From positions 1-57,442 of the forward strand of contig MUNG01000016.1 in assembly GCA_002154585.1 (NCBI GenBank): a stretch of DNA of 57,442 nucleotides, given 5' to 3'. The position numbers were made by a program, and so were the translations under genes. The notes below the pieces were generated by a model. The model was not told where the DNA came from and did not search any database. It saw only the letters and a program-made list of their open reading frames with translations. Shown piece after piece: positions 1-57,442 of the stretch (position 1 is its first letter; each line of letters begins with the position of its first letter). This stretch comes from Streptomyces pseudogriseolus. Its GTDB lineage: Bacteria; Actinomycetota; Actinomycetes; Streptomycetales; Streptomycetaceae.

Positions 1-192
1 CCCCTGAAGTTCCGCGTCCAACGCGGACAGGTCCGCGTTCAGTGCCGCCATCAGCAGGTCCATCTGCGCCAGCAGCCCCACCGGCGGCCCTCCGGCCACC
101 CAGCCCCCCTGCGGCACCTGCGGTTCCCGCTGTCCTCGCGGTACCTGCCGCGCCTGCGCCACCCGCGGCACACTGCTCTGCTCCTCCGACAT
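1..192 (-). CDS. Hypothetical protein, N-terminal part only
   Basis: An open frame runs from an ATG at 192 to the left window edge, giving exactly 64 codons without a stop. The protein begins MSEEQSSVPRVAQARQVP and then has a Gln/Pro/Gly-rich stretch. It ends in a leucine-rich, probably helical segment (LLAQMDLLMAALNADLSALD). I do not recognise the family. The gene is divergent from the LLM oxidoreductase with about 210 bases between the starts. No strong ribosome binding site is visible. The only support is the open frame with plausible codon bias. Confidence 0.5.
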   Translation of the reverse strand, partial: MSEEQSSVPRVAQARQVPRGQREPQVPQGGWVAGGPPVGLLAQMDLLMAALNADLSALDAELQG

Positions 193-403
193 GACGGCCC
201 CCTCGGCCCCTGGCCCCACCCGGGGCCGACACGGTGACACCCCGGCGTCCACAGGGCCGGCGCGGGCGCCGGACGCTCCGGCTCCGAACGAGCCCAACGA
301 TCTTCCCCACCCCCGGTCACTCCCCGTCGCACCACCGGCGTGCGACGAGGCACGCCGAGGGCCCTCGCGCGCCCCCACGCCCGGGAACGTGCAGGATGGA
401 GCC

Positions 404-1327
404 ATGGATCTTCGCATCTTCACCGAGCCCCAGCAGGGGGCCACCTACGACACCTTGCTCACCGTCGCCAAGGCGACCGAGGATCTCGGCTTCGACGCCT
501 TCTTCCGCTCCGACCACTACCTGAGCATGGGCTCCGGGGACGGCCTGCCCGGTCCCACCGACGCCTGGATCACGCTCGCCGGACTCGCCCGCGAGACCAG
601 GCGCATCCGCCTCGGCACGCTGATGACGGCCGGCACCTTCCGCCTTCCCGGCGTGCTCGCCATCCAGGTCGCGCAGGTCGACCAGATGTCCGGCGGCCGC
701 GTCGAACTCGGCCTGGGCGCGGGCTGGTTCGAGGAGGAGCACAAGGCGTACGGCATCCCCTTCCCCAAGGAGAAGTTCGCCCGTCTCGAGGAGCAGCTGG
801 AGATCGTCACCGGTCTGTGGGCCACCGAAGCCGGCCAGACCTTCGACTTCCACGGCACCTACTACGACCTCACCAAGTCGCCCGCGCTGCCCAAGCCGGC
901 CCAGTCCAAGGTGCCCGTGCTGATCGGCGGCCACGGCGCCAAGCGGACCCCGCGCCTGGCAGCCCGGTTCGCGGACGAGTTCAACATCCCCTTCGCGTCC
1001 GTCGAGGACACCGCCGCCCAGTTCGAGCGGGTCCGGGACGCGGCCCGTGAGATCGGCCGCGACCCCGGCGAGATCGTCTGCTCCAACGCCCTCGTCGTCT
1101 GCGTCGGCCGCGACGACCAGGAGGTGGCGCGCCGCGCCGCCGCCATCGGCCGCGAGGTGGACGAGCTGAAGGCGAACGGCCTGGCGGGCTCCCCGGCCGA
1201 GGTGGTCGACAAGATCGGCCGCTACGCCGAGACCGGCTCCCGGCGCGTCTACCTCCAGGTGCTCGACCTGTCCGACCTGGACCACCTGGAGCTGATCTCC
1301 TCCCAGGTCCAGTCCCAGCTGTCCTGA
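404..1327 (+). CDS. LLM class F420-dependent oxidoreductase
   Basis: This is a luciferase-like monooxygenase-fold flavin (probably F420) oxidoreductase of 307 residues, the normal size for the class. The start MDLRIFTEPQQGATY follows a GGATGGA ribosome-binding stretch. Family marks are the first-strand region, the DAFFRSDHYL segment (residues 30-40), the RIRLGTLMTAGTFRLPGVLA segment, and the SGGRVELGLGAGWFEEEHKAYGI signature. A longer in-frame extension upstream to 191 is Pro/Ala-rich and does not look like protein, so I start at 404. It is a single gene, followed by a strong terminator hairpin. The substrate cannot be read from the sequence. Confidence 0.88.
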   Translation: MDLRIFTEPQQGATYDTLLTVAKATEDLGFDAFFRSDHYLSMGSGDGLPGPTDAWITLAGLARETRRIRLGTLMTAGTFRLPGVLAIQVAQVDQMSGGRVELGLGAGWFEEEHKAYGIPFPKEKFARLEEQLEIVTGLWATEAGQTFDFHGTYYDLTKSPALPKPAQSKVPVLIGGHGAKRTPRLAARFADEFNIPFASVEDTAAQFERVRDAAREIGRDPGEIVCSNALVVCVGRDDQEVARRAAAIGREVDELKANGLAGSPAEVVDKIGRYAETGSRRVYLQVLDLSDLDHLELISSQVQSQLS

Positions 1328-1342
1328 CCCGCACGGCACCAC

Positions 1343-1377
1343 AGCGGGGGCCGTCCCCACCGGGGGCGGCCCCCGCT
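1343..1377 (+). terminator. Terminator hairpin after LLM oxidoreductase
   Basis: AGCGGGGGCCG (1343-1353) pairs perfectly with CGGCCCCCGCT (1367-1377) around a 13-base loop. It lies 15 bases after the LLM stop codon. There is no U-tract, which is usual for Streptomyces terminators. Confidence 0.7.
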
Positions 1378-1383
1378 CACGTA

Positions 1384-1452
1384 CCGGGCGAAAAATGCCC
1401 GGACCCCCGCGACCCCTTCGCTGTACGTTGGGCGGACACCGGAATCCCGGTG
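1384..1452 (+). promoter_or_regulatory. Two short inverted repeats upstream of hen1
   Basis: CCGGGC-N7-GCCCGG lies at 1384-1402 and CACCGG-AATC-CCGGTG at 1437-1452. Both are perfect. The second ends 39 bases before the hen1 start and could be an operator or a leader hairpin. The region 1378-1491 otherwise holds only the presumed promoter of the RNA-repair operon. Confidence 0.35.
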
Positions 1453-1491
1453 TGTTCCCGCAGCTCAGAAGGTGTCTCGAGGTGTGACTCC

Positions 1492-3000
1492 GTGTTCCTG
1501 ACGATCAGTACCACCGGCTCCGCGCAGCGCCCGGCGACCGATCTCGGTTTTCTGCTCCACAAGCATCCCGAGAAGGCGCAGGCGTTCTCCACGTCGTACG
1601 GCACGGCGCACGTCCTCTACCCCGAGGCGGACGCCGAACGCTGCACGGCGGCGCTGCTGCTGGAGGTGGACGCGGTGGCACTGGTCCGGCGCTCCAAGGG
1701 CAAGGGCCGCGGCGGCGCGCCCGACGCGGCCCTCGCGCAGTACGTCAACGACCGCCCGTACGCGGCCTCCTCGCTGCTCGCGGTCGCCCTCGGCTCCGTC
1801 TTCTCCACCGCCATGCGCGGCGTGTGCGCGGCCCGTCCGGAGCTGCCGGGCGTCCCGCTGCCGCTGCGTGTCGAGGTGCCCGCGCTGCCCGCGCGCGGCG
1901 GCGCCGCCCTGGTCCGCCGCCTCTTCGAGCCGCTCGGCTGGGAGGTGACCGCCGAACCGGTGCCGCTGGACACCGAGTTCCCCGACTGGGGCGACTCGCG
2001 CCACATACGTTTGACCCTGAGGTCCACCGCCCTCACCCTCGCCGAGGCGCTGCGCCACCTCTACGTACTGCTCCCCGTCCTGGACGACGCCAAGCACTAC
2101 TGGGTCGCCCCGGACGAGGTCGACAAGCTGCTGCGGGTCGGCGACGGCTGGCTGGCCGGTCACCCCGAGCGCGAGCTGATCACCCGGCGCTACCTCTCCC
2201 ACCGCTGGTCGCTGACCCGGCGGGCGCAGGAGCGGCTCGAGCTGGTCCGGCTGGCCGAGGCGGACGACAGCGAGGTCGAGGACCTCGACAACGCCGTCGA
2301 ACCGGAGACCGAGGACGAGGAGAAGCCGACCCCGCTCGGCGTGCAGCGGCGGGAGGCGATCCTGGCCGTGCTGCGCGCGTCCGGGGCGGCCCGGGTGCTC
2401 GACCTCGGCTGCGGGCAGGGCCAGTTGGTGCAGGCGCTGCTGAAGGAGCCGGCGTTCACCGAGATCGTCGGCGTGGACGTGTCGATGCGGGCGCTCACCA
2501 TCGCCTCCCGGCGGCTGAAACTGGACCGCATGGGGGAGCGGCAGGCGTCCCGCGTCACGCTCCTCCAGGGCTCCCTCGCCTACACCGACAAGCGCCTCAA
2601 GGGCTACGACGCGGCCGTGCTCTGCGAGGTGATCGAGCACCTGGACCTGCCGCGGCTGCCCGCGCTGGAGTACGCGGTGTTCGGCTCCGCCCGCCCCCGG
2701 ACGGTGTGCGTCACCACGCCCAACGTCGAGTACAACGTGCGCTGGGAAAGCCTGCCGGCCGGGAAGGTGCGGCACGGCGACCACCGCTTCGAGTGGACCC
2801 GTGAGGAGTTCCGCGACTGGGCCCGGACCGTCGCCGAACGGCACCGCTACGAAGTCGAGTTCCTGCCCGTCGGGCCGGACGACCCCGAGGTCGGCCCGCC
2901 TACGCAGATGGCCGTGTTCCGGCTCGACACCCCGAAGCCCGGCACCACGAACTCCGTCACCTCGAAGCCCGTCACCCCGAAGGAGGCGAAGGCCGCATGA
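1492..3000 (+). CDS. hen1: Hen1 RNA 3'-terminal ribose 2'-O-methyltransferase
   Basis: Bacterial Hen1 methylates the 2'-OH at the 3' end of a cleaved RNA before the Pnkp partner seals it, so the repaired RNA resists recleavage. I place the start at the GTG at 1492 (VFLTISTTGSAQRPATDLGF), six to seven bases after GAGGTG; the longer ATG frame from 1450 lacks this. The protein has 502 residues. Residues 1-240 form the Hen1 N-terminal domain. An acidic linker follows, then the C-terminal methyltransferase with the SAM motif VLDLGCGQGQL. The Hen1 metal-site motif EVIEHLD is followed by the later GDHRFEWTREEF segment, supplying the expected Glu/Glu/His/His ligands. The stop overlaps the pnkp start (ATGA), so the two are translationally coupled. 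Confidence 0.93.
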   Translation: MFLTISTTGSAQRPATDLGFLLHKHPEKAQAFSTSYGTAHVLYPEADAERCTAALLLEVDAVALVRRSKGKGRGGAPDAALAQYVNDRPYAASSLLAVALGSVFSTAMRGVCAARPELPGVPLPLRVEVPALPARGGAALVRRLFEPLGWEVTAEPVPLDTEFPDWGDSRHIRLTLRSTALTLAEALRHLYVLLPVLDDAKHYWVAPDEVDKLLRVGDGWLAGHPERELITRRYLSHRWSLTRRAQERLELVRLAEADDSEVEDLDNAVEPETEDEEKPTPLGVQRREAILAVLRASGAARVLDLGCGQGQLVQALLKEPAFTEIVGVDVSMRALTIASRRLKLDRMGERQASRVTLLQGSLAYTDKRLKGYDAAVLCEVIEHLDLPRLPALEYAVFGSARPRTVCVTTPNVEYNVRWESLPAGKVRHGDHRFEWTREEFRDWARTVAERHRYEVEFLPVGPDDPEVGPPTQMAVFRLDTPKPGTTNSVTSKPVTPKEAKAA

Positions 3001-5555
3001 CCACCACCGACACCACCGCCGCCGCGCGCGGCCGTGCCCTGCCGGTCACCGACCTGTCGCTGGTCGTGCTGATCGGCGCCTCCGGCTCGGGCAAGTCCAC
3101 CTTCGCGCGCCGTCACTTCAAGCCCACGGAGGTCATCTCCTCCGACTTCTGCCGGGGTCTGGTCGCCGACGACGAGAACGACCAGAGCGCCTCCCGTGAC
3201 GCCTTCGACGTGCTGCACTACATCGCGGGCAAGCGCCTCGCGGCCGGCCGCCGCACCGTCGTCGACGCCACAAGCGTCCAGCAGGAGGCCCGGCGGCAGC
3301 TGATCGACCTGGCCAGGCAGCACGACGTGCTGCCGATCGCCATCGTCCTCGACGTGCCCGAGCAGGTGTGCGCCGAGCGCAACGCCGCCCGCACCGACCG
3401 CGCCGGCATGCCCCGCCGCGTCCTCCAGCGCCATACCCGTGAACTCCGCCGCTCCCTGCGCCACCTGGAGCGCGAGGGGTTCCGCAAGGTGCACGTGCTG
3501 CGCGGCGTGGAGGAGGTCGAGCACGCCACCGTCGTCACGGAGAAGCGGTTCAACGACCTCACCCACCTGACCGGCCCGTTCGACATCGTCGGCGACGTCC
3601 ACGGCTGCGCCTCGGAGCTGGAGGCGCTGCTCGGCAAGCTCGGCTACGTCGACGGCGTCCACCCCGAGGGCCGCACCGCCGTGTTCGTCGGCGACCTGGT
3701 CGACCGCGGCCCCGACAGCCCCGGCGTGCTGCGCCGCGTGATGGCGATGGTGAAGTCGGGCAACGCCCTCTGCGTGCCCGGCAACCACGAGAACAAGTTC
3801 GGCCGTCACCTCAAGGGCCGCAAGGTCCAGCACACCCACGGACTCGCCGAGACGATCGCGCAGATGGAGGGCGAGAGCGAGGAGTTCCGCGCCGAGGTGC
3901 GGGAGTTCGTCGAGGGTCTGGTCAGCCACTACGTCCTCGACGGCGGCAAGCTCGTGGTCTGCCACGCCGGCCTGCCCGAGAAGTACCACGGCCGCACCTC
4001 CGGCCGGGTCCGCAGCCACGCCCTCTACGGCGACACCACCGGCGAGACCGACGAGTTCGGGCTGCCCGTGCGCTACCCGTGGGCGGAGGACTACCGCGGC
4101 CGGGCCGCCGTCGTCTACGGCCACACCCCCGTCCCCGAGGCGACCTGGCTGAACAACACCATCTGCCTGGACACCGGCGCGGTGTTCGGCGGCAAGCTCA
4201 CCGCGCTGCGCTGGCCGGAGCGCGAGCTGGTCGACGTACCGGCCGAGCGGGTCTGGTACGAGCCGGTGCGCCCGCTGCGCACGGAAGCCCCCGGCGGGCA
4301 CGAGGGGCGCCCGCTGGACCTGGCGGACGTGCACGGCCGGCGCGTGGTGGAGACCCGGCACATGGGCCGGGTGGGCGTACGGGAGGAGAACGCGGCGGCC
4401 GCGCTGGAGGTGATGAGCCGGTTCGCGCTCGACCCGCGGCTGCTGCCGTACCTGCCGCCGACCATGGCGCCCACCGCCACCTCGCAGCGCGACGGCTACC
4501 TGGAGCACCCCGAGGAGGCGTTCGCCCGCTACGCGCAGGACGGCGTGGCCCGGGTGGTGTGCGAGGAGAAGCACATGGGGTCGCGCGCGGTGGCCCTGGT
4601 GTGCCGTGACGCAAGCGTGGCGGTCCGCCGGTTCGGCGCGGCGGGGGGTGAGACCGGGTCGCTGTACACCCGTACCGGCCGGCCGTTCTTCGACGACGCG
4701 GAGATGACCGAGGAGGTCCTCGGGCGGCTGCGCACGGCGGTCACCGAGGCCGGGCTGTGGGAGGAACTGGCCACCGACTGGCTGCTGCTGGACGCCGAGC
4801 TGATGCCGTGGTCGCTGAAGGCGTCCGGGCTGCTGCGCTCCCAGTACGCGGCGGTCGGCGCCGCGGCCGGCGCGGTCTTCCCGTCCGCCCTCGCGGCCCT
4901 GGAGGGGGCCGCGGCCCGCGGCGTCGACGTGGGGGAGCTGCTGACCCGCCAGCGCGAGCGGGCCGGCGCGGCGGCCGGGTTCACCGACGCGTACCGCCGC
5001 TACTGCTGGACCACCGACGGGCTGGACGGCGTGCGTCTCGCTCCGTTCCAGATCCTCGCCGTCCAGGGCCGCAGCCTGGCCGCGCTGCCACACGACCGGC
5101 AGCTCGCCCTGATCGACCGCATGGTCGAGCACGACGCCACCGGCCTGCTGCGGACCACCCGCCGGCTCTTCGTCGACACCGCCGACCCCGAGTCGGTGCG
5201 GGCCGGTGTGGACTGGTGGCTGGAGATGACCGGGCGCGGCGGCGAGGGCATGGTCGTCAAGCCGGTCGACGCCCTGGCCCGGGACGGCGCCGGACGCCTG
5301 GTGCAGCCGGGCATCAAGTGCCGCGGCCGGGAGTACCTGCGGATCGTCTACGGCCCCGAGTACACCCGGCCGGAGAACCTGGCGCGGCTGCGGTCCCGCT
5401 TCCTCGGCCACAAGCAGTCCCTCGCCCTGCGCGAGTACGCCCTCGGCCTGGAGGCCCTGGACCGGCTCGCCGACGGGGAGCCGCTGTGGCGGGTCCACGA
5501 GCCGGTGTTCGCGGTGCTCGCCCTGGAGTCGGAGCCGGTCGACCCGCGCCTGTGA
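2997..5555 (+). CDS. pnkp: Pnkp polynucleotide kinase-phosphatase-ligase
   Basis: Pnkp heals and seals broken RNA. It phosphorylates 5'-OH ends, removes 2',3'-cyclic phosphate or 3'-phosphate, and joins ends with the help of Hen1. Three modules are visible in 852 residues. The kinase has P-loop GASGSGKS at 27-34. The calcineurin-type phosphatase has GDVHG at 199-203, then GDLVDRG and GNHE. The C-terminal adenylyltransferase has the motif EEKHMGSRA, with the expected AMP-accepting Lys at 525. Length and order match the known family. The ATG overlaps the hen1 stop by four bases. All key residues that I can check are present, so the enzyme looks intact. Confidence 0.94.
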
Positions 5556-5627
5556 CGCGCGCGGGGGTGGGGGGTGCGGAGGACCCGTTCCCTCCGTGCC
5601 CCGTCCGCCGCGCCGCGTTTTCCCGTT

Positions 5628-5657
5628 CCCGTCCGCCTCCCGCGTGTGGCGGACGGG
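5628..5657 (+). terminator. Hairpin after pnkp
   Basis: CCCGTCCGCC (5628-5637) and GGCGGACGGG (5648-5657) are perfectly complementary with a 10-base loop, followed by ATT. It lies between pnkp and arcA and probably ends the RNA-repair transcript. The rest of the 152-base gap holds no gene. Confidence 0.5.
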
Positions 5658-5707
5658 ATTCGGCGAGGGCAGGGGTGAACCCGGGTCCGGGCGGTCAGGA
5701 TGGAGGC

Positions 5708-6931
5708 ATGACCTACCACGTCGACTCCGAGGCCGGGCGGCTGCGCCGCGTCATCCTGCACCGGCCCGATCTCGAGCTCAAAAGGCTCACCCCGAGCAAC
5801 AAGGACGCGCTGCTCTTCGACGACGTGCTCTGGGTGCGCCGGGCGCGCGCGGAGCACGACGGGTTCGCGGACGTGCTGCGCGACCGCGGCGTCACCGTCC
5901 ACCTGTTCGGCGACCTGCTGACGGAGACGCTGGAGCTGCCCGAGGCGCGCGCGCTCGTCCTCGACCGGGTCTTCGACGAGAAGGAGTACGGTCCGCTGGC
6001 CACCGGCCATCTGCGCGCCGCGTTCGAGACGCTGCCCGCGTGGGAGCTGGCCGAGGCGCTGATCGGCGGCATGACGAAGCGGGAGTTCCTCGACTCCCAC
6101 CACGAGCCGGTCTCCGTGCGCTTCCATGTGATGGAGCTGGACGACTTCCTGCTCCGCCCGCTGCCCAACCACCTCTTCACCCGTGACACCTCCGCCTGGA
6201 TCTACGACGGCGTCGCCATCAACGCCATGCGGTGGCCGGCCCGGCAGCGCGAGACCGTGCACTTCGAGGCGATCTACCGGCACCACCCGATGTTCCGGGA
6301 CGCGTCCTTCCACCTGTGGTCCGAGGGGCAGGCCGACTACCCGTCCACCATCGAGGGCGGGGACGTCCTGGTGATCGGCAACGGCGCGGTGCTGATCGGG
6401 ATGAGCGAGCGCACCACCCCGCAGGCCGTGGAGATGCTCGCGCACAAGCTGTTCGCGGCCGGCTCGGCGCGCACCATCGTCGCCCTCGACATGCCGAAGA
6501 GCCGCGCGCTGATGCATCTCGACACCGTGATGACCATGGTCGACGGCGACACCTTCACCCAGTACGCGGGCCTGCCCATGCTCCGCTCGTACACGATCGA
6601 GCCGGGCGCGGACGAGGCGGAGCTGAAGGTCACCGACCATCCGCCGGAGCACATGCACCGGGCGATCGCCGCCGCGCTCGGCCTGAGCGAGATCCGGGTG
6701 CTGACCGCCACCCAGGACGTGCACGCGGCAGAAAGGGAGCAGTGGGACGACGGCTGCAACGTGCTGGCCGTCGAACCGGGCGTGGTCGTCGCCTACGAAC
6801 GCAACGTCACCACCAACACCCATCTGCGGAAGCAGGGCATCGAGGTGATAGAGATCCCGGGCAGCGAGCTGGGCCGGGGCCGGGGCGGGCCGCGCTGCAT
6901 GAGCTGCCCGGTCGAGCGCGACCCGGTGTAG
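5708..6931 (+). CDS. arcA: Arginine deiminase
   Basis: It hydrolyses L-arginine to citrulline and ammonia. The protein of 407 residues starts [20 protein letters not shown], after AGGATGGAGG. Visible marks are the N-terminal guanidino-binding region, [13 protein letters not shown], the [14 protein letters not shown] segment with the conserved Glu-Gly-Gly-Asp, [10 protein letters not shown] with the catalytic His, and the C-terminal [11 protein letters not shown] with the nucleophile, Cys397 by alignment with known enzymes. The residue before that Cys is Arg rather than the His seen in the Pseudomonas enzyme. The gene precedes ornithine carbamoyltransferase but no carbamate kinase or arginine/ornithine antiporter is here, so a complete ADI pathway is not encoded locally. 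Confidence 0.93.
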
Positions 6932-6952
6932 CGCGCCCCGCACGGACGTACT

Positions 6953-6980
6953 GTATAGAATTGCGGATTGTCGTATATAC
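6953..6980 (+). promoter_or_regulatory. AT-rich promoter/operator between arcA and argF
   Basis: The 88-base gap contains the AT-rich run 6951-6982 in an otherwise GC-rich region. GTATA (6953-6957) and TATAC (6976-6980) form an inverted pair, and GTATATAC (6973-6980) is itself palindromic. This could be an ArgR-type site or simply a strong -10 region. argF may therefore have its own promoter. Confidence 0.4.
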
Positions 6981-7018
6981 TTCCACGGGTTCGTGTCCCC
7001 CAGTCCTGGAGCGCCCCC

Positions 7019-8026
7019 ATGGCGACAGTCCCGACCCCCCTCGCCGGCCGTCACTTCCTCAAGGAGGCCGACTTCACCGCGGAGGAGTTCCGCGGCCTGC
7101 TGGAGCTGGCCGCGGAGCTGAAGGCCGCCAAGCGGGCCGGGACCGAGACGCAGTACCTGCGCGGGAAGAACATCGCGCTGATCTTCGAGAAGACCTCGAC
7201 GCGCACCCGCTGCGCCTTCGAGGTCGCCGCCGCCGACCAGGGCGCCTCCACGACCTACCTCGACCCTTCCGGCTCGCAGATCGGCCACAAGGAGTCCGTG
7301 AAGGACACCGCGCGGGTGCTGGGCCGGATGTACGACGGGATCGAGTACCGGGGCGACAGCCAGGCGAAGGTCGAGGAGCTGGCCGCCTTCGCGGGCGTCC
7401 CCGTCTACAACGGGCTCACCGACGACTGGCACCCCACCCAGATGCTCGCCGACGTGCTCACCATGACCGAGCACACGGCCAAGCCGCTCGGCGGGATCGC
7501 CTTCGCCTACCTCGGCGACGCCCGCTTCAACATGGGCAACTCCTACCTGGTCACCGCCGCCCTGCTGGGCATGGACGTCCGCATCGTCGCCCCGAAGACG
7601 TACTGGCCGGCGCAGGAGGTGATCGACCGCGCCCGCGAGCTGGCCACGGAGAGCGGCGCCCGGATCACGCTCACCGAGGAGATCGCCGAGGGCGTGGCGG
7701 GCGCCGACTTCGTCGCCACCGACGTCTGGGTGTCCATGGGGGAGCCCAAGGAGGTCTGGGGGGAGCGGATCGCCGCCCTCGCGTCGTACGCGGTCACCAT
7801 GGACGTCCTGCGCGCCACCGGCAACCCGGACGTCGGGTTCCTGCACTGCCTGCCGGCCTTCCACGACCTGGGCACCGCGGTCGGACGGGACGTGTACGAG
7901 GCGCACGGTCTCACGTCGCTGGAGGTCACCGACGAGGTGTTCGAGTCGGCGCACTCGCTGGTCTTCGACGAGGCGGAGAACCGCATGCACACCATCAAGG
8001 CGGTGCTGGTCGCCACCCTCGGCTGA
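7019..8026 (+). CDS. argF: Ornithine carbamoyltransferase
   Basis: It transfers the carbamoyl group between carbamoyl phosphate and ornithine to give citrulline, or runs the reverse reaction when coupled to arginine deiminase. The start is the ATG at 7019 ([20 protein letters not shown]) after CCTGGAG; 17 upstream in-frame codons are discounted. The carbamoyl-phosphate loop FEKTSTRTR, the ornithine loop [11 protein letters not shown] and the active-site HCLPAFHD segment are all present. At 335 residues it is full length. The position next to arcA suggests catabolic use, but in Streptomyces this gene can also serve biosynthesis, so the direction is inferred. Confidence 0.93.
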
Positions 8027-8042
8027 GGGGCCTCGCCCCTTT
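8026..8042 (+). terminator. Terminator hairpin after argF
   Basis: AGGGGC-CTC-GCCCCT (8026-8040) starts at the last base of the argF stop codon and is followed by TT. It sits just before the convergent HATPase gene. Confidence 0.55.
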
Positions 8043-8058
8043 CGGCCGGGGAGCCGCG

Positions 8059-8502
8059 TCAGACCGGACGCCGCTGACCCGGCAGCCGGAACCACACCGC
8101 CTTGCCGGACTCGGTGGGGCGGTGTCCGCACGACGAGCTGAGCGAGCGGATCAGCAGCAGCCCGCGCCCGTGCTCCTGCCACGGGTCGGGCAGGTCGAGG
8201 TTGGGCCGGGTGAGGTCGCGGGGCGGCTCCGGATCGGCGTCGTGCACCTCCACCTGGAAACCGGCCGGCAGCAGCCGCAGCACCAGCTCGATCGGGGTGG
8301 CGCCGGAGGTGTGCTCCACGGCGTTCGCCACCAGTTCCGCCGTCAGCAGCTCCGCCGTGTCGCAGTCGGCGGAGTGCTCCCGCTCGGCGAGCGCCGTGCG
8401 CACCAGGGCGCGCGCCACGGGCACGGCCGCGGTCGTGTGCGGCAGCGCGACGCGCCAGGAGGTGGGAATGGCGGGGGGTTCGTACACAGCGTTTCCGTTC
8501 AT
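8059..8502 (-). CDS. Stand-alone HATPase (anti-sigma-factor-like) regulator
   Basis: This 147-residue protein has only a GHKL ATPase domain, like the SpoIIAB/RsbW-type proteins that are numerous in Streptomyces. The N-box is ELLTAELVANAVEHT, the G1 region VEVHDAD, and the G2 region HGRGLLLIRSLSSS. The start at 8502 (MNGNAVYEPPAIPTSWRVAL) is the only good one. It probably acts as a cytoplasmic anti-sigma factor or Ser/Thr kinase, but no partner lies beside it. It is convergent with argF. Confidence 0.75.
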   Translation of the reverse strand: MNGNAVYEPPAIPTSWRVALPHTTAAVPVARALVRTALAEREHSADCDTAELLTAELVANAVEHTSGATPIELVLRLLPAGFQVEVHDADPEPPRDLTRPNLDLPDPWQEHGRGLLLIRSLSSSCGHRPTESGKAVWFRLPGQRRPV

Positions 8503-8860
8503 GGAGCGGGGCGCTCCCGTTTTCGGGTGCCCATGGTACGGCCCGCCTCACCCGGATCCGTCCCCGGGATCGGGTGGCACCGGAGCCCTGCCGGGCGCGC
8601 CGTCCGGAGCGCTGCGCCCCGGCAACCGCGGCCTACCCGTCCCGCGACCCCGCCTCGCACGCACGCCCGCACCGTTACCGGGCGGTCGATGATCCGTGAC
8701 GCGCGTGACCGTGCCCGAGCATGCGTGACGGCGTCGAGCGCGCGCATGACGGCGCCCGAACGGCGTATCGCGTACTCGTGACGACAGTCACCAACCGGTG
8801 ATAACTTCGAGGGGCAGACCTCGCTGAGCCGCGCAGTGCCCGTCCGAGGAGGCCGCCCTC
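8503..8860. other. Intergenic region, 358 bases, no gene
   Basis: No convincing coding frame is present. The right half holds several (G/A)TGAC hexamers, at 8696, 8705, 8725, 8746 and 8778. The last is part of the candidate operator/promoter of the aryl-CoA cluster. The left half should hold the promoter of the minus-strand HATPase gene, but I see no clear match. Confidence 0.5.
8778..8805 (+). promoter_or_regulatory. Candidate promoter/operator of the crotonase operon
   Basis: GTGAC-GACA-GTCAC (8778-8791) is a palindrome overlapping a -35-like GTGACG. A -10-like GATAAC at 8800-8805 follows after 16 bases. The same palindrome core and the same 21-base step to GATAAC recur at 14587-14613, in front of the acyl-CoA dehydrogenase gene, so both may be bound by the cluster's PaaX-like regulator. 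Confidence 0.6.
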
Positions 8861-9688
8861 ATGAGTCCCTTCACCGGCTCCGCCGCCCGCACCGCGCGCT
8901 GGGAGCATCTGCGCGTCGAGCTCGCCGACGGCGTCGCCCACGTCACCCTCGCCCGCCCCGAGAAGCTGAACGCGCTCACCTTCGGCGCCTACGCCGACCT
9001 GCGCGACCTGCTCGCCGAACTGTCCCGGGAGCGGGCCGTGCGCGCCCTGGTGCTGGGCGGCGAGGGCCGCGGCTTCTGCTCCGGCGGCGACGTCGACGAG
9101 ATCATCGGCGCCACCCTCTCCCTGGACACCGCCCAGCTCCTCGACTTCAACCGGATGACGGGACAGGTCGTCCGCGCGGTACGCGAGTGCCCGTTCCCGG
9201 TGATCGCCGCGGTGCACGGGGTCGCGGCCGGCGCCGGCGCGGTCCTGGCGCTGGCCGCGGACTTCCGGGTCGCCGACCCCACCGCCCGGTTCGCCTTCCT
9301 GTTCACCCGGGTCGGCCTGTCCGGCGGGGACATGGGCGCCGCCTACCTGCTGCCCCGGGTCGTCGGCCTCGGCCACGCCACCCGGCTGCTGATGCTGGGC
9401 GAGCCGGTGCACGCCCCGGAGGCCGAGCGGATCGGGCTGATCAGCGCGCTCGCCGACGAGGGCGGCGCGGACACGGCGGCCCGCGAGCTGGCCCGCCGCC
9501 TCGCCGACGGACCCGCCCTGGCCCACGCCCAGACGAAGGCCCTGCTCACGGCCGAACTCGACATGCCCCTCGCGGCAGCGGTCGAACTGGACGCCGCCAC
9601 CCAGGCCCTCCTGATGACCGGCGAGGACTACGCGGAGTTCCACGCGGCCTTCACGGAGAAGCGCGCCCCGAAATGGAGGGGACGATGA
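8861..9688 (+). CDS. Enoyl-CoA hydratase/isomerase (crotonase) family protein
   Basis: A 275-residue crotonase-fold enzyme. Family marks are RPEKLNALTFGAY (about 32-45), GEGRGFCSGGDVDEI (CoA/oxyanion region), VHGVAAGAGAVLALAADFRVA and the FTRVGLSGGDMGAAYLLPR segment. The start MSPFTGSAARTARWEHLRV follows GAGGAGG. The second acidic catalytic position falls on Asp in SGGDMG, as in some isomerase-like members, so the exact reaction is open. The stop overlaps the start of the next gene (ATGA). In context it probably acts in the beta-oxidation-like steps after ring dearomatisation of an aryl-CoA. Confidence 0.82.
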   Translation: MSPFTGSAARTARWEHLRVELADGVAHVTLARPEKLNALTFGAYADLRDLLAELSRERAVRALVLGGEGRGFCSGGDVDEIIGATLSLDTAQLLDFNRMTGQVVRAVRECPFPVIAAVHGVAAGAGAVLALAADFRVADPTARFAFLFTRVGLSGGDMGAAYLLPRVVGLGHATRLLMLGEPVHAPEAERIGLISALADEGGADTAARELARRLADGPALAHAQTKALLTAELDMPLAAAVELDAATQALLMTGEDYAEFHAAFTEKRAPKWRGR

Positions 9689-12033
9689 CCCGGCCAGGGG
9701 CGCGGGGAACCGCGCGCCCAGCCCCCGCCCCGCCGCACCTGCGCGTGGCGGTCATCGGCGGAGGCCCCGGCGGCCTCTACGCCGCCGCCCTCCTCAAACG
9801 CCTCGACCCGACCAGGGACATCACGGTCCACGAACGCAACGCCCCCCACGACACCTTCGGCTTCGGCGTCGTCCTCAGCGACGAAACCCTCGGCGGCATC
9901 GAACACGCGGACCCGGAGGTCCACTCCGCCCTCACCACGGAGTTCGTCCGCTGGGACGACATCGACATCGTCCACCGAGGCACCCGCCACACCTCCGGAG
10001 GGCACGGCTTCGCCGCCCTCGGCCGCCGCCGTCTCCTGGAGATCCTCCACCAGCGCTGCCGCTCCCTGGGCGTGGACCTCCGCTTCCGCACGGAGGTCCC
10101 GGACCCCGCCCGCCTGGCGGAGACCCACGACCTCGTGATCGCCGCCGACGGCGTCCACAGCACCACCCGCGCCGCCTTCGCGGACGTGTTCCGCCCGCAC
10201 ATCACCGCGCACCGCTGCCGCTACATCTGGCTGGCCGCCGACTTCCCCTTCGACGCGTTCCGCTTCGAGATCGCCGAGACCGAGCACTGCGTGATGCAGC
10301 TGCACGGCTACCCCTTCTCCGCCGACGCCTCCACCGTCATCGTGGAGATGCGCGAAGAGGTGTGGCGGGCCGCCGGTTTCGACGAGGCCGACGAGACCGA
10401 GTCCGTCGAGCGCTGCGCCAAGATCTTCGCCGACGCACTCGGCGGCCGCCCGCTGCGCTCCAACAACTCCGCCTGGACCACCTTCCGTACGGTCGTCAAC
10501 GAGCGCTGGTCTCACGGCAACGTCGTGCTGCTCGGCGACGCCGCCCACACCGCCCACTTCTCCATCGGCTCCGGCACCAAGCTCGCCGTGGAGGACGCCC
10601 TCGCCCTCGCCGCCTGCCTGAGCGAGCGGCCCACCCTCACCGACGCCCTGCGCGCCTACGAGGCGGAGCGGCGGCCCGTCGTCGCCTCCACCCAGCGCGC
10701 CGCCCGCGCCAGCCTGGAGTGGTTCGAGAACCTCGCCCTGTATCTGCGTCAGCCGCCGCGCCAGTTCGCGTTCAACCTGCTCACCCGCAGCCGCCGGGTC
10801 ACCCACGACAACCTGCGGCTGCGCGACGCCCGGTTCACCGAGGCGGTGGAGCGCGGCTTCGGCTGCCCGCCCGGCACGCCCCCGATGTTCACCCCGTTCC
10901 GGCTGCGCGGACTCACCCTGCGCAACCGGGTCGTCGTCTCGCCGATGGACATGTACTCGGCGGCCGACGGTCTGCCCGGCGACTTCCACCTGGTCCACCT
11001 CGGCGCCCGCGCGCTGGGCGGCGCGGGCCTGGTGATGACGGAGATGGTGTGCGTCAGCCCGGAGGGCCGGATCACCCCGGGCTGCGCGGGCCTGTGGAGC
11101 GGACGGCAGGCGGAGGCGTGGCGGCGGATCACCGACTTCGTGCACACCCGCGCGCCGGGCACGGCCATCGGCGTGCAGCTCGGCCACAGCGGGCGCAAGG
11201 GCTCGACCCGGCTGATGTGGGAGGGCATGGACGAGCCGCTCGACGAGGGCAACTGGCCCCTGGTCGCCGCGTCCTCGCTGCCGTACAAGCCGGGATCCCA
11301 GACGCCCCGCGAGCTGTCCCGCGCGCAACTGACCGACCTGCGGGAGCAGTTCACGGCCGCCGCGGTGCGGGCCGCGCGGGCCGGGTTCGACCTGCTCGAA
11401 CTGCACTGCGCGCACGGTTATCTGCTCTCCGGCTTCCTGTCGCCGCTGACCAACCACCGCACCGACGCCTACGGCGGCTCGCCGGAGAAGCGGCTGCGCT
11501 TCCCGCTGGAGGTGTTCGACGCGGTGCGGGCGGTGTGGCCGGAGGACCGGCCCATGACCGTGCGGATCTCCGCGACCGACTGGGCGGAGGGCGGCACCAC
11601 GGCCGAGGACGCGGTGGCGATCGCCCGCGCCTTCGCCGACCACGGGGCCGACGCGATCGACGTGTCCACCGGTCAGGTCGTGTCCGACGAGGAACCGGAG
11701 TTCGGCCGCTCCTACCAGACGCCGTTCGCCGACCGGGTGCGCAACGAGGCCCGCGTCCCGGTGATCGCGGTCGGCGCCATCTCCTCCTGGGACGACGTCA
11801 ACTCCCTGATCCTCGCCGGGCGTACGGACCTCTGCGCGCTGGCCCGCCCGCATCTGTACGACCCGCACTGGACGCTGCACGCCGCCGCCGAGCAGGGCTA
11901 CGAGGGACCGGGCGTCGTCTGGCCGCCGCAGTACCGCGCGGGCAGCCGTCCGCCCCGCACCGGCCGCACCGACGCACCCAGGCCCCGGCTCACCCTGTCC
12001 GACCCGCCGCTCGCACAGGCGCCCGGCGTGTGA
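9685..12033 (+). CDS. Bifunctional aryl-CoA hydroxylase/reductase (anthraniloyl- or salicylyl-CoA type)
   Basis: This 782-residue fusion has an FAD aromatic monooxygenase followed by an old-yellow-enzyme FMN oxidoreductase. The first half shows the Rossmann motif VAVIGGGPGGLYAA, the DLVIAADGVHS motif and the FAD motif VVLLGDAAHTAHFSIGSG. The second half starts near residue 395 (FTPFRLRGLTLRNRVVVSPM) and shows VQLGHSGRKG, LLELHCAHGYLLSGFLSPLTN and the YGGS motif. This architecture is known from 2-aminobenzoyl-CoA monooxygenase/reductase and is annotated in actinobacteria as salicylyl-CoA 5-hydroxylase/oxidoreductase. It is coupled to the crotonase gene by ATGA. The first 16 residues or so are encoded by a dispersed repeat and are unlikely to be functional. 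The substrate (anthraniloyl-CoA versus salicylyl-CoA) is inferred. Confidence 0.85.
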   Translation: MTRPGARGTARPAPAPPHLRVAVIGGGPGGLYAAALLKRLDPTRDITVHERNAPHDTFGFGVVLSDETLGGIEHADPEVHSALTTEFVRWDDIDIVHRGTRHTSGGHGFAALGRRRLLEILHQRCRSLGVDLRFRTEVPDPARLAETHDLVIAADGVHSTTRAAFADVFRPHITAHRCRYIWLAADFPFDAFRFEIAETEHCVMQLHGYPFSADASTVIVEMREEVWRAAGFDEADETESVERCAKIFADALGGRPLRSNNSAWTTFRTVVNERWSHGNVVLLGDAAHTAHFSIGSGTKLAVEDALALAACLSERPTLTDALRAYEAERRPVVASTQRAARASLEWFENLALYLRQPPRQFAFNLLTRSRRVTHDNLRLRDARFTEAVERGFGCPPGTPPMFTPFRLRGLTLRNRVVVSPMDMYSAADGLPGDFHLVHLGARALGGAGLVMTEMVCVSPEGRITPGCAGLWSGRQAEAWRRITDFVHTRAPGTAIGVQLGHSGRKGSTRLMWEGMDEPLDEGNWPLVAASSLPYKPGSQTPRELSRAQLTDLREQFTAAAVRAARAGFDLLELHCAHGYLLSGFLSPLTNHRTDAYGGSPEKRLRFPLEVFDAVRAVWPEDRPMTVRISATDWAEGGTTAEDAVAIARAFADHGADAIDVSTGQVVSDEEPEFGRSYQTPFADRVRNEARVPVIAVGAISSWDDVNSLILAGRTDLCALARPHLYDPHWTLHAAAEQGYEGPGVVWPPQYRAGSRPPRTGRTDAPRPRLTLSDPPLAQAPGV
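9696..9716 (-). repeat. Dispersed Streptomyces repeat copy inside a gene start
   Basis: Read on the minus strand, this gives GGTTCCCCGCGCCCCT within a slightly longer match. The same core in plus orientation lies at 17079-17095. I recognise it as a short element scattered through Streptomyces genomes, usually between genes. Here it encodes the Arg/Ala/Pro-rich N-terminus of the fused hydroxylase/reductase. Confidence 0.5.
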
Positions 12034-12048
12034 GGCCGTAGGACCGCG

Positions 12049-12882
12049 TCAGTCCGTCGCGGAATCGGAAGCCGGGTTCGCGAACGCGGCCCCCGCGTCG
12101 CGCAGTCGCTCGTGCAGCGCCAGGAAGACGGACGCCGAGCGGGTGCCGGGCCAGTCCGCCGGCAGCAGACCGGCGGGCAGGCCCGGGTCGGTGTACGGCA
12201 GGTGGCGCCAGGAGTCCAGGGCGAGGAGGTAGTCGCGGTAGGCCTCCTCGGGTGGCGCGTCCGTGCGTTGCTCCCAGGCCCGCAGCACCGGCGCGTGCCG
12301 CTCCAGGAACGCCTCGTGCCGCTCCGCGATCGCCTTCAGGTCCCACCAGCGGGCCACCGCCTCCGCCGTGGGCGCGAACCCGAGGTGCTCGCCGCGGAAC
12401 AGGTCGACGTACCGGTCGAGCCGCAGCCGCTCCAGGCTGTGCCGGGTCTCCTCGTACAGCCGGGCCGGGGCGATCCACACGCCGGGCGCCGCCGTGCCGA
12501 AGCCCAGACCGGCCAGCCGGCTGCGCAGCACGTGCCGCTTCTGCCGCTCGGACTCCGGCACCGAGAACACCGCGAGCACCCAGCCCTCGTCGGCGGGCGG
12601 CGCGCCGGCGTAGATGCGCCGGTCGCCGTCCTCCAGCAACTGGCGTGCCTCGGCGGACAGTTCGTAGCCGGCCGCGCCTTGGGCGGTGCGGGCCGGGAGC
12701 AGCAGTCCGCGGCGCTTGAGCCGGGACACCGAGGAACGCACGGACGGCGCGTCCACGCCGACGGCGGCCAGCAGCCGGATCAACTCCGCGACGGGCACCG
12801 GGCCCGGCACGAACCGGCCGTAGGCGCCGTAGAGCGTGACGATGAGAGACCGTGGAGCATGCTGGTCGGACACGTTGATCAT
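12049..12882 (-). CDS. PaaX-family transcriptional regulator
   Basis: A 277-residue protein with an N-terminal winged helix (RSLIVTLYGAYGRFVPGPV, then a recognition-helix region VDAPSVRSSVSRLKRRGLL) and the long C-terminal PaaX-type effector domain. PaaX proteins repress aryl-CoA catabolism and are released by an aryl-CoA. The gene lies 34 bases downstream of the aryl-CoA ligase on the same strand and is probably cotranscribed with it. It is convergent with the hydroxylase/reductase, with 15 bases between the stops. The TGAC-N4-GTCA palindromes at 8779 and 14587 are its most likely targets; this is inference from location. Confidence 0.82.
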   Translation of the reverse strand: MINVSDQHAPRSLIVTLYGAYGRFVPGPVPVAELIRLLAAVGVDAPSVRSSVSRLKRRGLLLPARTAQGAAGYELSAEARQLLEDGDRRIYAGAPPADEGWVLAVFSVPESERQKRHVLRSRLAGLGFGTAAPGVWIAPARLYEETRHSLERLRLDRYVDLFRGEHLGFAPTAEAVARWWDLKAIAERHEAFLERHAPVLRAWEQRTDAPPEEAYRDYLLALDSWRHLPYTDPGLPAGLLPADWPGTRSASVFLALHERLRDAGAAFANPASDSATD

Positions 12883-12916
12883 CTTAGGTCGTGTCAGCGG
12901 GCCCGTATCCCCGGCG

Positions 12917-14533
12917 TCATCCCTGGTCGTTCCCGGAGTCGGTGCCGGGGACGGTGCGCAGCCGGAACCGCTGGAGCTTGCCGGTGGCCGTGCGCGGCAG
13001 CGCGTCCAGGAAGACGATCTCCCGCGGGCACTTGTAGGGCGCCAGCTCCGTCTTCACGAAGGCCCGCAGCGCCTCCGCGTCCCGCTCCGCGCCCTCCTTG
13101 AGGACTGCGTACGCCACCACGACCTGACCCCGCGCCTCGTCGGGCCGGCCGACCACCGCCGCCTCCACCACGTCCGGATGGCGCAGCAGGGCGTCCTCGA
13201 CCTCGGGCCCGGCGATGTTGTACCCCGCCGAGATGATCATGTCGTCGGCGCGGGCCACGTACCGGAAGTACCCGTCGGGGTCGCGGACGTAGGTGTCGCC
13301 GGTGACGTTCCAGCCGTCCCGCACGTACGCCCGCTGGCGCGGGTCGGCCAGGTAGCGGCAGCCGACGGGGCCGCGCACCGCCAGCAGTCCGGGCCGCCCG
13401 TCGGGCACCGGCACGCCGTCCGCGTCCTGCACGCGCGCCTGCCAGCCGGGCACCGGGACGCCGGTGGCGCCGGGGCGGACGGCGTCGTCGGCGGCGGAGA
13501 TGAAGATGTGCAGCAGCTCGGTGGCGCCGATGCCGTTGATGATGCGCAGGCCGGTGAGGTCGTGCCAGGCCTGCCAGGTCGCGGCCGGCAGGTTCTCGCC
13601 GGCCGAGACGCAGCGGCGCAGGCTGCTCAGGTCGTGGCCGTCCGCCTGCGCGTGCATCGCCCGGTAGGCGGTGGGCGCGGTGAACAGCACCGACACCCGG
13701 TGCTCGGCGATCGCCGGCAGCAGCTGGGAGGGGTGCGCCTGTTCGAGCAGCAGCGCGCTCGCGCCCGCGCGCAGCGGGAACACCACCAGGCCGCCCAGCC
13801 CGAAGGTGAAGCCCAGCGGGGGACTGCCGGCGAACACGTCGTCGGCGACCGGCTCGAGGACGTGCCGGGAGAAGGTGTCTGCGATGGCGAGGACGTCCCG
13901 GTGGAAGTGCATGCAGCCCTTGGGCTTCCCGGTGGTGCCGGAGGTGAAGGCGATCAGCGCGACGTCGTCGGCGGCGGTCGGCACCGCCTTGTACGGGCCG
14001 TCGGGCGCCGGGCGGCGCAGCAGGTCGTCGCGGGAGTCGCCGCCGTACGCGGCGATGCGCAGGTCCGGCACCTCGGCCTTGACGAGGTCGTCGAGGGAGC
14101 GCACGTCGCACAGGGCGTGCCGCACCTCGGCGAGCGCGCAGATGGTGGCCAGCTCGTGCGGCCGCTGCTGCGCCAGCACGGTGACGGCGACCGCGCCCGC
14201 CTTCAGCACCGCCAGCCAGCAGGCGGCCAGCCAGGGCGTGGTGGGTCCGCGCAGCAGCACCCGGTTGCCGGGCACCACCCCGAGGTCGCCGGTGAGCAGA
14301 TGGGCCAGCCGGTCCACGCGGGCGCGCAGCTCGCCGTACGTCCAGACGCCGCCGTCGGGCGTGCGGAACGCCGGGCGGCCGTCGTCCTGGCCGTGGAGCA
14401 GTTCGGCGGCGCAGTTCAGCCGCTCGGGGTAGCGCAGCTCCGGCAGGTCGAAGCGGAGCTCGGGCCACTCGTCCGGTGGCGGGAGATGGTCGCGGGCGAA
14501 GGTGTCGACGTGCGCGGTGGGCCGGTGATGCAT
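12917..14533 (-). CDS. Aryl-CoA ligase (benzoate/2-aminobenzoate-CoA ligase family)
   Basis: An ANL-superfamily acyl-adenylate/thioester enzyme of 538 residues, activating an aromatic acid with ATP and CoA. The start MHHRPTAHVDTFARDHLPPP follows AAGGGGG. Motifs are the P-loop TSGTTGKPKG, the adenine-binding INGIGATELLHIF, the YVRDGWNVTGDTYVRD segment, the hinge YVARADDMIISAGYNI and the C-terminal catalytic Lys motif PRTATGKLQRF. The N-terminus and the FTFGLGGLVVFPL region resemble benzoate-CoA ligases. With the fused hydroxylase/reductase nearby, 2-aminobenzoate is the favoured substrate, then salicylate. It is divergent from the acyl-CoA dehydrogenase, with the shared palindrome between them. 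Confidence 0.85.
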   Translation of the reverse strand: MHHRPTAHVDTFARDHLPPPDEWPELRFDLPELRYPERLNCAAELLHGQDDGRPAFRTPDGGVWTYGELRARVDRLAHLLTGDLGVVPGNRVLLRGPTTPWLAACWLAVLKAGAVAVTVLAQQRPHELATICALAEVRHALCDVRSLDDLVKAEVPDLRIAAYGGDSRDDLLRRPAPDGPYKAVPTAADDVALIAFTSGTTGKPKGCMHFHRDVLAIADTFSRHVLEPVADDVFAGSPPLGFTFGLGGLVVFPLRAGASALLLEQAHPSQLLPAIAEHRVSVLFTAPTAYRAMHAQADGHDLSSLRRCVSAGENLPAATWQAWHDLTGLRIINGIGATELLHIFISAADDAVRPGATGVPVPGWQARVQDADGVPVPDGRPGLLAVRGPVGCRYLADPRQRAYVRDGWNVTGDTYVRDPDGYFRYVARADDMIISAGYNIAGPEVEDALLRHPDVVEAAVVGRPDEARGQVVVAYAVLKEGAERDAEALRAFVKTELAPYKCPREIVFLDALPRTATGKLQRFRLRTVPGTDSGNDQG

Positions 14534-14585
14534 GGCGGTTCGCCCCCTTGGCGTGGTGGGCTCGCACCTGGAGCGTATCGTGTTG

Positions 14586-14613
14586 GTGACGGCAGTCAAC
14601 GGTTCGCGATAAC
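14586..14613 (+). promoter_or_regulatory. Candidate operator between ligase and acyl-CoA dehydrogenase
   Basis: TGAC-GGCA-GTCA (14587-14598) is followed by GATAAC at 14608-14613. The step from TGAC to GATAAC is 21 bases, exactly as upstream of the crotonase gene. On the minus strand the palindrome supplies TTGACT (rc of 14594-14599), a possible -35 for the ligase transcript, so one bound protein could control both directions. Confidence 0.6.
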
Positions 14614-14650
14614 CTCGGCGGTGGCCCAGCGGCGAGGGAAGGGACCGGCG

Positions 14651-15778
14651 ATGACCGCATTCTCGCTCGACGAGGCACAGCTCGCCCGGTGCGCCGAGCT
14701 GCGCACCCTGGCCGCCGGACGGCTCCGGCCCCTCGCCGGGAAGGGCGAGCCGGGCCGCGTCAACCGGGCCCTCGTCGCCGAGCTGGGCGCCCTCGGCCTG
14801 CTGTCCCGGCTGTTCACCGTGGGTGCCCTGGAGCTGTGCCTGATGCGCGAGTCGCTCGCCCGGGAGTGCACCGAGGCGGAGACCGCCCTCGCCCTCCAGG
14901 GCCTCGGCGCCCACCCCGTGCACGCCCACGGCACACCGGAACAGCGGGACCGCTGGCTCCCCCGGGTGAGTGACGGCACGGCGGTCGCCGCCTTCGCCCT
15001 GTCCGAACCGGGCGCCGGCTCCGACGCGGCGGCGCTCTCCCTGGGCGCGGAGCGCGACGGCCCGGACGGGTGGCGCCTCACCGGCGAGAAGTGCTGGATC
15101 TCCAACGCCCCCGACGCCGACCTCTACACCGTCTTCGCCCGCACCACCCCCGGCGCCGGCGCGCGCGGCGTCACCGCCTTCCTGGTGCCCGCCGACCGGC
15201 CCGGCCTCACCGGCAGCCGCCTCGACATGCTCGCCCCGCACGCCATCGGGTCCCTCAGCTTCGACGGCGTCCCCGTCACCGCCGCCGACGTCCTCGGCGA
15301 GCCCGACGCGGGCTTCCGGGTGGCCATGGACACCCTCAACCTGTTCCGGCCCAGCGTCGGCGCCTTCGCCGTCGGCATGGCGCAGGCCGCGCTCGACGCG
15401 ACCGTCGCCCACACCGCGCGGCGCGGCGCGTTCGGCGGCCGGCTCCAGGACCTCCAGGCCGTCGCCCACCAGGTCGCCGAGATGTCCGTCCGCACCGAGG
15501 CGGCCCGCCTGATGGTCTACGCGGCGGCCACCGCGTACGACGAGGGCGCGCCGGACGTGCCACGGCGCTCCGCCATGGCGAAACTGCTGGCCACCGAGAC
15601 CGCCCAGTACGTCGTCGACACCGCCGTCCAGCTGCACGGCGCGCGCGCCCTGTGCCGGGGCCATCTGCTCGAACACCTCTACCGCGAGGTCCGCGCGCCC
15701 CGCATCTACGAGGGGGCGAGCGAGGTCCAGCGCGGCATCATCGCCAAGGAGCTGTACAAGACCCTGGAGGCCCGGTGA
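14651..15778 (+). CDS. Acyl-CoA dehydrogenase family protein
   Basis: An FAD acyl-CoA dehydrogenase of 375 residues; the start is MTAFSLDEAQLARCAELRTL. Marks are FALSEPGAGSDAAAL, the GEKCWISNA segment, the C-terminal helix QLHGARALCRG and YEGASEVQRGIIAKELY, which carries the usual catalytic-base region. It probably oxidises a ring-derived CoA thioester in the beta-oxidation-like phase of the aryl-CoA pathway. Its GTGA overlap with the Rid-family gene shows translational coupling. In-frame sequence upstream to 12836 is the shadow of the ligase gene and is discounted. Confidence 0.86.
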   Translation: MTAFSLDEAQLARCAELRTLAAGRLRPLAGKGEPGRVNRALVAELGALGLLSRLFTVGALELCLMRESLARECTEAETALALQGLGAHPVHAHGTPEQRDRWLPRVSDGTAVAAFALSEPGAGSDAAALSLGAERDGPDGWRLTGEKCWISNAPDADLYTVFARTTPGAGARGVTAFLVPADRPGLTGSRLDMLAPHAIGSLSFDGVPVTAADVLGEPDAGFRVAMDTLNLFRPSVGAFAVGMAQAALDATVAHTARRGAFGGRLQDLQAVAHQVAEMSVRTEAARLMVYAAATAYDEGAPDVPRRSAMAKLLATETAQYVVDTAVQLHGARALCRGHLLEHLYREVRAPRIYEGASEVQRGIIAKELYKTLEAR

Positions 15779-16173
15779 CCGCCGAGCGCGTCAACCCGCC
15801 CGACCTGTCCCCGCCCGCCGGCTTCTCCCACGCCGTCGTCACCACCGGCTCCCGCGTGGTGTTCCTCGCCGGCCAGACCGCCCTCGACGGCGACGGCAAG
15901 GTCGTCGGCGGCACCCTCCCCGAACAGTTCACCCGCGCCCTCACCAACCTCCTCACCGCCCTGCGCGCCGCCGGCGGCACCCCCGCCGACCTGGCCCGCG
16001 TCACCGTCTACGCCACCGACGTCGCCGCGTACCGCGCCCACGCCCGCGAACTCGGCCGCGTCTGGCGCGACCTGGCGGGCCGCGACTATCCGGCGATGGC
16101 GGTGGTGGAGGTGGTCCGGCTGTGGGACGAGGAGGCGATGGTCGAACTCGACGGGTTCGCCGTGCTGCCGTGA
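15775..16173 (+). CDS. Rid-family (YjgF) protein lacking the RidA arginine
   Basis: A 132-residue trimer-type Rid protein; the GTG start at 15775 overlaps the previous stop. Recognisable segments are GSRVVFLAGQTALD, LPEQFTRALTNLLTALRAAGG, DLARVTVYATDVAAYRAH and MVELDGFAVLP. RidA proteins hydrolyse reactive enamines and imines through an Arg in a PAR motif. Here the matching place reads YPAMAVVEVV, with Met instead, as in the Rid4-7 subgroups. The obvious idea that it deaminates an aminobenzoyl-CoA product is therefore weakened. Its conserved place in the operon still argues for a role in this pathway. Confidence 0.8.
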   Translation: MTAERVNPPDLSPPAGFSHAVVTTGSRVVFLAGQTALDGDGKVVGGTLPEQFTRALTNLLTALRAAGGTPADLARVTVYATDVAAYRAHARELGRVWRDLAGRDYPAMAVVEVVRLWDEEAMVELDGFAVLP

Positions 16174-16214
16174 GCCGGCGGGCGCGGTCGTGCCCGTGCT
16201 CCTAGCCTGGAGCG

Positions 16215-17039
16215 ATGCCGGAGATCGAGCTGAGCGCCGGGATCGTCGAGTACGAGGACACCGGCGGTGACGGACCGGTGGTCGTGCTGCTGCACGGCCT
16301 GCTGCACGACGCCGCCGTCTGGCGCCATGTCGTCGCCGAACTGCGCACCGACCACCGCCTCGTCGCGCCGACCCTCCCGTACGGCGCGCACCGCAGGCCG
16401 ATGAGGCGGCTGCCCACACCGGACCTGGTCAACGAACTGATCGCCGAGTTCCTCGACCGGCTGGACCTGAGGGACGTCACCCTCGTCGAGAGCGACTGCG
16501 GGCGTGCGCAGACGGTCGCCGTCCGGCACCCCGAGCGGCTGGCGCGGTTGGTGCTGATCTCCTGCGAGGCGTTCGACAACTATCCGCCGGGCCTGCCCGG
16601 CAAGATGATCGGGGTCGCGTGCAGGGTGCCCGGCGGGATCTCGCTGATGGTCCGCACCCTCGGCTGGAAGCCTCTGCGCCGGCTTCCCGTGGGGTTCGGC
16701 GCCCTGACGAAACGGCCGGTGCCGGATCACGTGGTCGAGCGGTGGCTGCGCCCCCTGCGGACGGATCCGGCGATCCGCCGGGACTTCCGGCACTATGTCG
16801 CGCACGTGCGGCGTACGGAGCTGCTCGAAGCGGCGCGGGGGTTGCGGTGCTTCGAGCGCCCGGCGCTGGTGGTGTGGGCGACGGAGGATCTGATGATGCC
16901 GCGGGAACACGGGCGCATGCTGGCGGAGCTGTTGCCGCGGGGGCGGTTGGTGGAGTTGCGGAACACCAGGACGCTGATCGCCGAGGACCGGCCTCGGCGG
17001 TTGGCGTCGCTGCTGCGGTGGTTCGTCGCGCACGGTTGA
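16215..17039 (+). CDS. Alpha/beta-hydrolase fold protein, atypical active site
   Basis: A 274-residue alpha/beta-hydrolase; the start is MPEIELSAGIVEYEDTGGDG. The oxyanion segment VVLLHGLLHDAAVW is normal. The nucleophile elbow reads VESDCGRA, putting Asp where most hydrolases have Ser, as in haloalkane dehalogenases and epoxide hydrolases. The C-terminal segment NTRTLIAEDRP has Arg/Thr where the catalytic His is expected. The acid strand ATEDLMMP is present. It may be a dehalogenase-like enzyme with changed chemistry, or a non-catalytic relative. It begins 41 bases after the Rid gene and could be cotranscribed. Confidence 0.72.
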   Translation: MPEIELSAGIVEYEDTGGDGPVVVLLHGLLHDAAVWRHVVAELRTDHRLVAPTLPYGAHRRPMRRLPTPDLVNELIAEFLDRLDLRDVTLVESDCGRAQTVAVRHPERLARLVLISCEAFDNYPPGLPGKMIGVACRVPGGISLMVRTLGWKPLRRLPVGFGALTKRPVPDHVVERWLRPLRTDPAIRRDFRHYVAHVRRTELLEAARGLRCFERPALVVWATEDLMMPREHGRMLAELLPRGRLVELRNTRTLIAEDRPRRLASLLRWFVAHG

Positions 17040-17078
17040 GCGGGGCGCCCGGGTGCGGGCCGGTGGGGGTTGCTCGCT

Positions 17079-17095
17079 CAGTTCCCCGCGCCCCT
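17079..17095 (+). repeat. Dispersed Streptomyces repeat, intergenic copy
   Basis: CAGTTCCCCGCGCCCCT in the gap after the hydrolase gene. A copy in the opposite orientation lies at 9696-9716. Confidence 0.5.
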
Positions 17096-17097
17096 GA

Positions 17098-17616
<519 letters not shown>

Positions 17617-17621
17617 ACCGC

Positions 17622-18686
17622 CTACGCCACCGCCGTCTCCGGCCAGTTCAGCAGCCGCGCCCCGATGACGGCCGTCTGGAGCATGTACCGGTGCGCCGGA
17701 TCGCCGGGATCGGCGCCGGTCAGCCGGTGGATCCGCTCCAGCCGGTACGTCAGCGCCCGCACGCTCAGCGACAGCCGCCGGGCCGCCTCGGCGGCAACGC
17801 AACCGGAGTCGAAGTAGGCGGTGAGCGTGTCCAGAAGCGGCCCGGCCCCGCCGCGCGCCTCGGTCAGCGGGCCCAGGGTGTTGTGCACCAGGTCGGCCAT
17901 GGCCTGCCGGTCGCGGGCCAGCACCGGGTAGACCAGCAGGTCGGCGGCGCGCAGCACCGGGTCGTCCAGGTCCAGGCGCTCGGCGATCTCCAGCGCGTTC
18001 AGCGCCTCCTCGTACGACTGGACCACCCCGCCCGGCCCCGGCTGCGGGCGTCCGATCGCCACCTGGCCGCCGTCGGTGGCGGCGTGCGCCTGCTTGGCGA
18101 AGTGGGTGAGCACGTCCTGCTGGTGGCCGGGCGCGATGCACAGCAGCCGCCCGTCCTTGGTGGTGAGCAGGATGCTGCGGTCGCCGAACCGGGTGATCAG
18201 GGCGCGCTCCACCTGGCGCGGCACCGGGTCCCCGTCCTCGTAGGCGACGGGGCCCCGGGCGACGGCGACCGCGTGCTCGTGGGACAGCCGCAGCCCGAAC
18301 CGTTCGGCGCGCTCGGCCAGCCGGCCCAGGTCGCTGCGTCCGTGGAGCAGGTCGTCGATGAACTCCCGTCGCGCCGCCTCCTCCTGACGGACCGCCATCC
18401 GCTGCGCCCGCTCGTACCCTTCGGCGAACGCGTCCACCGCCTGCTGCACGGCCGCGAGCGCGCCGTCGGCCGTGCCGGTGCCGCGGGCCGGCCAGGCGTC
18501 GCGCGCGGCGGCGAGATGGGCGATGACCAGGGAGCGCAGACCGAAGCCGGCCTCCGCGGCCTGTTCCCCGAGGGCGCGGCGGGAGGCGAGCTCGTCGCGG
18601 GTGAGACGCCTGCCCGTGGCCGCGACCTCGGCCAGTATCCCGGCGTACCCCTCCAGATACTGCTCCGGAATCTCTCGATCCGGCAC
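17622..18686 (-). CDS. PucR-family transcriptional regulator
   Basis: A 354-residue regulator. The N-terminal two thirds form a helical and GGDEF-like sensor region (FGDRSILLTTKDGRLLCIAP). The C-terminus has the CdaR/PucR helix-turn-helix TLTAYFDSGCVAAEAARRLS followed by SVRALTYRLERIHRLTG. I prefer the GTG at 18686 (VPDREIPEQYLEGYAGIL), preceded by AGAGGGGG; an ATG at 18728 would add 14 residues. A perfect palindrome 74 bases upstream may be its autoregulatory operator. No metabolic gene beside it shows what it senses. Confidence 0.8.
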   Translation of the reverse strand: MPDREIPEQYLEGYAGILAEVAATGRRLTRDELASRRALGEQAAEAGFGLRSLVIAHLAAARDAWPARGTGTADGALAAVQQAVDAFAEGYERAQRMAVRQEEAARREFIDDLLHGRSDLGRLAERAERFGLRLSHEHAVAVARGPVAYEDGDPVPRQVERALITRFGDRSILLTTKDGRLLCIAPGHQQDVLTHFAKQAHAATDGGQVAIGRPQPGPGGVVQSYEEALNALEIAERLDLDDPVLRAADLLVYPVLARDRQAMADLVHNTLGPLTEARGGAGPLLDTLTAYFDSGCVAAEAARRLSLSVRALTYRLERIHRLTGADPGDPAHRYMLQTAVIGARLLNWPETAVA

Positions 18687-18759
18687 GTCGTCCCCCTCTG
18701 CCTCCGCACGCCATCCTGATGCGTTCATGGCCGCTCACCGGCATGGAGACCCTAGTGAA

Positions 18760-18780
18760 CATTGCCGGAAACCGGCAATG
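18760..18780. promoter_or_regulatory. Perfect palindrome upstream of the PucR gene
   Basis: CATTGCCGG-AAA-CCGGCAATG, with 9-base arms and a 3-base centre. It lies in the 537-base gap between the PucR gene and the flotillin gene. Size and symmetry suit a dimeric activator or repressor. Confidence 0.6.
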
Positions 18781-18894
18781 CGCGAGGCGGGCCGGACCGT
18801 GCAGCATGGGGCGCGGGGAGCACTGCGGAGGTTCCGGTGCCGGACACCGGCAGGGGTGCGGCACCGGAATCGGTGGACGGAGAGGAGGGCGGGC

Positions 18895-19044
18895 GTGCAC
18901 AGCTTTGAGAACCGCGCCGCCCGCTTCGTCCCGGCCGCCCCCCGTCGCACGGGGCCGCTGCACCGCACCGCCCCCGACGAACCCTGGCCGTCCCGGTCCC
19001 CGCGCACGCGCGGTGCGGACGGGGACGGTGCGGCGCGCCGCTGA
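18895..19044 (+). CDS. Possible 49-residue basic protein
   Basis: A GTG at 18895 follows AGAGGAGG at good spacing and opens 49 codons (MHSFENRAARFVPAAPRRTG at the start), rich in Arg, Pro and Ala. It is divergent from the PucR gene, with the palindrome between. I do not recognise it, and the support is only the ribosome binding site and the open frame. The remainder of the gap, 19045-19223, holds no gene and presumably the flotillin promoter. Confidence 0.3.
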   Translation: MHSFENRAARFVPAAPRRTGPLHRTAPDEPWPSRSPRTRGADGDGAARR

Positions 19045-19223
19045 CCCGGAGGGCAATCCTCCGTGCCCGGCGCGAAACCGCATCGACGGCTGAGCCGTCT
19101 CCCTCACCATCCGATGTCACCGCCTCGCCCCGACGCGAGGCCCCGCACCCTTGAGGCCCTCGCCCGCGAGGCGCCGCACGCTTCCGACTTCTGCCCGTAA
19201 GTCAGCCCAGAAGGACGTGTCCC

Positions 19224-21269
19224 ATGGATGCCGCCACCGTGGGCATCGCCGTACTCGCCGGCGTCGCCCTGTTGCTCGTGCTCATCGGCCTGCTCACACT
19301 CACCAAACTGTTCCGCAAGGTGGAGCAGGGCAAGGCCCTGATCGTCTCCAAGCTCCGCAAGGTCGACGTGACCTTCACCGGCTCGGTCGTGCTGCCCGTG
19401 CTGCACAAGGCCGAGGTGATGGACATCTCGGTGAAGACCATCGAGATCACCCGCGCCGGCAAGGAAGGACTGATCTGCCGGGACAACATCCGCGCGGACA
19501 TCCGCATCACGTTCTTCGTCAAGGTCAACAAGACCGTCGAGGACGTCGTGAAGGTCGCGCAGGCCGTCGGGACCGCCCGCGCCAGCGACCGCGACACCCT
19601 CCAGGAGCTGTTCCACGCGAAGTTCTCCGAGGCGCTGAAGACCGTCGGCAAGCAGATGGACTTCACCGACCTCTACACCAAGCGCGAGGAACTGCGGTAC
19701 CGCATCATCGAGGTCATCGGCGTCGACCTGAACGGCTACCACCTCGAGGACGCCGCGATCGACTACCTGGAGCAGACGCCGCTCACCCAGCTCGACCCGG
19801 GCAACGTCCTCGACGCGCAGGGCATCCGCAAGATCACCGAGCTGACCGCGGTGGAGCACGTGCGCACCAACGAGGCGCAGCGCAACGAGGAGAAGGAGAT
19901 CACCCGGCAGGACGTCGACGCGCGCGAGGCGATCCTGGAGCTCCAGCGGCGGCAGGCCGACGCCGAGATCAAGCAGAAGCGGGAGATCGAGACCGTGCGC
20001 GCCCGCGAGGAGGCGGAGACCGCGCGGGTGGTCGAGGAGGAGCGGCTGCGGGCGCAGAGCGCCTTCCTGCGCACCGAGGAACAGCTCGGCGTGCAGCGGG
20101 AGAACCAGGCGCGTGAGGTCGCCGTCGCCGCGAAGAACCGCGAGCGGGTCATCGCCGTGGAGAGCGAGCGCATCGAGAAGGACCGCCTGCTGGAGGTCAT
20201 CGCCCGCGAGCGGGAGACCTCGCTGACCAGGATCGCCGCCGACAAGGAGGTCGAGGCGGAGAAGCGGGAGATCGCCGAGGTCATCCGCGAGCGTGTCGCG
20301 GTGGACCGTACGGTCGCCGAGCAGGAGGAGTCCATCAAGAAGCTGCGGGCGGTCGAGGAGGCGGAGCGCCGGCGGCAGGCCGTGATCATCGCGGCGGAGG
20401 CCGAGGCGCAGGAGAAGCTGGTCAAGGACATCAAGGCCGCCGAGGCCGCCGAACAGGCCGCGGCGCACCGCGCCGCCGAGGAACTCACCCTCGCCGAGGC
20501 CCGGTTGAAGACCGCCGACCTCGACGCCAAGGCCAAGGTGCGGCTCGCGGAGGGCGTCCGGGCCGAGTCCGCCGCCGAGGGACTCGCCGCCGTCCAGGTG
20601 CGCGACAAGGAGGCCGAGGTCATCGAGAAGGCCGGCCGTGCCGAGGCCGGGGCCACCGAGGCCCGGCTGCGCGCGGAGGCCGAGGGCGCCCGCGCCAAGG
20701 CGGTCGCGGAGGCGGAGGCCATCTCCGGCAAGTTGCGCGCCGAGGCGGCCGGTCTCACCGAGAAGGCGGCGGCGATGGCCGCGCTCGACGAGGCGTCCCG
20801 CGGCCACGAGGAGTACCGCCTGCGGCTCGAGGCCGAGAAGGACGTCCGGCTCGCCGGGCTCGACGTGCAGCGGCAGGTCGCGGAGGCCCAGGCCACCGTG
20901 CTCGCCACCGGCCTGGAGAACGCGGACATCAACATCGTCGGCGGCGACTCGGTGTTCTTCGACCGCCTGGTGTCGTCCATCTCGCTCGGCAAGGGCGTGG
21001 ACGGCTTCGTCCAGAACTCCCAGGCCGTGCAGGCCCTCGCCGGGCCCTGGCTGGACGGCTCCGCGAGCTTCGCCGACGACCTGAGCCGGATGCTCGGCTC
21101 CGTCTCCACCTCCGGCGTGCGCGACCTCACGGTGGCCGCCCTGCTGACGAAGCTGATGAAGCAGGGCGGTGACAGCAGCGGGCAGTTCCGGCAACTGCTC
21201 GACAAGGCAGGTGAGTTGGGTCTGGCGGACACTCCGCTGGCCGACCTGAACGGCCGTACCGGGGCCTGA
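19224..21269 (+). CDS. Flotillin/SPFH-family membrane protein
   Basis: A 681-residue flotillin-type protein; the start is MDAATVGIAVLAGVALLLVL. One N-terminal transmembrane helix (about 6-28) precedes an SPFH/Band 7 domain (about 35-210, containing VEQGKALIVSKLRKV and the DNIRADIRITFFVKVN segment). A very long Glu/Ala/Arg coiled coil follows (about 220-560), then a C-terminal globular tail with ENADINIVGGDSVFFDRLV. Flotillins form membrane scaffolds. The next gene encodes a giant AAA+ ATPase 70 bases downstream on the same strand, and the two probably act together. It is longer at the C-terminus than classical flotillin because of the extra tail. Confidence 0.85.
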   Translation: MDAATVGIAVLAGVALLLVLIGLLTLTKLFRKVEQGKALIVSKLRKVDVTFTGSVVLPVLHKAEVMDISVKTIEITRAGKEGLICRDNIRADIRITFFVKVNKTVEDVVKVAQAVGTARASDRDTLQELFHAKFSEALKTVGKQMDFTDLYTKREELRYRIIEVIGVDLNGYHLEDAAIDYLEQTPLTQLDPGNVLDAQGIRKITELTAVEHVRTNEAQRNEEKEITRQDVDAREAILELQRRQADAEIKQKREIETVRAREEAETARVVEEERLRAQSAFLRTEEQLGVQRENQAREVAVAAKNRERVIAVESERIEKDRLLEVIARERETSLTRIAADKEVEAEKREIAEVIRERVAVDRTVAEQEESIKKLRAVEEAERRRQAVIIAAEAEAQEKLVKDIKAAEAAEQAAAHRAAEELTLAEARLKTADLDAKAKVRLAEGVRAESAAEGLAAVQVRDKEAEVIEKAGRAEAGATEARLRAEAEGARAKAVAEAEAISGKLRAEAAGLTEKAAAMAALDEASRGHEEYRLRLEAEKDVRLAGLDVQRQVAEAQATVLATGLENADINIVGGDSVFFDRLVSSISLGKGVDGFVQNSQAVQALAGPWLDGSASFADDLSRMLGSVSTSGVRDLTVAALLTKLMKQGGDSSGQFRQLLDKAGELGLADTPLADLNGRTGA

Positions 21270-21276
21270 CCACCAC

Positions 21277-21319
21277 CCGTCCGGGAGCCGCCGCACAGGG
21301 GACGGCGGCTCCCGGACGG
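21277..21319 (+). promoter_or_regulatory. Strong hairpin between flotillin and ATPase genes
   Basis: CCGTCCGGGAGCCGCCG (21277-21293) pairs perfectly with CGGCGGCTCCCGGACGG (21303-21319); the stem is 17 bp and the loop 9. It starts seven bases after the flotillin stop and ends 20 bases before the ATPase start. It is either a partial terminator or an RNA-processing site that sets the ratio of the two proteins. Confidence 0.6.
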
Positions 21320-21339
21320 CTCCTTCCCGAGAGGCAGCC

Positions 21340-24300
21340 ATGACCACCGGCACCCACGAGCCCATCCACCACGGCGCCCGCCCGGCCGGCGCCGCCCCGG
21401 CCGCTGTCACCGGGCGGCCCGCCGCCGCGGCGGACGCCGCCGCGGCCGACGGCGGCGCCTACCAGGTGCTGCGCGACCGCCTCACCGCCCGCGCCGCCGA
21501 ACTCGCCCGCCGCGCCGAGGCGTTGAACCGGCGCCGGGCCGAGGAGTTCGGCGCGCCCGAGCTGCGCCTCACCGCCACCGGGCGGCTGCGCACCGAACGC
21601 ACCGCCGCGCCCCGCGACGTCGTCGCCGTCGGCGACGTGCTGCTCCTCGGCTACGAGCCCCGGCCCCGCCCGGACCGGGACATCGCCGTCGGCGACGTCC
21701 TCGCCGCCCACGACCGCGACCTGAACCGGCTGCCCGACGACGCCGTGCCCGGCCTCCTCGACGACCCCGCCTTCCTCCGCGAGTTCGCCGCCCTGCACCG
21801 CTACTACCGGCAGGCCCGCCTGCTGCGGCTGCGCCGCGTCGAAGGCAAGCTGCTCGCCGTCTTCCAGACCGGCGAGAAGCCCGGCGACATCCGCGTCCTG
21901 CGCTGGTCCGTCACCGACGACGGCCACGTGACGTTCCTCGACGCCCGCGGCGACCGCGACCACGCGCAGCGCCCGCCCGACGACATCGAATGGACGCCCG
22001 CCACCCGCGAGGACCACGTCCTCGGCCGCCACCCGCACGTCTCCGTCCAGGGCGAGGTGTTCGTCGACACCCTCGGCGGCACCCTCACCGTCAAGACGGA
22101 GAACGACACCGGCACACCCGACGGCATCCACAGCGAACCCGTCGACGAGCCCCTGCAGTCCCTCGCCGACGCCGACATCGCCCACGCCCGCGTCGGCCCG
22201 CTGATCCTGCTGCGGATCCTCCCCTACAAGGAGACCGCCCACCGCCACCTCGTCTTCAACACCCTCACCCGCACCGTCGTCCGCCTCGACGGCATCGGCC
22301 AGGGCTGCCGCCGCCTGCCCGAGGACCAGGGCATCGTCTTCGCCGGCGGCCACTGCCTCGCCGCCGGCGGCCACAAGACGTACGACCTCGACACCGAGGG
22401 CATGGAGTTCGAGCGGGAGGTGCGCTCCCCGTACGGCGAGGACGTGCTGTACGCCTTCCACGCGCCCGCCCGCGGACGCTCCCTGCTGCTCTCCTACAAC
22501 CAGATCAGCGAGGCCGTCGCCACCCCGATGGCCTGCCACGGCTGGGCCCTGTTCGACGACGGGCGCCTCACCCTGCTGCGTCCCGAGGGCGACGAACCCG
22601 CGCGCGTGCACCCCGTGCAGCTGTGGGACACGCCCTACCTGTCCGACGCCCGCGCCGCCGCGCAGCCGGTGGGGGAGGGGCCGCTGGCCCGGGTGGGCAA
22701 CGCCGACCTGGTGCGCGGCGTCTCCGACTGCCTGTCGCTGGCCCGCGCCGCCGCCGAGACCACCCCCACCGCCGAGATCTACGCGACCCTCGCCGCCGCC
22801 TGCGTGCGCGCGCTGGACACCCACCACTGGCTGGGCGACCCCGAGGTCGGCGACCTGCGTACCCCGCTGGAGGAGGTCCGCGCCACCGCCGAGCAGGTGC
22901 TCGCCGAGTTCGAGACGGTCACCGACCTCACCCGCCGGGCCGCGGAAGCCCTCGACGAGGCCGCCGAGCGGATCACCGCCGTGGTGCGCCGGCTGCGCGG
23001 CGAACAGCCCCGCGAGGCCGCCGCCTGGGTGCGCGGACTCACCGAACTCCGTCAGGCGCAGGGCCATCTGCTGACCCTGAAGGAGATGCGGTACGCCGAC
23101 CACGGGCGGATCGACGCGCTCGCCGCCGACGCCGACGACGACCTCGCCTCCTTCGGGCACCGCGCCGTCGCCTTCCTGGCCCGCGAGGACGCCTTCGCCG
23201 CCCACCACGCCGCCCTGGAGCGGCTGCACGCCGACATCGAGGCGGTCGCCACCACCGCGGGGGCCGCACCGCTCGCCGCCCGCCTCGACGAACTCGCCGA
23301 CGGACTGCGCACGGTGACCGAGGTGGTCGCCGGGCTCGACATCGCCGACGCCACCGTCCGCACCGGCGTCCTGGAGCGCGTCGCCGACGCCCTGGGCGGC
23401 GTCAACCGCGCCCGCGCGAGCCTCGACACCCGCCGCCGGAGCCTCCTCGACCGGGAGGCGCGCGCCGGGTTCGCCGCCGAGCTGACCCTGCTCGGCCAGA
23501 CCGTCACCGGCGCCCTCGCCGCCGCCGGGGACCCGGACGCCTGCGACGACCAGATGGCGCGGGTCCTCGCCCAGCTCGAGGAACTGGAGTCCCGGTTCGC
23601 CGAGTTCGACGACGTCCTCGGCGAACTCGCCGACCGACGGGCCGAGATGTACGACGCGTTCTCCGCCCGCAAGCAGGCCCTCACCGACGCCCGCGCCCGC
23701 CGTGCAGCCCAGCTCGCCTCCGCCGCCGAACGGGTCCTGGAGACGATCACCCGCCGCAGCGCCGCCCTCGCCGACGCCGACGCGGTGAGCACCTACTTCG
23801 CCTCCGACCCGCTGGTCTCCAAGGTCCGCCGCAGCGCCGACGACCTGCGCGCCCTCGGCGACCGGGTGCGCGCCGAGGAACTCGACGGCAGGCTGCGCTC
23901 CGCCCGCGAGGAGGCCGCCCGCGCCCTGCGCGACCGCGCGGACCTGTACGCCGACGGCGGCCGCACGCTCCGCCTGGGCGCGCACCGCTTCGCCGTCTCC
24001 ACCCAGCCCTTCGACCTCACCGTCGTCCCGCACCAGGACGGCCTCGCCCTCGCCCTCACCGGCACCGACTACCGTGCCCCCGTCACCGACCCCGCCCTCC
24101 TCGCCGACCGCCCCCTGTGGGACCGGCATCTGCCGTCCGAGTCGCCCGGCGTCAGCCGCGCCGAACACCTCGCCGCCCGGCTGCTCCACGAGCACGGCCC
24201 GGACGCCCTCGCCGGCGCCGACGACCTCGCCGCCCTGGTCCGCACGGCCGCCGAGGAGGCGTACGACGAGGGGTACGAGCGGGGCGTCCACGACCACGAC

Positions 24301-26313
24301 GCCACCGCGATCCTCACCGCCCTGCTGCCCCTGCACGACGGCGCCGGCGCCCTGCGCCACGCCGCCGCGGTGCGCGCCCACGCCCTGCTGTTCTGGGCGC
24401 ACGGCACCACGGAGCCGGAGCGCACCGACCTCACCCGCCGCGCCCGCTCCCTCGCCCGGGTCCGGGACGCCTTCGGGGCGCCGCCCGCGCTGGACGCGCT
24501 GCGGGACGAACTCGCCCGCGCGGTGGGGGAGCGGGACCCGGACGCCGCCGCCCGCCCGCAGGCGTGCGCCGCGTACCTCCTCGACGAACTCACCACCGGA
24601 CCCGACGGGTTCGTGATCAGCGCCCGCGCCCGCACCCTGCTCGACAAGTTCCGCCGCACCGTCGCCGGGGAGGCCTACGACGAGGATCTCACCGCCCTCG
24701 CGGACCTCGGCGCCCGCCGGCAGCTGGTCGAGGCGTGGCTGACCGCGTACGCGCGGGCGGCCGGCGAAGAGGCGGACGCCGGGGACCTCGCGGAGGCCGT
24801 GGCCGCCGAACTGTGCCCGGACGTGCCGCGCTACGAGTCGGACGCGCCCCTCACCGTCACCGTCGAGGGCCTGGTCTCCGCCCACCCGCGCATCACCGAC
24901 CGCCGGCTCGCCCTCCGCCTGGACGAGTTCCTCGCCCGCACCGACGCCTTCCGGGCGCGCGAGGTGCCCGCCTTCCGCGCCTTCCAGCGCCGCCGCGCCG
25001 CCCTCGTCACCGCCGAGCGCGCCCGGCTGCGCCTCGACGACCACCGTCCGCGCGTGACGGCGGCGTTCGTCCGCAACCGCCTGGTCGACGAGGTGTACCT
25101 GCCGCTGATCGGGGACAGCCTGGCCAAGCAGCTCGGCACCACCGGCGAGTCCGCCCGCACCGGCGCCGGCGGACTGCTGCTGCTCCTGTCCCCGCCCGGC
25201 TACGGCAAGACGACCCTGATGGAGTACGTCGCCCACCGCCTTGGCCTGGTCCTGGTGCGGGTCAGCGGCCCCGCGCTCGGCCACGGCGTCACCTCGCTCG
25301 ACCCGGCCGAGGCGCCGAACGCCACCGCCCGCCAGGAGGTGGAGAAGATCAACTTCGCGCTGGCGGCCGGCGGCAACACACTGCTGCACCTGGACGACAT
25401 CCAGCACACCTCGCCGGAACTGCTCCAGAAGTTCATCCCGTTGTGCGACGCCACCCGCCGGGTGGAGGGCGTCTGGCAGGGCGAGCCGCGCACCTACGAC
25501 CTGCGCGGCAAGCGGTTCGCGGTGTGCATGGCCGGCAACCCGTACACCGAGTCCGGCGAGGTCTTCCGGGTGCCCGACATGCTGGCCAACCGGGCCGACG
25601 TGTGGAACCTGGGCGACGTCCTCACCGGCAAGGAGGACGTCTTCGCGCTCAGCTTCGTGGAGAACGCGCTCACCGCGAACCCGGTGCTCGCGCCGCTCGC
25701 CGGACGCGACCGCGCCGACCTGGACCTGCTGATCCGGCTCGCCTCCGACGACCCGACGGCCCGTCCGGACCGCCTGCGCCACCCGTACGCGCCGACCGAA
25801 CTCGACCGCGTGCTCGCGGTGTTGCGCCACCTGCTCACGGCCCGCCGTACGGTGCTGGCGGTGAACGCGGCGTACATCGCCTCCGCGGCCCGCTCCGACG
25901 ACGCCCGCACCGAGCCGCCCTTCCTGCTCCAGGGCTCCTACCGCAACATGAACAAGATCGCCCAGCGGATCCAGCCCGTGATGAACGACGCGGAACTGTC
26001 CGCCGTCGTCGAGGACCACTACACGGCGGAGGCCCAGACCCTCACCACCGGCGCCGAGGCGAACCTGCTGAAACTGGCCGAGCTGCGGGGCACGCTCACG
26101 GCCGAACAGGCCACCCGCTGGGCGGAGGTGAAGACGGCACACGTCCGCACGCTCACCCTGGGCGGGCCCGACGACGAGGCCCTCACCCGCGCGGTCTCCG
26201 CCCTCGCCCTGCTGGGCGACCGCATCGCGGCGGTCGAATCGGCGATCACACGGGCGACGGCGGCCCCTCGGCACGTTCCGGCACCGCCGCCGCGACAGGA
26301 GGGTGACGGCTGA
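21340..26313 (+). CDS. Giant AAA+ ATPase ('DNA repair ATPase' type)
   Basis: A 1657-residue protein. Residues 50-450 contain strand-rich, repeat-like sequence (GDVLLLGYEPRPRPDRDIAVGDVL and later VFNTLTRTVVRLDG and SLLLSYNQISEA) that could be a beta-propeller. Residues 450-900 are long helices with high Glu/Arg, probably coiled coil. The C-terminal third holds one AAA+ domain: Walker A PPGYGKTT at 1285-1292, Walker B LLHLDDIQ at 1348-1355, and a sensor-1-like AGNPY at 1398-1402. Similar proteins are annotated as DNA repair ATPase, but I know of no experiment that supports repair. The flotillin gene upstream and shared strand suggest a membrane-attached AAA+ machine. Confidence 0.8.
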   Translation: MTTGTHEPIHHGARPAGAAPAAVTGRPAAAADAAAADGGAYQVLRDRLTARAAELARRAEALNRRRAEEFGAPELRLTATGRLRTERTAAPRDVVAVGDVLLLGYEPRPRPDRDIAVGDVLAAHDRDLNRLPDDAVPGLLDDPAFLREFAALHRYYRQARLLRLRRVEGKLLAVFQTGEKPGDIRVLRWSVTDDGHVTFLDARGDRDHAQRPPDDIEWTPATREDHVLGRHPHVSVQGEVFVDTLGGTLTVKTENDTGTPDGIHSEPVDEPLQSLADADIAHARVGPLILLRILPYKETAHRHLVFNTLTRTVVRLDGIGQGCRRLPEDQGIVFAGGHCLAAGGHKTYDLDTEGMEFEREVRSPYGEDVLYAFHAPARGRSLLLSYNQISEAVATPMACHGWALFDDGRLTLLRPEGDEPARVHPVQLWDTPYLSDARAAAQPVGEGPLARVGNADLVRGVSDCLSLARAAAETTPTAEIYATLAAACVRALDTHHWLGDPEVGDLRTPLEEVRATAEQVLAEFETVTDLTRRAAEALDEAAERITAVVRRLRGEQPREAAAWVRGLTELRQAQGHLLTLKEMRYADHGRIDALAADADDDLASFGHRAVAFLAREDAFAAHHAALERLHADIEAVATTAGAAPLAARLDELADGLRTVTEVVAGLDIADATVRTGVLERVADALGGVNRARASLDTRRRSLLDREARAGFAAELTLLGQTVTGALAAAGDPDACDDQMARVLAQLEELESRFAEFDDVLGELADRRAEMYDAFSARKQALTDARARRAAQLASAAERVLETITRRSAALADADAVSTYFASDPLVSKVRRSADDLRALGDRVRAEELDGRLRSAREEAARALRDRADLYADGGRTLRLGAHRFAVSTQPFDLTVVPHQDGLALALTGTDYRAPVTDPALLADRPLWDRHLPSESPGVSRAEHLAARLLHEHGPDALAGADDLAALVRTAAEEAYDEGYERGVHDHDATAILTALLPLHDGAGALRHAAAVRAHALLFWAHGTTEPERTDLTRRARSLARVRDAFGAPPALDALRDELARAVGERDPDAAARPQACAAYLLDELTTGPDGFVISARARTLLDKFRRTVAGEAYDEDLTALADLGARRQLVEAWLTAYARAAGEEADAGDLAEAVAAELCPDVPRYESDAPLTVTVEGLVSAHPRITDRRLALRLDEFLARTDAFRAREVPAFRAFQRRRAALVTAERARLRLDDHRPRVTAAFVRNRLVDEVYLPLIGDSLAKQLGTTGESARTGAGGLLLLLSPPGYGKTTLMEYVAHRLGLVLVRVSGPALGHGVTSLDPAEAPNATARQEVEKINFALAAGGNTLLHLDDIQHTSPELLQKFIPLCDATRRVEGVWQGEPRTYDLRGKRFAVCMAGNPYTESGEVFRVPDMLANRADVWNLGDVLTGKEDVFALSFVENALTANPVLAPLAGRDRADLDLLIRLASDDPTARPDRLRHPYAPTELDRVLAVLRHLLTARRTVLAVNAAYIASAARSDDARTEPPFLLQGSYRNMNKIAQRIQPVMNDAELSAVVEDHYTAEAQTLTTGAEANLLKLAELRGTLTAEQATRWAEVKTAHVRTLTLGGPDDEALTRAVSALALLGDRIAAVESAITRATAAPRHVPAPPPRQEGDG

Positions 26314-26451
26314 ACGGGCCGACGCACAAGAACCGGCGCCGGCATTCCGTTTTGTCCTCTGGCGGACGCGCGTAGACCACGGGCATCATCTGTCTGCTCC
26401 GCCTGCACCAGCCGCCCCACACACCCTGGCACCCAGCAGGAAGGTCCCCCC

Positions 26452-26967
26452 ATGAAGACCGCCAAGGCGCCCAAGCTCCGTTCCGTCCTGACCGCTCTCG
26501 CCCTCGTCGCCGCCCCCGGCGTCGCCGTCATGGGCACCGCCGGCGAGGCGTTCGCCGTCACCAAGATCAGTCACGCCACCGCGACCTCCATGTTCCGCGA
26601 GGTCGGCATCACCTGGTCGTCGTCCGGCGGCTGCTCCGACCGCAACGTCTCCACCTGTACGTCCTTCGACCAGCTCAACCTGGCCACGGCCCAGGGCGCC
26701 CAGACCCTGAAGCGGGCCAGCGGCTGCGCCCTGAACATCACCGGCGGCACCGAGACCGGGCACGCCTCCGGCACGTACTCGCACTGGAACGGCTACAAGC
26801 TCGACTTCGGCAAGAACACCTGCGTGACGAACTACGTCAAGAACACCTTCGCCTACATCGGCGTCCGCGGCGACGGAGCCCTCCAGTGGCGCTCCGGCTC
26901 CGGCAACGTCTACGCCGACGAGGGCAACCACTGGGACGTCACGTACTACAACTGCGGCGGCTGCTGA
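26452..26967 (+). CDS. Secreted M15/Hedgehog-like zinc peptidase-fold protein
   Basis: A 171-residue exported protein. The signal peptide MKTAKAPKLRSVLTALALVA ends near EAFA-VTK. The mature part has SMFREVGITWSSSGGCSDRN and then TGHASGTYSHWNGYKLDF, which fits the Ser-x-His-x(6)-Asp zinc motif of M15 peptidases. The later EGNHWDVTYYNC segment supplies an acidic residue and a His as in the Glu/Asp-x-x-His motif. Five Cys residues suggest disulfides. A role in peptidoglycan or peptide cleavage is inferred. The last 22 bases overlap, tail to tail, the cbiO stop region. The gap before the gene (26314-26451) shows the palindrome CCGGCGCCGG at 26333 and a presumed promoter. Confidence 0.68.
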   Translation: MKTAKAPKLRSVLTALALVAAPGVAVMGTAGEAFAVTKISHATATSMFREVGITWSSSGGCSDRNVSTCTSFDQLNLATAQGAQTLKRASGCALNITGGTETGHASGTYSHWNGYKLDFGKNTCVTNYVKNTFAYIGVRGDGALQWRSGSGNVYADEGNHWDVTYYNCGGC

Positions 26968-27797
26968 CCCAGCAGCGCGACCAGTTCCTCCGGGGTGCGG
27001 GGAGCCGGGGCCGTGTCGTCGGCGGCCGGGCCCCGCGCCCGCAGGAACAGGCTCGCCGCCACGCCCCACGGGAGTCTGAGGCCCGCCGCCGTGAGGAGGT
27101 CCCGGCGGGACAGCGTCTCCTCCGCCGGTCCCGTATGGGCGCCCAAGGGGGTCAGGAGTGCCGCGTCGTCCGCCCAGCGCAGGGCGAGGTCCACGTCGTG
27201 CGTGGCCATCACCACCGTCGTGCCGGCGGCCCGCAGACCGTCGAGGGTGGCAAGCAGCCGCTCCTGTCCGTCCGGGTCGAGACCCGCCGTCGGCTCGTCC
27301 AGGATCAGCACCCGCGGCCGCATCGCGACCGCTCCCGCGATCGCCGTCCGCTTGCGCTGCCCGTACGACAGCAGATGCGTGGGCCGGTCGGCGAGCGCGG
27401 CGATGTCCAGCGCCTCCAGCGCCTCCGCGACCCGCGCGCGCACCTCCGTGTCGGGCAGCCCGAGGTTCAGCGGCCCGAACGACACGTCCTGCTCCACGGA
27501 CGCGGCGAACAGCTGGTCGTCGGGGTCCTGCACCACCAACTGCACGGTGGTCCGCAGCGCCGTCAGCCCCTTCCGGTCGTGCCGCACCGCACGGCCCGAC
27601 AGCAGCAACTCCCCGCTCTGCGGCCGCAGTCCGCCGCTCAGCAGCCGCATCAGCGTCGTCTTGCCGCTGCCGTTGCGCCCCAGCAGGGCCAGCGCCCGCC
27701 CCTCGCGCACCTCGAAGTCGAGCCCGGTGAACACCGGCGGCCCGTCCTCGTACGCGAACGACACACCCCGCAGGGCGACCAGCACGGACTCGCTCAC
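26946..27797 (-). CDS. cbiO: Cobalt ECF transporter ATP-binding protein CbiO
   Basis: The ABC ATPase of the CbiMNQO energy-coupling-factor importer, 283 residues. Walker A is LLGRNGSGKTTL, the Q-loop region VVQDPDDQLFAASV, the signature LLSYGQRKRTAIAG, Walker B VLILDEPTAGLDPDGQ and the H-loop ATHDVDLAL. The GTG start at 27797 overlaps the cbiQ stop (GTGA). A C-terminal tail of about 60 residues follows the domain. The operon order on the minus strand is cbiM, cbiN, cbiQ, cbiO under a cobalamin riboswitch. Confidence 0.9.
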   Translation of the reverse strand: MSESVLVALRGVSFAYEDGPPVFTGLDFEVREGRALALLGRNGSGKTTLMRLLSGGLRPQSGELLLSGRAVRHDRKGLTALRTTVQLVVQDPDDQLFAASVEQDVSFGPLNLGLPDTEVRARVAEALEALDIAALADRPTHLLSYGQRKRTAIAGAVAMRPRVLILDEPTAGLDPDGQERLLATLDGLRAAGTTVVMATHDVDLALRWADDAALLTPLGAHTGPAEETLSRRDLLTAAGLRLPWGVAASLFLRARGPAADDTAPAPRTPEELVALLGQQPPQL

Positions 27798-28543
27798 GAC
27801 AGGGGCCTTTCCAGGACGAAGGTGAGGGCGGCCAGCGCCGCCAGAAGCGCCCCGCTCGCCGCCGTGAACCGGGCGGACACCCGGGCCTCGGGCACCAGCA
27901 CGCGCAGGGTGCCGTCGTAGCCGCGGCCCGCGAGCCCGGTCTGGAGCCGCGCCGCCCGGTCGAAGGACCGGACGAACGCGGTCGCGCCGAGCCCGCCGAG
28001 CGAACGCCAGGTCGCCGCCCGGGTGGTGTGCCCGAGCCGCGCCGCCTGCGCCCGGTGCACCCGGCGCACCGAGTCCAGCAGCAGGAAGCTCATCCGGTAC
28101 GTCACGAGCGCCACGTCCACCAGAGGCGCGGGCACCCCGGCGCGCACCAGGCGTGGCAGCAGGTCCGACATCGGGGTGGTGAAGGCGAACAGCAGCACGC
28201 CCAGCGACGCCGCCGAGGTGCGCAGCAGCAACTCCCCGGCGCGCGGCGGCCCGTCCTCGGCCCAGGACACGAACCCGCCCGGACCGCCCACCCGCACCAG
28301 CAGCGTCAGCGCGCCGGTGACGCAGAAGCCCAGCGGCACCCGGTAGGCCCGCCACAGCCGCCGGGCCGGCACCCCCGCCGGGCCGAGCAGCAGCACCACC
28401 GCGGTGACCAGCACCAGGGCCGCGCCCGGCCACGCGGGCAGCGAGATCGCGAGGACGGTGAGACCGAGGCCGAGGGCGGCCTTGTCCACCGGATGACGGC
28501 GGCGCCAGCGGCTGCTGTGCGCCGCCGCGTCGATCGGCAGCAC
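27794..28543 (-). CDS. cbiQ: Cobalt ECF transporter permease CbiQ
   Basis: The EcfT-type transmembrane subunit, 249 residues. The start is the GTG at 28543 (VLPIDAAAHSSRWRRRHPVD), seven bases after the cbiN stop; a longer frame to 28630 would overlap cbiN. Membrane helices appear at LGLGLTVLAISLP, ALVLVTAVVLLLG and TSAASLGVLLFAF. The cytoplasmic coupling motifs are near RSFDRAARLQTGLAGRGYDG, with the family Ala-Arg-Gly type signature. Confidence 0.88.
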   Translation of the reverse strand: MLPIDAAAHSSRWRRRHPVDKAALGLGLTVLAISLPAWPGAALVLVTAVVLLLGPAGVPARRLWRAYRVPLGFCVTGALTLLVRVGGPGGFVSWAEDGPPRAGELLLRTSAASLGVLLFAFTTPMSDLLPRLVRAGVPAPLVDVALVTYRMSFLLLDSVRRVHRAQAARLGHTTRAATWRSLGGLGATAFVRSFDRAARLQTGLAGRGYDGTLRVLVPEARVSARFTAASGALLAALAALTFVLERPLS

Positions 28544-28550
28544 GGACCCG

Positions 28551-28967
28551 TCAGTCCCGTCCGTCGCCCGTGCCGGCGGACGCGCCCGCGTCCATGCCCG
28601 CGTCGCCCGCGTCGGCGGTGTCCACCGCATCCGCCGCGCACGCGTCCTCCGCCGCCCGCTCCCGGGTCCGCGCCTCGCCCTGCCGGCGTCCGCGTCGCAG
28701 CCCGAAGTAGTACGCGAGGACGCCCGCCCCGATCGCGGCCTGGAGGGCGAACAGCGCCGACTCGATCTCCCCTGAGGGGGGTTCGTACAGCGGCGAGAAC
28801 CACGGCTCGTAGTCCGGGTCGATCTCGGTGATCGCGGTCTCCGCCTCGCCGTCCGCCCCGGCGAACGGCTCCTCCTTGTGGTCGCCGAGCCCGAACGCCA
28901 GCGGGACCACGGCGAGGGCGGCGACGAGCAGCAGGAGCAGCGAGTTGATCTTCGCGTTGCGGCTCAT
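28551..28967 (-). CDS. cbiN: Cobalt transport protein CbiN
   Basis: The small accessory subunit of the cobalt ECF system, 138 residues. There are two membrane helices, [20 protein letters not shown] and the later [20 protein letters not shown], with an acidic external loop ([20 protein letters not shown]) between. The C-terminal 40 residues are low-complexity Ala/Asp/Gly. The ATG at 28967 overlaps the cbiM stop. Confidence 0.88.
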
Positions 28968-29683
28968 CGGGCCACCGCCTGGGCCGACTCGGCCGACTCG
29001 GCCCGCTTCTTCCCGGCCGCCGAGGCGACCAGCACCCCGAGCCGGGTCAGCTCGCCCTTGCTGGACTGCACCAGCAGCCGCATCACCAGCACGGTCAGCA
29101 GCCCCTCGCTGACGGCGAGCGGGATCTGCGTGACGGCGAAGATGGAGCCGAACTTGCCGAGCGCGCCCAGGAATCCGCTGCCCGGGTCGGGGAACGCCAG
29201 CGCCAGCTGCACGCTCGTCACGCAGTACGTCGACAGGTCGGCGACGAACGCGGCGCAGAACACCGCGCCCATCAGCGGCAGGTCGTACCGGCGCAGCAGC
29301 CGGTAGACGGCGTATCCGGCCCAGGGGCCGACGATCGCCATGGAGAAGACGTTCGCGCCGAGCGTGGTGAGCCCGCCGTGGGCGAGCAGCAGCGCCTGGA
29401 ACAGCAGGGTGATGGTCCCGAGCACCGCCATGACCGGCGGCCGGAACAGGATCGCGCCCAGCCCGGTGCCGGTGGGGTGGGAACAACTTCCTGTCACCGA
29501 GGGGAGTTTCAGCGCGGACAGGACGAACGTGAACGCGCCGGACGCGCCCAGCAGGAGTGTGCTCTCGGGATGTTCTCTCACGTCGCGGACGAGCGACCGG
29601 GCTCCGTGGACGACGAACGGCGCCGATGCGACGCCCCAGGCGACCGCGTGCGCCGGAGGCAGGAAACCCTCGGCTATGTGCAT
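28964..29683 (-). CDS. cbiM: Cobalt ECF transporter substrate-specificity subunit CbiM
   Basis: The metal-binding membrane subunit, 239 residues. The protein begins with the invariant MHI ([17 protein letters not shown]), whose N-terminal amine and His coordinate the metal. The family segments [19 protein letters not shown] and [19 protein letters not shown] are present. It is the first gene of the operon, preceded by the cobalamin riboswitch. Cobalt is favoured over nickel because of the riboswitch. Confidence 0.92.
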
Positions 29684-29730
29684 GGCTCAGCAGACCCTCT
29701 CCAGCACCTCGTGGATGGTTGACGCGCCTT

Positions 29731-29905
29731 GGCCGGTCTCCTGGCTGACGGGTACCACCGCCCGTGCTCCGCCTTCCCGGGTCCCGAGGGACCCAGTGGC
29801 CGTCCGTGAGGACTGGAGCCGGACTTCCCGATCACAGTGGCGAGGGCCGCACCGGTATCGCACCGATTTCCCGTCACCAAGGCGTGGTGACAGTAGTCCC
29901 CGTGG
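29731..29905 (-). promoter_or_regulatory. Cobalamin riboswitch upstream of cbiM
   Basis: Read on the minus strand, the region shows the conserved core in order: GGGAAATCGGTGCGATACCG, then GCGGCCCTCGCCACTGTGAT, then a GGGAAGTCCGG segment, a variable stem, and the B12 box AGCCAGGAGACCGGCC ending at 29731. Binding of adenosylcobalamin should reduce expression of cbiMNQO. The gap from 29684 to 29730 holds the cbiM ribosome binding site. Confidence 0.92.
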
Positions 29906-30047
29906 CGGCCCGGTGACAAGCGCCGACGGGGGCGCGCGGAGGGCGCCCGGCAGCTCGCGACCCGGCGCACACCTGCGCCTTCGGGTCGGTGGGCCCAGTC
30001 GTGCTCGAACGGGTGACTGAGGGGCCGCCGTCCTGGGCAGTGTCCTG

Positions 30048-30064
30048 CTGCAATTAATATGCAA
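30048..30064. promoter_or_regulatory. Nur-type box upstream of nikA
   Basis: CTGCAA-TTAAT-ATGCAA matches the TTGCAA-N5-TTGCAA box known for the nickel regulator Nur of Streptomyces coelicolor, with one mismatch per half. It lies 34 bases before the nikA start in an AT-rich patch. Nickel-bound Nur should repress the operon. Confidence 0.72.
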
Positions 30065-30098
30065 CAGCGATTTTCAGGCAAGAGGGATGTGAGGTTCA

Positions 30099-31691
30099 AT
30101 GACGACCCGACTGATACGCGGCGCCGCCGCCGCGCTGGCGACGGCCGCGGCGGTCTCCGCCTGCTCCGCGCCGGGCGGCTCCGGCACCACGGACGGCGCG
30201 GCCGCGGCCGAGTCCGTCGTGATCGGCGTCTCCTCCGAGCCCGACACCCTCAGCCCGCTCCTCGGCTACGGCAAGGACGGCAACTCCAAGCTGTTCGACG
30301 GCCTCCTCGCCCGCACCGCCGACATGACCCTGAAACCCGCCCTGGCCACGGCACTTCCGCGGATCACGGACGGCGGACGCACCTACACGTACACCCTGCG
30401 CGAGGGCGTGAAGTTCAGCGACGGCAAGCCGCTGACCGCGCGGGACGTCGTCTTCACGTACCGCACGATCCTCGACGACGACACCAACAACACCGCCAAG
30501 AGCGAACTCGCGGCCGTCAAGGACGTCCGGGCGGTGGGCGACGACACGGTGGTCTTCACCCTCCACCACCCCTACGCGCCGTTCGCCGCCCGCACGGTGC
30601 TGCCGATCGTCCCCGAGCACGTCGCAGGCAAGCAGGACCCCAACACCGGCCCCTTCAACACCGAGCCCGTCGGCACCGGACCGTACGTCCTCACCGACTG
30701 GCGCAAGGGCGAGAAGCTCACCTTCAAGGCCAACCCGCACTACTGGGGCGGCGCCCCGAAGGTGAAGAAACTCACCATGGCGATCGTCGCCGACGACGAC
30801 GTCCGCGCCACCCGGCTCCGCTCGGGCGACCTCGACGGCGCCGTCCTCCCGCCCAACCTCGCCGCCACCTTCAAGAGCGACGACGACAAGAAGACGTACC
30901 GGGCCACCTCCTACGACTTCCGGGCCGTCACCCTCCCCAGCGGCAACCCCGTCACCGGCGACACCGCGATCCGCCGCGCCCTCGACCTCGCCGTCGACCG
31001 GCAGGCCATGGTCGACAAGATCCTCGACGGCGCCGGCCGCCCGGCCTACGGGCCGCTGCCCGTCGACGACCCCTGGTTCGCGAAGGACGTCGAGCGGAAA
31101 CAGGACCTCGCCGAGGCCGGCCGCGTTCTCGACGCCGCCGGCTGGACGAAGGGCGAGGACGGCATCCGCGCCAAGGACGGCCGCCCCGCCCGCTTCACCC
31201 TGTACTACCCCTCCGGCGACAAGGTCCGCCAGGACCACGCCCTCGCCTACGCGTCCGACGCCAAGAAGGCCGGCATCGACGTGCGCGTGGAAAGCGCCAC
31301 CTGGGAGGTCATCGAGCCGCGCATGAAGCACGACGCCGTCCTCGCCGGCTTCGGCAGCACCGGCGACCCCGACTTCGGCCTCTACACGCTCCTGCACTCC
31401 TCCCTCGCCGGCGACGGCTTCAACAACATGGCCCACTACGACAACCCGGCCGTCGACCGGGCCCTGGAGACCGGCCGCCGCACCCAGGACCCCGCCGGCC
31501 GCGAGGCCGCCTACGACGCCCTCCAGCGCGCCCTCGTCAAGGACCCCGGCTACACCTTCCTCACCCACATCGACCACCTGTACGTGCTTGCCGACCGCTG
31601 GAAGGGCCTCACCACCCAGGTGGAGCCCCACGAGCACGGCTTCGCCGCAGGGCCCTGGTGGAACGTCGAGGACTGGCAGCCCGCGGCATGA
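30099..31691 (+). CDS. nikA: Nickel ABC transporter substrate-binding lipoprotein
   Basis: A family 5 (peptide/nickel) solute-binding protein of 530 residues. The lipoprotein signal has the lipobox VSAC at Cys22 and the mature chain is membrane-anchored. Family marks are VVIGVSSEPDTLSPL near the N-terminus, YTYTLREGVKFSDGKPLTA, VGTGPYVLTDW and the AIRRALDLAVDRQAM segment. Nickel is inferred from the Nur-type box upstream and the five-gene nikABCDE order; a peptide substrate cannot be excluded from the protein alone. The stop overlaps nikB (ATGA). The ribosome binding site is GTGAGG. Confidence 0.85.
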   Translation: MTTRLIRGAAAALATAAAVSACSAPGGSGTTDGAAAAESVVIGVSSEPDTLSPLLGYGKDGNSKLFDGLLARTADMTLKPALATALPRITDGGRTYTYTLREGVKFSDGKPLTARDVVFTYRTILDDDTNNTAKSELAAVKDVRAVGDDTVVFTLHHPYAPFAARTVLPIVPEHVAGKQDPNTGPFNTEPVGTGPYVLTDWRKGEKLTFKANPHYWGGAPKVKKLTMAIVADDDVRATRLRSGDLDGAVLPPNLAATFKSDDDKKTYRATSYDFRAVTLPSGNPVTGDTAIRRALDLAVDRQAMVDKILDGAGRPAYGPLPVDDPWFAKDVERKQDLAEAGRVLDAAGWTKGEDGIRAKDGRPARFTLYYPSGDKVRQDHALAYASDAKKAGIDVRVESATWEVIEPRMKHDAVLAGFGSTGDPDFGLYTLLHSSLAGDGFNNMAHYDNPAVDRALETGRRTQDPAGREAAYDALQRALVKDPGYTFLTHIDHLYVLADRWKGLTTQVEPHEHGFAAGPWWNVEDWQPAA

Positions 31692-32680
31692 CCCACGCCC
31701 CCTGGCGAGCGATGGCACGGCTCACGGCGCGCCGCGCGCTGTACGCCGTGCCGGTGCTCCTCGTCGTCACCTTCGGCGTGTTCGCCGTCGCCGCCGCGTC
31801 CCCCTTCGACCCGGTGAAGGCGTACGCGGGCACCGCCGCCCTCGGCGCCGACCAGGACACCCTGGACCGGCTGCGGGAGAACCTCGGCGTGGACCGGCCG
31901 TTCACCGCCCGCTGGTGGGACTGGCTCACCTCCGCCCTCGGCGGCGACCTCGGCCACTCCACGGTGATGCGCCAGCCGGTCGCCGAGGTCATCGGCGAAC
32001 GCCTGCTGTGGTCCACGCTGCTGTGCGCCGTCGCGTTCGCCGCGGCCGTGCTGCTCGGGACGGTGCTCGGCGTGCTCGCGGCCCGCCGACCCGGCTCGTT
32101 CACGGACCGCGCGGTCACCTCCGCCGCGTACGTCCTGGAGGCCGCCCCGGTCTTCTGGATCGCGCTGCTCGCCGTCTGGCTGTTCGCGCTCCGGCTGGAC
32201 GTCCTCCCGGCGGGCGGCCTCACCGACACGGGCAGCGACCGCGTCACGTTCGGCGGCCTGGTCCAGCACCTGGTCCTCCCTGCCGGCGTCCTCGCCGTCT
32301 CCCAGCTGCCCTGGTTCACCCTGTACGTCCGCCAGGGCGTCGGGGACGCCCTCATGGAGGACCCCGTACGCGGGGCGAGGGCGCGCGGCGTCGGCGAACG
32401 CACCGTGCTGCTCGGCCACGCCCTGCGCTCCGGGCTGCTGCCGGTGCTCACGCTCATCGGCTCCCGGGTGCCGGAACTCATCACCGGGGCGCTGCTCGTG
32501 GAGACCGTCTTCAGCTGGCCCGGCATCGCCTCGGCCACGGTGGAGGCCGCCACGGCGGTCGACTTCCCGCTGCTGGCCGCGCTGACCACCCTCGCCACCG
32601 CCGCCGTCCTCGCCGGCAACCTGCTCGCCGACCTGCTCTACGGGCTGGTCGACCCGAGGGTGAAGCTGGAGGAGATGTGA
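31688..32680 (+). CDS. nikB: Nickel ABC transporter permease NikB
   Basis: A 330-residue DppB/NikB-type permease. The N-terminal helix RRALYAVPVLLVVTFGVFAV is followed by the usual long external loop with RLRENLGVDRPF and GDLGHSTVMRQPV. Four to five further helices follow, with the EAA-type loop RGARARGVGERTVLLGHALR that contacts the ATPases. It is coupled at both ends by 4-base overlaps. Confidence 0.88.
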   Translation: MTHAPWRAMARLTARRALYAVPVLLVVTFGVFAVAAASPFDPVKAYAGTAALGADQDTLDRLRENLGVDRPFTARWWDWLTSALGGDLGHSTVMRQPVAEVIGERLLWSTLLCAVAFAAAVLLGTVLGVLAARRPGSFTDRAVTSAAYVLEAAPVFWIALLAVWLFALRLDVLPAGGLTDTGSDRVTFGGLVQHLVLPAGVLAVSQLPWFTLYVRQGVGDALMEDPVRGARARGVGERTVLLGHALRSGLLPVLTLIGSRVPELITGALLVETVFSWPGIASATVEAATAVDFPLLAALTTLATAAVLAGNLLADLLYGLVDPRVKLEEM

Positions 32681-33576
32681 CGTCCGACGTCGACGCGGCG
32701 GCCGTGAAGCCGGCCGCCCCCGTGTGGCGGGCGCACGGGGGCGCGCGCCGCTCCACGCACGCCCTGCGGCTGCGCGTGTCCGCCGCCCTGGTCGCCGTGA
32801 CCGTGCTCGCCGTCCTGCTCGTCCCGCCGCTGGTCCAGCTCGACCAGCAGGCCGTCGACCTGGCCGCCAAGCTCGAACCGCCCAGCTGGGCGCACCCGTT
32901 CGGCACCGACGACGTCGGCCGCGACCTGCTGCTGCGCTGCGTCTACGGGCTGCGGGTGTCGCTGCTGGTGGGCGTGGTGGCCGCGCTCACCGCCACGGTG
33001 ATCGGCACCGCCGTGGGGGCTGCCGCCGGCGCCCTCGGCGGCCGGGCCGACCGCCTGGTGATGCGGTTGGTCGACACCCTGTCGTCGGTGCCGCACCTGC
33101 TGCTCGGCATCTTCATCGTGGCCATGTTCCGGCCGGGCGTCTGGCCGGTGGTGATCTCCGTCGCCCTCACGCACTGGCTGTCCACCGCGCGCATCGTCCG
33201 CGCGGAGGTGCTGTCGCTGCGGTCCCGGCCGTTCGTCGACGCGGCCGTGTCCGGCGGTTCCAGCCGGTGGCGGGTGACCGTACGGCACCTGCTGCCGGGC
33301 GTGCTGCCGCAGGCGGGCCTCGCCGCCGTGCTGATGGTGCCGCACGCCATGTGGCACGAGTCGGCCCTGTCCTTCCTGGGCCTGGGCCTGCCCACCCACA
33401 CCGCGAGCCTCGGCACCCTCATCCAGAGCGCCCGCGGCTCCCTCCTGGCCGGCCAGTGGTGGCCCACCCTGTTCCCCGGCCTGTTCCTCATCGTCCCCAC
33501 CCTCGCGGTCGCCGGCCTGGCGGGCGCCTGGCGCGAACGGATCAATCCCCGCCGCCGATCGGAGCTGATGCTGTGA
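32677..33576 (+). CDS. nikC: Nickel ABC transporter permease NikC
   Basis: A 299-residue DppC/NikC-type permease starting at the GTG at 32677. The family segment WAHPFGTDDVGRDLLLRCVYGLRVSL follows the first helix. SVPHLLLGIFIVAM and the EAA loop FVDAAVSGGSSRWRVTVRHL are also present, then ESALSFLGLGLP. The GTGA overlaps at both ends show tight coupling with nikB and nikD. Confidence 0.88.
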   Translation: MTSDVDAAAVKPAAPVWRAHGGARRSTHALRLRVSAALVAVTVLAVLLVPPLVQLDQQAVDLAAKLEPPSWAHPFGTDDVGRDLLLRCVYGLRVSLLVGVVAALTATVIGTAVGAAAGALGGRADRLVMRLVDTLSSVPHLLLGIFIVAMFRPGVWPVVISVALTHWLSTARIVRAEVLSLRSRPFVDAAVSGGSSRWRVTVRHLLPGVLPQAGLAAVLMVPHAMWHESALSFLGLGLPTHTASLGTLIQSARGSLLAGQWWPTLFPGLFLIVPTLAVAGLAGAWRERINPRRRSELML

Positions 33577-34952
33577 CCGCGAAGGACGCGACGTGGAGGC
33601 CGGCGTCGCCGGCGCCCTCTCCGGCGGGCGGGGGCGACGCCGCTTCCGCCCCGCCGGGGGGTCAGCCGGTGTCGGCGGCGAGGGGCGACAGCGAGCCGGC
33701 GGGGACGGGGACGGCCTCGGCGGCCGGGGCGCCTGCGGCTGCGCCGAGCGGGGCGGCTGCGCCTGCGCCGAGCGGGACGGCTGTGTCGACCGGGACGCCT
33801 GGGTTGCCCGCGCCCGCGTCGGCAGCCGAGGCGCCCGGCGCCTCCGCCGTGTCGGCGCCCGGAGCCGAGCGCTCCCGACCCGCGCCGACCGGGCCGCTCG
33901 CGCCTACAGCCGAGGCGCCTGGCGCCTCCGACATATCGGCGCCCGGCGTCGATTCGACCCGCCCCGCGCCCGTCCTCTCCGTGCGTGACCTCTCCGTCCG
34001 TTTCCTGCTTCCCGGAGGGCGTCGGATCGCCGCCGTGTCGGGGGCGTCGTTCGATGTCGCGCCGGGGGAGTGTCTCGCGCTCATCGGGGAGAGCGGGTGC
34101 GGCAAGTCCGTGCTGGCGTCCGCCCTGCTCGGGCTGCTCCCGGCCAACGCGCGGACCGCCGGCCACGCCCACCTGGGCGGTCTCGACCTGCTCACCGCCG
34201 GTGAACGCACCCTCGCCCGCACCGTACGCGGCCGCCGCGTGGGTCTGGTCCCGCAGTCCCCTGCGGCCCATCTCACCCCGGTGCGGACGATCCGCTCGCA
34301 CCTCGAGGAGACGGTCGCCCACCTCACCGGCGTACGCGGCCGTGCCGCCCGCCGCGCGGCCGCCGAACAGGCGGCGCACCGCACCGAGTTCCCCCTGGAC
34401 CACCTCGACCGGCACCCGCACGAGCTGTCCGGCGGGCTGGCCCAGCGCGCCGCGACCGCCCTCGCGCTGGTCGGTGACGCCCCGCTGCTGCTCGCGGACG
34501 AGCCGACCACCGGCCTGGACCGGGACCTGGTGGACCGCACGGTCGACGAACTGCGCCGGCACGTGGACGACGGCCACGCCCTGCTGATGATCACGCACGA
34601 TCTGACCGCCGCCGAACGCATCGCCGACCGCGTCGCGGTCATGTACGCGGGCCGCATCGTCGAACTCACCGACGCGGCCCGCTTCTTCGGCACCCCGGGC
34701 CCCCGGCACCCGTACAGCCGGGGCCTGCTGGAGGCCCTCCCCGAGCGGTCCTTCACACCCGTCCCCGGCCTGCCCCCCGAACTGGGCAGCCTCCCCGAGG
34801 GCTGCGCCTTCGCCCCCCGCTGCGACCGCGCCACGGACGCCTGCGCGGCCCTCCCGCCGTTCGAGCACACCGTCGCCTGCCACCACCCGGTGACGGCGAC
34901 CCCCGCCGACACCCCGACTGCGGCCCGCACCCCGGAGGACACCCGTGCTTGA
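33573..34952 (+). CDS. nikD: Nickel ABC transporter ATPase NikD with long N-terminal extension
   Basis: A 459-residue oligopeptide/nickel-type ABC ATPase. The ABC domain starts only at about residue 134 (VLSVRDLSVRF). Walker A is IGESGCGKSVLASALLG, the signature HELSGGLAQRAATALAL, Walker B LLLADEPTTGLD and the H-loop MITHDLTAAE. The C-terminal oligopeptide-transporter tail CAFAPRCDRATDAC carries clustered Cys residues. The first 130 residues are Ala/Pro/Gly/Ser-rich, without a domain, and contain a near-perfect 40-base duplication. The GTGA overlap with nikC supports the far-upstream start. Otherwise a late start near residue 130 would give the usual length. Confidence 0.85.
   Translation: MTAKDATWRPASPAPSPAGGGDAASAPPGGQPVSAARGDSEPAGTGTASAAGAPAAAPSGAAAPAPSGTAVSTGTPGLPAPASAAEAPGASAVSAPGAERSRPAPTGPLAPTAEAPGASDISAPGVDSTRPAPVLSVRDLSVRFLLPGGRRIAAVSGASFDVAPGECLALIGESGCGKSVLASALLGLLPANARTAGHAHLGGLDLLTAGERTLARTVRGRRVGLVPQSPAAHLTPVRTIRSHLEETVAHLTGVRGRAARRAAAEQAAHRTEFPLDHLDRHPHELSGGLAQRAATALALVGDAPLLLADEPTTGLDRDLVDRTVDELRRHVDDGHALLMITHDLTAAERIADRVAVMYAGRIVELTDAARFFGTPGPRHPYSRGLLEALPERSFTPVPGLPPELGSLPEGCAFAPRCDRATDACAALPPFEHTVACHHPVTATPADTPTAARTPEDTRA
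33823..33946 (+). repeat. Duplicated 40-base unit in the nikD 5' region
   Basis: The units 33823-33862 and 33907-33946 differ at few positions and lie 84 bases (28 codons) apart, so both are read in the same frame (AEAPGASAVSAPG and AEAPGASDISAPG). Confidence 0.7.
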
Positions 34953-35604
34953 GCTGCGCGCCGTCACCGCCGGCTACGACCGCCGCGCCCCCGTGGTCCG
35001 CGACGCGAACCTCACCGTCGCGCCGGGCGAGGCGGTCGGCCTGCTCGGTCCGAGCGGCTGCGGAAAGTCCACTCTCGCCCGGGTCGCGGCCCTGCTGCAC
35101 CGCCCCGACGCCGGCGAGATCGTCCTCGACGGCACACCCGTCCGCGGCTTCCGGCACCGCGCCCCGAGGGAGCAGCGCACCGCGATCGGCGTGGTCTTCC
35201 AGCAGCCGCGCCTCGCCGCCGACCCCCGGCTGCGCCTCGCCGACCTGATCGCGGAACCCCTGCGGGCGACGGGCCGGCGCGCCTCGGCCGCCGACCGCGT
35301 GGCGGGACTGGCCGACACCGTGGGCCTCACCCCGGACCTGCTCGGCCGCCGCCCCCACGAGGTGAGCGACGGCCAGCTGCAACGCGCTTGCCTGGCACGG
35401 GCGTTGGCACTGCACCCGCGCTGGCTGGTGTGCGACGAGATGACGGCGATGCTCGACGCGTCGACCACGGCCGCGCTGGTGCGGGTCGTGGAGGACTACC
35501 GCGCGTCGACGGGCGCGGGCCTGCTGTCGGTCGGCCACGACCGCACCCTGCTGAACCGCTGGTGCGACCGTACGGTCCCGTGGGAGGCGGTGGCCGCGAG
35601 CTGA
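34945..35604 (+). CDS. nikE: Nickel ABC transporter ATPase NikE
   Basis: The second ATPase, 219 residues, starting at the GTG at 34945 and overlapping nikD by eight bases. Walker A is LLGPSGCGKSTLARV, the Q-loop region VVFQQPRLAADPRLRLADLI, the signature HEVSDGQLQRACLARAL, Walker B WLVCDEMTAMLDAS and the H-loop SVGHDRTLL. The signature has SDGQ instead of SGGQ, and Walker B lacks the Pro of DEPT. It is shorter than usual NikE because the C-terminal tail is missing. The operon ends with a short tandem repeat at 35622-35641 before the convergent lipoprotein gene. Confidence 0.87.
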   Translation: MLELRAVTAGYDRRAPVVRDANLTVAPGEAVGLLGPSGCGKSTLARVAALLHRPDAGEIVLDGTPVRGFRHRAPREQRTAIGVVFQQPRLAADPRLRLADLIAEPLRATGRRASAADRVAGLADTVGLTPDLLGRRPHEVSDGQLQRACLARALALHPRWLVCDEMTAMLDASTTAALVRVVEDYRASTGAGLLSVGHDRTLLNRWCDRTVPWEAVAAS

Positions 35605-35643
35605 GCCCACGGCCCCCGCCCCCTCAGGGCGCCTCAGGGCGCC

Positions 35644-36759
35644 TTATACGGCGGCGTCCCCGACGAGGTCCCCCTCCTCGAACGGGACGTCGGTGAGCGG
35701 GGCGTCCGCGAACGGATCCTCCCCGAGGCCCCCGCCGAGGGTGCCGGTGAGGAGCCCGCTCATCAGCTCCTCGATGTTCACCTCGGTCGCCCCGGCGGGC
35801 GCCTCCGGCTTCCCGCCCTCGCTGACGCGCAGCACCAGCGCGAGCTTCTTCGGCTTCGCCTTCTCCGCCAGCTTCGCGAGGTCGACGGACACCTCGGTCA
35901 GCTCGCCGTTCTTCAGCGTGAAGTCGGCGCTGACCTTCTTGTTCGGGGCGTCCGCGAAGTCCTTGGCGGTGGGCAGCTCCTCGCCGCCCGGCAGCTCGTT
36001 CTGCAGCGGCTTCAGCGCGCCGAACAGCTCGGTCACCAGCGTGCGGAACGGCGCGGTCGCCGTGATGTGCTCGGTGCCGTCCGAACCGCCGGAGGTGGTG
36101 AGGTCGACGTTCTCGGCGACGGCCTTCTTCAGTGCGTCCGTCAGCTTCTTCTGCGTCCCGGCGTCGAGGCTGGGCTCGTCGGAGGGCGCCTTGCCGCCGA
36201 AGCCCGGCGCCCCGCTCATGCCCTTGCCGGTCTGCTCCAGCTCCTTCTTGGAGAGCTTGATCCAGCCACCCTCGAGGAGCTTCTTGAACGCCCCGGCCTC
36301 GTCCGGCAGTTCACTGGCCGGAGGCATGGGGTTGCCCGTCATCTCCCCGAGCGTCGCGGCGTCGATCCGGACGTAGAAGGAGTCGCCGACCAGCCGGTAC
36401 TCGAGGAGGGCGCCGTCCGGGCCGCCGACCTTCATCGCCATCGCCGTGAAGTCCTTCTCCTCGGACGTCGCGATCGGCTTCTTCGAGTGCATGGACACGC
36501 TGATCGTCGCCTCGCTGAGCAGCTCGGCGATCTCGGGCGTCATCTCCTCGCCCGGCTCCGACTGCTCGGCGTCCAGCGCCAGCAGCGAGTCCACGTCGGT
36601 GTCGAGGTCCAGCTCGAAGGCGAGCGAACGCTCCTTACCGAGCTTGTCGAAGGCGCTGTCCAGCTTCTGTCCGGCGGACAGGTTCTCCACGGTGCCGCAG
36701 GCGGCGGTGCCGGCGAGAACCATGCCGGCGACGGCGGTGGTGGTCAGGGTCTTGCGCAA
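35644..36759 (-). CDS. Putative lipoprotein, LppX/LprG-like
   Basis: A 371-residue exported lipoprotein. The signal MRKTLTTTAVAGMVLAGTAA is followed by Cys21. The mature part alternates strands and helices (SLAFELDLDTDVDSL, ATISVSMHSKKPIA, LVGDSFYVRIDAATLGEM, KKVSADFTLKNGELTEVSVD). This resembles the half-barrel lipid-carrier fold of LppX/LprG or LolA-like proteins; I infer that from the pattern alone. It is rich in Lys and Glu and less GC-biased than its neighbours. It is convergent with nikE and divergent from the 36923 gene; the 163-base gap between them (36760-36922) must hold both promoters. Confidence 0.68.
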   Translation of the reverse strand: MRKTLTTTAVAGMVLAGTAACGTVENLSAGQKLDSAFDKLGKERSLAFELDLDTDVDSLLALDAEQSEPGEEMTPEIAELLSEATISVSMHSKKPIATSEEKDFTAMAMKVGGPDGALLEYRLVGDSFYVRIDAATLGEMTGNPMPPASELPDEAGAFKKLLEGGWIKLSKKELEQTGKGMSGAPGFGGKAPSDEPSLDAGTQKKLTDALKKAVAENVDLTTSGGSDGTEHITATAPFRTLVTELFGALKPLQNELPGGEELPTAKDFADAPNKKVSADFTLKNGELTEVSVDLAKLAEKAKPKKLALVLRVSEGGKPEAPAGATEVNIEELMSGLLTGTLGGGLGEDPFADAPLTDVPFEEGDLVGDAAV

Positions 36760-36922
36760 CGCGAAAATGACGATCTCCTTGTCAAGCGACCGGTCCGGTC
36801 GTCACATCAGACGATCGACCAACTCGAACGGTTGTATGGCAAAAGCGAGTTCACCGGAGAAATCACGCACGGAAGCGGCCCGCCCCCGACTCACCGGCCC
36901 GCACACCGGGAAGAACCGGACC

Positions 36923-37432
36923 ATGTCCACTCACACCACGGCCGCCGCGGGAGTCCAGGTCTGCTCCCTCAAGCGGGACACCCCGCAGACCGTCCCGGCG
37001 AACAGCCCCTACACGGTCATCCGGTTCCCCTTCGGGTCCGCCGAGTCCAGCGACCGCTTCACCATGCACCAGGTCAACCAGCCCGACGGCTACGTGATCA
37101 CCGACTGGGACAACGACCCGCGCTCCGGCCTGATATGGCCCAGCGTGGCCGGCTGGGGAACCCTGTACGCGATGATCCAGTGGGAGGCCGGCAACTACGA
37201 CGAACTCCGCGACCAGTTCGTCCGCGACCCCCTCGGCCTCACCCCCAGCCCCAACGACACCACGGCCACGGAACACCGCCCGCCCAGCCCCGGCATGCAG
37301 TGCTGGACGAAGAGCTGGGGCATCTTCGTCGACCCGGCCGTCCCCCTCGCGGTCCGCGCCACGCACGACGACAGCGTGGCCCGGGACATCGTCCTCGCGG
37401 AGTTCAAGCTGGTGATCCACGAGGCGGCGTGA
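36923..37432 (+). CDS. Conserved protein of unknown function
   Basis: A 169-residue soluble protein starting MSTHTTAAAGVQVCSLKRDT after GGACC. Trp-rich blocks are visible: YVITDWDNDPRSGLIWPSVA, GWGTLYAMIQWEAGNYDELR and QCWTKSWGIFVDP. I recall similar proteins in Streptomyces and their phages, but I cannot name a family or a function. It has no signal peptide and no membrane helix. It is convergent with the SMI1-type gene across a shared terminator. Confidence 0.65.
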   Translation: MSTHTTAAAGVQVCSLKRDTPQTVPANSPYTVIRFPFGSAESSDRFTMHQVNQPDGYVITDWDNDPRSGLIWPSVAGWGTLYAMIQWEAGNYDELRDQFVRDPLGLTPSPNDTTATEHRPPSPGMQCWTKSWGIFVDPAVPLAVRATHDDSVARDIVLAEFKLVIHEAA

Positions 37433-37436
37433 GCAG

Positions 37437-37461
37437 GTGACCCCGGCGGCACGCCCCGGGG

Positions 37462-37465
<4 letters not shown>
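37437..37465. terminator. Bidirectional terminator hairpin
   Basis: GTGACCCCGG (37437-37446) pairs with CCGGGGTCAC (37456-37465) around a 9-base loop. It lies between the convergent genes ending at 37432 and 37462, and the right arm covers the stop codon of the SMI1-type gene. Confidence 0.65.
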
Positions 37466-39429
<1,964 letters not shown>

Positions 39430-39621
39430 GCGGTGATCGTGGCAGGCGCCACTGACAACGCTGCCGCTGCGGGCATTTCGGGGAATTGGTGCCGGGCGCG
39501 TGAAGGAATGCCGTGGCGGTCCACCCGGAGGTGAGTGCATAAGGGACGTCCCGTGGCATGTGTAGCGTGTCAACGCGTCTGTCCCGGGGGTGTCCACGGG
39601 GGTGCCGTGTACGCTGGCTGT

Positions 39622-41277
39622 ATGACGGACAACGCCGCTCCACCGGCCGGCTCCCTTGTCACCGGCTCCGACATCGCTCGGCTGGCCGGAGTCACCCGGG
39701 CCGCCGTCTCCAATTGGCGTCGGCGGTACGAGGACTTCCCCGCGCCCGCCGGAGGATCGGCGAACAGCCCGCTCTACGCCCTTGCCGAGGTCCAGGCCTG
39801 GCTCGCGAAGCAGCGCAAGGGCCAGGAGGTGTCGCCGGAGGTCGAGCTGTGGCAGACGATGCGCGCCGCCTACGGGGAGCAGATGCAGACGGGCCTCGCC
39901 GAGGTGGCGGGACTGCTGGCCGGTGAGGACGCGCCGGAGCCGCCGGACGACGTGGCCGGGCGCGTGCGCGAGCTGAGCCGTACGGCGTCACCCGCCGACG
40001 TCGTGACCGGACTGGCGGAACGTTTCATGGATTCGGCCCGGCGCTCGGGGTCGGACCAGGTGACCTCGGAACGCGTGGTGCGGGCGGTGTGCCACTTCGC
40101 ACCCGAAGTGCCCACCGGCGGGACGGTGTTCGACCCGGCCTGCGGCATCGGATCGCTGCTGCTGTCGGTCGCCGCCGACGAGAAGGCGAGCCGCCGCGGC
40201 CAGGAGATCGACACGGACAGCGCCCGGTTCGCCCAGCTCCGGGCCGACCTCGTGGGCCGGTCGGGGGTGCGCGTCGTCGCGGGCGACTCCCTGCGCGCGG
40301 ACCAGTGGCCGGACCTCAAGGCGGACCTGGTGGTCTGCGACCCCCCGGCCGGTGTGACCGAGTGGGGACGGGAGGAGCTGCTGCTCGACTCGCGCTGGGA
40401 ACTGGGCACCCCGTCCAAGGCCGAGGGGGAGCTGGCCTGGCTCCAGCACGCCTACGCCCACACCGCGCCCGGCGGCCAGGTCCTCATGGTCATGCCCGCG
40501 TCGGTCGCCTACCGCAAGGCGGGCCGGCGCATCAGGGCCGAACTCGTGCGCCGAGGCATCGTGCGCCAGGTGATCGCCCTGCCGCCCGGTACGGCGACGT
40601 CCCACGCCCTCTCCGTGCACCTGTGGTGCCTGCGGCGTCCCATGAACACCGGCGCCGGCGACACGAACCACACCGTGCGCATGGTCGACCTGACCGACAA
40701 CGACCCCGAGGCGAGCCTGGAACCGCGCCCCGACCAGGTCGCGGACGTCCCGCTGATCGAACTGCTGGACGACGTCGTCGACCTGACGCCCGGCAACCAC
40801 ATGCGGGCGCTGCACCGCGACTACCCCGGTGAGTACGCCGCGCTGCGCGAGGATCTGGCGCGGGAGCTGGGCCGGCTCGCCGCTCTGCTGCCCCAGCTCG
40901 CGCCCGGTGACGGACCGGGCGCCCTGGACGCGGCCACGGCCGGCGTCGCGGAGCTCGCCCGCGCCGGGCTGGTCGCCTTCGAGGGGACCGAGCCGGTGTC
41001 GACCAGCGATCAGCTCGACACGGACTATCTGCGGGGCTTCCTGCGCAGTTCGGTCAACGCGCGCAGGTCCACCAGCGCCAGCGGCACCTACCGTCTCGAC
41101 GGCAAGGGCGCGCGCGTTCCCCGCATGGGGATCGACGACCAGCGCCGCTACGGATCGGCCTTCCGGGCCCTGTCCGAGTTCGAGGAGGGGATCCGCAAGG
41201 TCCACGAGCTGAGCCGCCGCCTCGCCGACATCGCCCGCGAGGGCCTGACCACCGGCGCCCTGACCCCGGAGAACTAG
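39622..41277 (+). CDS. HTH-fused N6 DNA methylase-like protein, atypical motif IV
   Basis: A 551-residue protein. The N-terminal HTH/MerR-like domain (about 10-65) reads DIARLAGVTRAAVSNWRRRY with YALAEVQAWLAKQ. A helical middle is followed by an N6-methylase fold: SAM motif I VFDPACGIGSLLL (about 169-181) and motif IV at CDPPAG (240-244). Adenine methylases need Asn/Asp-Pro-Pro-aromatic; here Ala replaces the aromatic residue, so base flipping and catalysis are doubtful. GELAWLQHAYAHTAPGGQVL and VIALPPGTATSHA are typical of type I HsdM-like proteins. The C-terminus resembles a target-recognition helix region (LSRRLADIAREGLTTGAL). It is convergent with the helicase gene and may be its companion. 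Confidence 0.78.
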   Translation: MTDNAAPPAGSLVTGSDIARLAGVTRAAVSNWRRRYEDFPAPAGGSANSPLYALAEVQAWLAKQRKGQEVSPEVELWQTMRAAYGEQMQTGLAEVAGLLAGEDAPEPPDDVAGRVRELSRTASPADVVTGLAERFMDSARRSGSDQVTSERVVRAVCHFAPEVPTGGTVFDPACGIGSLLLSVAADEKASRRGQEIDTDSARFAQLRADLVGRSGVRVVAGDSLRADQWPDLKADLVVCDPPAGVTEWGREELLLDSRWELGTPSKAEGELAWLQHAYAHTAPGGQVLMVMPASVAYRKAGRRIRAELVRRGIVRQVIALPPGTATSHALSVHLWCLRRPMNTGAGDTNHTVRMVDLTDNDPEASLEPRPDQVADVPLIELLDDVVDLTPGNHMRALHRDYPGEYAALREDLARELGRLAALLPQLAPGDGPGALDAATAGVAELARAGLVAFEGTEPVSTSDQLDTDYLRGFLRSSVNARRSTSASGTYRLDGKGARVPRMGIDDQRRYGSAFRALSEFEEGIRKVHELSRRLADIAREGLTTGALTPEN

Positions 41278-41298
41278 GAGCAGGGCGCCGGCCGGACC

Positions 41299-43434
41299 TC
41301 ACGCGACGTGCGCCAGGAACGGGCTCGCCGCTCCGCTCCACGTCACACTCAGCGCCTCCCGCGCCCGCGTGCAGGCGACGAAGAGGAGACAGCGTTCCCG
41401 GAGCAGGTCGGCCTCGTGCTGGAGGGCGTCCGCCTCGAGCGGGGTGATCTCCCGGGCGAACGGCACCGTTCCCTCGCCGACACCCAGGACGGACACGGCC
41501 CGGAACTCCAGGCCCTTCATCGCGTGCATCGTCGCGAGCCGTACCCCTTCGGCGTGCTGCGCCGTCTGGCCCTTGACGCGGAGCACCGGTATCCCGGCGG
41601 CCTTCAGCTTGTCCTCCGCGCTGTCCAGGGAGAGGTTGAAGCGCGCGCACACGCCGATCTCGTGCGGGGCCAGGCCCTCATCCAGCAGTTGCCGCACCCG
41701 GTCCACCAGGGCCTCGGTCTCCTCCTGCCGGGTGGCGTAACCCCGGGCCTGGGGCCGGCCCCCGTGCAGCAGTGAGCGGTACCCGGCGAGCGAATCCGTG
41801 CCCTCGCCGTCGAGCGCGTCGACCGTGACGGGCGCCAGGAGCCGCGCCGACCAGGCGAGAATCTCCTCGGTCGAGCGGTAGTTGACCCGCAACCGGAAGC
41901 TGCGGCCGGCCGTGGCGATGCCCAGGGAGCCGAGGGACACCCGCGAGTCGTAGATCCGCTGGTGCGGGTCGCCGGTGAGGAACAGGTCGTCGGGGCCCGG
42001 AGCCGCGGCGGCGCGCAGCACACGCCACTGCGCGGGGTGCAGGTCCTGCGCCTCGTCGACCACCACATGGGCGTACGGGGCCGGGCCGTCGGCGAGCAGA
42101 CCGGCGGCGCGCGCGCAGACCGCCAGGTGCGTGGTCTCACCGCGGTCCCGCAGCAGCCGCTCGAACCGCTCCACCCCGCCCCACACCTCCCGGCGCCGCG
42201 CGGGTCCGAGCCCGGTGCCGCGTCCCCGGCGGCTCGCGGCGAGGTAGGCGTCGAGGTCGCGGAGGTCCTGGGCGAGGACGACGTGCCGGTACTCCTGCGC
42301 CAGGAACCGGGCGGTGAACGGCAGATCCAGCTGCTTGACGACCTTCTCCCACAACTGCCGCTGCTCCCGGTCCCCGACCGGCTTGGGCGCGGTCGCGGAC
42401 GCGGCCCGCACCACACCGTTGGCGTACGCGTCCACCGTGGTCACGTCGACCCGGGCCAGCAGCGTCTCGTCCTCGTCGAGGAGCAGGCCGAGCATGTCGC
42501 GCAGGCCGGCGGCGAGCGCGTTCGTGTACGTGGTGAGCAGGACGCGGCTGTCGTCGGAGCGGCCCAGCAGATGCTTGACGCGGTGCAGGGCCGCCACCGT
42601 CTTGCCCGTACCGGGGCCGCCGGTGACCTGCACGGGGCCCCCGTACGAGGTGCGGTAGGCCACGCGTCGCTGGGAGGGGTGGAGGAAGATCCGCCACGCG
42701 GCGAACGGCTTCTCCAGCGCCTCCTCCAGCTCCCGCGGGCCGGTGACCAGACGGATGCGCGCGGGCGTGTTGGCGATCACCGTGGCCAGGTCCTCGACCG
42801 GCTCGGCGGGCGCGTCGGCGGGCCGGCGGACGGCCACGACGTCCCGGTACACCTCTTCCGGGCCGAACCCCTCGGCGAGGTACTGGAGCACCTCCAGCTG
42901 GTCCTCCGGCAGGAGCGTGGAGAACGCCTCCAGCTGGGCCTTGTCCGCCAGGGAGCGGGCGGCGCGCAGCACCTGGTCGTCGATGCCGAGTTCGCGCAGC
43001 GCGCCGTCGGAGACGTGCTCGAAGAGCAGCCGGGGGGCGGAGCGGGCCGCGTTCTCGTACAGCGGTGTCAGCTCGTCCAGGGCGACGGCGTCGCGCACCT
43101 CCAGGGCCCGGGTCGCGGAGTTGGCGCTGTAGAGGCGTTTCGCGGCCCAGGTGTAGGCGTCGTCGTGCGGCAGCACGTTGACGAGCAGGAAGACGTCGCT
43201 GCCGTCGTCGGGCGCCAGGACGACACCGCGCCAGAAGTCCGTGACGCGGATGGTGCGCATGCGCTTGTCACGGGCGTTCTCGACGGACTCCAGATGCAGT
43301 CCCTTGTCGGCGTTGAGCTCGGCGGCGCTCATGGCCTGGAACTTCGCCATGGCCTTGCGCACTCCGGCCCGGACGGGCTTTTCCAGGGTGTCGTAGCCGT
43401 CCCAGAAACTCTGGGCGAAGGCGAGCCGGGGCAT
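41299..43434 (-). CDS. UvrD-type SF1 helicase with RelE-like N-terminus
   Basis: A 711-residue protein; the start MPRLAFAQSFWDGYDTLEKP follows AAGGAA. Residues 1-95 look like a RelE/ParE fold: LNADKGLHLESVENARDKRM, RTIRVTDFWRGVVL, then VLPHDDAYTWAA. The helicase has Walker A TGGPGTGKTVAAL (Lys278), motif II DEAQD at 460-464, motif III LTGDPHQRIYDSR, motif IV LRVNYRSTEEIL, motif V VRLATMHAMKGLEFRAV and motif VI LLFVACTRAREAL. All helicase motifs look intact. It lies 59 bases downstream of the McrC-like gene on the same strand, so mcrB-mcrC-helicase probably form one operon. The RelE-like part may bind RNA or the ribosome, or regulate the helicase; this is open. Confidence 0.82.
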   Translation of the reverse strand: MPRLAFAQSFWDGYDTLEKPVRAGVRKAMAKFQAMSAAELNADKGLHLESVENARDKRMRTIRVTDFWRGVVLAPDDGSDVFLLVNVLPHDDAYTWAAKRLYSANSATRALEVRDAVALDELTPLYENAARSAPRLLFEHVSDGALRELGIDDQVLRAARSLADKAQLEAFSTLLPEDQLEVLQYLAEGFGPEEVYRDVVAVRRPADAPAEPVEDLATVIANTPARIRLVTGPRELEEALEKPFAAWRIFLHPSQRRVAYRTSYGGPVQVTGGPGTGKTVAALHRVKHLLGRSDDSRVLLTTYTNALAAGLRDMLGLLLDEDETLLARVDVTTVDAYANGVVRAASATAPKPVGDREQRQLWEKVVKQLDLPFTARFLAQEYRHVVLAQDLRDLDAYLAASRRGRGTGLGPARRREVWGGVERFERLLRDRGETTHLAVCARAAGLLADGPAPYAHVVVDEAQDLHPAQWRVLRAAAAPGPDDLFLTGDPHQRIYDSRVSLGSLGIATAGRSFRLRVNYRSTEEILAWSARLLAPVTVDALDGEGTDSLAGYRSLLHGGRPQARGYATRQEETEALVDRVRQLLDEGLAPHEIGVCARFNLSLDSAEDKLKAAGIPVLRVKGQTAQHAEGVRLATMHAMKGLEFRAVSVLGVGEGTVPFAREITPLEADALQHEADLLRERCLLFVACTRAREALSVTWSGAASPFLAHVA

Positions 43435-43493
43435 ACGGTGTGTTCCTTTCCGTCGGACTTCAGTCGGGCTTCCGTCGGCTTGATGGGCGTGGG

Positions 43494-44747
43494 TCACGCG
43501 GGGGTGCGGGCGCGGGCCAGGCGTACGGCGATGTCGCGCAGCGCCGACAGCAGTTGCCCCGGCTCTCGGGACAGGTCGACGCTGTGCTGGTGCAGCAGCA
43601 CGCCGCGCCCGTCCGCGCCCGCCGCCGTCCCGCGCACCTCGTGGAAGCGCGTGGGCAGCCGCCCCGCCGCGTACACCAGGTGCGCCTCGCGCAGGCCGAG
43701 CACCGTGGCGTACGCCAGCGCCTGGTACAGGTCGGCGTTGAGGCGGCCGTCGCCCTTCTCCACCTTGTACTTGGCGTCGACGACGGCGACCGGCGTCCGG
43801 CCGTCACGGGTGCGCACCACGAGGTCGGGACGGATCCGTACGAGTCCCGCGGTGTCGAGGTGGTGCGTGTCCTGGAGCCGGGCGGTCAGGCCGTGCTCCT
43901 TCAGCGCCTCGCTCAGGGCGACGGTGACGAAGTCCTCGAACAGCTGGTTCATGTCGATCAGGAAGCCGTCCACGGCGAGCGGATCGGCGCCCGGCGGCGT
44001 GTGCTCGGGCGAGGAGCCGCGCAGGACGGCCTCACAGAGCCGCAGGGTTGGCTGGTAGCGGGAGTTGAGCCGGGAGGGCTGCCAGCGCGGCAGTTCCTGC
44101 CCCCGGACCAGGGGCAGCGCGTCGGCGAGCCGGACCCGCTGGTGGGCCAGGCGCCGCCGCACGGGGCCGGGAACGCCGGGCAGGCGCAGCAGCCGCTCGA
44201 CGGCGGCCCGCAGGATGCGGTTCTCGGCGGTGTCCGCGGTGTAGTCGTCGTACGCGATCTCCACGGGCGGCGTGCGGCCGAAGTGCCGTCTGATCTGCTC
44301 GGCCTCGAGGATGCGCCCGCGCACCACCAGCGAGGACTCCTCCACCTCCCGGTAGCCCTGGAGGACCCCTTGGCGCAGCGCCGCGTCGATCCGCCGCTCC
44401 ACGGCGTGGGCGAGCGCGGGCACCACGTCGTCGTACGCGCCGGTGTCGACGGTGCCCTCCCGGTCGTCGTGCCAGGCCCGTTCCGGGGCGAGGCTGAACC
44501 CGAGAAGGAAGAAGATCCGGCTCACCGGGGTCTTGGGCATGATCCGCACGATCGGCCCGCCGGGCGTGCGCAGCGCGCCGACCCGGCTGCCCGCCCGCAG
44601 CAGCCAGTGCCCGTCACGGGCCGGGTCCGGCGTGACGCTCCGGAGTATCCCTGAGGCGGCGAGGGCCCGGCCGGCCGCGGCGCCGAGCGGCACGGAGACG
44701 GCGGGTCCGTACTCGCGCAGCACCACGTCCGGCACGGGCTCGGTCAT
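43494..44747 (-). CDS. McrC-like PD-(D/E)XK nuclease subunit
   Basis: A 417-residue McrC-family protein; the start is MTEPVPDVVLREYGPAVSVP. The N-terminal domain has GGPIVRIMPKTPVSRIFFLL. The middle carries the McrC signature VVRGRILEAEQIRRHFGR and YTADTAENRILRAAVERLL, then the ESRYQP-like region NSRYQPTLRLCEAVL. The C-terminal nuclease core is IRPDLVV (Asp308) and VVDAKYK (Asp324, Lys326), with a full catalytic set. In McrBC systems this subunit cuts DNA when driven by the GTPase McrB. The ATG overlaps the mcrB stop (ATGA). Confidence 0.86.
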   Translation of the reverse strand: MTEPVPDVVLREYGPAVSVPLGAAAGRALAASGILRSVTPDPARDGHWLLRAGSRVGALRTPGGPIVRIMPKTPVSRIFFLLGFSLAPERAWHDDREGTVDTGAYDDVVPALAHAVERRIDAALRQGVLQGYREVEESSLVVRGRILEAEQIRRHFGRTPPVEIAYDDYTADTAENRILRAAVERLLRLPGVPGPVRRRLAHQRVRLADALPLVRGQELPRWQPSRLNSRYQPTLRLCEAVLRGSSPEHTPPGADPLAVDGFLIDMNQLFEDFVTVALSEALKEHGLTARLQDTHHLDTAGLVRIRPDLVVRTRDGRTPVAVVDAKYKVEKGDGRLNADLYQALAYATVLGLREAHLVYAAGRLPTRFHEVRGTAAGADGRGVLLHQHSVDLSREPGQLLSALRDIAVRLARARTPA

Positions 44748-46558
44748 GCCGGCCGCTCGCGCAGCGCGTCGAGGCCGTAGCGGGCGGCGATGTCGACGCC
44801 CTCGCCGTAGTGGTGCTCCTCCAGCAGCGGCAGGATCTTCGTGCGCCAGGTCCGTTCGAGGCCGCCGTCGCGGTACACGCCCGGCTTCATCAGGTACGAG
44901 GGGCCGATGGCGAAGTCGGCGTCGTCGACGCGGGAGTTGAGGGCGTCGAGGAGGCGGGCCGGCTCCGCGTCGCGCCCTTCGCGCGCTAGCCAGCGGGCGA
45001 GCAGGCCGGCGGTCGGCTCGGTGCGCGGGGACAGCTCCACGAACGCGAAACGGCGCCGCATCGCCGCGTCGACCAGCGCGATGGAGCGGTCGGCGGTGTT
45101 CATCGTGCCGATCACGAAGAGGTTGGGCGGCAGCGGGAAGTCGTCCCCGGAGTAGGTGAGCCGCACGGACCGGTCCCGGTACTCCAGCAGGAAGTACAGC
45201 TCCCCGAAGACCTTGGCCAGGTTGGCGCGGTTGATCTCGTCGATGATCAGGAAGTGCGGGACGTGCCGGTTGCCGTCGCGGGAGGCGAGGTCGGCGAGCT
45301 CCCGCAGCGGGCCGGCGGTGAGCCGGAACGCCACCTCCCGCGTCTCGGGGTCCTCCACCGGACGGAAGCCCTCGAAGAAGTCCTCGTAGGCGTACGACGG
45401 GTGGAACTGCACGATCTTGACCTGCTCCGGGCCGCCGCCGAAGTGCTCGGCGAGCTTCATGGCGAGGTACGTCTTGCCGGTGCCCGGCGGGCCGTAGAAC
45501 ACCAGCTGCTTCTCGTCGAGCAGCAGCTCGCGCAGCTCCTCCAGCCACGCCCGGTCGTGGACGAGCAGCTCCTCGGCGAGGGCCTCGCTGATCCCGGGCA
45601 GCGTCAGCTCCTTGGGCGCCGCGCGCTCCAGGGTGTCCGCGGCCTCCGCCCGGTCGGTCCCGTCCGCCTCGCCGGCGAGCCCGTCCAGGGCGTCGAGGAC
45701 GCCGGTCAGATCGACCACGTCGTGCTGCACGGACAGCTTCTGCCGCAGCTCGCCGGGCAGTTCGTCGTACGGGTGACCGTCGGCCCGCCAGGTGACCGAC
45801 CGGCGCAGGTTGGACAGCCCTCCCGGCGACGTGGTCTGCACGGCGTCTCCGGTGATCCGGCCGAGGTACATCCGGTCGTCGTCGTAGGTCGCCACGGTGT
45901 CGCCGACCCGCATCTGCGTCAGGAACGCGTGCAACTCGTCGACGAGGCCCTGCTTCTGGTGGTACGAGGCCGCTCCTTCGTAGCCCTCCTCGACGAAGCG
46001 CCGCAGCGCGCTCTTCGTCGGGTCGGACTCCTCCAGCGGCGGCAGGTGCGCGCCCGACAGCGACACGAACCCTTCCGCCAGCCACAGCTGCCGCACCAGG
46101 TTGTGCCCCGAGACGTTCGACCCGCGCACCAGCCACGCCTTGTGCGGGGGACGCCAGCCGGTGGACAGGTAGTCGGAGAGCGGGTGCCCCTCGTCGGTGC
46201 GCCAGGACTCGGGGCCGGAGGCGTCGTAGCCGCACACCAGCGCTGCGGCGGCGGACGAGGAGTTGCACTCGATGTCCCGGGTCGCCACCCACCGCGCGGG
46301 CGCGCCCTCGGGCCGGCCGGGAACGGACGGGGCGTCCACGAGGGCGCCCTCCGCGCGGAGTTCCGCCCGCGACCGGCGGGCATGACGGCCGAGCCCGGGC
46401 CACTCCTCGGCGGTCACGAGGGACCCCTCGCGCAGCAGGAACCGGTTCGTCCCGTTGCCCCCGAACCGCGTCAACAGCCACCCCCGCGCCTCGGCCCCGT
46501 CCTGCGGCAGCCTGATGCGGAACTCGGGCGTGCCGGGGAGACGGTCGGGCTGGGGCAT
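44744..46558 (-). CDS. McrB-like AAA+ protein with N-terminal RAMA-type domain
   Basis: A 604-residue protein; the start MPQPDRLPGTPEFRIRLPQD follows GGAAGG. The N-terminus (about 10-115) resembles the RAMA/DUF4357 domain: REGSLVTAEEWPGLGRHAR, then RDIECNSSSAAAALVCGYD and SGPESW. A second reader-like module (about 200-270) contains MRVGDTVATYDDDRMYLGRI. The AAA+ motor has Walker A GPPGTGKT (Lys362), Walker B FLIIDEINRANLAK (Asp440, Glu441) and the McrB motif GTMNTADRSIALVDAAMRRR. McrB proteins use GTP or ATP to move on modified DNA and activate McrC. The domain set suggests recognition of a modified base. The first genes of the operon face the XRE-ImmA gene across 159 bases. Confidence 0.84.
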   Translation of the reverse strand: MPQPDRLPGTPEFRIRLPQDGAEARGWLLTRFGGNGTNRFLLREGSLVTAEEWPGLGRHARRSRAELRAEGALVDAPSVPGRPEGAPARWVATRDIECNSSSAAAALVCGYDASGPESWRTDEGHPLSDYLSTGWRPPHKAWLVRGSNVSGHNLVRQLWLAEGFVSLSGAHLPPLEESDPTKSALRRFVEEGYEGAASYHQKQGLVDELHAFLTQMRVGDTVATYDDDRMYLGRITGDAVQTTSPGGLSNLRRSVTWRADGHPYDELPGELRQKLSVQHDVVDLTGVLDALDGLAGEADGTDRAEAADTLERAAPKELTLPGISEALAEELLVHDRAWLEELRELLLDEKQLVFYGPPGTGKTYLAMKLAEHFGGGPEQVKIVQFHPSYAYEDFFEGFRPVEDPETREVAFRLTAGPLRELADLASRDGNRHVPHFLIIDEINRANLAKVFGELYFLLEYRDRSVRLTYSGDDFPLPPNLFVIGTMNTADRSIALVDAAMRRRFAFVELSPRTEPTAGLLARWLAREGRDAEPARLLDALNSRVDDADFAIGPSYLMKPGVYRDGGLERTWRTKILPLLEEHHYGEGVDIAARYGLDALRERPA

Positions 46559-46609
46559 GGGTGACCTTCCGGGAGACGAGGTCGACATGAACACTGCACA
46601 CCCTAAGTG

Positions 46610-46622
46610 TTGACACTGTCAA
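46610..46622. promoter_or_regulatory. Palindrome TTGACA-C-TGTCAA at the mcrB promoter
   Basis: A perfect 6-1-6 palindrome in the divergent gap. It places a consensus -35 hexamer TTGACA on both strands, 52 bases before the mcrB-like start. It could be both promoter and operator. Confidence 0.5.
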
Positions 46623-46682
46623 TTGACCCGTCCCCCCTGGTAGAGAGAGATTACATCCACGGGTGACACGTCAGAAGGTGGA

Positions 46683-46697
46683 TTGCGATTTTCGCAA
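46683..46697. promoter_or_regulatory. Palindrome TTGCGA-TTT-TCGCAA before the XRE-ImmA gene
   Basis: A perfect 6-3-6 palindrome ending 20 bases before the XRE-ImmA start codon. Its position suits autorepression by the XRE domain. TGAC-AC-GTCA at 46664-46673 is a further short palindrome in the same gap. Confidence 0.5.
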
Positions 46698-46717
46698 CTC
46701 GCCGGTACGGTGCTGGA

Positions 46718-47908
46718 ATGACTGAGACTGTGATCGAGCGTGTACGCAAGGTCATGGACGCAGCCTCCCTTTCCCAGGCCGCGTTCGCCGATCGAATCGG
46801 CCTGTCCCCGGACAAGCTCTCCAAGTCGCTCGGCGGCGTACGCCGTTTCAGCTCGCTCGACCTGGCCCGTATCGCGGAGGCCACCGGCACGACGGTGGAC
46901 TATCTGATCAGCGGACGCGAGCCGGTACGTCCCCGTGCTGCCGCCCGCTCCACTGGAGCGGTCGCGGAAGGAGCCGGATGGGCCGAGATCGAGGCGATCG
47001 CCTCCCGCTTCCAGAACGCCTACGAGGTCCTGAGGCTGCTCGACCGACCTCGCTTCGTCCCCGATCTGCCCGCGCCTCGCGCGGATCTGGAACGGTACGT
47101 CGACCAAGGGGAGCGTCTCGCCTCCGACCTCGCGGAACATCTTGCCGGGCGAGGCGCGGGGTCCCCCGCGGGCATGGACCTTCCCTCCCTCACGCGGCTT
47201 CTCGCGGACCACTGCGGAATCGACGTGGCACTCGTCGAGTTTCCCTCCCGCGCGGCGCTGTCCGGGGCGACATGGCAGTCCGAAGGATTCCGGATCGTGC
47301 TGCTCGCCACCACCCAGGAGTGGACCCGAGCACGCTTCACCCTTGCTCACGAGGTCGGACACCTCCTCGCCCGTGACGCCCAGGACCTGCGCGCCGACGC
47401 GACACCCCAGCCCGGCAAGCAGAAGGACTACACAGAGGTCAGGGCCAACGTCTTCGCTGCCCATTTCCTGATGCCGGCGGCAGAGGTGCGAGCAGCCTGG
47501 GAGCGCACGGTCGCCGACCCGAAGGCGCCCACCGACGCCGAACTCAGCGAACTCGTCGTCACGTTCAAGGTCTCACCCAGCGCCCTGGCGGCCAGGCTCA
47601 ACCGGCTGGGACTCCTCGACAGTAGTCGTCGGGACAGGTTCCGCGGTTTCACCACGGAGATCTGCCACGTTCTGGCGGGGCGGCTCGACGACCACTACCG
47701 TCACCGCGCGGAGTCTGCGGTGGCCCGCCCGCCGCTCGCCCCGATGGCGGAGCTGCTCGCCGCGTACGAGGCCGGTGAGACGACTCTCCGCCCGCTGGCC
47801 GCCTACCTGGACCGCGACGTCGACGACCTGAGGGCCATACTCGAGCCCGCGCGCCCCCCACGCCCCTTGCCGGAGGACGAGAAGGGCGATCCCGTATTCC
47901 AGCCATGA
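46718..47908 (+). CDS. XRE regulator with ImmA/IrrE metallopeptidase domain
   Basis: A 396-residue protein; the start is MTETVIERVRKVMDAASLSQ. The XRE helix-turn-helix is at about 5-70 (LSQAAFADRIGLSPDKLSKS, FSSLDLARIAEATGTTVDYL). The ImmA/IrrE peptidase domain has zinc motif HEVGH at 211-215, followed by VRANVFAAHFLMP, which supplies the third ligand region. Such proteins can be antitoxins, or phage-type repressors that are cleaved or cleave a partner under stress. The stop overlaps the PIN gene (ATGA), which suggests an antitoxin-toxin pair or regulated nuclease. The C-terminal 90 residues are outside known domains. Confidence 0.86.
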   Translation: MTETVIERVRKVMDAASLSQAAFADRIGLSPDKLSKSLGGVRRFSSLDLARIAEATGTTVDYLISGREPVRPRAAARSTGAVAEGAGWAEIEAIASRFQNAYEVLRLLDRPRFVPDLPAPRADLERYVDQGERLASDLAEHLAGRGAGSPAGMDLPSLTRLLADHCGIDVALVEFPSRAALSGATWQSEGFRIVLLATTQEWTRARFTLAHEVGHLLARDAQDLRADATPQPGKQKDYTEVRANVFAAHFLMPAAEVRAAWERTVADPKAPTDAELSELVVTFKVSPSALAARLNRLGLLDSSRRDRFRGFTTEICHVLAGRLDDHYRHRAESAVARPPLAPMAELLAAYEAGETTLRPLAAYLDRDVDDLRAILEPARPPRPLPEDEKGDPVFQP

Positions 47909-48471
47909 CAGATCTCTTGCACTCCAGGGGCCGCGTCAGCCTGTTCCCCGACAACACCGTCCTGTGCAACTTCGGCACCGTGGGCCGTCTGGACCTGCTC
48001 CGCAAGGTGCTCGACGGATGCGGCCGCTGGACCGAGGCGGTGGCGGAGGAGGCCCGACGATCGGCCGCCTACGTGCGCGACCTTGCCCGGCTCGAAGCGG
48101 AAGGCTGGCTGGGCGAGCCGATCGAGCTTTGCACCGACGCCGAGATCGCTCTCGCGGACCGGTTGCGCCGCGCGGTCTTCGGTGGCCTGCCGACCGAACC
48201 TTTACGCCACCTCGGTGAAGCCGAAACCCTCGCGCTCATCCAGACGCGAAGGGAGTTCACCGGGGCTGTCTGGATCACGGACGACCGCGACGCCGGCGAG
48301 TACGCCTCCGCGCGCGGCATCCCGGTCAAGAACACCGTCGCCCTCATGCGCGAGGCCGCCGTGTCCGGGCTTGTCCACCACGTCGAAGGGCATCGTCTCC
48401 TCGTTGACATGGTCGCTCAGGGCCGACACCTCCGCGACGTCCCGGAGCGCGCGGAGCGGTTGCTCGACTGA
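47905..48471 (+). CDS. PIN-like domain nuclease, possible toxin
   Basis: A 188-residue protein with a PIN-like acidic set: Asp16 in SLFPDNTVLCNFG, Glu105/Glu107 in RHLGEAETLALI, and Asp126/Asp127/Asp129 in WITDDRDAGEYA. PIN proteins are metal-dependent RNases, often toxins. Codon 100 (48202-48204) is TTA, the rare Leu codon read by the bldA tRNA in Streptomyces and the only TTA I found in this window. It is coupled to the XRE-ImmA gene by ATGA. A gap of 186 bases without a gene follows. Confidence 0.75.
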   Translation: MTDLLHSRGRVSLFPDNTVLCNFGTVGRLDLLRKVLDGCGRWTEAVAEEARRSAAYVRDLARLEAEGWLGEPIELCTDAEIALADRLRRAVFGGLPTEPLRHLGEAETLALIQTRREFTGAVWITDDRDAGEYASARGIPVKNTVALMREAAVSGLVHHVEGHRLLVDMVAQGRHLRDVPERAERLLD

Positions 48472-48609
48472 GCCCGGGAGGCGCGCGTGAGAAGCGCGGC
48501 GGCGTGGAGCGGAAGGATGCGTCAAAGTTCCGCGCGTCGGCTGTGTGATGACAAGGCTCCCCCCGCCGAGCGGTTGCTGTCGCCGTCGGCTGCGCCCTAC
48601 TTGCGCCTC

Positions 48610-48638
48610 TTGCGTAACGACAGCCACCCCGAATAAGG
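48610..48638 (+). promoter_or_regulatory. Possible promoter of the CoiA-like gene
   Basis: TTGCGT (48610-48615) and ATAAGG (48633-48638) are spaced by 17 bases in an AT-richer patch of the 48472-48657 gap. The match to the -10 consensus is moderate. Confidence 0.3.
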
Positions 48639-48657
48639 TTGTTAGCGGTGTCAACGG

Positions 48658-49353
48658 ATGGGCGTTGTCGCGGGGGTTGTCGCAAGGGTGCGCCGGGGGG
48701 GGCAAGGAGTGGGACAGATCGACACCCGCCTATTCTTGCGGCAATTCGGGTGGGACGACTTCTGGTGCGGAACCCTGCTCGGCGGCTGCGGCCGGCCACT
48801 GCGACCCAAGCGGTACGTGACGCGGGTCTGCCACTTCGCGCACGAGGCAAACCCTGGCCGTGACGAATGCCACCGGACTACCCACAGCGCGGACAGCGCC
48901 GACCACTTGTTCATCAAGGCGCACGCCACTCGCTGGCTGGCCGCCCATGGACATGAGGTGCGCGGAGAACTGCGCACCCTCGGACACTGCCACGGTGACG
49001 CCGTGGACTTCCGGCTGCCTCGGACGGACATGTTTCTCCGCTTCGAGCTCCACTCCGAGGACTACAGGACCTGGCGTAAAGCGGCCGACAGCCTGGGTGC
49101 GAAGGAAGGCCGGATCGAGTGGGTATGTGGGCAGGGCGACCATCTCGCGCGCGACATGCTGGCTCGGAGGGGCTACGCGCTGCTGGTGCGGTGCGAGACC
49201 GAGGGCAACGACCGCCGTGTGTACATCGGCACGTTGACCGACGGGAGAGAAACGGCCTGGGAACCTCTGGTGGACCAGTGCCGGATGACCGACAAGGGTT
49301 TGGTCACCCCCACGCTTGGGACGCTTCGCGCCGGCGGAGTGGTACGACGGTGA
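48658..49353 (+). CDS. CoiA-like nuclease-fold protein
   Basis: A 231-residue frame. After a basic N-terminus of uncertain start come CGRPLRPKRYVTRVCHFAHE and RDECHRTTHSADSADHLFIK, the zinc-ribbon/HFAH/EH-K pattern of CoiA-type proteins. A nuclease-like core follows: GDAVDFRLP and LRFELHSEDYRTW. CoiA relatives have Glu-x-Gln or Glu-x-Lys at the last motif; here it is Glu-Leu-His. The ATG at 48658 gives the longest form, and a GTG at 48709 with AAGGAG next to it is possible. Function is unknown; CoiA proteins are linked to DNA uptake or DNA processing. Confidence 0.6.
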   Translation: MGVVAGVVARVRRGGQGVGQIDTRLFLRQFGWDDFWCGTLLGGCGRPLRPKRYVTRVCHFAHEANPGRDECHRTTHSADSADHLFIKAHATRWLAAHGHEVRGELRTLGHCHGDAVDFRLPRTDMFLRFELHSEDYRTWRKAADSLGAKEGRIEWVCGQGDHLARDMLARRGYALLVRCETEGNDRRVYIGTLTDGRETAWEPLVDQCRMTDKGLVTPTLGTLRAGGVVRR

Positions 49354-49413
49354 CAGGGGCACGCACCGACACAGGCCGACGTGTGGGGCGAGTGGTGTCC
49401 GGGCAGTGAGATG

Positions 49414-49438
49414 CGGCTCCAAGTGGAGCCGGCGCTTT
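49414..49438 (+). terminator. Terminator after CoiA-like gene
   Basis: CGGCTCC-AAGT-GGAGCCG (49414-49431) is followed by GCGCTTTTC, so this one has a short T-run. Confidence 0.65.
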
Positions 49439-49485
49439 TCGTTGGGTGTCAGCCGTAGGCTGGCATGGATTGATGTGGGGGGACG

Positions 49486-50808
49486 ATGATCGACTATCGC
49501 AAGCCGGCGAACGTTCCGGTCTGGACGCTGGCGACGCGGGATGTCCAGGTGCCGAAGGTGTTCGGGGACGGGCCGATGACGGCCGAGCGGCTGGACGAGC
49601 TGCGGGGTGTACTGGCCGCGTTGGCCGACCAGCCGATCGCCACGCTCGAGGCGCACCCGCTGCCCGAGAGGGTGGACCGCAGCAAGGGCATCGCGCTCGG
49701 CGCCGCCAGCCCTCTGGCGCAGCACCTGTCGCAGCTCATCACCGAGTCGGCGAAGACGTCCACCGCGGCCGCCACGGCGACGGCCTCCGGCGAGATGCTG
49801 TGCCGCGTGGTCGTCCCGGCGAAGGTCGCCGCCGAGTTCGGGCAGGGCCTGGTCACCTGGATGGAGCCGAAGGGGGCGAAGGGCGCGTTCTACGGCGACC
49901 TCGTGCACTCGGTGACGCGCCAGGCCGTCGGCAAGGCGACACTGGTGCCGGTCAGCGGAGCCGCGGCCGCCGGCACCGTCGGTGGTGCGGGCGCGACCGC
50001 CGGGGCCGCCGCCGCGGGGGGTGCGGTGCTCACCGTGGCCGCTCCGCTCGTGCTCATGGCCGTGGCCGTGGGGGTCAGCGCGCACGCCGACCGCAAGCGG
50101 CAGGAGGCCATCGCCCACATCACGGACCTGCTGGAGCAGCTTCAGGCCGACAAGCTGGACGACGAGCACAGTGCGCTCAACGGCTGCCGTCCCGCCATCG
50201 ACAAGGCCACGGCGATCCTGCTCGACCAGGGCAAGCTCGGTGTCTCGCTGGGCCTCGACTCGGCGGTGCACACCATCGACACGGCGCTGAGCAAGGCCGA
50301 CATCCGGCTGGCGCGCTGGCGCAGCGCACTCGACAAGCTGCCCGCCGGCGAGCCCGTCGAGATCGCCACGCTGACCGAGGCGTTCCCGGGCGTGGACGAG
50401 CAGGGCGGTACGTTCCGCACGCACATCGAAATGGCCGCGCTGGCCATCGCGTTGAAGCGGCGCGTCAACGTGCTCCAGGCGGTGGAGCGGGCCCAGAGCG
50501 AGCCGGACAACCTGTTCGAGAACTTCGCCCGCGCGCTCAAGGACGACGAGCGGCGTCTCGACGAGCTGGAGTCGGGCATGGCCCAGGTGCTGGTGCGCCT
50601 GTCGACGCTGGAGCTGGCGCGGCCGAGCAGCAAGCGGCCCGTCCTGACGAACGGTGAGGTCGACCGGCTGCTGCGCGCGACGTACCAGATTCGCAGCCTG
50701 GGCGACGGCGTGGCGCTGAACGGCCGCCCGGCGGACGTGGCGATCGAGATGGCCCGTGAGCGGGACGGCTCGCTCGTCGTGTTCCCCGCCCTGCCCGCCC
50801 ACGCGTAG
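49486..50808 (+). CDS. Putative membrane-associated protein of unknown function
   Basis: A 440-residue protein starting MIDYRKPANVPVWTLATRDV after GGGGGGAC. The middle has a Gly/Ala-rich hydrophobic stretch at about 160-205 (GTVGGAGATAGAAAAGGAVL then TVAAPLVLMAVAVGVSA), which could cross or insert into the membrane as one long or two short helices. Long charged helices follow (AHADRKRQEAIAHITDLLEQ and onwards), with AALAIALKRRVNVLQAVERA and a DDERRLDELESG segment that look coiled-coil. I do not recognise the family. It is 21 bases upstream of an Mrr-type endonuclease gene and probably forms a pair with it; a membrane-effector or inhibitor role is speculation. Confidence 0.72.
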   Translation: MIDYRKPANVPVWTLATRDVQVPKVFGDGPMTAERLDELRGVLAALADQPIATLEAHPLPERVDRSKGIALGAASPLAQHLSQLITESAKTSTAAATATASGEMLCRVVVPAKVAAEFGQGLVTWMEPKGAKGAFYGDLVHSVTRQAVGKATLVPVSGAAAAGTVGGAGATAGAAAAGGAVLTVAAPLVLMAVAVGVSAHADRKRQEAIAHITDLLEQLQADKLDDEHSALNGCRPAIDKATAILLDQGKLGVSLGLDSAVHTIDTALSKADIRLARWRSALDKLPAGEPVEIATLTEAFPGVDEQGGTFRTHIEMAALAIALKRRVNVLQAVERAQSEPDNLFENFARALKDDERRLDELESGMAQVLVRLSTLELARPSSKRPVLTNGEVDRLLRATYQIRSLGDGVALNGRPADVAIEMARERDGSLVVFPALPAHA

Positions 50809-50829
50809 GCACGCGGACGCCGATAGCGA

Positions 50830-51996
50830 GTGACCGTGTCGAATCTTCGCAGCGACCCGCGCACCTCCGACGCCGTCCGCGGCAGCGGCTGGACCAGCGG
50901 CTCACCCCAGGCCGAACAGCTGTTGTCGCGTCTGGGAGCCGGTGAGCGGGTCGAGCTGCTGTTCGTGACCCCCGGTTACCAGGGCGCGCTGACGGCTCGG
51001 CGTCTGCTTCTGTGGCGCGGCATCTTCCGGGTGCGGTGCACCGAACTCCGCCGTCCGTTGCCCTTGTCGGGCAGTGGGAGCCGGTCGGCTTTCGGTGAGA
51101 TCCTCGTGCTGGACGCGCCTGAAGGCGCCATGGAGCTGAAGCTGCTCACCCGGCGCGTGGCGAGTGCCTTGGCCGCCGCCGGCCGATCGGTCGCCGCCAC
51201 CCCGACCGCCCACCACGCGGCGGCGGCCGGCCGCGTGTCAGGGACCCCGCGCGCGGAGGGAAGCCCCGGCGCGGCCGGGTCGTACCACCCGAGAGTCATC
51301 CGTACGTGGCAGGACGCCGAGCTGGCCGCCGTCGACCACATGCGCGGTCTCGGATTCGCCGACGCGCGCGTGACGGGCGCCGGTGCGGACGGGGGCATCG
51401 ACGTGTTCGCGCGGGACGCCGTGGCGCAGGTGAAGCACCACAGCCAGCCGATCGGCGTCGGTCCCGTCCGTGAACTGCGGGGAGTGGCCGATGCGCACCA
51501 GCATCTGCTGTTCTACGCGTCCGGCGGCTACACGGCCGCCGCGCGCCAGTTCGCCGACGAGAGAGAGGTCGCGCTGTACTCCCTCGCGGAGTCCGGCCAC
51601 GTCACTCCGCTGAACGAGACGGCGACCCGTCTGTCCGCCCGCTCCGCCCCGGCCCCGGCCTCGGGCTGGACCCAGGCGTCCGCGTGGGGGAGAGGGGCGG
51701 CGGCCGAGCGTGCGAGCCGGCGTGCCGCCGAGCTGGACGCGCAGCGGCAGACCGTGCTCCGTCTGATCGCCCGTGTCCGCGCGCACACGAGCGAGGTCCA
51801 CGCCCTGCCGTCCAACCGGTACACCAAGGACCGCATCAAGGCGCTGAAGGCGGCCCACAAAATGACCGAGCGGGCGGAGTCCCTGCTGGCCACGTCGCGG
51901 GCGGACTTCCAGACGCACGGCGGGCGGAAGCAACTCATCGCCCTGGCCGACGAGAAGGCCCGAGAAGCGGCCCTCAAGCTGGCGTTGCGTGTCTGA
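50830..51996 (+). CDS. Mrr-type restriction endonuclease domain protein
   Basis: A 388-residue protein starting at a GTG (MTVSNLRSDPRTSDAVRGSG; a second GTG lies two codons later). Residues 30-115 resemble a PH-like strand-rich domain (ERVELLFVTPGYQGALTARR). The Mrr catalytic domain spans about 160-260: ELAAVDHMRGLGFADARVTG, then DGGIDVFARD with Asp191 and VAQVKHHS with Gln200 and Lys202, the Asp...Gln-x-Lys nuclease set. A basic helical C-terminus follows (RYTKDRIKALKAAHKMTERA). Mrr proteins cleave modified DNA. The preceding membrane-type gene is probably cotranscribed. It is convergent with a HATPase gene. Confidence 0.82.
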   Translation: MTVSNLRSDPRTSDAVRGSGWTSGSPQAEQLLSRLGAGERVELLFVTPGYQGALTARRLLLWRGIFRVRCTELRRPLPLSGSGSRSAFGEILVLDAPEGAMELKLLTRRVASALAAAGRSVAATPTAHHAAAAGRVSGTPRAEGSPGAAGSYHPRVIRTWQDAELAAVDHMRGLGFADARVTGAGADGGIDVFARDAVAQVKHHSQPIGVGPVRELRGVADAHQHLLFYASGGYTAAARQFADEREVALYSLAESGHVTPLNETATRLSARSAPAPASGWTQASAWGRGAAAERASRRAAELDAQRQTVLRLIARVRAHTSEVHALPSNRYTKDRIKALKAAHKMTERAESLLATSRADFQTHGGRKQLIALADEKAREAALKLALRV

Positions 51997-52049
51997 CGCC
52001 CCGGCACGGTGTGGCCCCCGCCGCCGACGGCCCCGGCGGCCCGACGCTC

Positions 52050-52496
52050 TCACGCCCCCGCGTCGAGCAGTTCCGCCCGCACCGTCTTGCCGCTCGGCGG
52101 GTAGGGGACGCAGTCCCACTGGTCGGCGAGGGCGGTGACGAGGGTCAGGCCGCGTCCCGTGGTGGCGAGCGGGTCGCACGCGGGGTCCGTGAGGCAGGGG
52201 AGCGGGCGGAGGTCTCCGCGGGCGTCGCTGACCTCGACGCGGAGGCGGCCGGCGGCCGGGTCGAGGACGAGGGTGAGCCGGAAGCAGCGGCCGGGCACGC
52301 GGCCGTGCAGGACGGCGTTGGCGGCCAGCTCGGCGACGACGAGTTCTGCGCGCTCGGTGAGGTCTTGCGAGACGCCCCGCGAGCGCAGCTCGGTCACCGC
52401 GAGCAGCCGGGCGAGACGGGCGCCGCGCCGCGTGGACGACAACAACTGCGTGTAGGTGTGAACGGGCGTCCCGACGCCAGGTGTTGCGTGGTTCAT
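52050..52496 (-). CDS. Stand-alone HATPase (anti-sigma-factor-like) regulator
   Basis: A 148-residue GHKL ATPase-only protein, similar in plan to the one at 8059. The N-box is ELVVAELAANAVLHG, the G1 region VEVSDARGD and the G2 region TTGRGLTLVTALADQW. The start is MNHATPGVGTPVHTYTQLLS. Such genes in Streptomyces often sit with XRE and DUF397 genes, but none is adjacent. Its upstream region contains a tandem 10-base repeat. Confidence 0.75.
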   Translation of the reverse strand: MNHATPGVGTPVHTYTQLLSSTRRGARLARLLAVTELRSRGVSQDLTERAELVVAELAANAVLHGRVPGRCFRLTLVLDPAAGRLRVEVSDARGDLRPLPCLTDPACDPLATTGRGLTLVTALADQWDCVPYPPSGKTVRAELLDAGA

Positions 52497-52640
52497 GGCG
52501 TCAGAGTGGCGGCTGCGCGCGGGCGGAGGGGAGCGCCACGCCTCGTACGCGGGGCACGCGTACGGACGGGGGAGTCGGGCGGTACGCCACAGCCGCGCGG
52601 ACGACAGGTCTGTACCAATACCAGCCCTTCCGTGCCCTAG

Positions 52641-52660
52641 ACGGAACTTGACGGAACTTG
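52641..52660. repeat. Tandem 10-base repeat in the HATPase upstream region
   Basis: ACGGAACTTG occurs twice in direct succession. The surrounding gap 52497-52792 has no gene. It is AT-richer on its right side and may hold promoters for both flanking genes. Confidence 0.6.
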
Positions 52661-52792
52661 CCTGTGATTCAAGTCACCTGTGTAGCTTTCTGCTCCCGTT
52701 CCGCTACTAAACTGCGGGTAAAGAAATGATCCGGGTGACGCGTCGGCGCGGCGATTGACCACCGCTGTTGCCATGCGTGACCGTTTTACCTG

Positions 52793-53242
52793 TTGTGCCG
52801 TTTTCGGCTCGCCAGGGGTACGTTCGCAGGGGGAGATTTCACGCTGTCGGCGTCGCCCTGGTACTTCGAGCTCGTCTACCACCTGGGCATCGCCGCCGCG
52901 CTCGCGGTGATGCTCGGAGTCGGCGGCCGGCCCGGACTGGCCCTGCACTGGGCCCTGTTGTGGTCGGTCTACCAGCGGCAGCCGGGTCTCCTGGACGGCG
53001 GCGACAACCTCGCGTACGTCGTCATCCCGTTCCTGCTGCTGACCCACTGCTACGACCGGTTCGCCCTGCCCACCGGCCTCGCGAGCCGCCTCGCCCGGCA
53101 CGTTCCCGGCCACCTGCGGGCGGTGTCCGTGCCGTTCCACAACCTGGGCGTCCTCATGGTGGCGGCGCAGATCTGCCTGGTCTACGTCGTCTCCGGCCTC
53201 TACAAGGTCATGGGTGAGGAGTGGCAGGACGGCACCGCGTGA
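52793..53242 (+). pseudogene. HTTM-type membrane protein remnant
   Basis: A 149-codon frame with membrane helices FELVYHLGIAAALAVMLGV, NLAYVVIPFLLLTHC and VLMVAAQICLVYVVSGLYKV. The GLLDGGDNLAY and SGLYKVMGEEWQDGTA segments recall HTTM/SdpB-like vitamin K-dependent carboxylase-type membrane proteins, in which the chain continues well past this point. The frame ends at a TGA exactly where unrelated sequence begins, and the N-terminus also looks short. I read it as the surviving middle of a larger gene. It could still be expressed as a small membrane protein. Confidence 0.55.
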
Positions 53243-53671
53243 CGCTCGTACCAGCAACTCGTCGACGACCACGTCCTGATGCCGCTGGGACTGGAGGCGG
53301 GCGCGGTGACCGCGCTGCCGCCGCGGGAACGGCGTCTCGTGCCACGGAACCTGTCCGGCCGGCCCCGCCCCCTGTGGACGCTGACCGGGCCGATCCTGCC
53401 GGCCGGCGGCCTGTGGTCCACTTGCCGGACGCTGTCCCAGGTTGTAACGGGACTGCTGGTCGACCGCCGGCTTGGCCCGCCCGCGCCCACCTGGCAGCGC
53501 GGCTCCTCGATCACCTGGCACAACGGCGCCACACGCGGCTCGTCCGTCATCGCCGCCGCGCACGACGACGGCCGCTGGATCGTCCTGCACCGCCTGGGCG
53601 CCGGGGACGCCACCGACGATCTCGCCACGAAGACCCTGCTCGCGGCACCCGCGCCGCGCGGCGGGGCGTGA
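53243..53671 (+). pseudogene. Serine hydrolase (beta-lactamase family) C-terminal remnant
   Basis: In the same frame after the TGA the sequence reads RSYQQLVDDHVLMPLGLEAG, as in the middle of class-C-like serine hydrolases. It ends with SSITWHNGATRGSSVIAAAH, the usual C-terminal His-x-Gly-type motif region. The catalytic Ser-x-x-Lys half is absent. An internal ATG at 53279 could open 130 codons, but the protein would lack the active site. This piece and the HTTM piece look joined by a deletion. Confidence 0.6.
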
Positions 53672-53708
53672 ACACCACCACCACACCGAGAGGGTCACGG
53701 GAAGCGTC

Positions 53709-53915
53709 GTGAGAATCGCCTGGTTCGCCTGGCTGGTCCAGCATGTTGACGAATTCGGCTACGACGACGGGCCGTTGCGCGCCTCGATCGGCACGGGCGC
53801 CGTGCTGCTCACCGCGGCGCTGCTCGGGCTCGCCCTGCACCGCAACCGGCCCGCCGCCATCGCCGCCGCGAGCCTCACCTGCGCCCTGGGCATCGCCTGG
53901 CTGGCCTTCCACTGA
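53709..53915 (+). CDS. Small membrane protein
   Basis: A GTG at 53709 opens 68 codons (MRIAWFAWLVQHVDEFGYDD at the start). Two hydrophobic segments follow: IGTGAVLLTAALLGLALH and AIAAASLTCALGIAWLAFH. The start is chosen because the hydrophobic profile begins there. It is 16 bases upstream of the FAD oxidoreductase and probably cotranscribed. I cannot name a function. Confidence 0.45.
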   Translation: MRIAWFAWLVQHVDEFGYDDGPLRASIGTGAVLLTAALLGLALHRNRPAAIAAASLTCALGIAWLAFH

Positions 53916-53931
53916 GAGGACGACGACACCC

Positions 53932-55382
53932 ATGACGGACGCCGTCGTCGTCGGGTCCGGGCCGAACGGGCTCGCCGCCGCGCTCACCCTGGCCCGCGCC
54001 GGACTCCGGGTCGAGGTGTTCGAAGCACACGAGCGCGTCGGCGGAGGGCTGCGCACGGAGGCCCTGTTGGACTCGGAGGTGCTCCACGACATCTGCGCGG
54101 CCGTCCACCCCATGACCCCGGTGTCCCCGTTCATGCGGTCACTCGGCCTGGAGGCGCACGGCGTCGCCCTGCTGCACTCCCCGGCCGCCTACGGCCACCC
54201 CCTCCAGGGCCGCCCGGCCGCCCTGGCCTGGCGTGACCTCGACGCCACCTGCGCCGAACTCGGCCCGGACGGGCGGCGATGGCGGCGGCTGATGCTCCCG
54301 CTGATGCAGCGTTCCGCGGACGTGGTGGACCTGATGCTCTCCACCCAGCGCACCCCGCCGAACCCGACGGCCCTGGCCCTCCTCGCCACCCGCCTGCCGG
54401 CCCACGCCCTGCGCGCCGGCGGGGACCTGCGCACGGAGGTGGCGCGGGCGCTCCTCACCGGTGTGGCCGCGCACGGCATCGGCCGGCTCCCCTCACCGGC
54501 GTCCGCCGCTGTCGCCCTGCTGCTCGGGCACCTCGCCCACACCACCGGCTGGCCCGTTCCCCGGGGCGGTTCGGGGGCCGTCGCCGCCGTCGTGGACCGG
54601 CAGATCGAACGGCTCGGCGGCCGGATCCACACCGGCGTCCGGGTGAACAGCCTGAACGACCTGCCCACCCGCAGGCTCACCCTCCTCGACGTCTCGCCCC
54701 GCGAACTGGCCCCCATCGCCCCGCTGCCCGCCGGATACCTCCGCGCGCTGTCCCGCTACCGGTACGGACCGGGCGCGGCCAAGGCCGACTTCCTCGTCGA
54801 GGGCGCGATCCCCTGGACCGACCCCTGCCTCTCCCACGCCGCCACGATCCACCCGGGCGGTACCCGCGGCACGGCCCAGAACTGGCCCACGCCGAGACCG
54901 CCACGGCCCGGGGCCTGAGCGTCCGGCACCCGTACATCATCGTGGTCGACCCGGCCGCCGCGGACCCGGCACGGGCCGTCCGGGGCCGACGACCGGTCTG
55001 GGCCTACGCGCACGTCCCCCACGGCGATCCCCGAGACCCCCTGCCGACGATCCGCGCGGCCCTGGAAGCCCACGCGCCGGGCTTCACCGACACGGTGATC
55101 GCCGAACGCGGCATGTCGGCCGCCCAGTTGGGCGCATACAACGCGAACTACGTCGGCGGCGACATCGCCTCCGGAGCGATGACCCTGTGGCAGACGCTGG
55201 CCCGCCCCGTCCCGCGCCGGAACCCCTACCGGACGCCCCTGCCCGGCACATGGCTGTGCTCCTCGGCGACCCCGCCGGGTCCCTCGGTCCACGGGATGTG
55301 CGGGTACTACGCGGCGCGGGCGGCACTGGAAACGTGGCCGAAGGCGGACCGGCCAGCGAGCGCGCACCTGCTCGAAGGCTGA
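53932..55382 (+). pseudogene. Frameshifted FAD oxidoreductase (phytoene dehydrogenase-like)
   Basis: The first frame from the ATG at 53932 has the dinucleotide motif VVVGSGPNGLAAALTLARAG and GGGLRTEALLD, and ends at 54918. The second frame takes over near 54865-54880 and runs to 55382, with ELAHAETATARG, YIIVVDP, VWAYAHVPHGD, YNANYVGGDIASGAMTLWQT and CSSATPPGPSVHGMCGYYAA. Together these are one full NAD(P)/FAD oxidoreductase of about 480 residues. The change from frame 1 to frame 3 equals the loss of one base. It is either a true pseudogene or a sequencing error. Confidence 0.8.
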
Positions 55383-55463
55383 CGCCGTCCGCGACGCCCG
55401 GACACCGGAGGCGCCCGGCGGCCGGGCCGTAAGCAACGCGAGGAAGCCGGAACGGAGTCCCCG

Positions 55464-56597
55464 ATGTCCCGGAGCCTTCGCGGAGGCGGGGGACTGTCGG
55501 TGGCGGGTGACAGCATCACCGGCATGGTTCTCGTACGTACGACTCCACCGCGGCCGGTCGAGGTGACCGAGCTGTTCCCTGAACTGGCCCCACTGGCGCG
55601 TCCCGCGATCCGGCTGCACCCCCGCCCGGGATCGCCGTCGGTCAGGGACAGTTCCGTCGGGGGACCGTTGCTGTGGCCGGCCGACGAACCCTGGCCGCAC
55701 TGCGAGGACGCGCACCTGCACGGTGACAGCGGCTTCCGCGAGTCACCGGCAGCGATACGGCTCGACAGGTACCGGCGGGCCCAGCGGCATGACGACCCCT
55801 ATGGCCCGTCGTTCACGCCCGAGGAGGTGGCGGCCCTGGAGCAGAAGGCCGCGAGGCTCGAGGAGCGGCTCGACGCGGGCCCTCCGTTGCCCGCGGACTG
55901 CCCGGTCCCGCTGCTGCCCGTGGCCCAGCTGTATCTGCGCGACGTGCCCTTGCTGCGGCCGCCCGGAGAGGCCGATCTGCTCCAGATCCTCTGGTGCCCC
56001 TACGACCACGAGCCGGACTGGAAGCCCGCGACCAGGGTGTTCTGGCGCTCGGCCGCCTCGGTCACCGACGTCCTGGCCACGCCACCGGAACCGTACGAGG
56101 CCAACTACGACGGCTATGTGCCGGAGCCGTGTGTGCTGGCCCCGGAAGCGATCACCGAGTATCCCTGCAGCCTCGATCTGAGCCCCGAGGTGAGGCAGGT
56201 GGTGCAGGACTGGAGCCGATGGCAGGCGGCTCGTGCGGTGGTGCACGGCTCGTACGAGGAGTACCCGGCGGAGTACTACGACGCCCACCTGGCCGACGCT
56301 CCCGGCTGGAAAGTCGGCGGCTGGCCGCCCTGGGGCCGCACCGACCCGAACCCCCGGTACTGCGCCGTCTGCAAGGCCCGGATGGTCCCGCTGCTGACCA
56401 TCGCCTCCTTCGAGTGGGACGGCGAAACGTACGGTTGGGCGCCGCAGGAGGAGCGGGCCGCCGCCTACGCCCACGGTCACCTCGCCGGCCTGAACCCCGC
56501 ACAGCCGACGCGGGTGGTAGTGGGCAGCGCCGACAACATGCAGCTCTACGTCTGCCCGGAGTCCCCCGAGCACCCGCACACCGACTTGATCCAGTGA
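55464..56597 (+). CDS. DUF1963-like (YwqG) protein
   Basis: A 377-residue protein. GGAG six bases before the ATG at 55464 supports that start. An ATG at 55524 (MVLVRTTPPRPVEVTELFPE) is an alternative and starts closer to the conserved part. DUF1963-type marks are GGPLLWPADEPWPHC, LLPVAQLYLRDVPLLRPPGE, LLQILWCPYDHEPDWKP and the C-terminal KVGGWPPWGR and CAVCKARMVPLLTIASFEWD. A Cys pair in YCAVCKA may bind metal. Function of the family is unknown. It is tail to tail with the next gene, seven bases apart. Confidence 0.7.
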   Translation: MSRSLRGGGGLSVAGDSITGMVLVRTTPPRPVEVTELFPELAPLARPAIRLHPRPGSPSVRDSSVGGPLLWPADEPWPHCEDAHLHGDSGFRESPAAIRLDRYRRAQRHDDPYGPSFTPEEVAALEQKAARLEERLDAGPPLPADCPVPLLPVAQLYLRDVPLLRPPGEADLLQILWCPYDHEPDWKPATRVFWRSAASVTDVLATPPEPYEANYDGYVPEPCVLAPEAITEYPCSLDLSPEVRQVVQDWSRWQAARAVVHGSYEEYPAEYYDAHLADAPGWKVGGWPPWGRTDPNPRYCAVCKARMVPLLTIASFEWDGETYGWAPQEERAAAYAHGHLAGLNPAQPTRVVVGSADNMQLYVCPESPEHPHTDLIQ

Positions 56598-56604
56598 AAG
56601 CGGT

Positions 56605-57072
56605 CTATGCGCACGGGCAGGGCAGGTCGGGGGCCGTGCGGTTCGGGGAGCAGGCGACCACGGCGAGGGTGAGGTAGGAGGGGCGTTCGAGGTAGACGCC
56701 GTACGACACGTCGCCGCCGGCGTGCAGACGCTCGGCGGCGGAGTCCACCAGCCGGGTCAGACGCGCGGTGTCGCGCTCTTGCTCCACGGCGAACCTCGGG
56801 GCGTACTCGGCCAGCCGCTCACCGAACCAGGCCGCGGCCTCCTTCGCCTCCTCCCAGGTGCCCCGCACCAGTGAGCGGGGCTTGACGAGCCAGTACGCCG
56901 TCTCCAGCGGCGGGAGGTCCGCCGTGCGGAACTCCGCGGCGACCAGGCGGTAGCGCTCGATCAGTTCCGGCCTGCTCCCGGCCGGGGGCGGATCGGGGTG
57001 CGGGGGCCGGCGCAGGGCCTCGTCGTCGAAGCGGGCCTTCGGGCCGGTCCAGAGGTAGGCGTGGTGGTGCAC
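56605..57072 (-). CDS. Conserved hypothetical protein
   Basis: A 155-residue soluble protein starting MHHHAYLWTGPKARFDDEAL. Helical, charged segments are TAYWLVKPRSLVRGTWEEAK, AAAWFGERLAEYAPRF and RDTARLTRLVDSAAERL. The C-terminus ends in ACSPNRTAPDLPCPCA with three Cys. I recall relatives in Streptomyces but no function. It is 89 bases downstream of the DUF397-like gene on the same strand and probably cotranscribed. The gap between them is G-rich and shows no gene. Confidence 0.65.
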   Translation of the reverse strand: MHHHAYLWTGPKARFDDEALRRPPHPDPPPAGSRPELIERYRLVAAEFRTADLPPLETAYWLVKPRSLVRGTWEEAKEAAAWFGERLAEYAPRFAVEQERDTARLTRLVDSAAERLHAGGDVSYGVYLERPSYLTLAVVACSPNRTAPDLPCPCA

Positions 57073-57161
57073 GTGCTGTTCCCGTTTCCGTGACGAGGAG
57101 GGCCGGCCGGACGCGCGGGAGGAACGCGGCCCGGCCGGCGGCTGGGGGGGGGAGGGAGGTG

Positions 57162-57386
57162 TCAGGCGCCGAGGCCGAAGCGGGCCGGGTCGATACCGGC
57201 GGCGTCCAGCTCCTCGGTGGTGAACCGCAGCGGCTCCACGTCCGGCCGCTTGCTGTCACCGAGCGCCCAGGCGTCCGCACCGATCCGGGCCAGGGTCACG
57301 CACCCCTCCGTGCAGGGGCCCCCGCACGCCTTCGTGAACGAGGCCCCGCCGATGTCCAGCGCGTAGAGGTCGGTTCCGTTCTGCAT
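57162..57386 (-). CDS. Small DUF397-like protein
   Basis: A 74-residue protein; the start MQNGTDLYALDIGGASFTKA follows GGAAGG. The CGGPCTEGCVTLARIGADAW and ALGDSKRPDVEPLRFTTEEL blocks match the pattern of DUF397 proteins (Cys-Val then Asp-Ser-Lys-x-Pro then L-x-F/FT). The third Cys and the extended C-terminus (DAAGIDPARFGLGA) are unusual. DUF397 proteins usually accompany an XRE regulator as antagonist; that gene would be beyond the window edge or absent. Confidence 0.62.
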   Translation of the reverse strand: MQNGTDLYALDIGGASFTKACGGPCTEGCVTLARIGADAWALGDSKRPDVEPLRFTTEELDAAGIDPARFGLGA

Positions 57387-57398
57387 GACTGCACCTTC

Positions 57399-57442
57399 CA
57401 GCTCGTCCGAAGCGGCCGGGTCCGGCCGCTTCGGACGAGCTG
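57399..57442. repeat. Perfect 19-bp inverted repeat at the window end
   Basis: CAGCTCGTCCGAAGCGGCC (57399-57417) is followed by a 6-base spacer and its exact reverse complement (57424-57442), which is also the last base of the window. It lies 13 bases upstream of the DUF397-like start codon. It may be a terminator or operator, or a fold-back assembly artefact if this is a contig end. Confidence 0.85.

Follow-up and report, generated by a model that had tools for sequence, protein, structure and literature searches.

Flotillins of bacteria are usually treated as scaffolding proteins that have a partner of the NfeD type. The locus described here raises a different question. In a 57,442-nucleotide stretch of the Streptomyces pseudogriseolus genome, referred to below as the window, a flotillin gene is followed by the gene for a giant AAA+ ATPase. 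We asked whether the two genes form a unit and, if so, what such a motor might do beside an SPFH protein at the membrane. The features on which the analysis draws are collected in Table 1.

Table 1 Features of the flotillin-ATPase locus, in positions of the window
Feature	Position	Strand	Basis
PucR-type regulator (GGDEF_2 + HTH_30), divergent from flotillin	17622..18728	-	PF17853, PF13556
Upstream region, the position of YqiJ in other lineages	18729..19223	+	No YqiJ-like frame found
SPFH/flotillin protein (YqiK-like), 681 aa	19224..21269	+	ORF; PF01145
N-terminal membrane segment (predicted), flotillin residues ~1-33	19224..19322	+	Kyte-Doolittle hydropathy alone
SPFH (Band_7) domain, flotillin residues 32-179	19317..19760	+	PF01145
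Intercistronic RNA hairpin, perfect 17-bp stem, 9-nt loop CACAGGGGA	21277..21319	+	Inverted repeat, covariation, fold
DUF3686 AAA+ ATPase, 1657 aa ('DNA repair ATPase' is annotation only)	21340..26313	+	ORF; PF12458, PF25472
Beta-propeller (predicted model), ATPase residues 72-432	21553..22635	+	
Long helical, coiled-coil-like region, ATPase residues 507-870, includes PF25472	22858..23949	+	Predicted helices, Pfam
AAA+ motor, ATPase residues 1243-1545	25066..25974	+	Motifs, predicted model

The two proteins of the locus

The initial annotation had described two open reading frames on one strand, the first encoding an SPFH protein with an extra C-terminal tail and the second a AAA+ ATPase with a propeller-like N-terminus. 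Both frames were recovered at the positions and lengths given in Table 1. They share a strand, and 70 nt separate the stop codon of the first from the ATG of the second. The assignment of the first protein to the SPFH family held, as PF01145 matched it with an E-value of 2.7e-8 and a score of 34.5 bits compared to a Pfam cut-off of 23.6. The N-terminus of this flotillin is hydrophobic, with 19-residue windows starting at residues 1-15 scoring above 1.6 on the Kyte-Doolittle scale, and is predicted to be a membrane anchor. No sequence relative of the flotillin was found in the PDB at E <= 0.01. The extra tail is real in the window, though equally paired flotillins from Pseudomonas, Deinococcus, and Halomonas lack it. 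Because some paired flotillins do without the tail, we rejected the idea that it serves as an obligatory dock.

The second protein contains a match to PF12458 at residues 54-496 (E 4.6e-182, 605.9 bits compared to a cut-off of 25) and to PF25472 at residues 617-701 (E 7.5e-28), and the Pfam search placed a P-loop from residue 1280 onward. The DUF3686-type family is large, with 3061 scored homologues in the protein search; each protein search considered the best 120 of about 3,000 matches. Among the matches listed, the closest (99-100% identity) were mostly labelled S. pseudogriseolus. Structure prediction models the N-terminus of the ATPase as a beta-propeller, in line with what had been suspected from the sequence, and residues 507-870 are predicted to form a long helical region that resembles a coiled coil. 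Toward the C-terminus, Walker A (SPPGYGKT) spans residues 1284-1291, one residue ahead of the 1285-1292 first assigned to it, while the position given for Walker B, 1348-1355, was correct. K1290, D1352, D1353, N1400, R1418, and R1535 did not vary among 10 ATPases drawn from Actinomycetota, Pseudomonadota, Bacteroidota, and Deinococcota, and we take N1400 to be sensor-1, R1418 to be a putative arginine finger, and R1535 to be sensor-2. Judged by its motifs, the single C-terminal AAA+ motor is intact, and the invariance of these key residues agrees with the original reading of one complete motor. The predicted model of the motor was weak (pLDDT 68, pTM 0.41), and sequence relatives of the ATPase in the PDB matched it essentially in the P-loop region.

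Pfam returned no peptidase family in the ATPase at E <= 1, and hydropathy analysis of the protein revealed no hydrophobic segment, with no window scoring above 1.6. No NCBIfam model matched the proteins of the pair at its cut-off. A further motif, around YDEGYERGVHDHDA, lies outside any named domain at ATPase residues 975-988 (positions 24262-24303 of the window). The HDHD within it was invariant in all 10 diverse ATPases, and H986 was not among the invariant residues of a 37-row alignment.

Conservation of the pair and reduction of YqiJ

The gene-neighbourhood survey covered the best 80 of 188 confirmed ATPase relatives in species-representative genomes. A flotillin gene lay directly upstream and on the same strand at 76 of these 80 loci; at the remaining four, the ATPase begins at a contig end or at most 585 nt from one. 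Among actinobacteria, DUF3686 was present in 9 of 396 genomes, and all 11 distinct ATPase loci of those 9 genomes, the window's own included, had a flotillin gene upstream. One of the 11, from another family, had 36% identity in the ATPase and 42% in the flotillin. An SPFH gene was also found directly upstream of the ATPase in 12 of 12 plasmid-collection records from four phyla (Streptomyces, Nonomuraea, Deinococcus, Pseudomonas, Proteus, Hymenobacter, Halomonas, Photobacterium, and Vibrio), two of which are near-identical Proteus strains and several of which are chromosome-sized. The wide survey spans one phylum plus these 12 records.

The three sets described above were gathered via the ATPase and cannot reveal flotillins that lack one. 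To test the converse, the flotillin was used as the query, in Streptomyces genomes only. Among 121 Streptomyces genomes, 62 contained the ATPase, the same 62 contained the flotillin (E <= 1e-30), and 59 contained neither; a 63rd ATPase match of 30 residues (E 1e-4) fell below the cut-off and was left out. Co-occurrence of the two genes had a Fisher p of 5e-36, a value that ignores relatedness. The flotillin lay within 1.5 kb upstream of the ATPase at 63 of the 64 ATPase loci in these genomes, and the ATPase of the one exception begins at base 3 of its contig. The flotillin-ATPase pairing is fixed, and the two-gene unit of the initial annotation, which had looked to conserved pairing across genomes for its support, finds it both in the 76 of 80 loci and in 62 of 62 Streptomyces genomes. 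Two genomes, G128 and G182, harbor two flotillin-ATPase pairs each, every pair with a match to the hairpin described below. Some of their frames look interrupted: one ATPase match in G128 lies in a 622-aa frame, and the flotillin matches of G182 are split.

We then analyzed the gene that precedes flotillin, using a profile of nine YqiJ-like proteins against all frames within 1.4 kb upstream. Among 74 loci including the window, YqiJ was full-length in 22, represented by its membrane half alone in 25, and missing from 27, so that a YqiJ-like gene precedes flotillin at 47 of the 74; the same is true of 11 of the 12 plasmid-collection records. The window has no YqiJ in the operon, like the other loci in the group of 27, and its whole genome had 0 matches to YqiJ_OB. 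From 92 loci, 69 ATPases and 86 flotillins were kept. Apparent in-frame stops, which may be artefacts of frame choice, removed 11 ATPases; all other exclusions were for ends that were missing or bases left unread. In the 86-flotillin tree, a quick build with long outgroup branches in which 13 rows have no YqiJ label, the full form of YqiJ is found in all 10 of the labelled actinobacteria outside Streptomyces, as well as in 12 basal Streptomyces. Within a derived group (54 rows, SH-aLRT 97), 24 rows have the cut form, 27 have none, and 3 are without a label. L103, a plasmid-borne relative placed among the basal Streptomyces, had no YqiJ match. The tree suggests that the OB half of YqiJ was lost first and that the membrane half was lost later, several times. 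That the ATPase was kept while YqiJ was reduced follows from the flotillin-query search of the 121 Streptomyces genomes and not from the loci found through the ATPase.

A coiled-coil, beta-propeller ATPase beside flotillin, YqiJ, and PspA was reported by Ravi et al. 2024 (PMC11237479), who also mention abbreviated operons without PspA; the module as such was therefore already known from comparative genomics. Like the PspA-CesT/Tir-YqiJ-flotillin-AAA+ operon of that account, the window pair has the flotillin and the propeller AAA+ protein, but neither PspA nor YqiJ adjoins it. The locus in the window is a reduced form of this known module. The main text of PMC11237479 makes no mention of the reduced form of YqiJ or of 'hairpin', 'PucR', or 'Streptomyces', and hence of the hairpin and the PucR link presented below.

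The fuller context can be seen on pQBR103, a 425-kb Pseudomonas plasmid (L093), where YqiJ-like, SPFH, and ATPase genes at 5108-13088 stand in a PspA/polyamine run. This run, which ends in the pair, includes genes for YjfI, PspA, a rhomboid protease, DUF2491, DUF350, DUF1190, and glutathionylspermidine synthase. On a Hymenobacter plasmid, the pair is preceded by genes for a Tir-type chaperone, PspA, and DUF1449. L093 and L095 each encode PspA, together with a YjfI or Tir-type protein, in the gene run that holds the pair, and PMC11237479 reports this context on a broader scale. With a three-sequence PspA profile, PspA was detected close to the module in 2 of the 12 plasmid-collection records; the window and the 80 loci gave no match within the available flanks, so that PspA is not a constant neighbour. 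The sole PF04012 match of the window's genome lies on another contig (C188).

The intercistronic hairpin and the PucR-type neighbour

The published PspA/YqiJ context and the reduction of YqiJ lay beyond the initial annotation, as did two features of the locus itself, an RNA hairpin between the two genes and a linked PucR-type gene. The RNA fold of positions 21265-21345 had an energy of -46.8 kcal/mol and a z-score of -4.56, and the window's own genome (7.26 Mb) contains one copy of the hairpin when up to 2 mismatches are allowed. The two genes are separated by a gap of at least 30 nt in 82 of 89 loci. In 68 of these 82 junctions, which are related and so non-independent, the best inverted repeat beat all 20 dinucleotide shuffles. 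As a control, we took 23 further gaps of 30-300 nt between same-strand genes from two Streptomyces plasmids (three annotated stretches); 2 of the 23 beat their shuffles, neither with a score as high as 12. One loop class is common to 50 loci (44 distinct rows). Across these 50 loci the stem covaries, with 14 of 18 pairs altered on both sides, and 91.5% of stem cells were paired, compared to 77.0% in shuffles and 25-47% when the stem was slid. When 1.61 Mb were scanned for loop and stem together, 38 of 84 loci had a match at the junction; a single further match also lay in its own 500-nt junction.

In the 121 Streptomyces genomes, the hairpin model had 64 distinct matches (E <= 0.01), 31 of them before the ATPase, where they stand 92-218 nt ahead of the DUF3686 match, and 33 elsewhere. 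All 15 matches with E <= 1e-6 and 19 of the 23 with E <= 1e-5 are at the junction; 33 of the 64 Streptomyces modules had no match to the model at E <= 0.01. Ten of the 33 non-junction matches were examined, and several lie between unrelated genes or at convergent gene ends. Since some of the non-junction matches have the same loop, the loop represents a recurrent terminator-like class, and it is the site that is conserved. The same CACAGGGGA hairpin also occurs in two genomes without the module (L120 and L124), there behind a transporter-like gene, presumably of the MMPL type.

The single copy in the window's own genome and the concentration of the strongest matches at the junction led us to discard the idea that the hairpin is a mobile repeat or a regulon mark. 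A canonical intrinsic terminator is likewise unsupported, as the hairpin has no T-tail. Rfam returned no family above threshold for the hairpin, and the sub-threshold rows were at chance level. Several Gram-negative loci have unrelated hairpins at the same junction, and no junction hairpin was found in several non-Streptomyces actinobacteria in which the two genes overlap or nearly overlap. At the junction of L039 (about 7765-8001), the start region of the ATPase and its ribosome-binding site are repeated in in-frame tandem copies of ~27 nt. We infer that the hairpin lowers ATPase expression.

On the other side of the flotillin gene, a homologue of the divergent PucR-type protein (E <= 1e-20) was present in 45 of 89 loci, all of them Streptomyces. 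It is divergent and upstream in 40 of the 45 (within 1.2 kb in 38) and relocated downstream in 5; it was not found in the other 44 loci, some of which have short flanks. In the 121 Streptomyces genomes, 45 of the 64 modules have a PucR homologue in their neighbourhood, at most 6 kb upstream or 15 kb downstream, compared to about 0.2 modules expected from random placement, an estimate that ignores relatedness. PucR homologues occur in 61 of the 62 genomes with the module and in 27 of the 59 without it. The gene is therefore linked to the module but not exclusive to it, and its product is a candidate regulator of the pair. Other neighbours are kept in close kin only: DUF6299 (18 loci), a hydrolase (12, the window counted), CbiO and CbiQ (19), and a secreted protein (5). 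Elsewhere in the window, a cobalamin riboswitch (RF00174, 95.1 bits) occupies 29714-29896 on the minus strand, and the gene downstream of it, starting at 29683 on the same strand, is one that we take to be CbiM-like, with apparent cobalt-transport genes. An AAA_5 protein with a DUF4357 domain, encoded at 44744-46594 on the minus strand, has a McrB-like reading and is possibly part of a restriction-type system.

Proposed function of the module

Motors associated with SPFH proteins offer a point of comparison. m-AAA carries protease and membrane segments. The same is reported for FtsH (PMC12624060), whereas the DUF3686 ATPase has neither by Pfam and hydropathy. The HflK/C-FtsH, prohibitin-m-AAA, and Erlin-p97 systems resemble the pair in joining an SPFH protein to a AAA+ motor at the membrane (PMC12624060), but the sequence likeness of their motors to the ATPase is limited to the AAA+ motifs. 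SPFH cages are described as enclosing or modulating AAA+ proteases, FtsH included, and have been reported to contact AAA proteases of mitochondria as well; Erlin is reported to work with p97-dependent degradation (PMC12624060, PMC11260169). SPFH-NfeD/YqiJ-YqiK operons are like the module in that both have a YqiK-type flotillin, often with a YqiJ-like gene before it. Of 14 control genomes, that of E. coli contains YqiJ_OB without DUF3686, whereas the window has DUF3686 without YqiJ. The bac cluster of Pseudomonas aeruginosa (BacA/YjfI, BacB/PspA-like, PaFlo3) combines PspA-type, YjfI, and SPFH proteins and has biofilm phenotypes; unlike for the pair, no ATPase is named in the main texts of these reports (PMC10948618, PMC13086221). 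In B. subtilis, the related SPFH protein YdjI is reported to be needed to bring PspA to the membrane (PMC8581546).

For the window pair, the explanation we favour, at about even odds, is a membrane-attached remodeller without a protease, in which a membrane-bound flotillin cage would recruit the AAA+ ATPase, which would pull apart protein assemblies at the stressed membrane. Flotillin, through its hydrophobic N-terminus, would form the membrane-bound cage, with that segment as its predicted anchor. The helical region of the ATPase would dock on the flotillin wall, the propeller would read a client or an adaptor, and the motor would use ATP to remodel assemblies without degrading them. Likely clients would be misassembled membrane complexes or coats beneath the membrane, of which PspA is an example. 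By reducing ATPase output relative to flotillin, the hairpin would allow many flotillin subunits to be made for each motor; the PucR-type protein would switch the two-gene unit on. The gene-level results behind this model are the pairing, the joint presence and absence of the two genes, the conserved ATPase motifs, the lack of a recognised protease domain, the lack of YqiJ in this lineage, the hairpin, and the PucR link. Counting against it, PspA is rarely linked to the module, the flotillin tail, which would make an obvious dock, is not universal, the predicted model of the motor is weak, the hairpin model matches only 31 of the 64 modules, and the module is absent from 59 of the 121 Streptomyces genomes. 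We put forward only tentatively the fuller proposal that this protease-free SPFH-AAA+ remodeller is a bacterial counterpart of ESCRT-Vps4 or Erlin-p97, whose ATPase is the obligate partner of this flotillin and has outlasted and replaced the YqiJ/NfeD-type partner in a Streptomyces clade, with the hairpin as dose control and PucR as the switch.

Several other explanations were weighed. The two genes could be co-regulated neighbours that act in one pathway without their products touching, and the hairpin could indeed uncouple them; both-or-neither presence in 121 of 121 genomes, while the YqiJ neighbour decays, is stronger than co-regulation predicts, and we regard this explanation as quite unlikely. 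An unlikely role, too, is that of a maturation factor, in which a motor like those of the MoxR clade (NorQ, CbbQ) inserts cofactors into, or opens, one membrane enzyme with flotillin as its platform. A DNA repair or chromosome maintenance ATPase, with flotillin anchoring DNA to the membrane, would fit the labels used in Pfam and NCBI records ('DNA repair ATPase', 'ATPase involved in DNA repair') and a P-loop similarity to RuvB. That similarity does not extend beyond the surroundings of the P-loop and Walker B, Pfam and NCBIfam revealed no DNA-binding domain, and 0 of 6 tested neighbours in the window is a repair gene. Nor was literature found for 'DUF3686' or for 'flotillin' with 'DNA repair ATPase' in searches that left most subscription journals outside. 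The doubt that the initial annotation had cast on this label was well placed, and we consider a repair function very improbable.

The same annotation had raised the prospect of a defence role, which fared less well. A module in which the propeller is a sensor and flotillin is a membrane effector platform against phage or another threat would be in keeping with the patchy presence of the pair (62 of 121 Streptomyces and 9 of 396 actinobacterial genomes), its carriage on plasmids, and its two copies in G128 and G182. PADLOC, run with the proteins of the pair, yielded no family beyond P-loop-level IetA rows (E 0.003-0.05) and one weak coiled-coil LmuB row (E 0.14), and the searches run against phage records and viral contigs turned up no relative, a result that also bears on a viral origin. 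Where operon partners are annotated, they are PspA envelope-stress genes. A defence function is accordingly improbable in our estimation.

Whatever its clients, the flotillin-ATPase pair is a real and tightly defined module of a kind described from genomes, and it makes a good experimental system. The name 'DNA repair ATPase', attached to a large family, has no support here from sequence or context. In the 121 sampled Streptomyces genomes, the search found no such flotillin lacking its own AAA+ motor, and in the lineage that has no classical partner the pair is a minimal two-gene system. It allows the question of what use an SPFH cage is to a AAA+ machine to be asked without a protease interfering.
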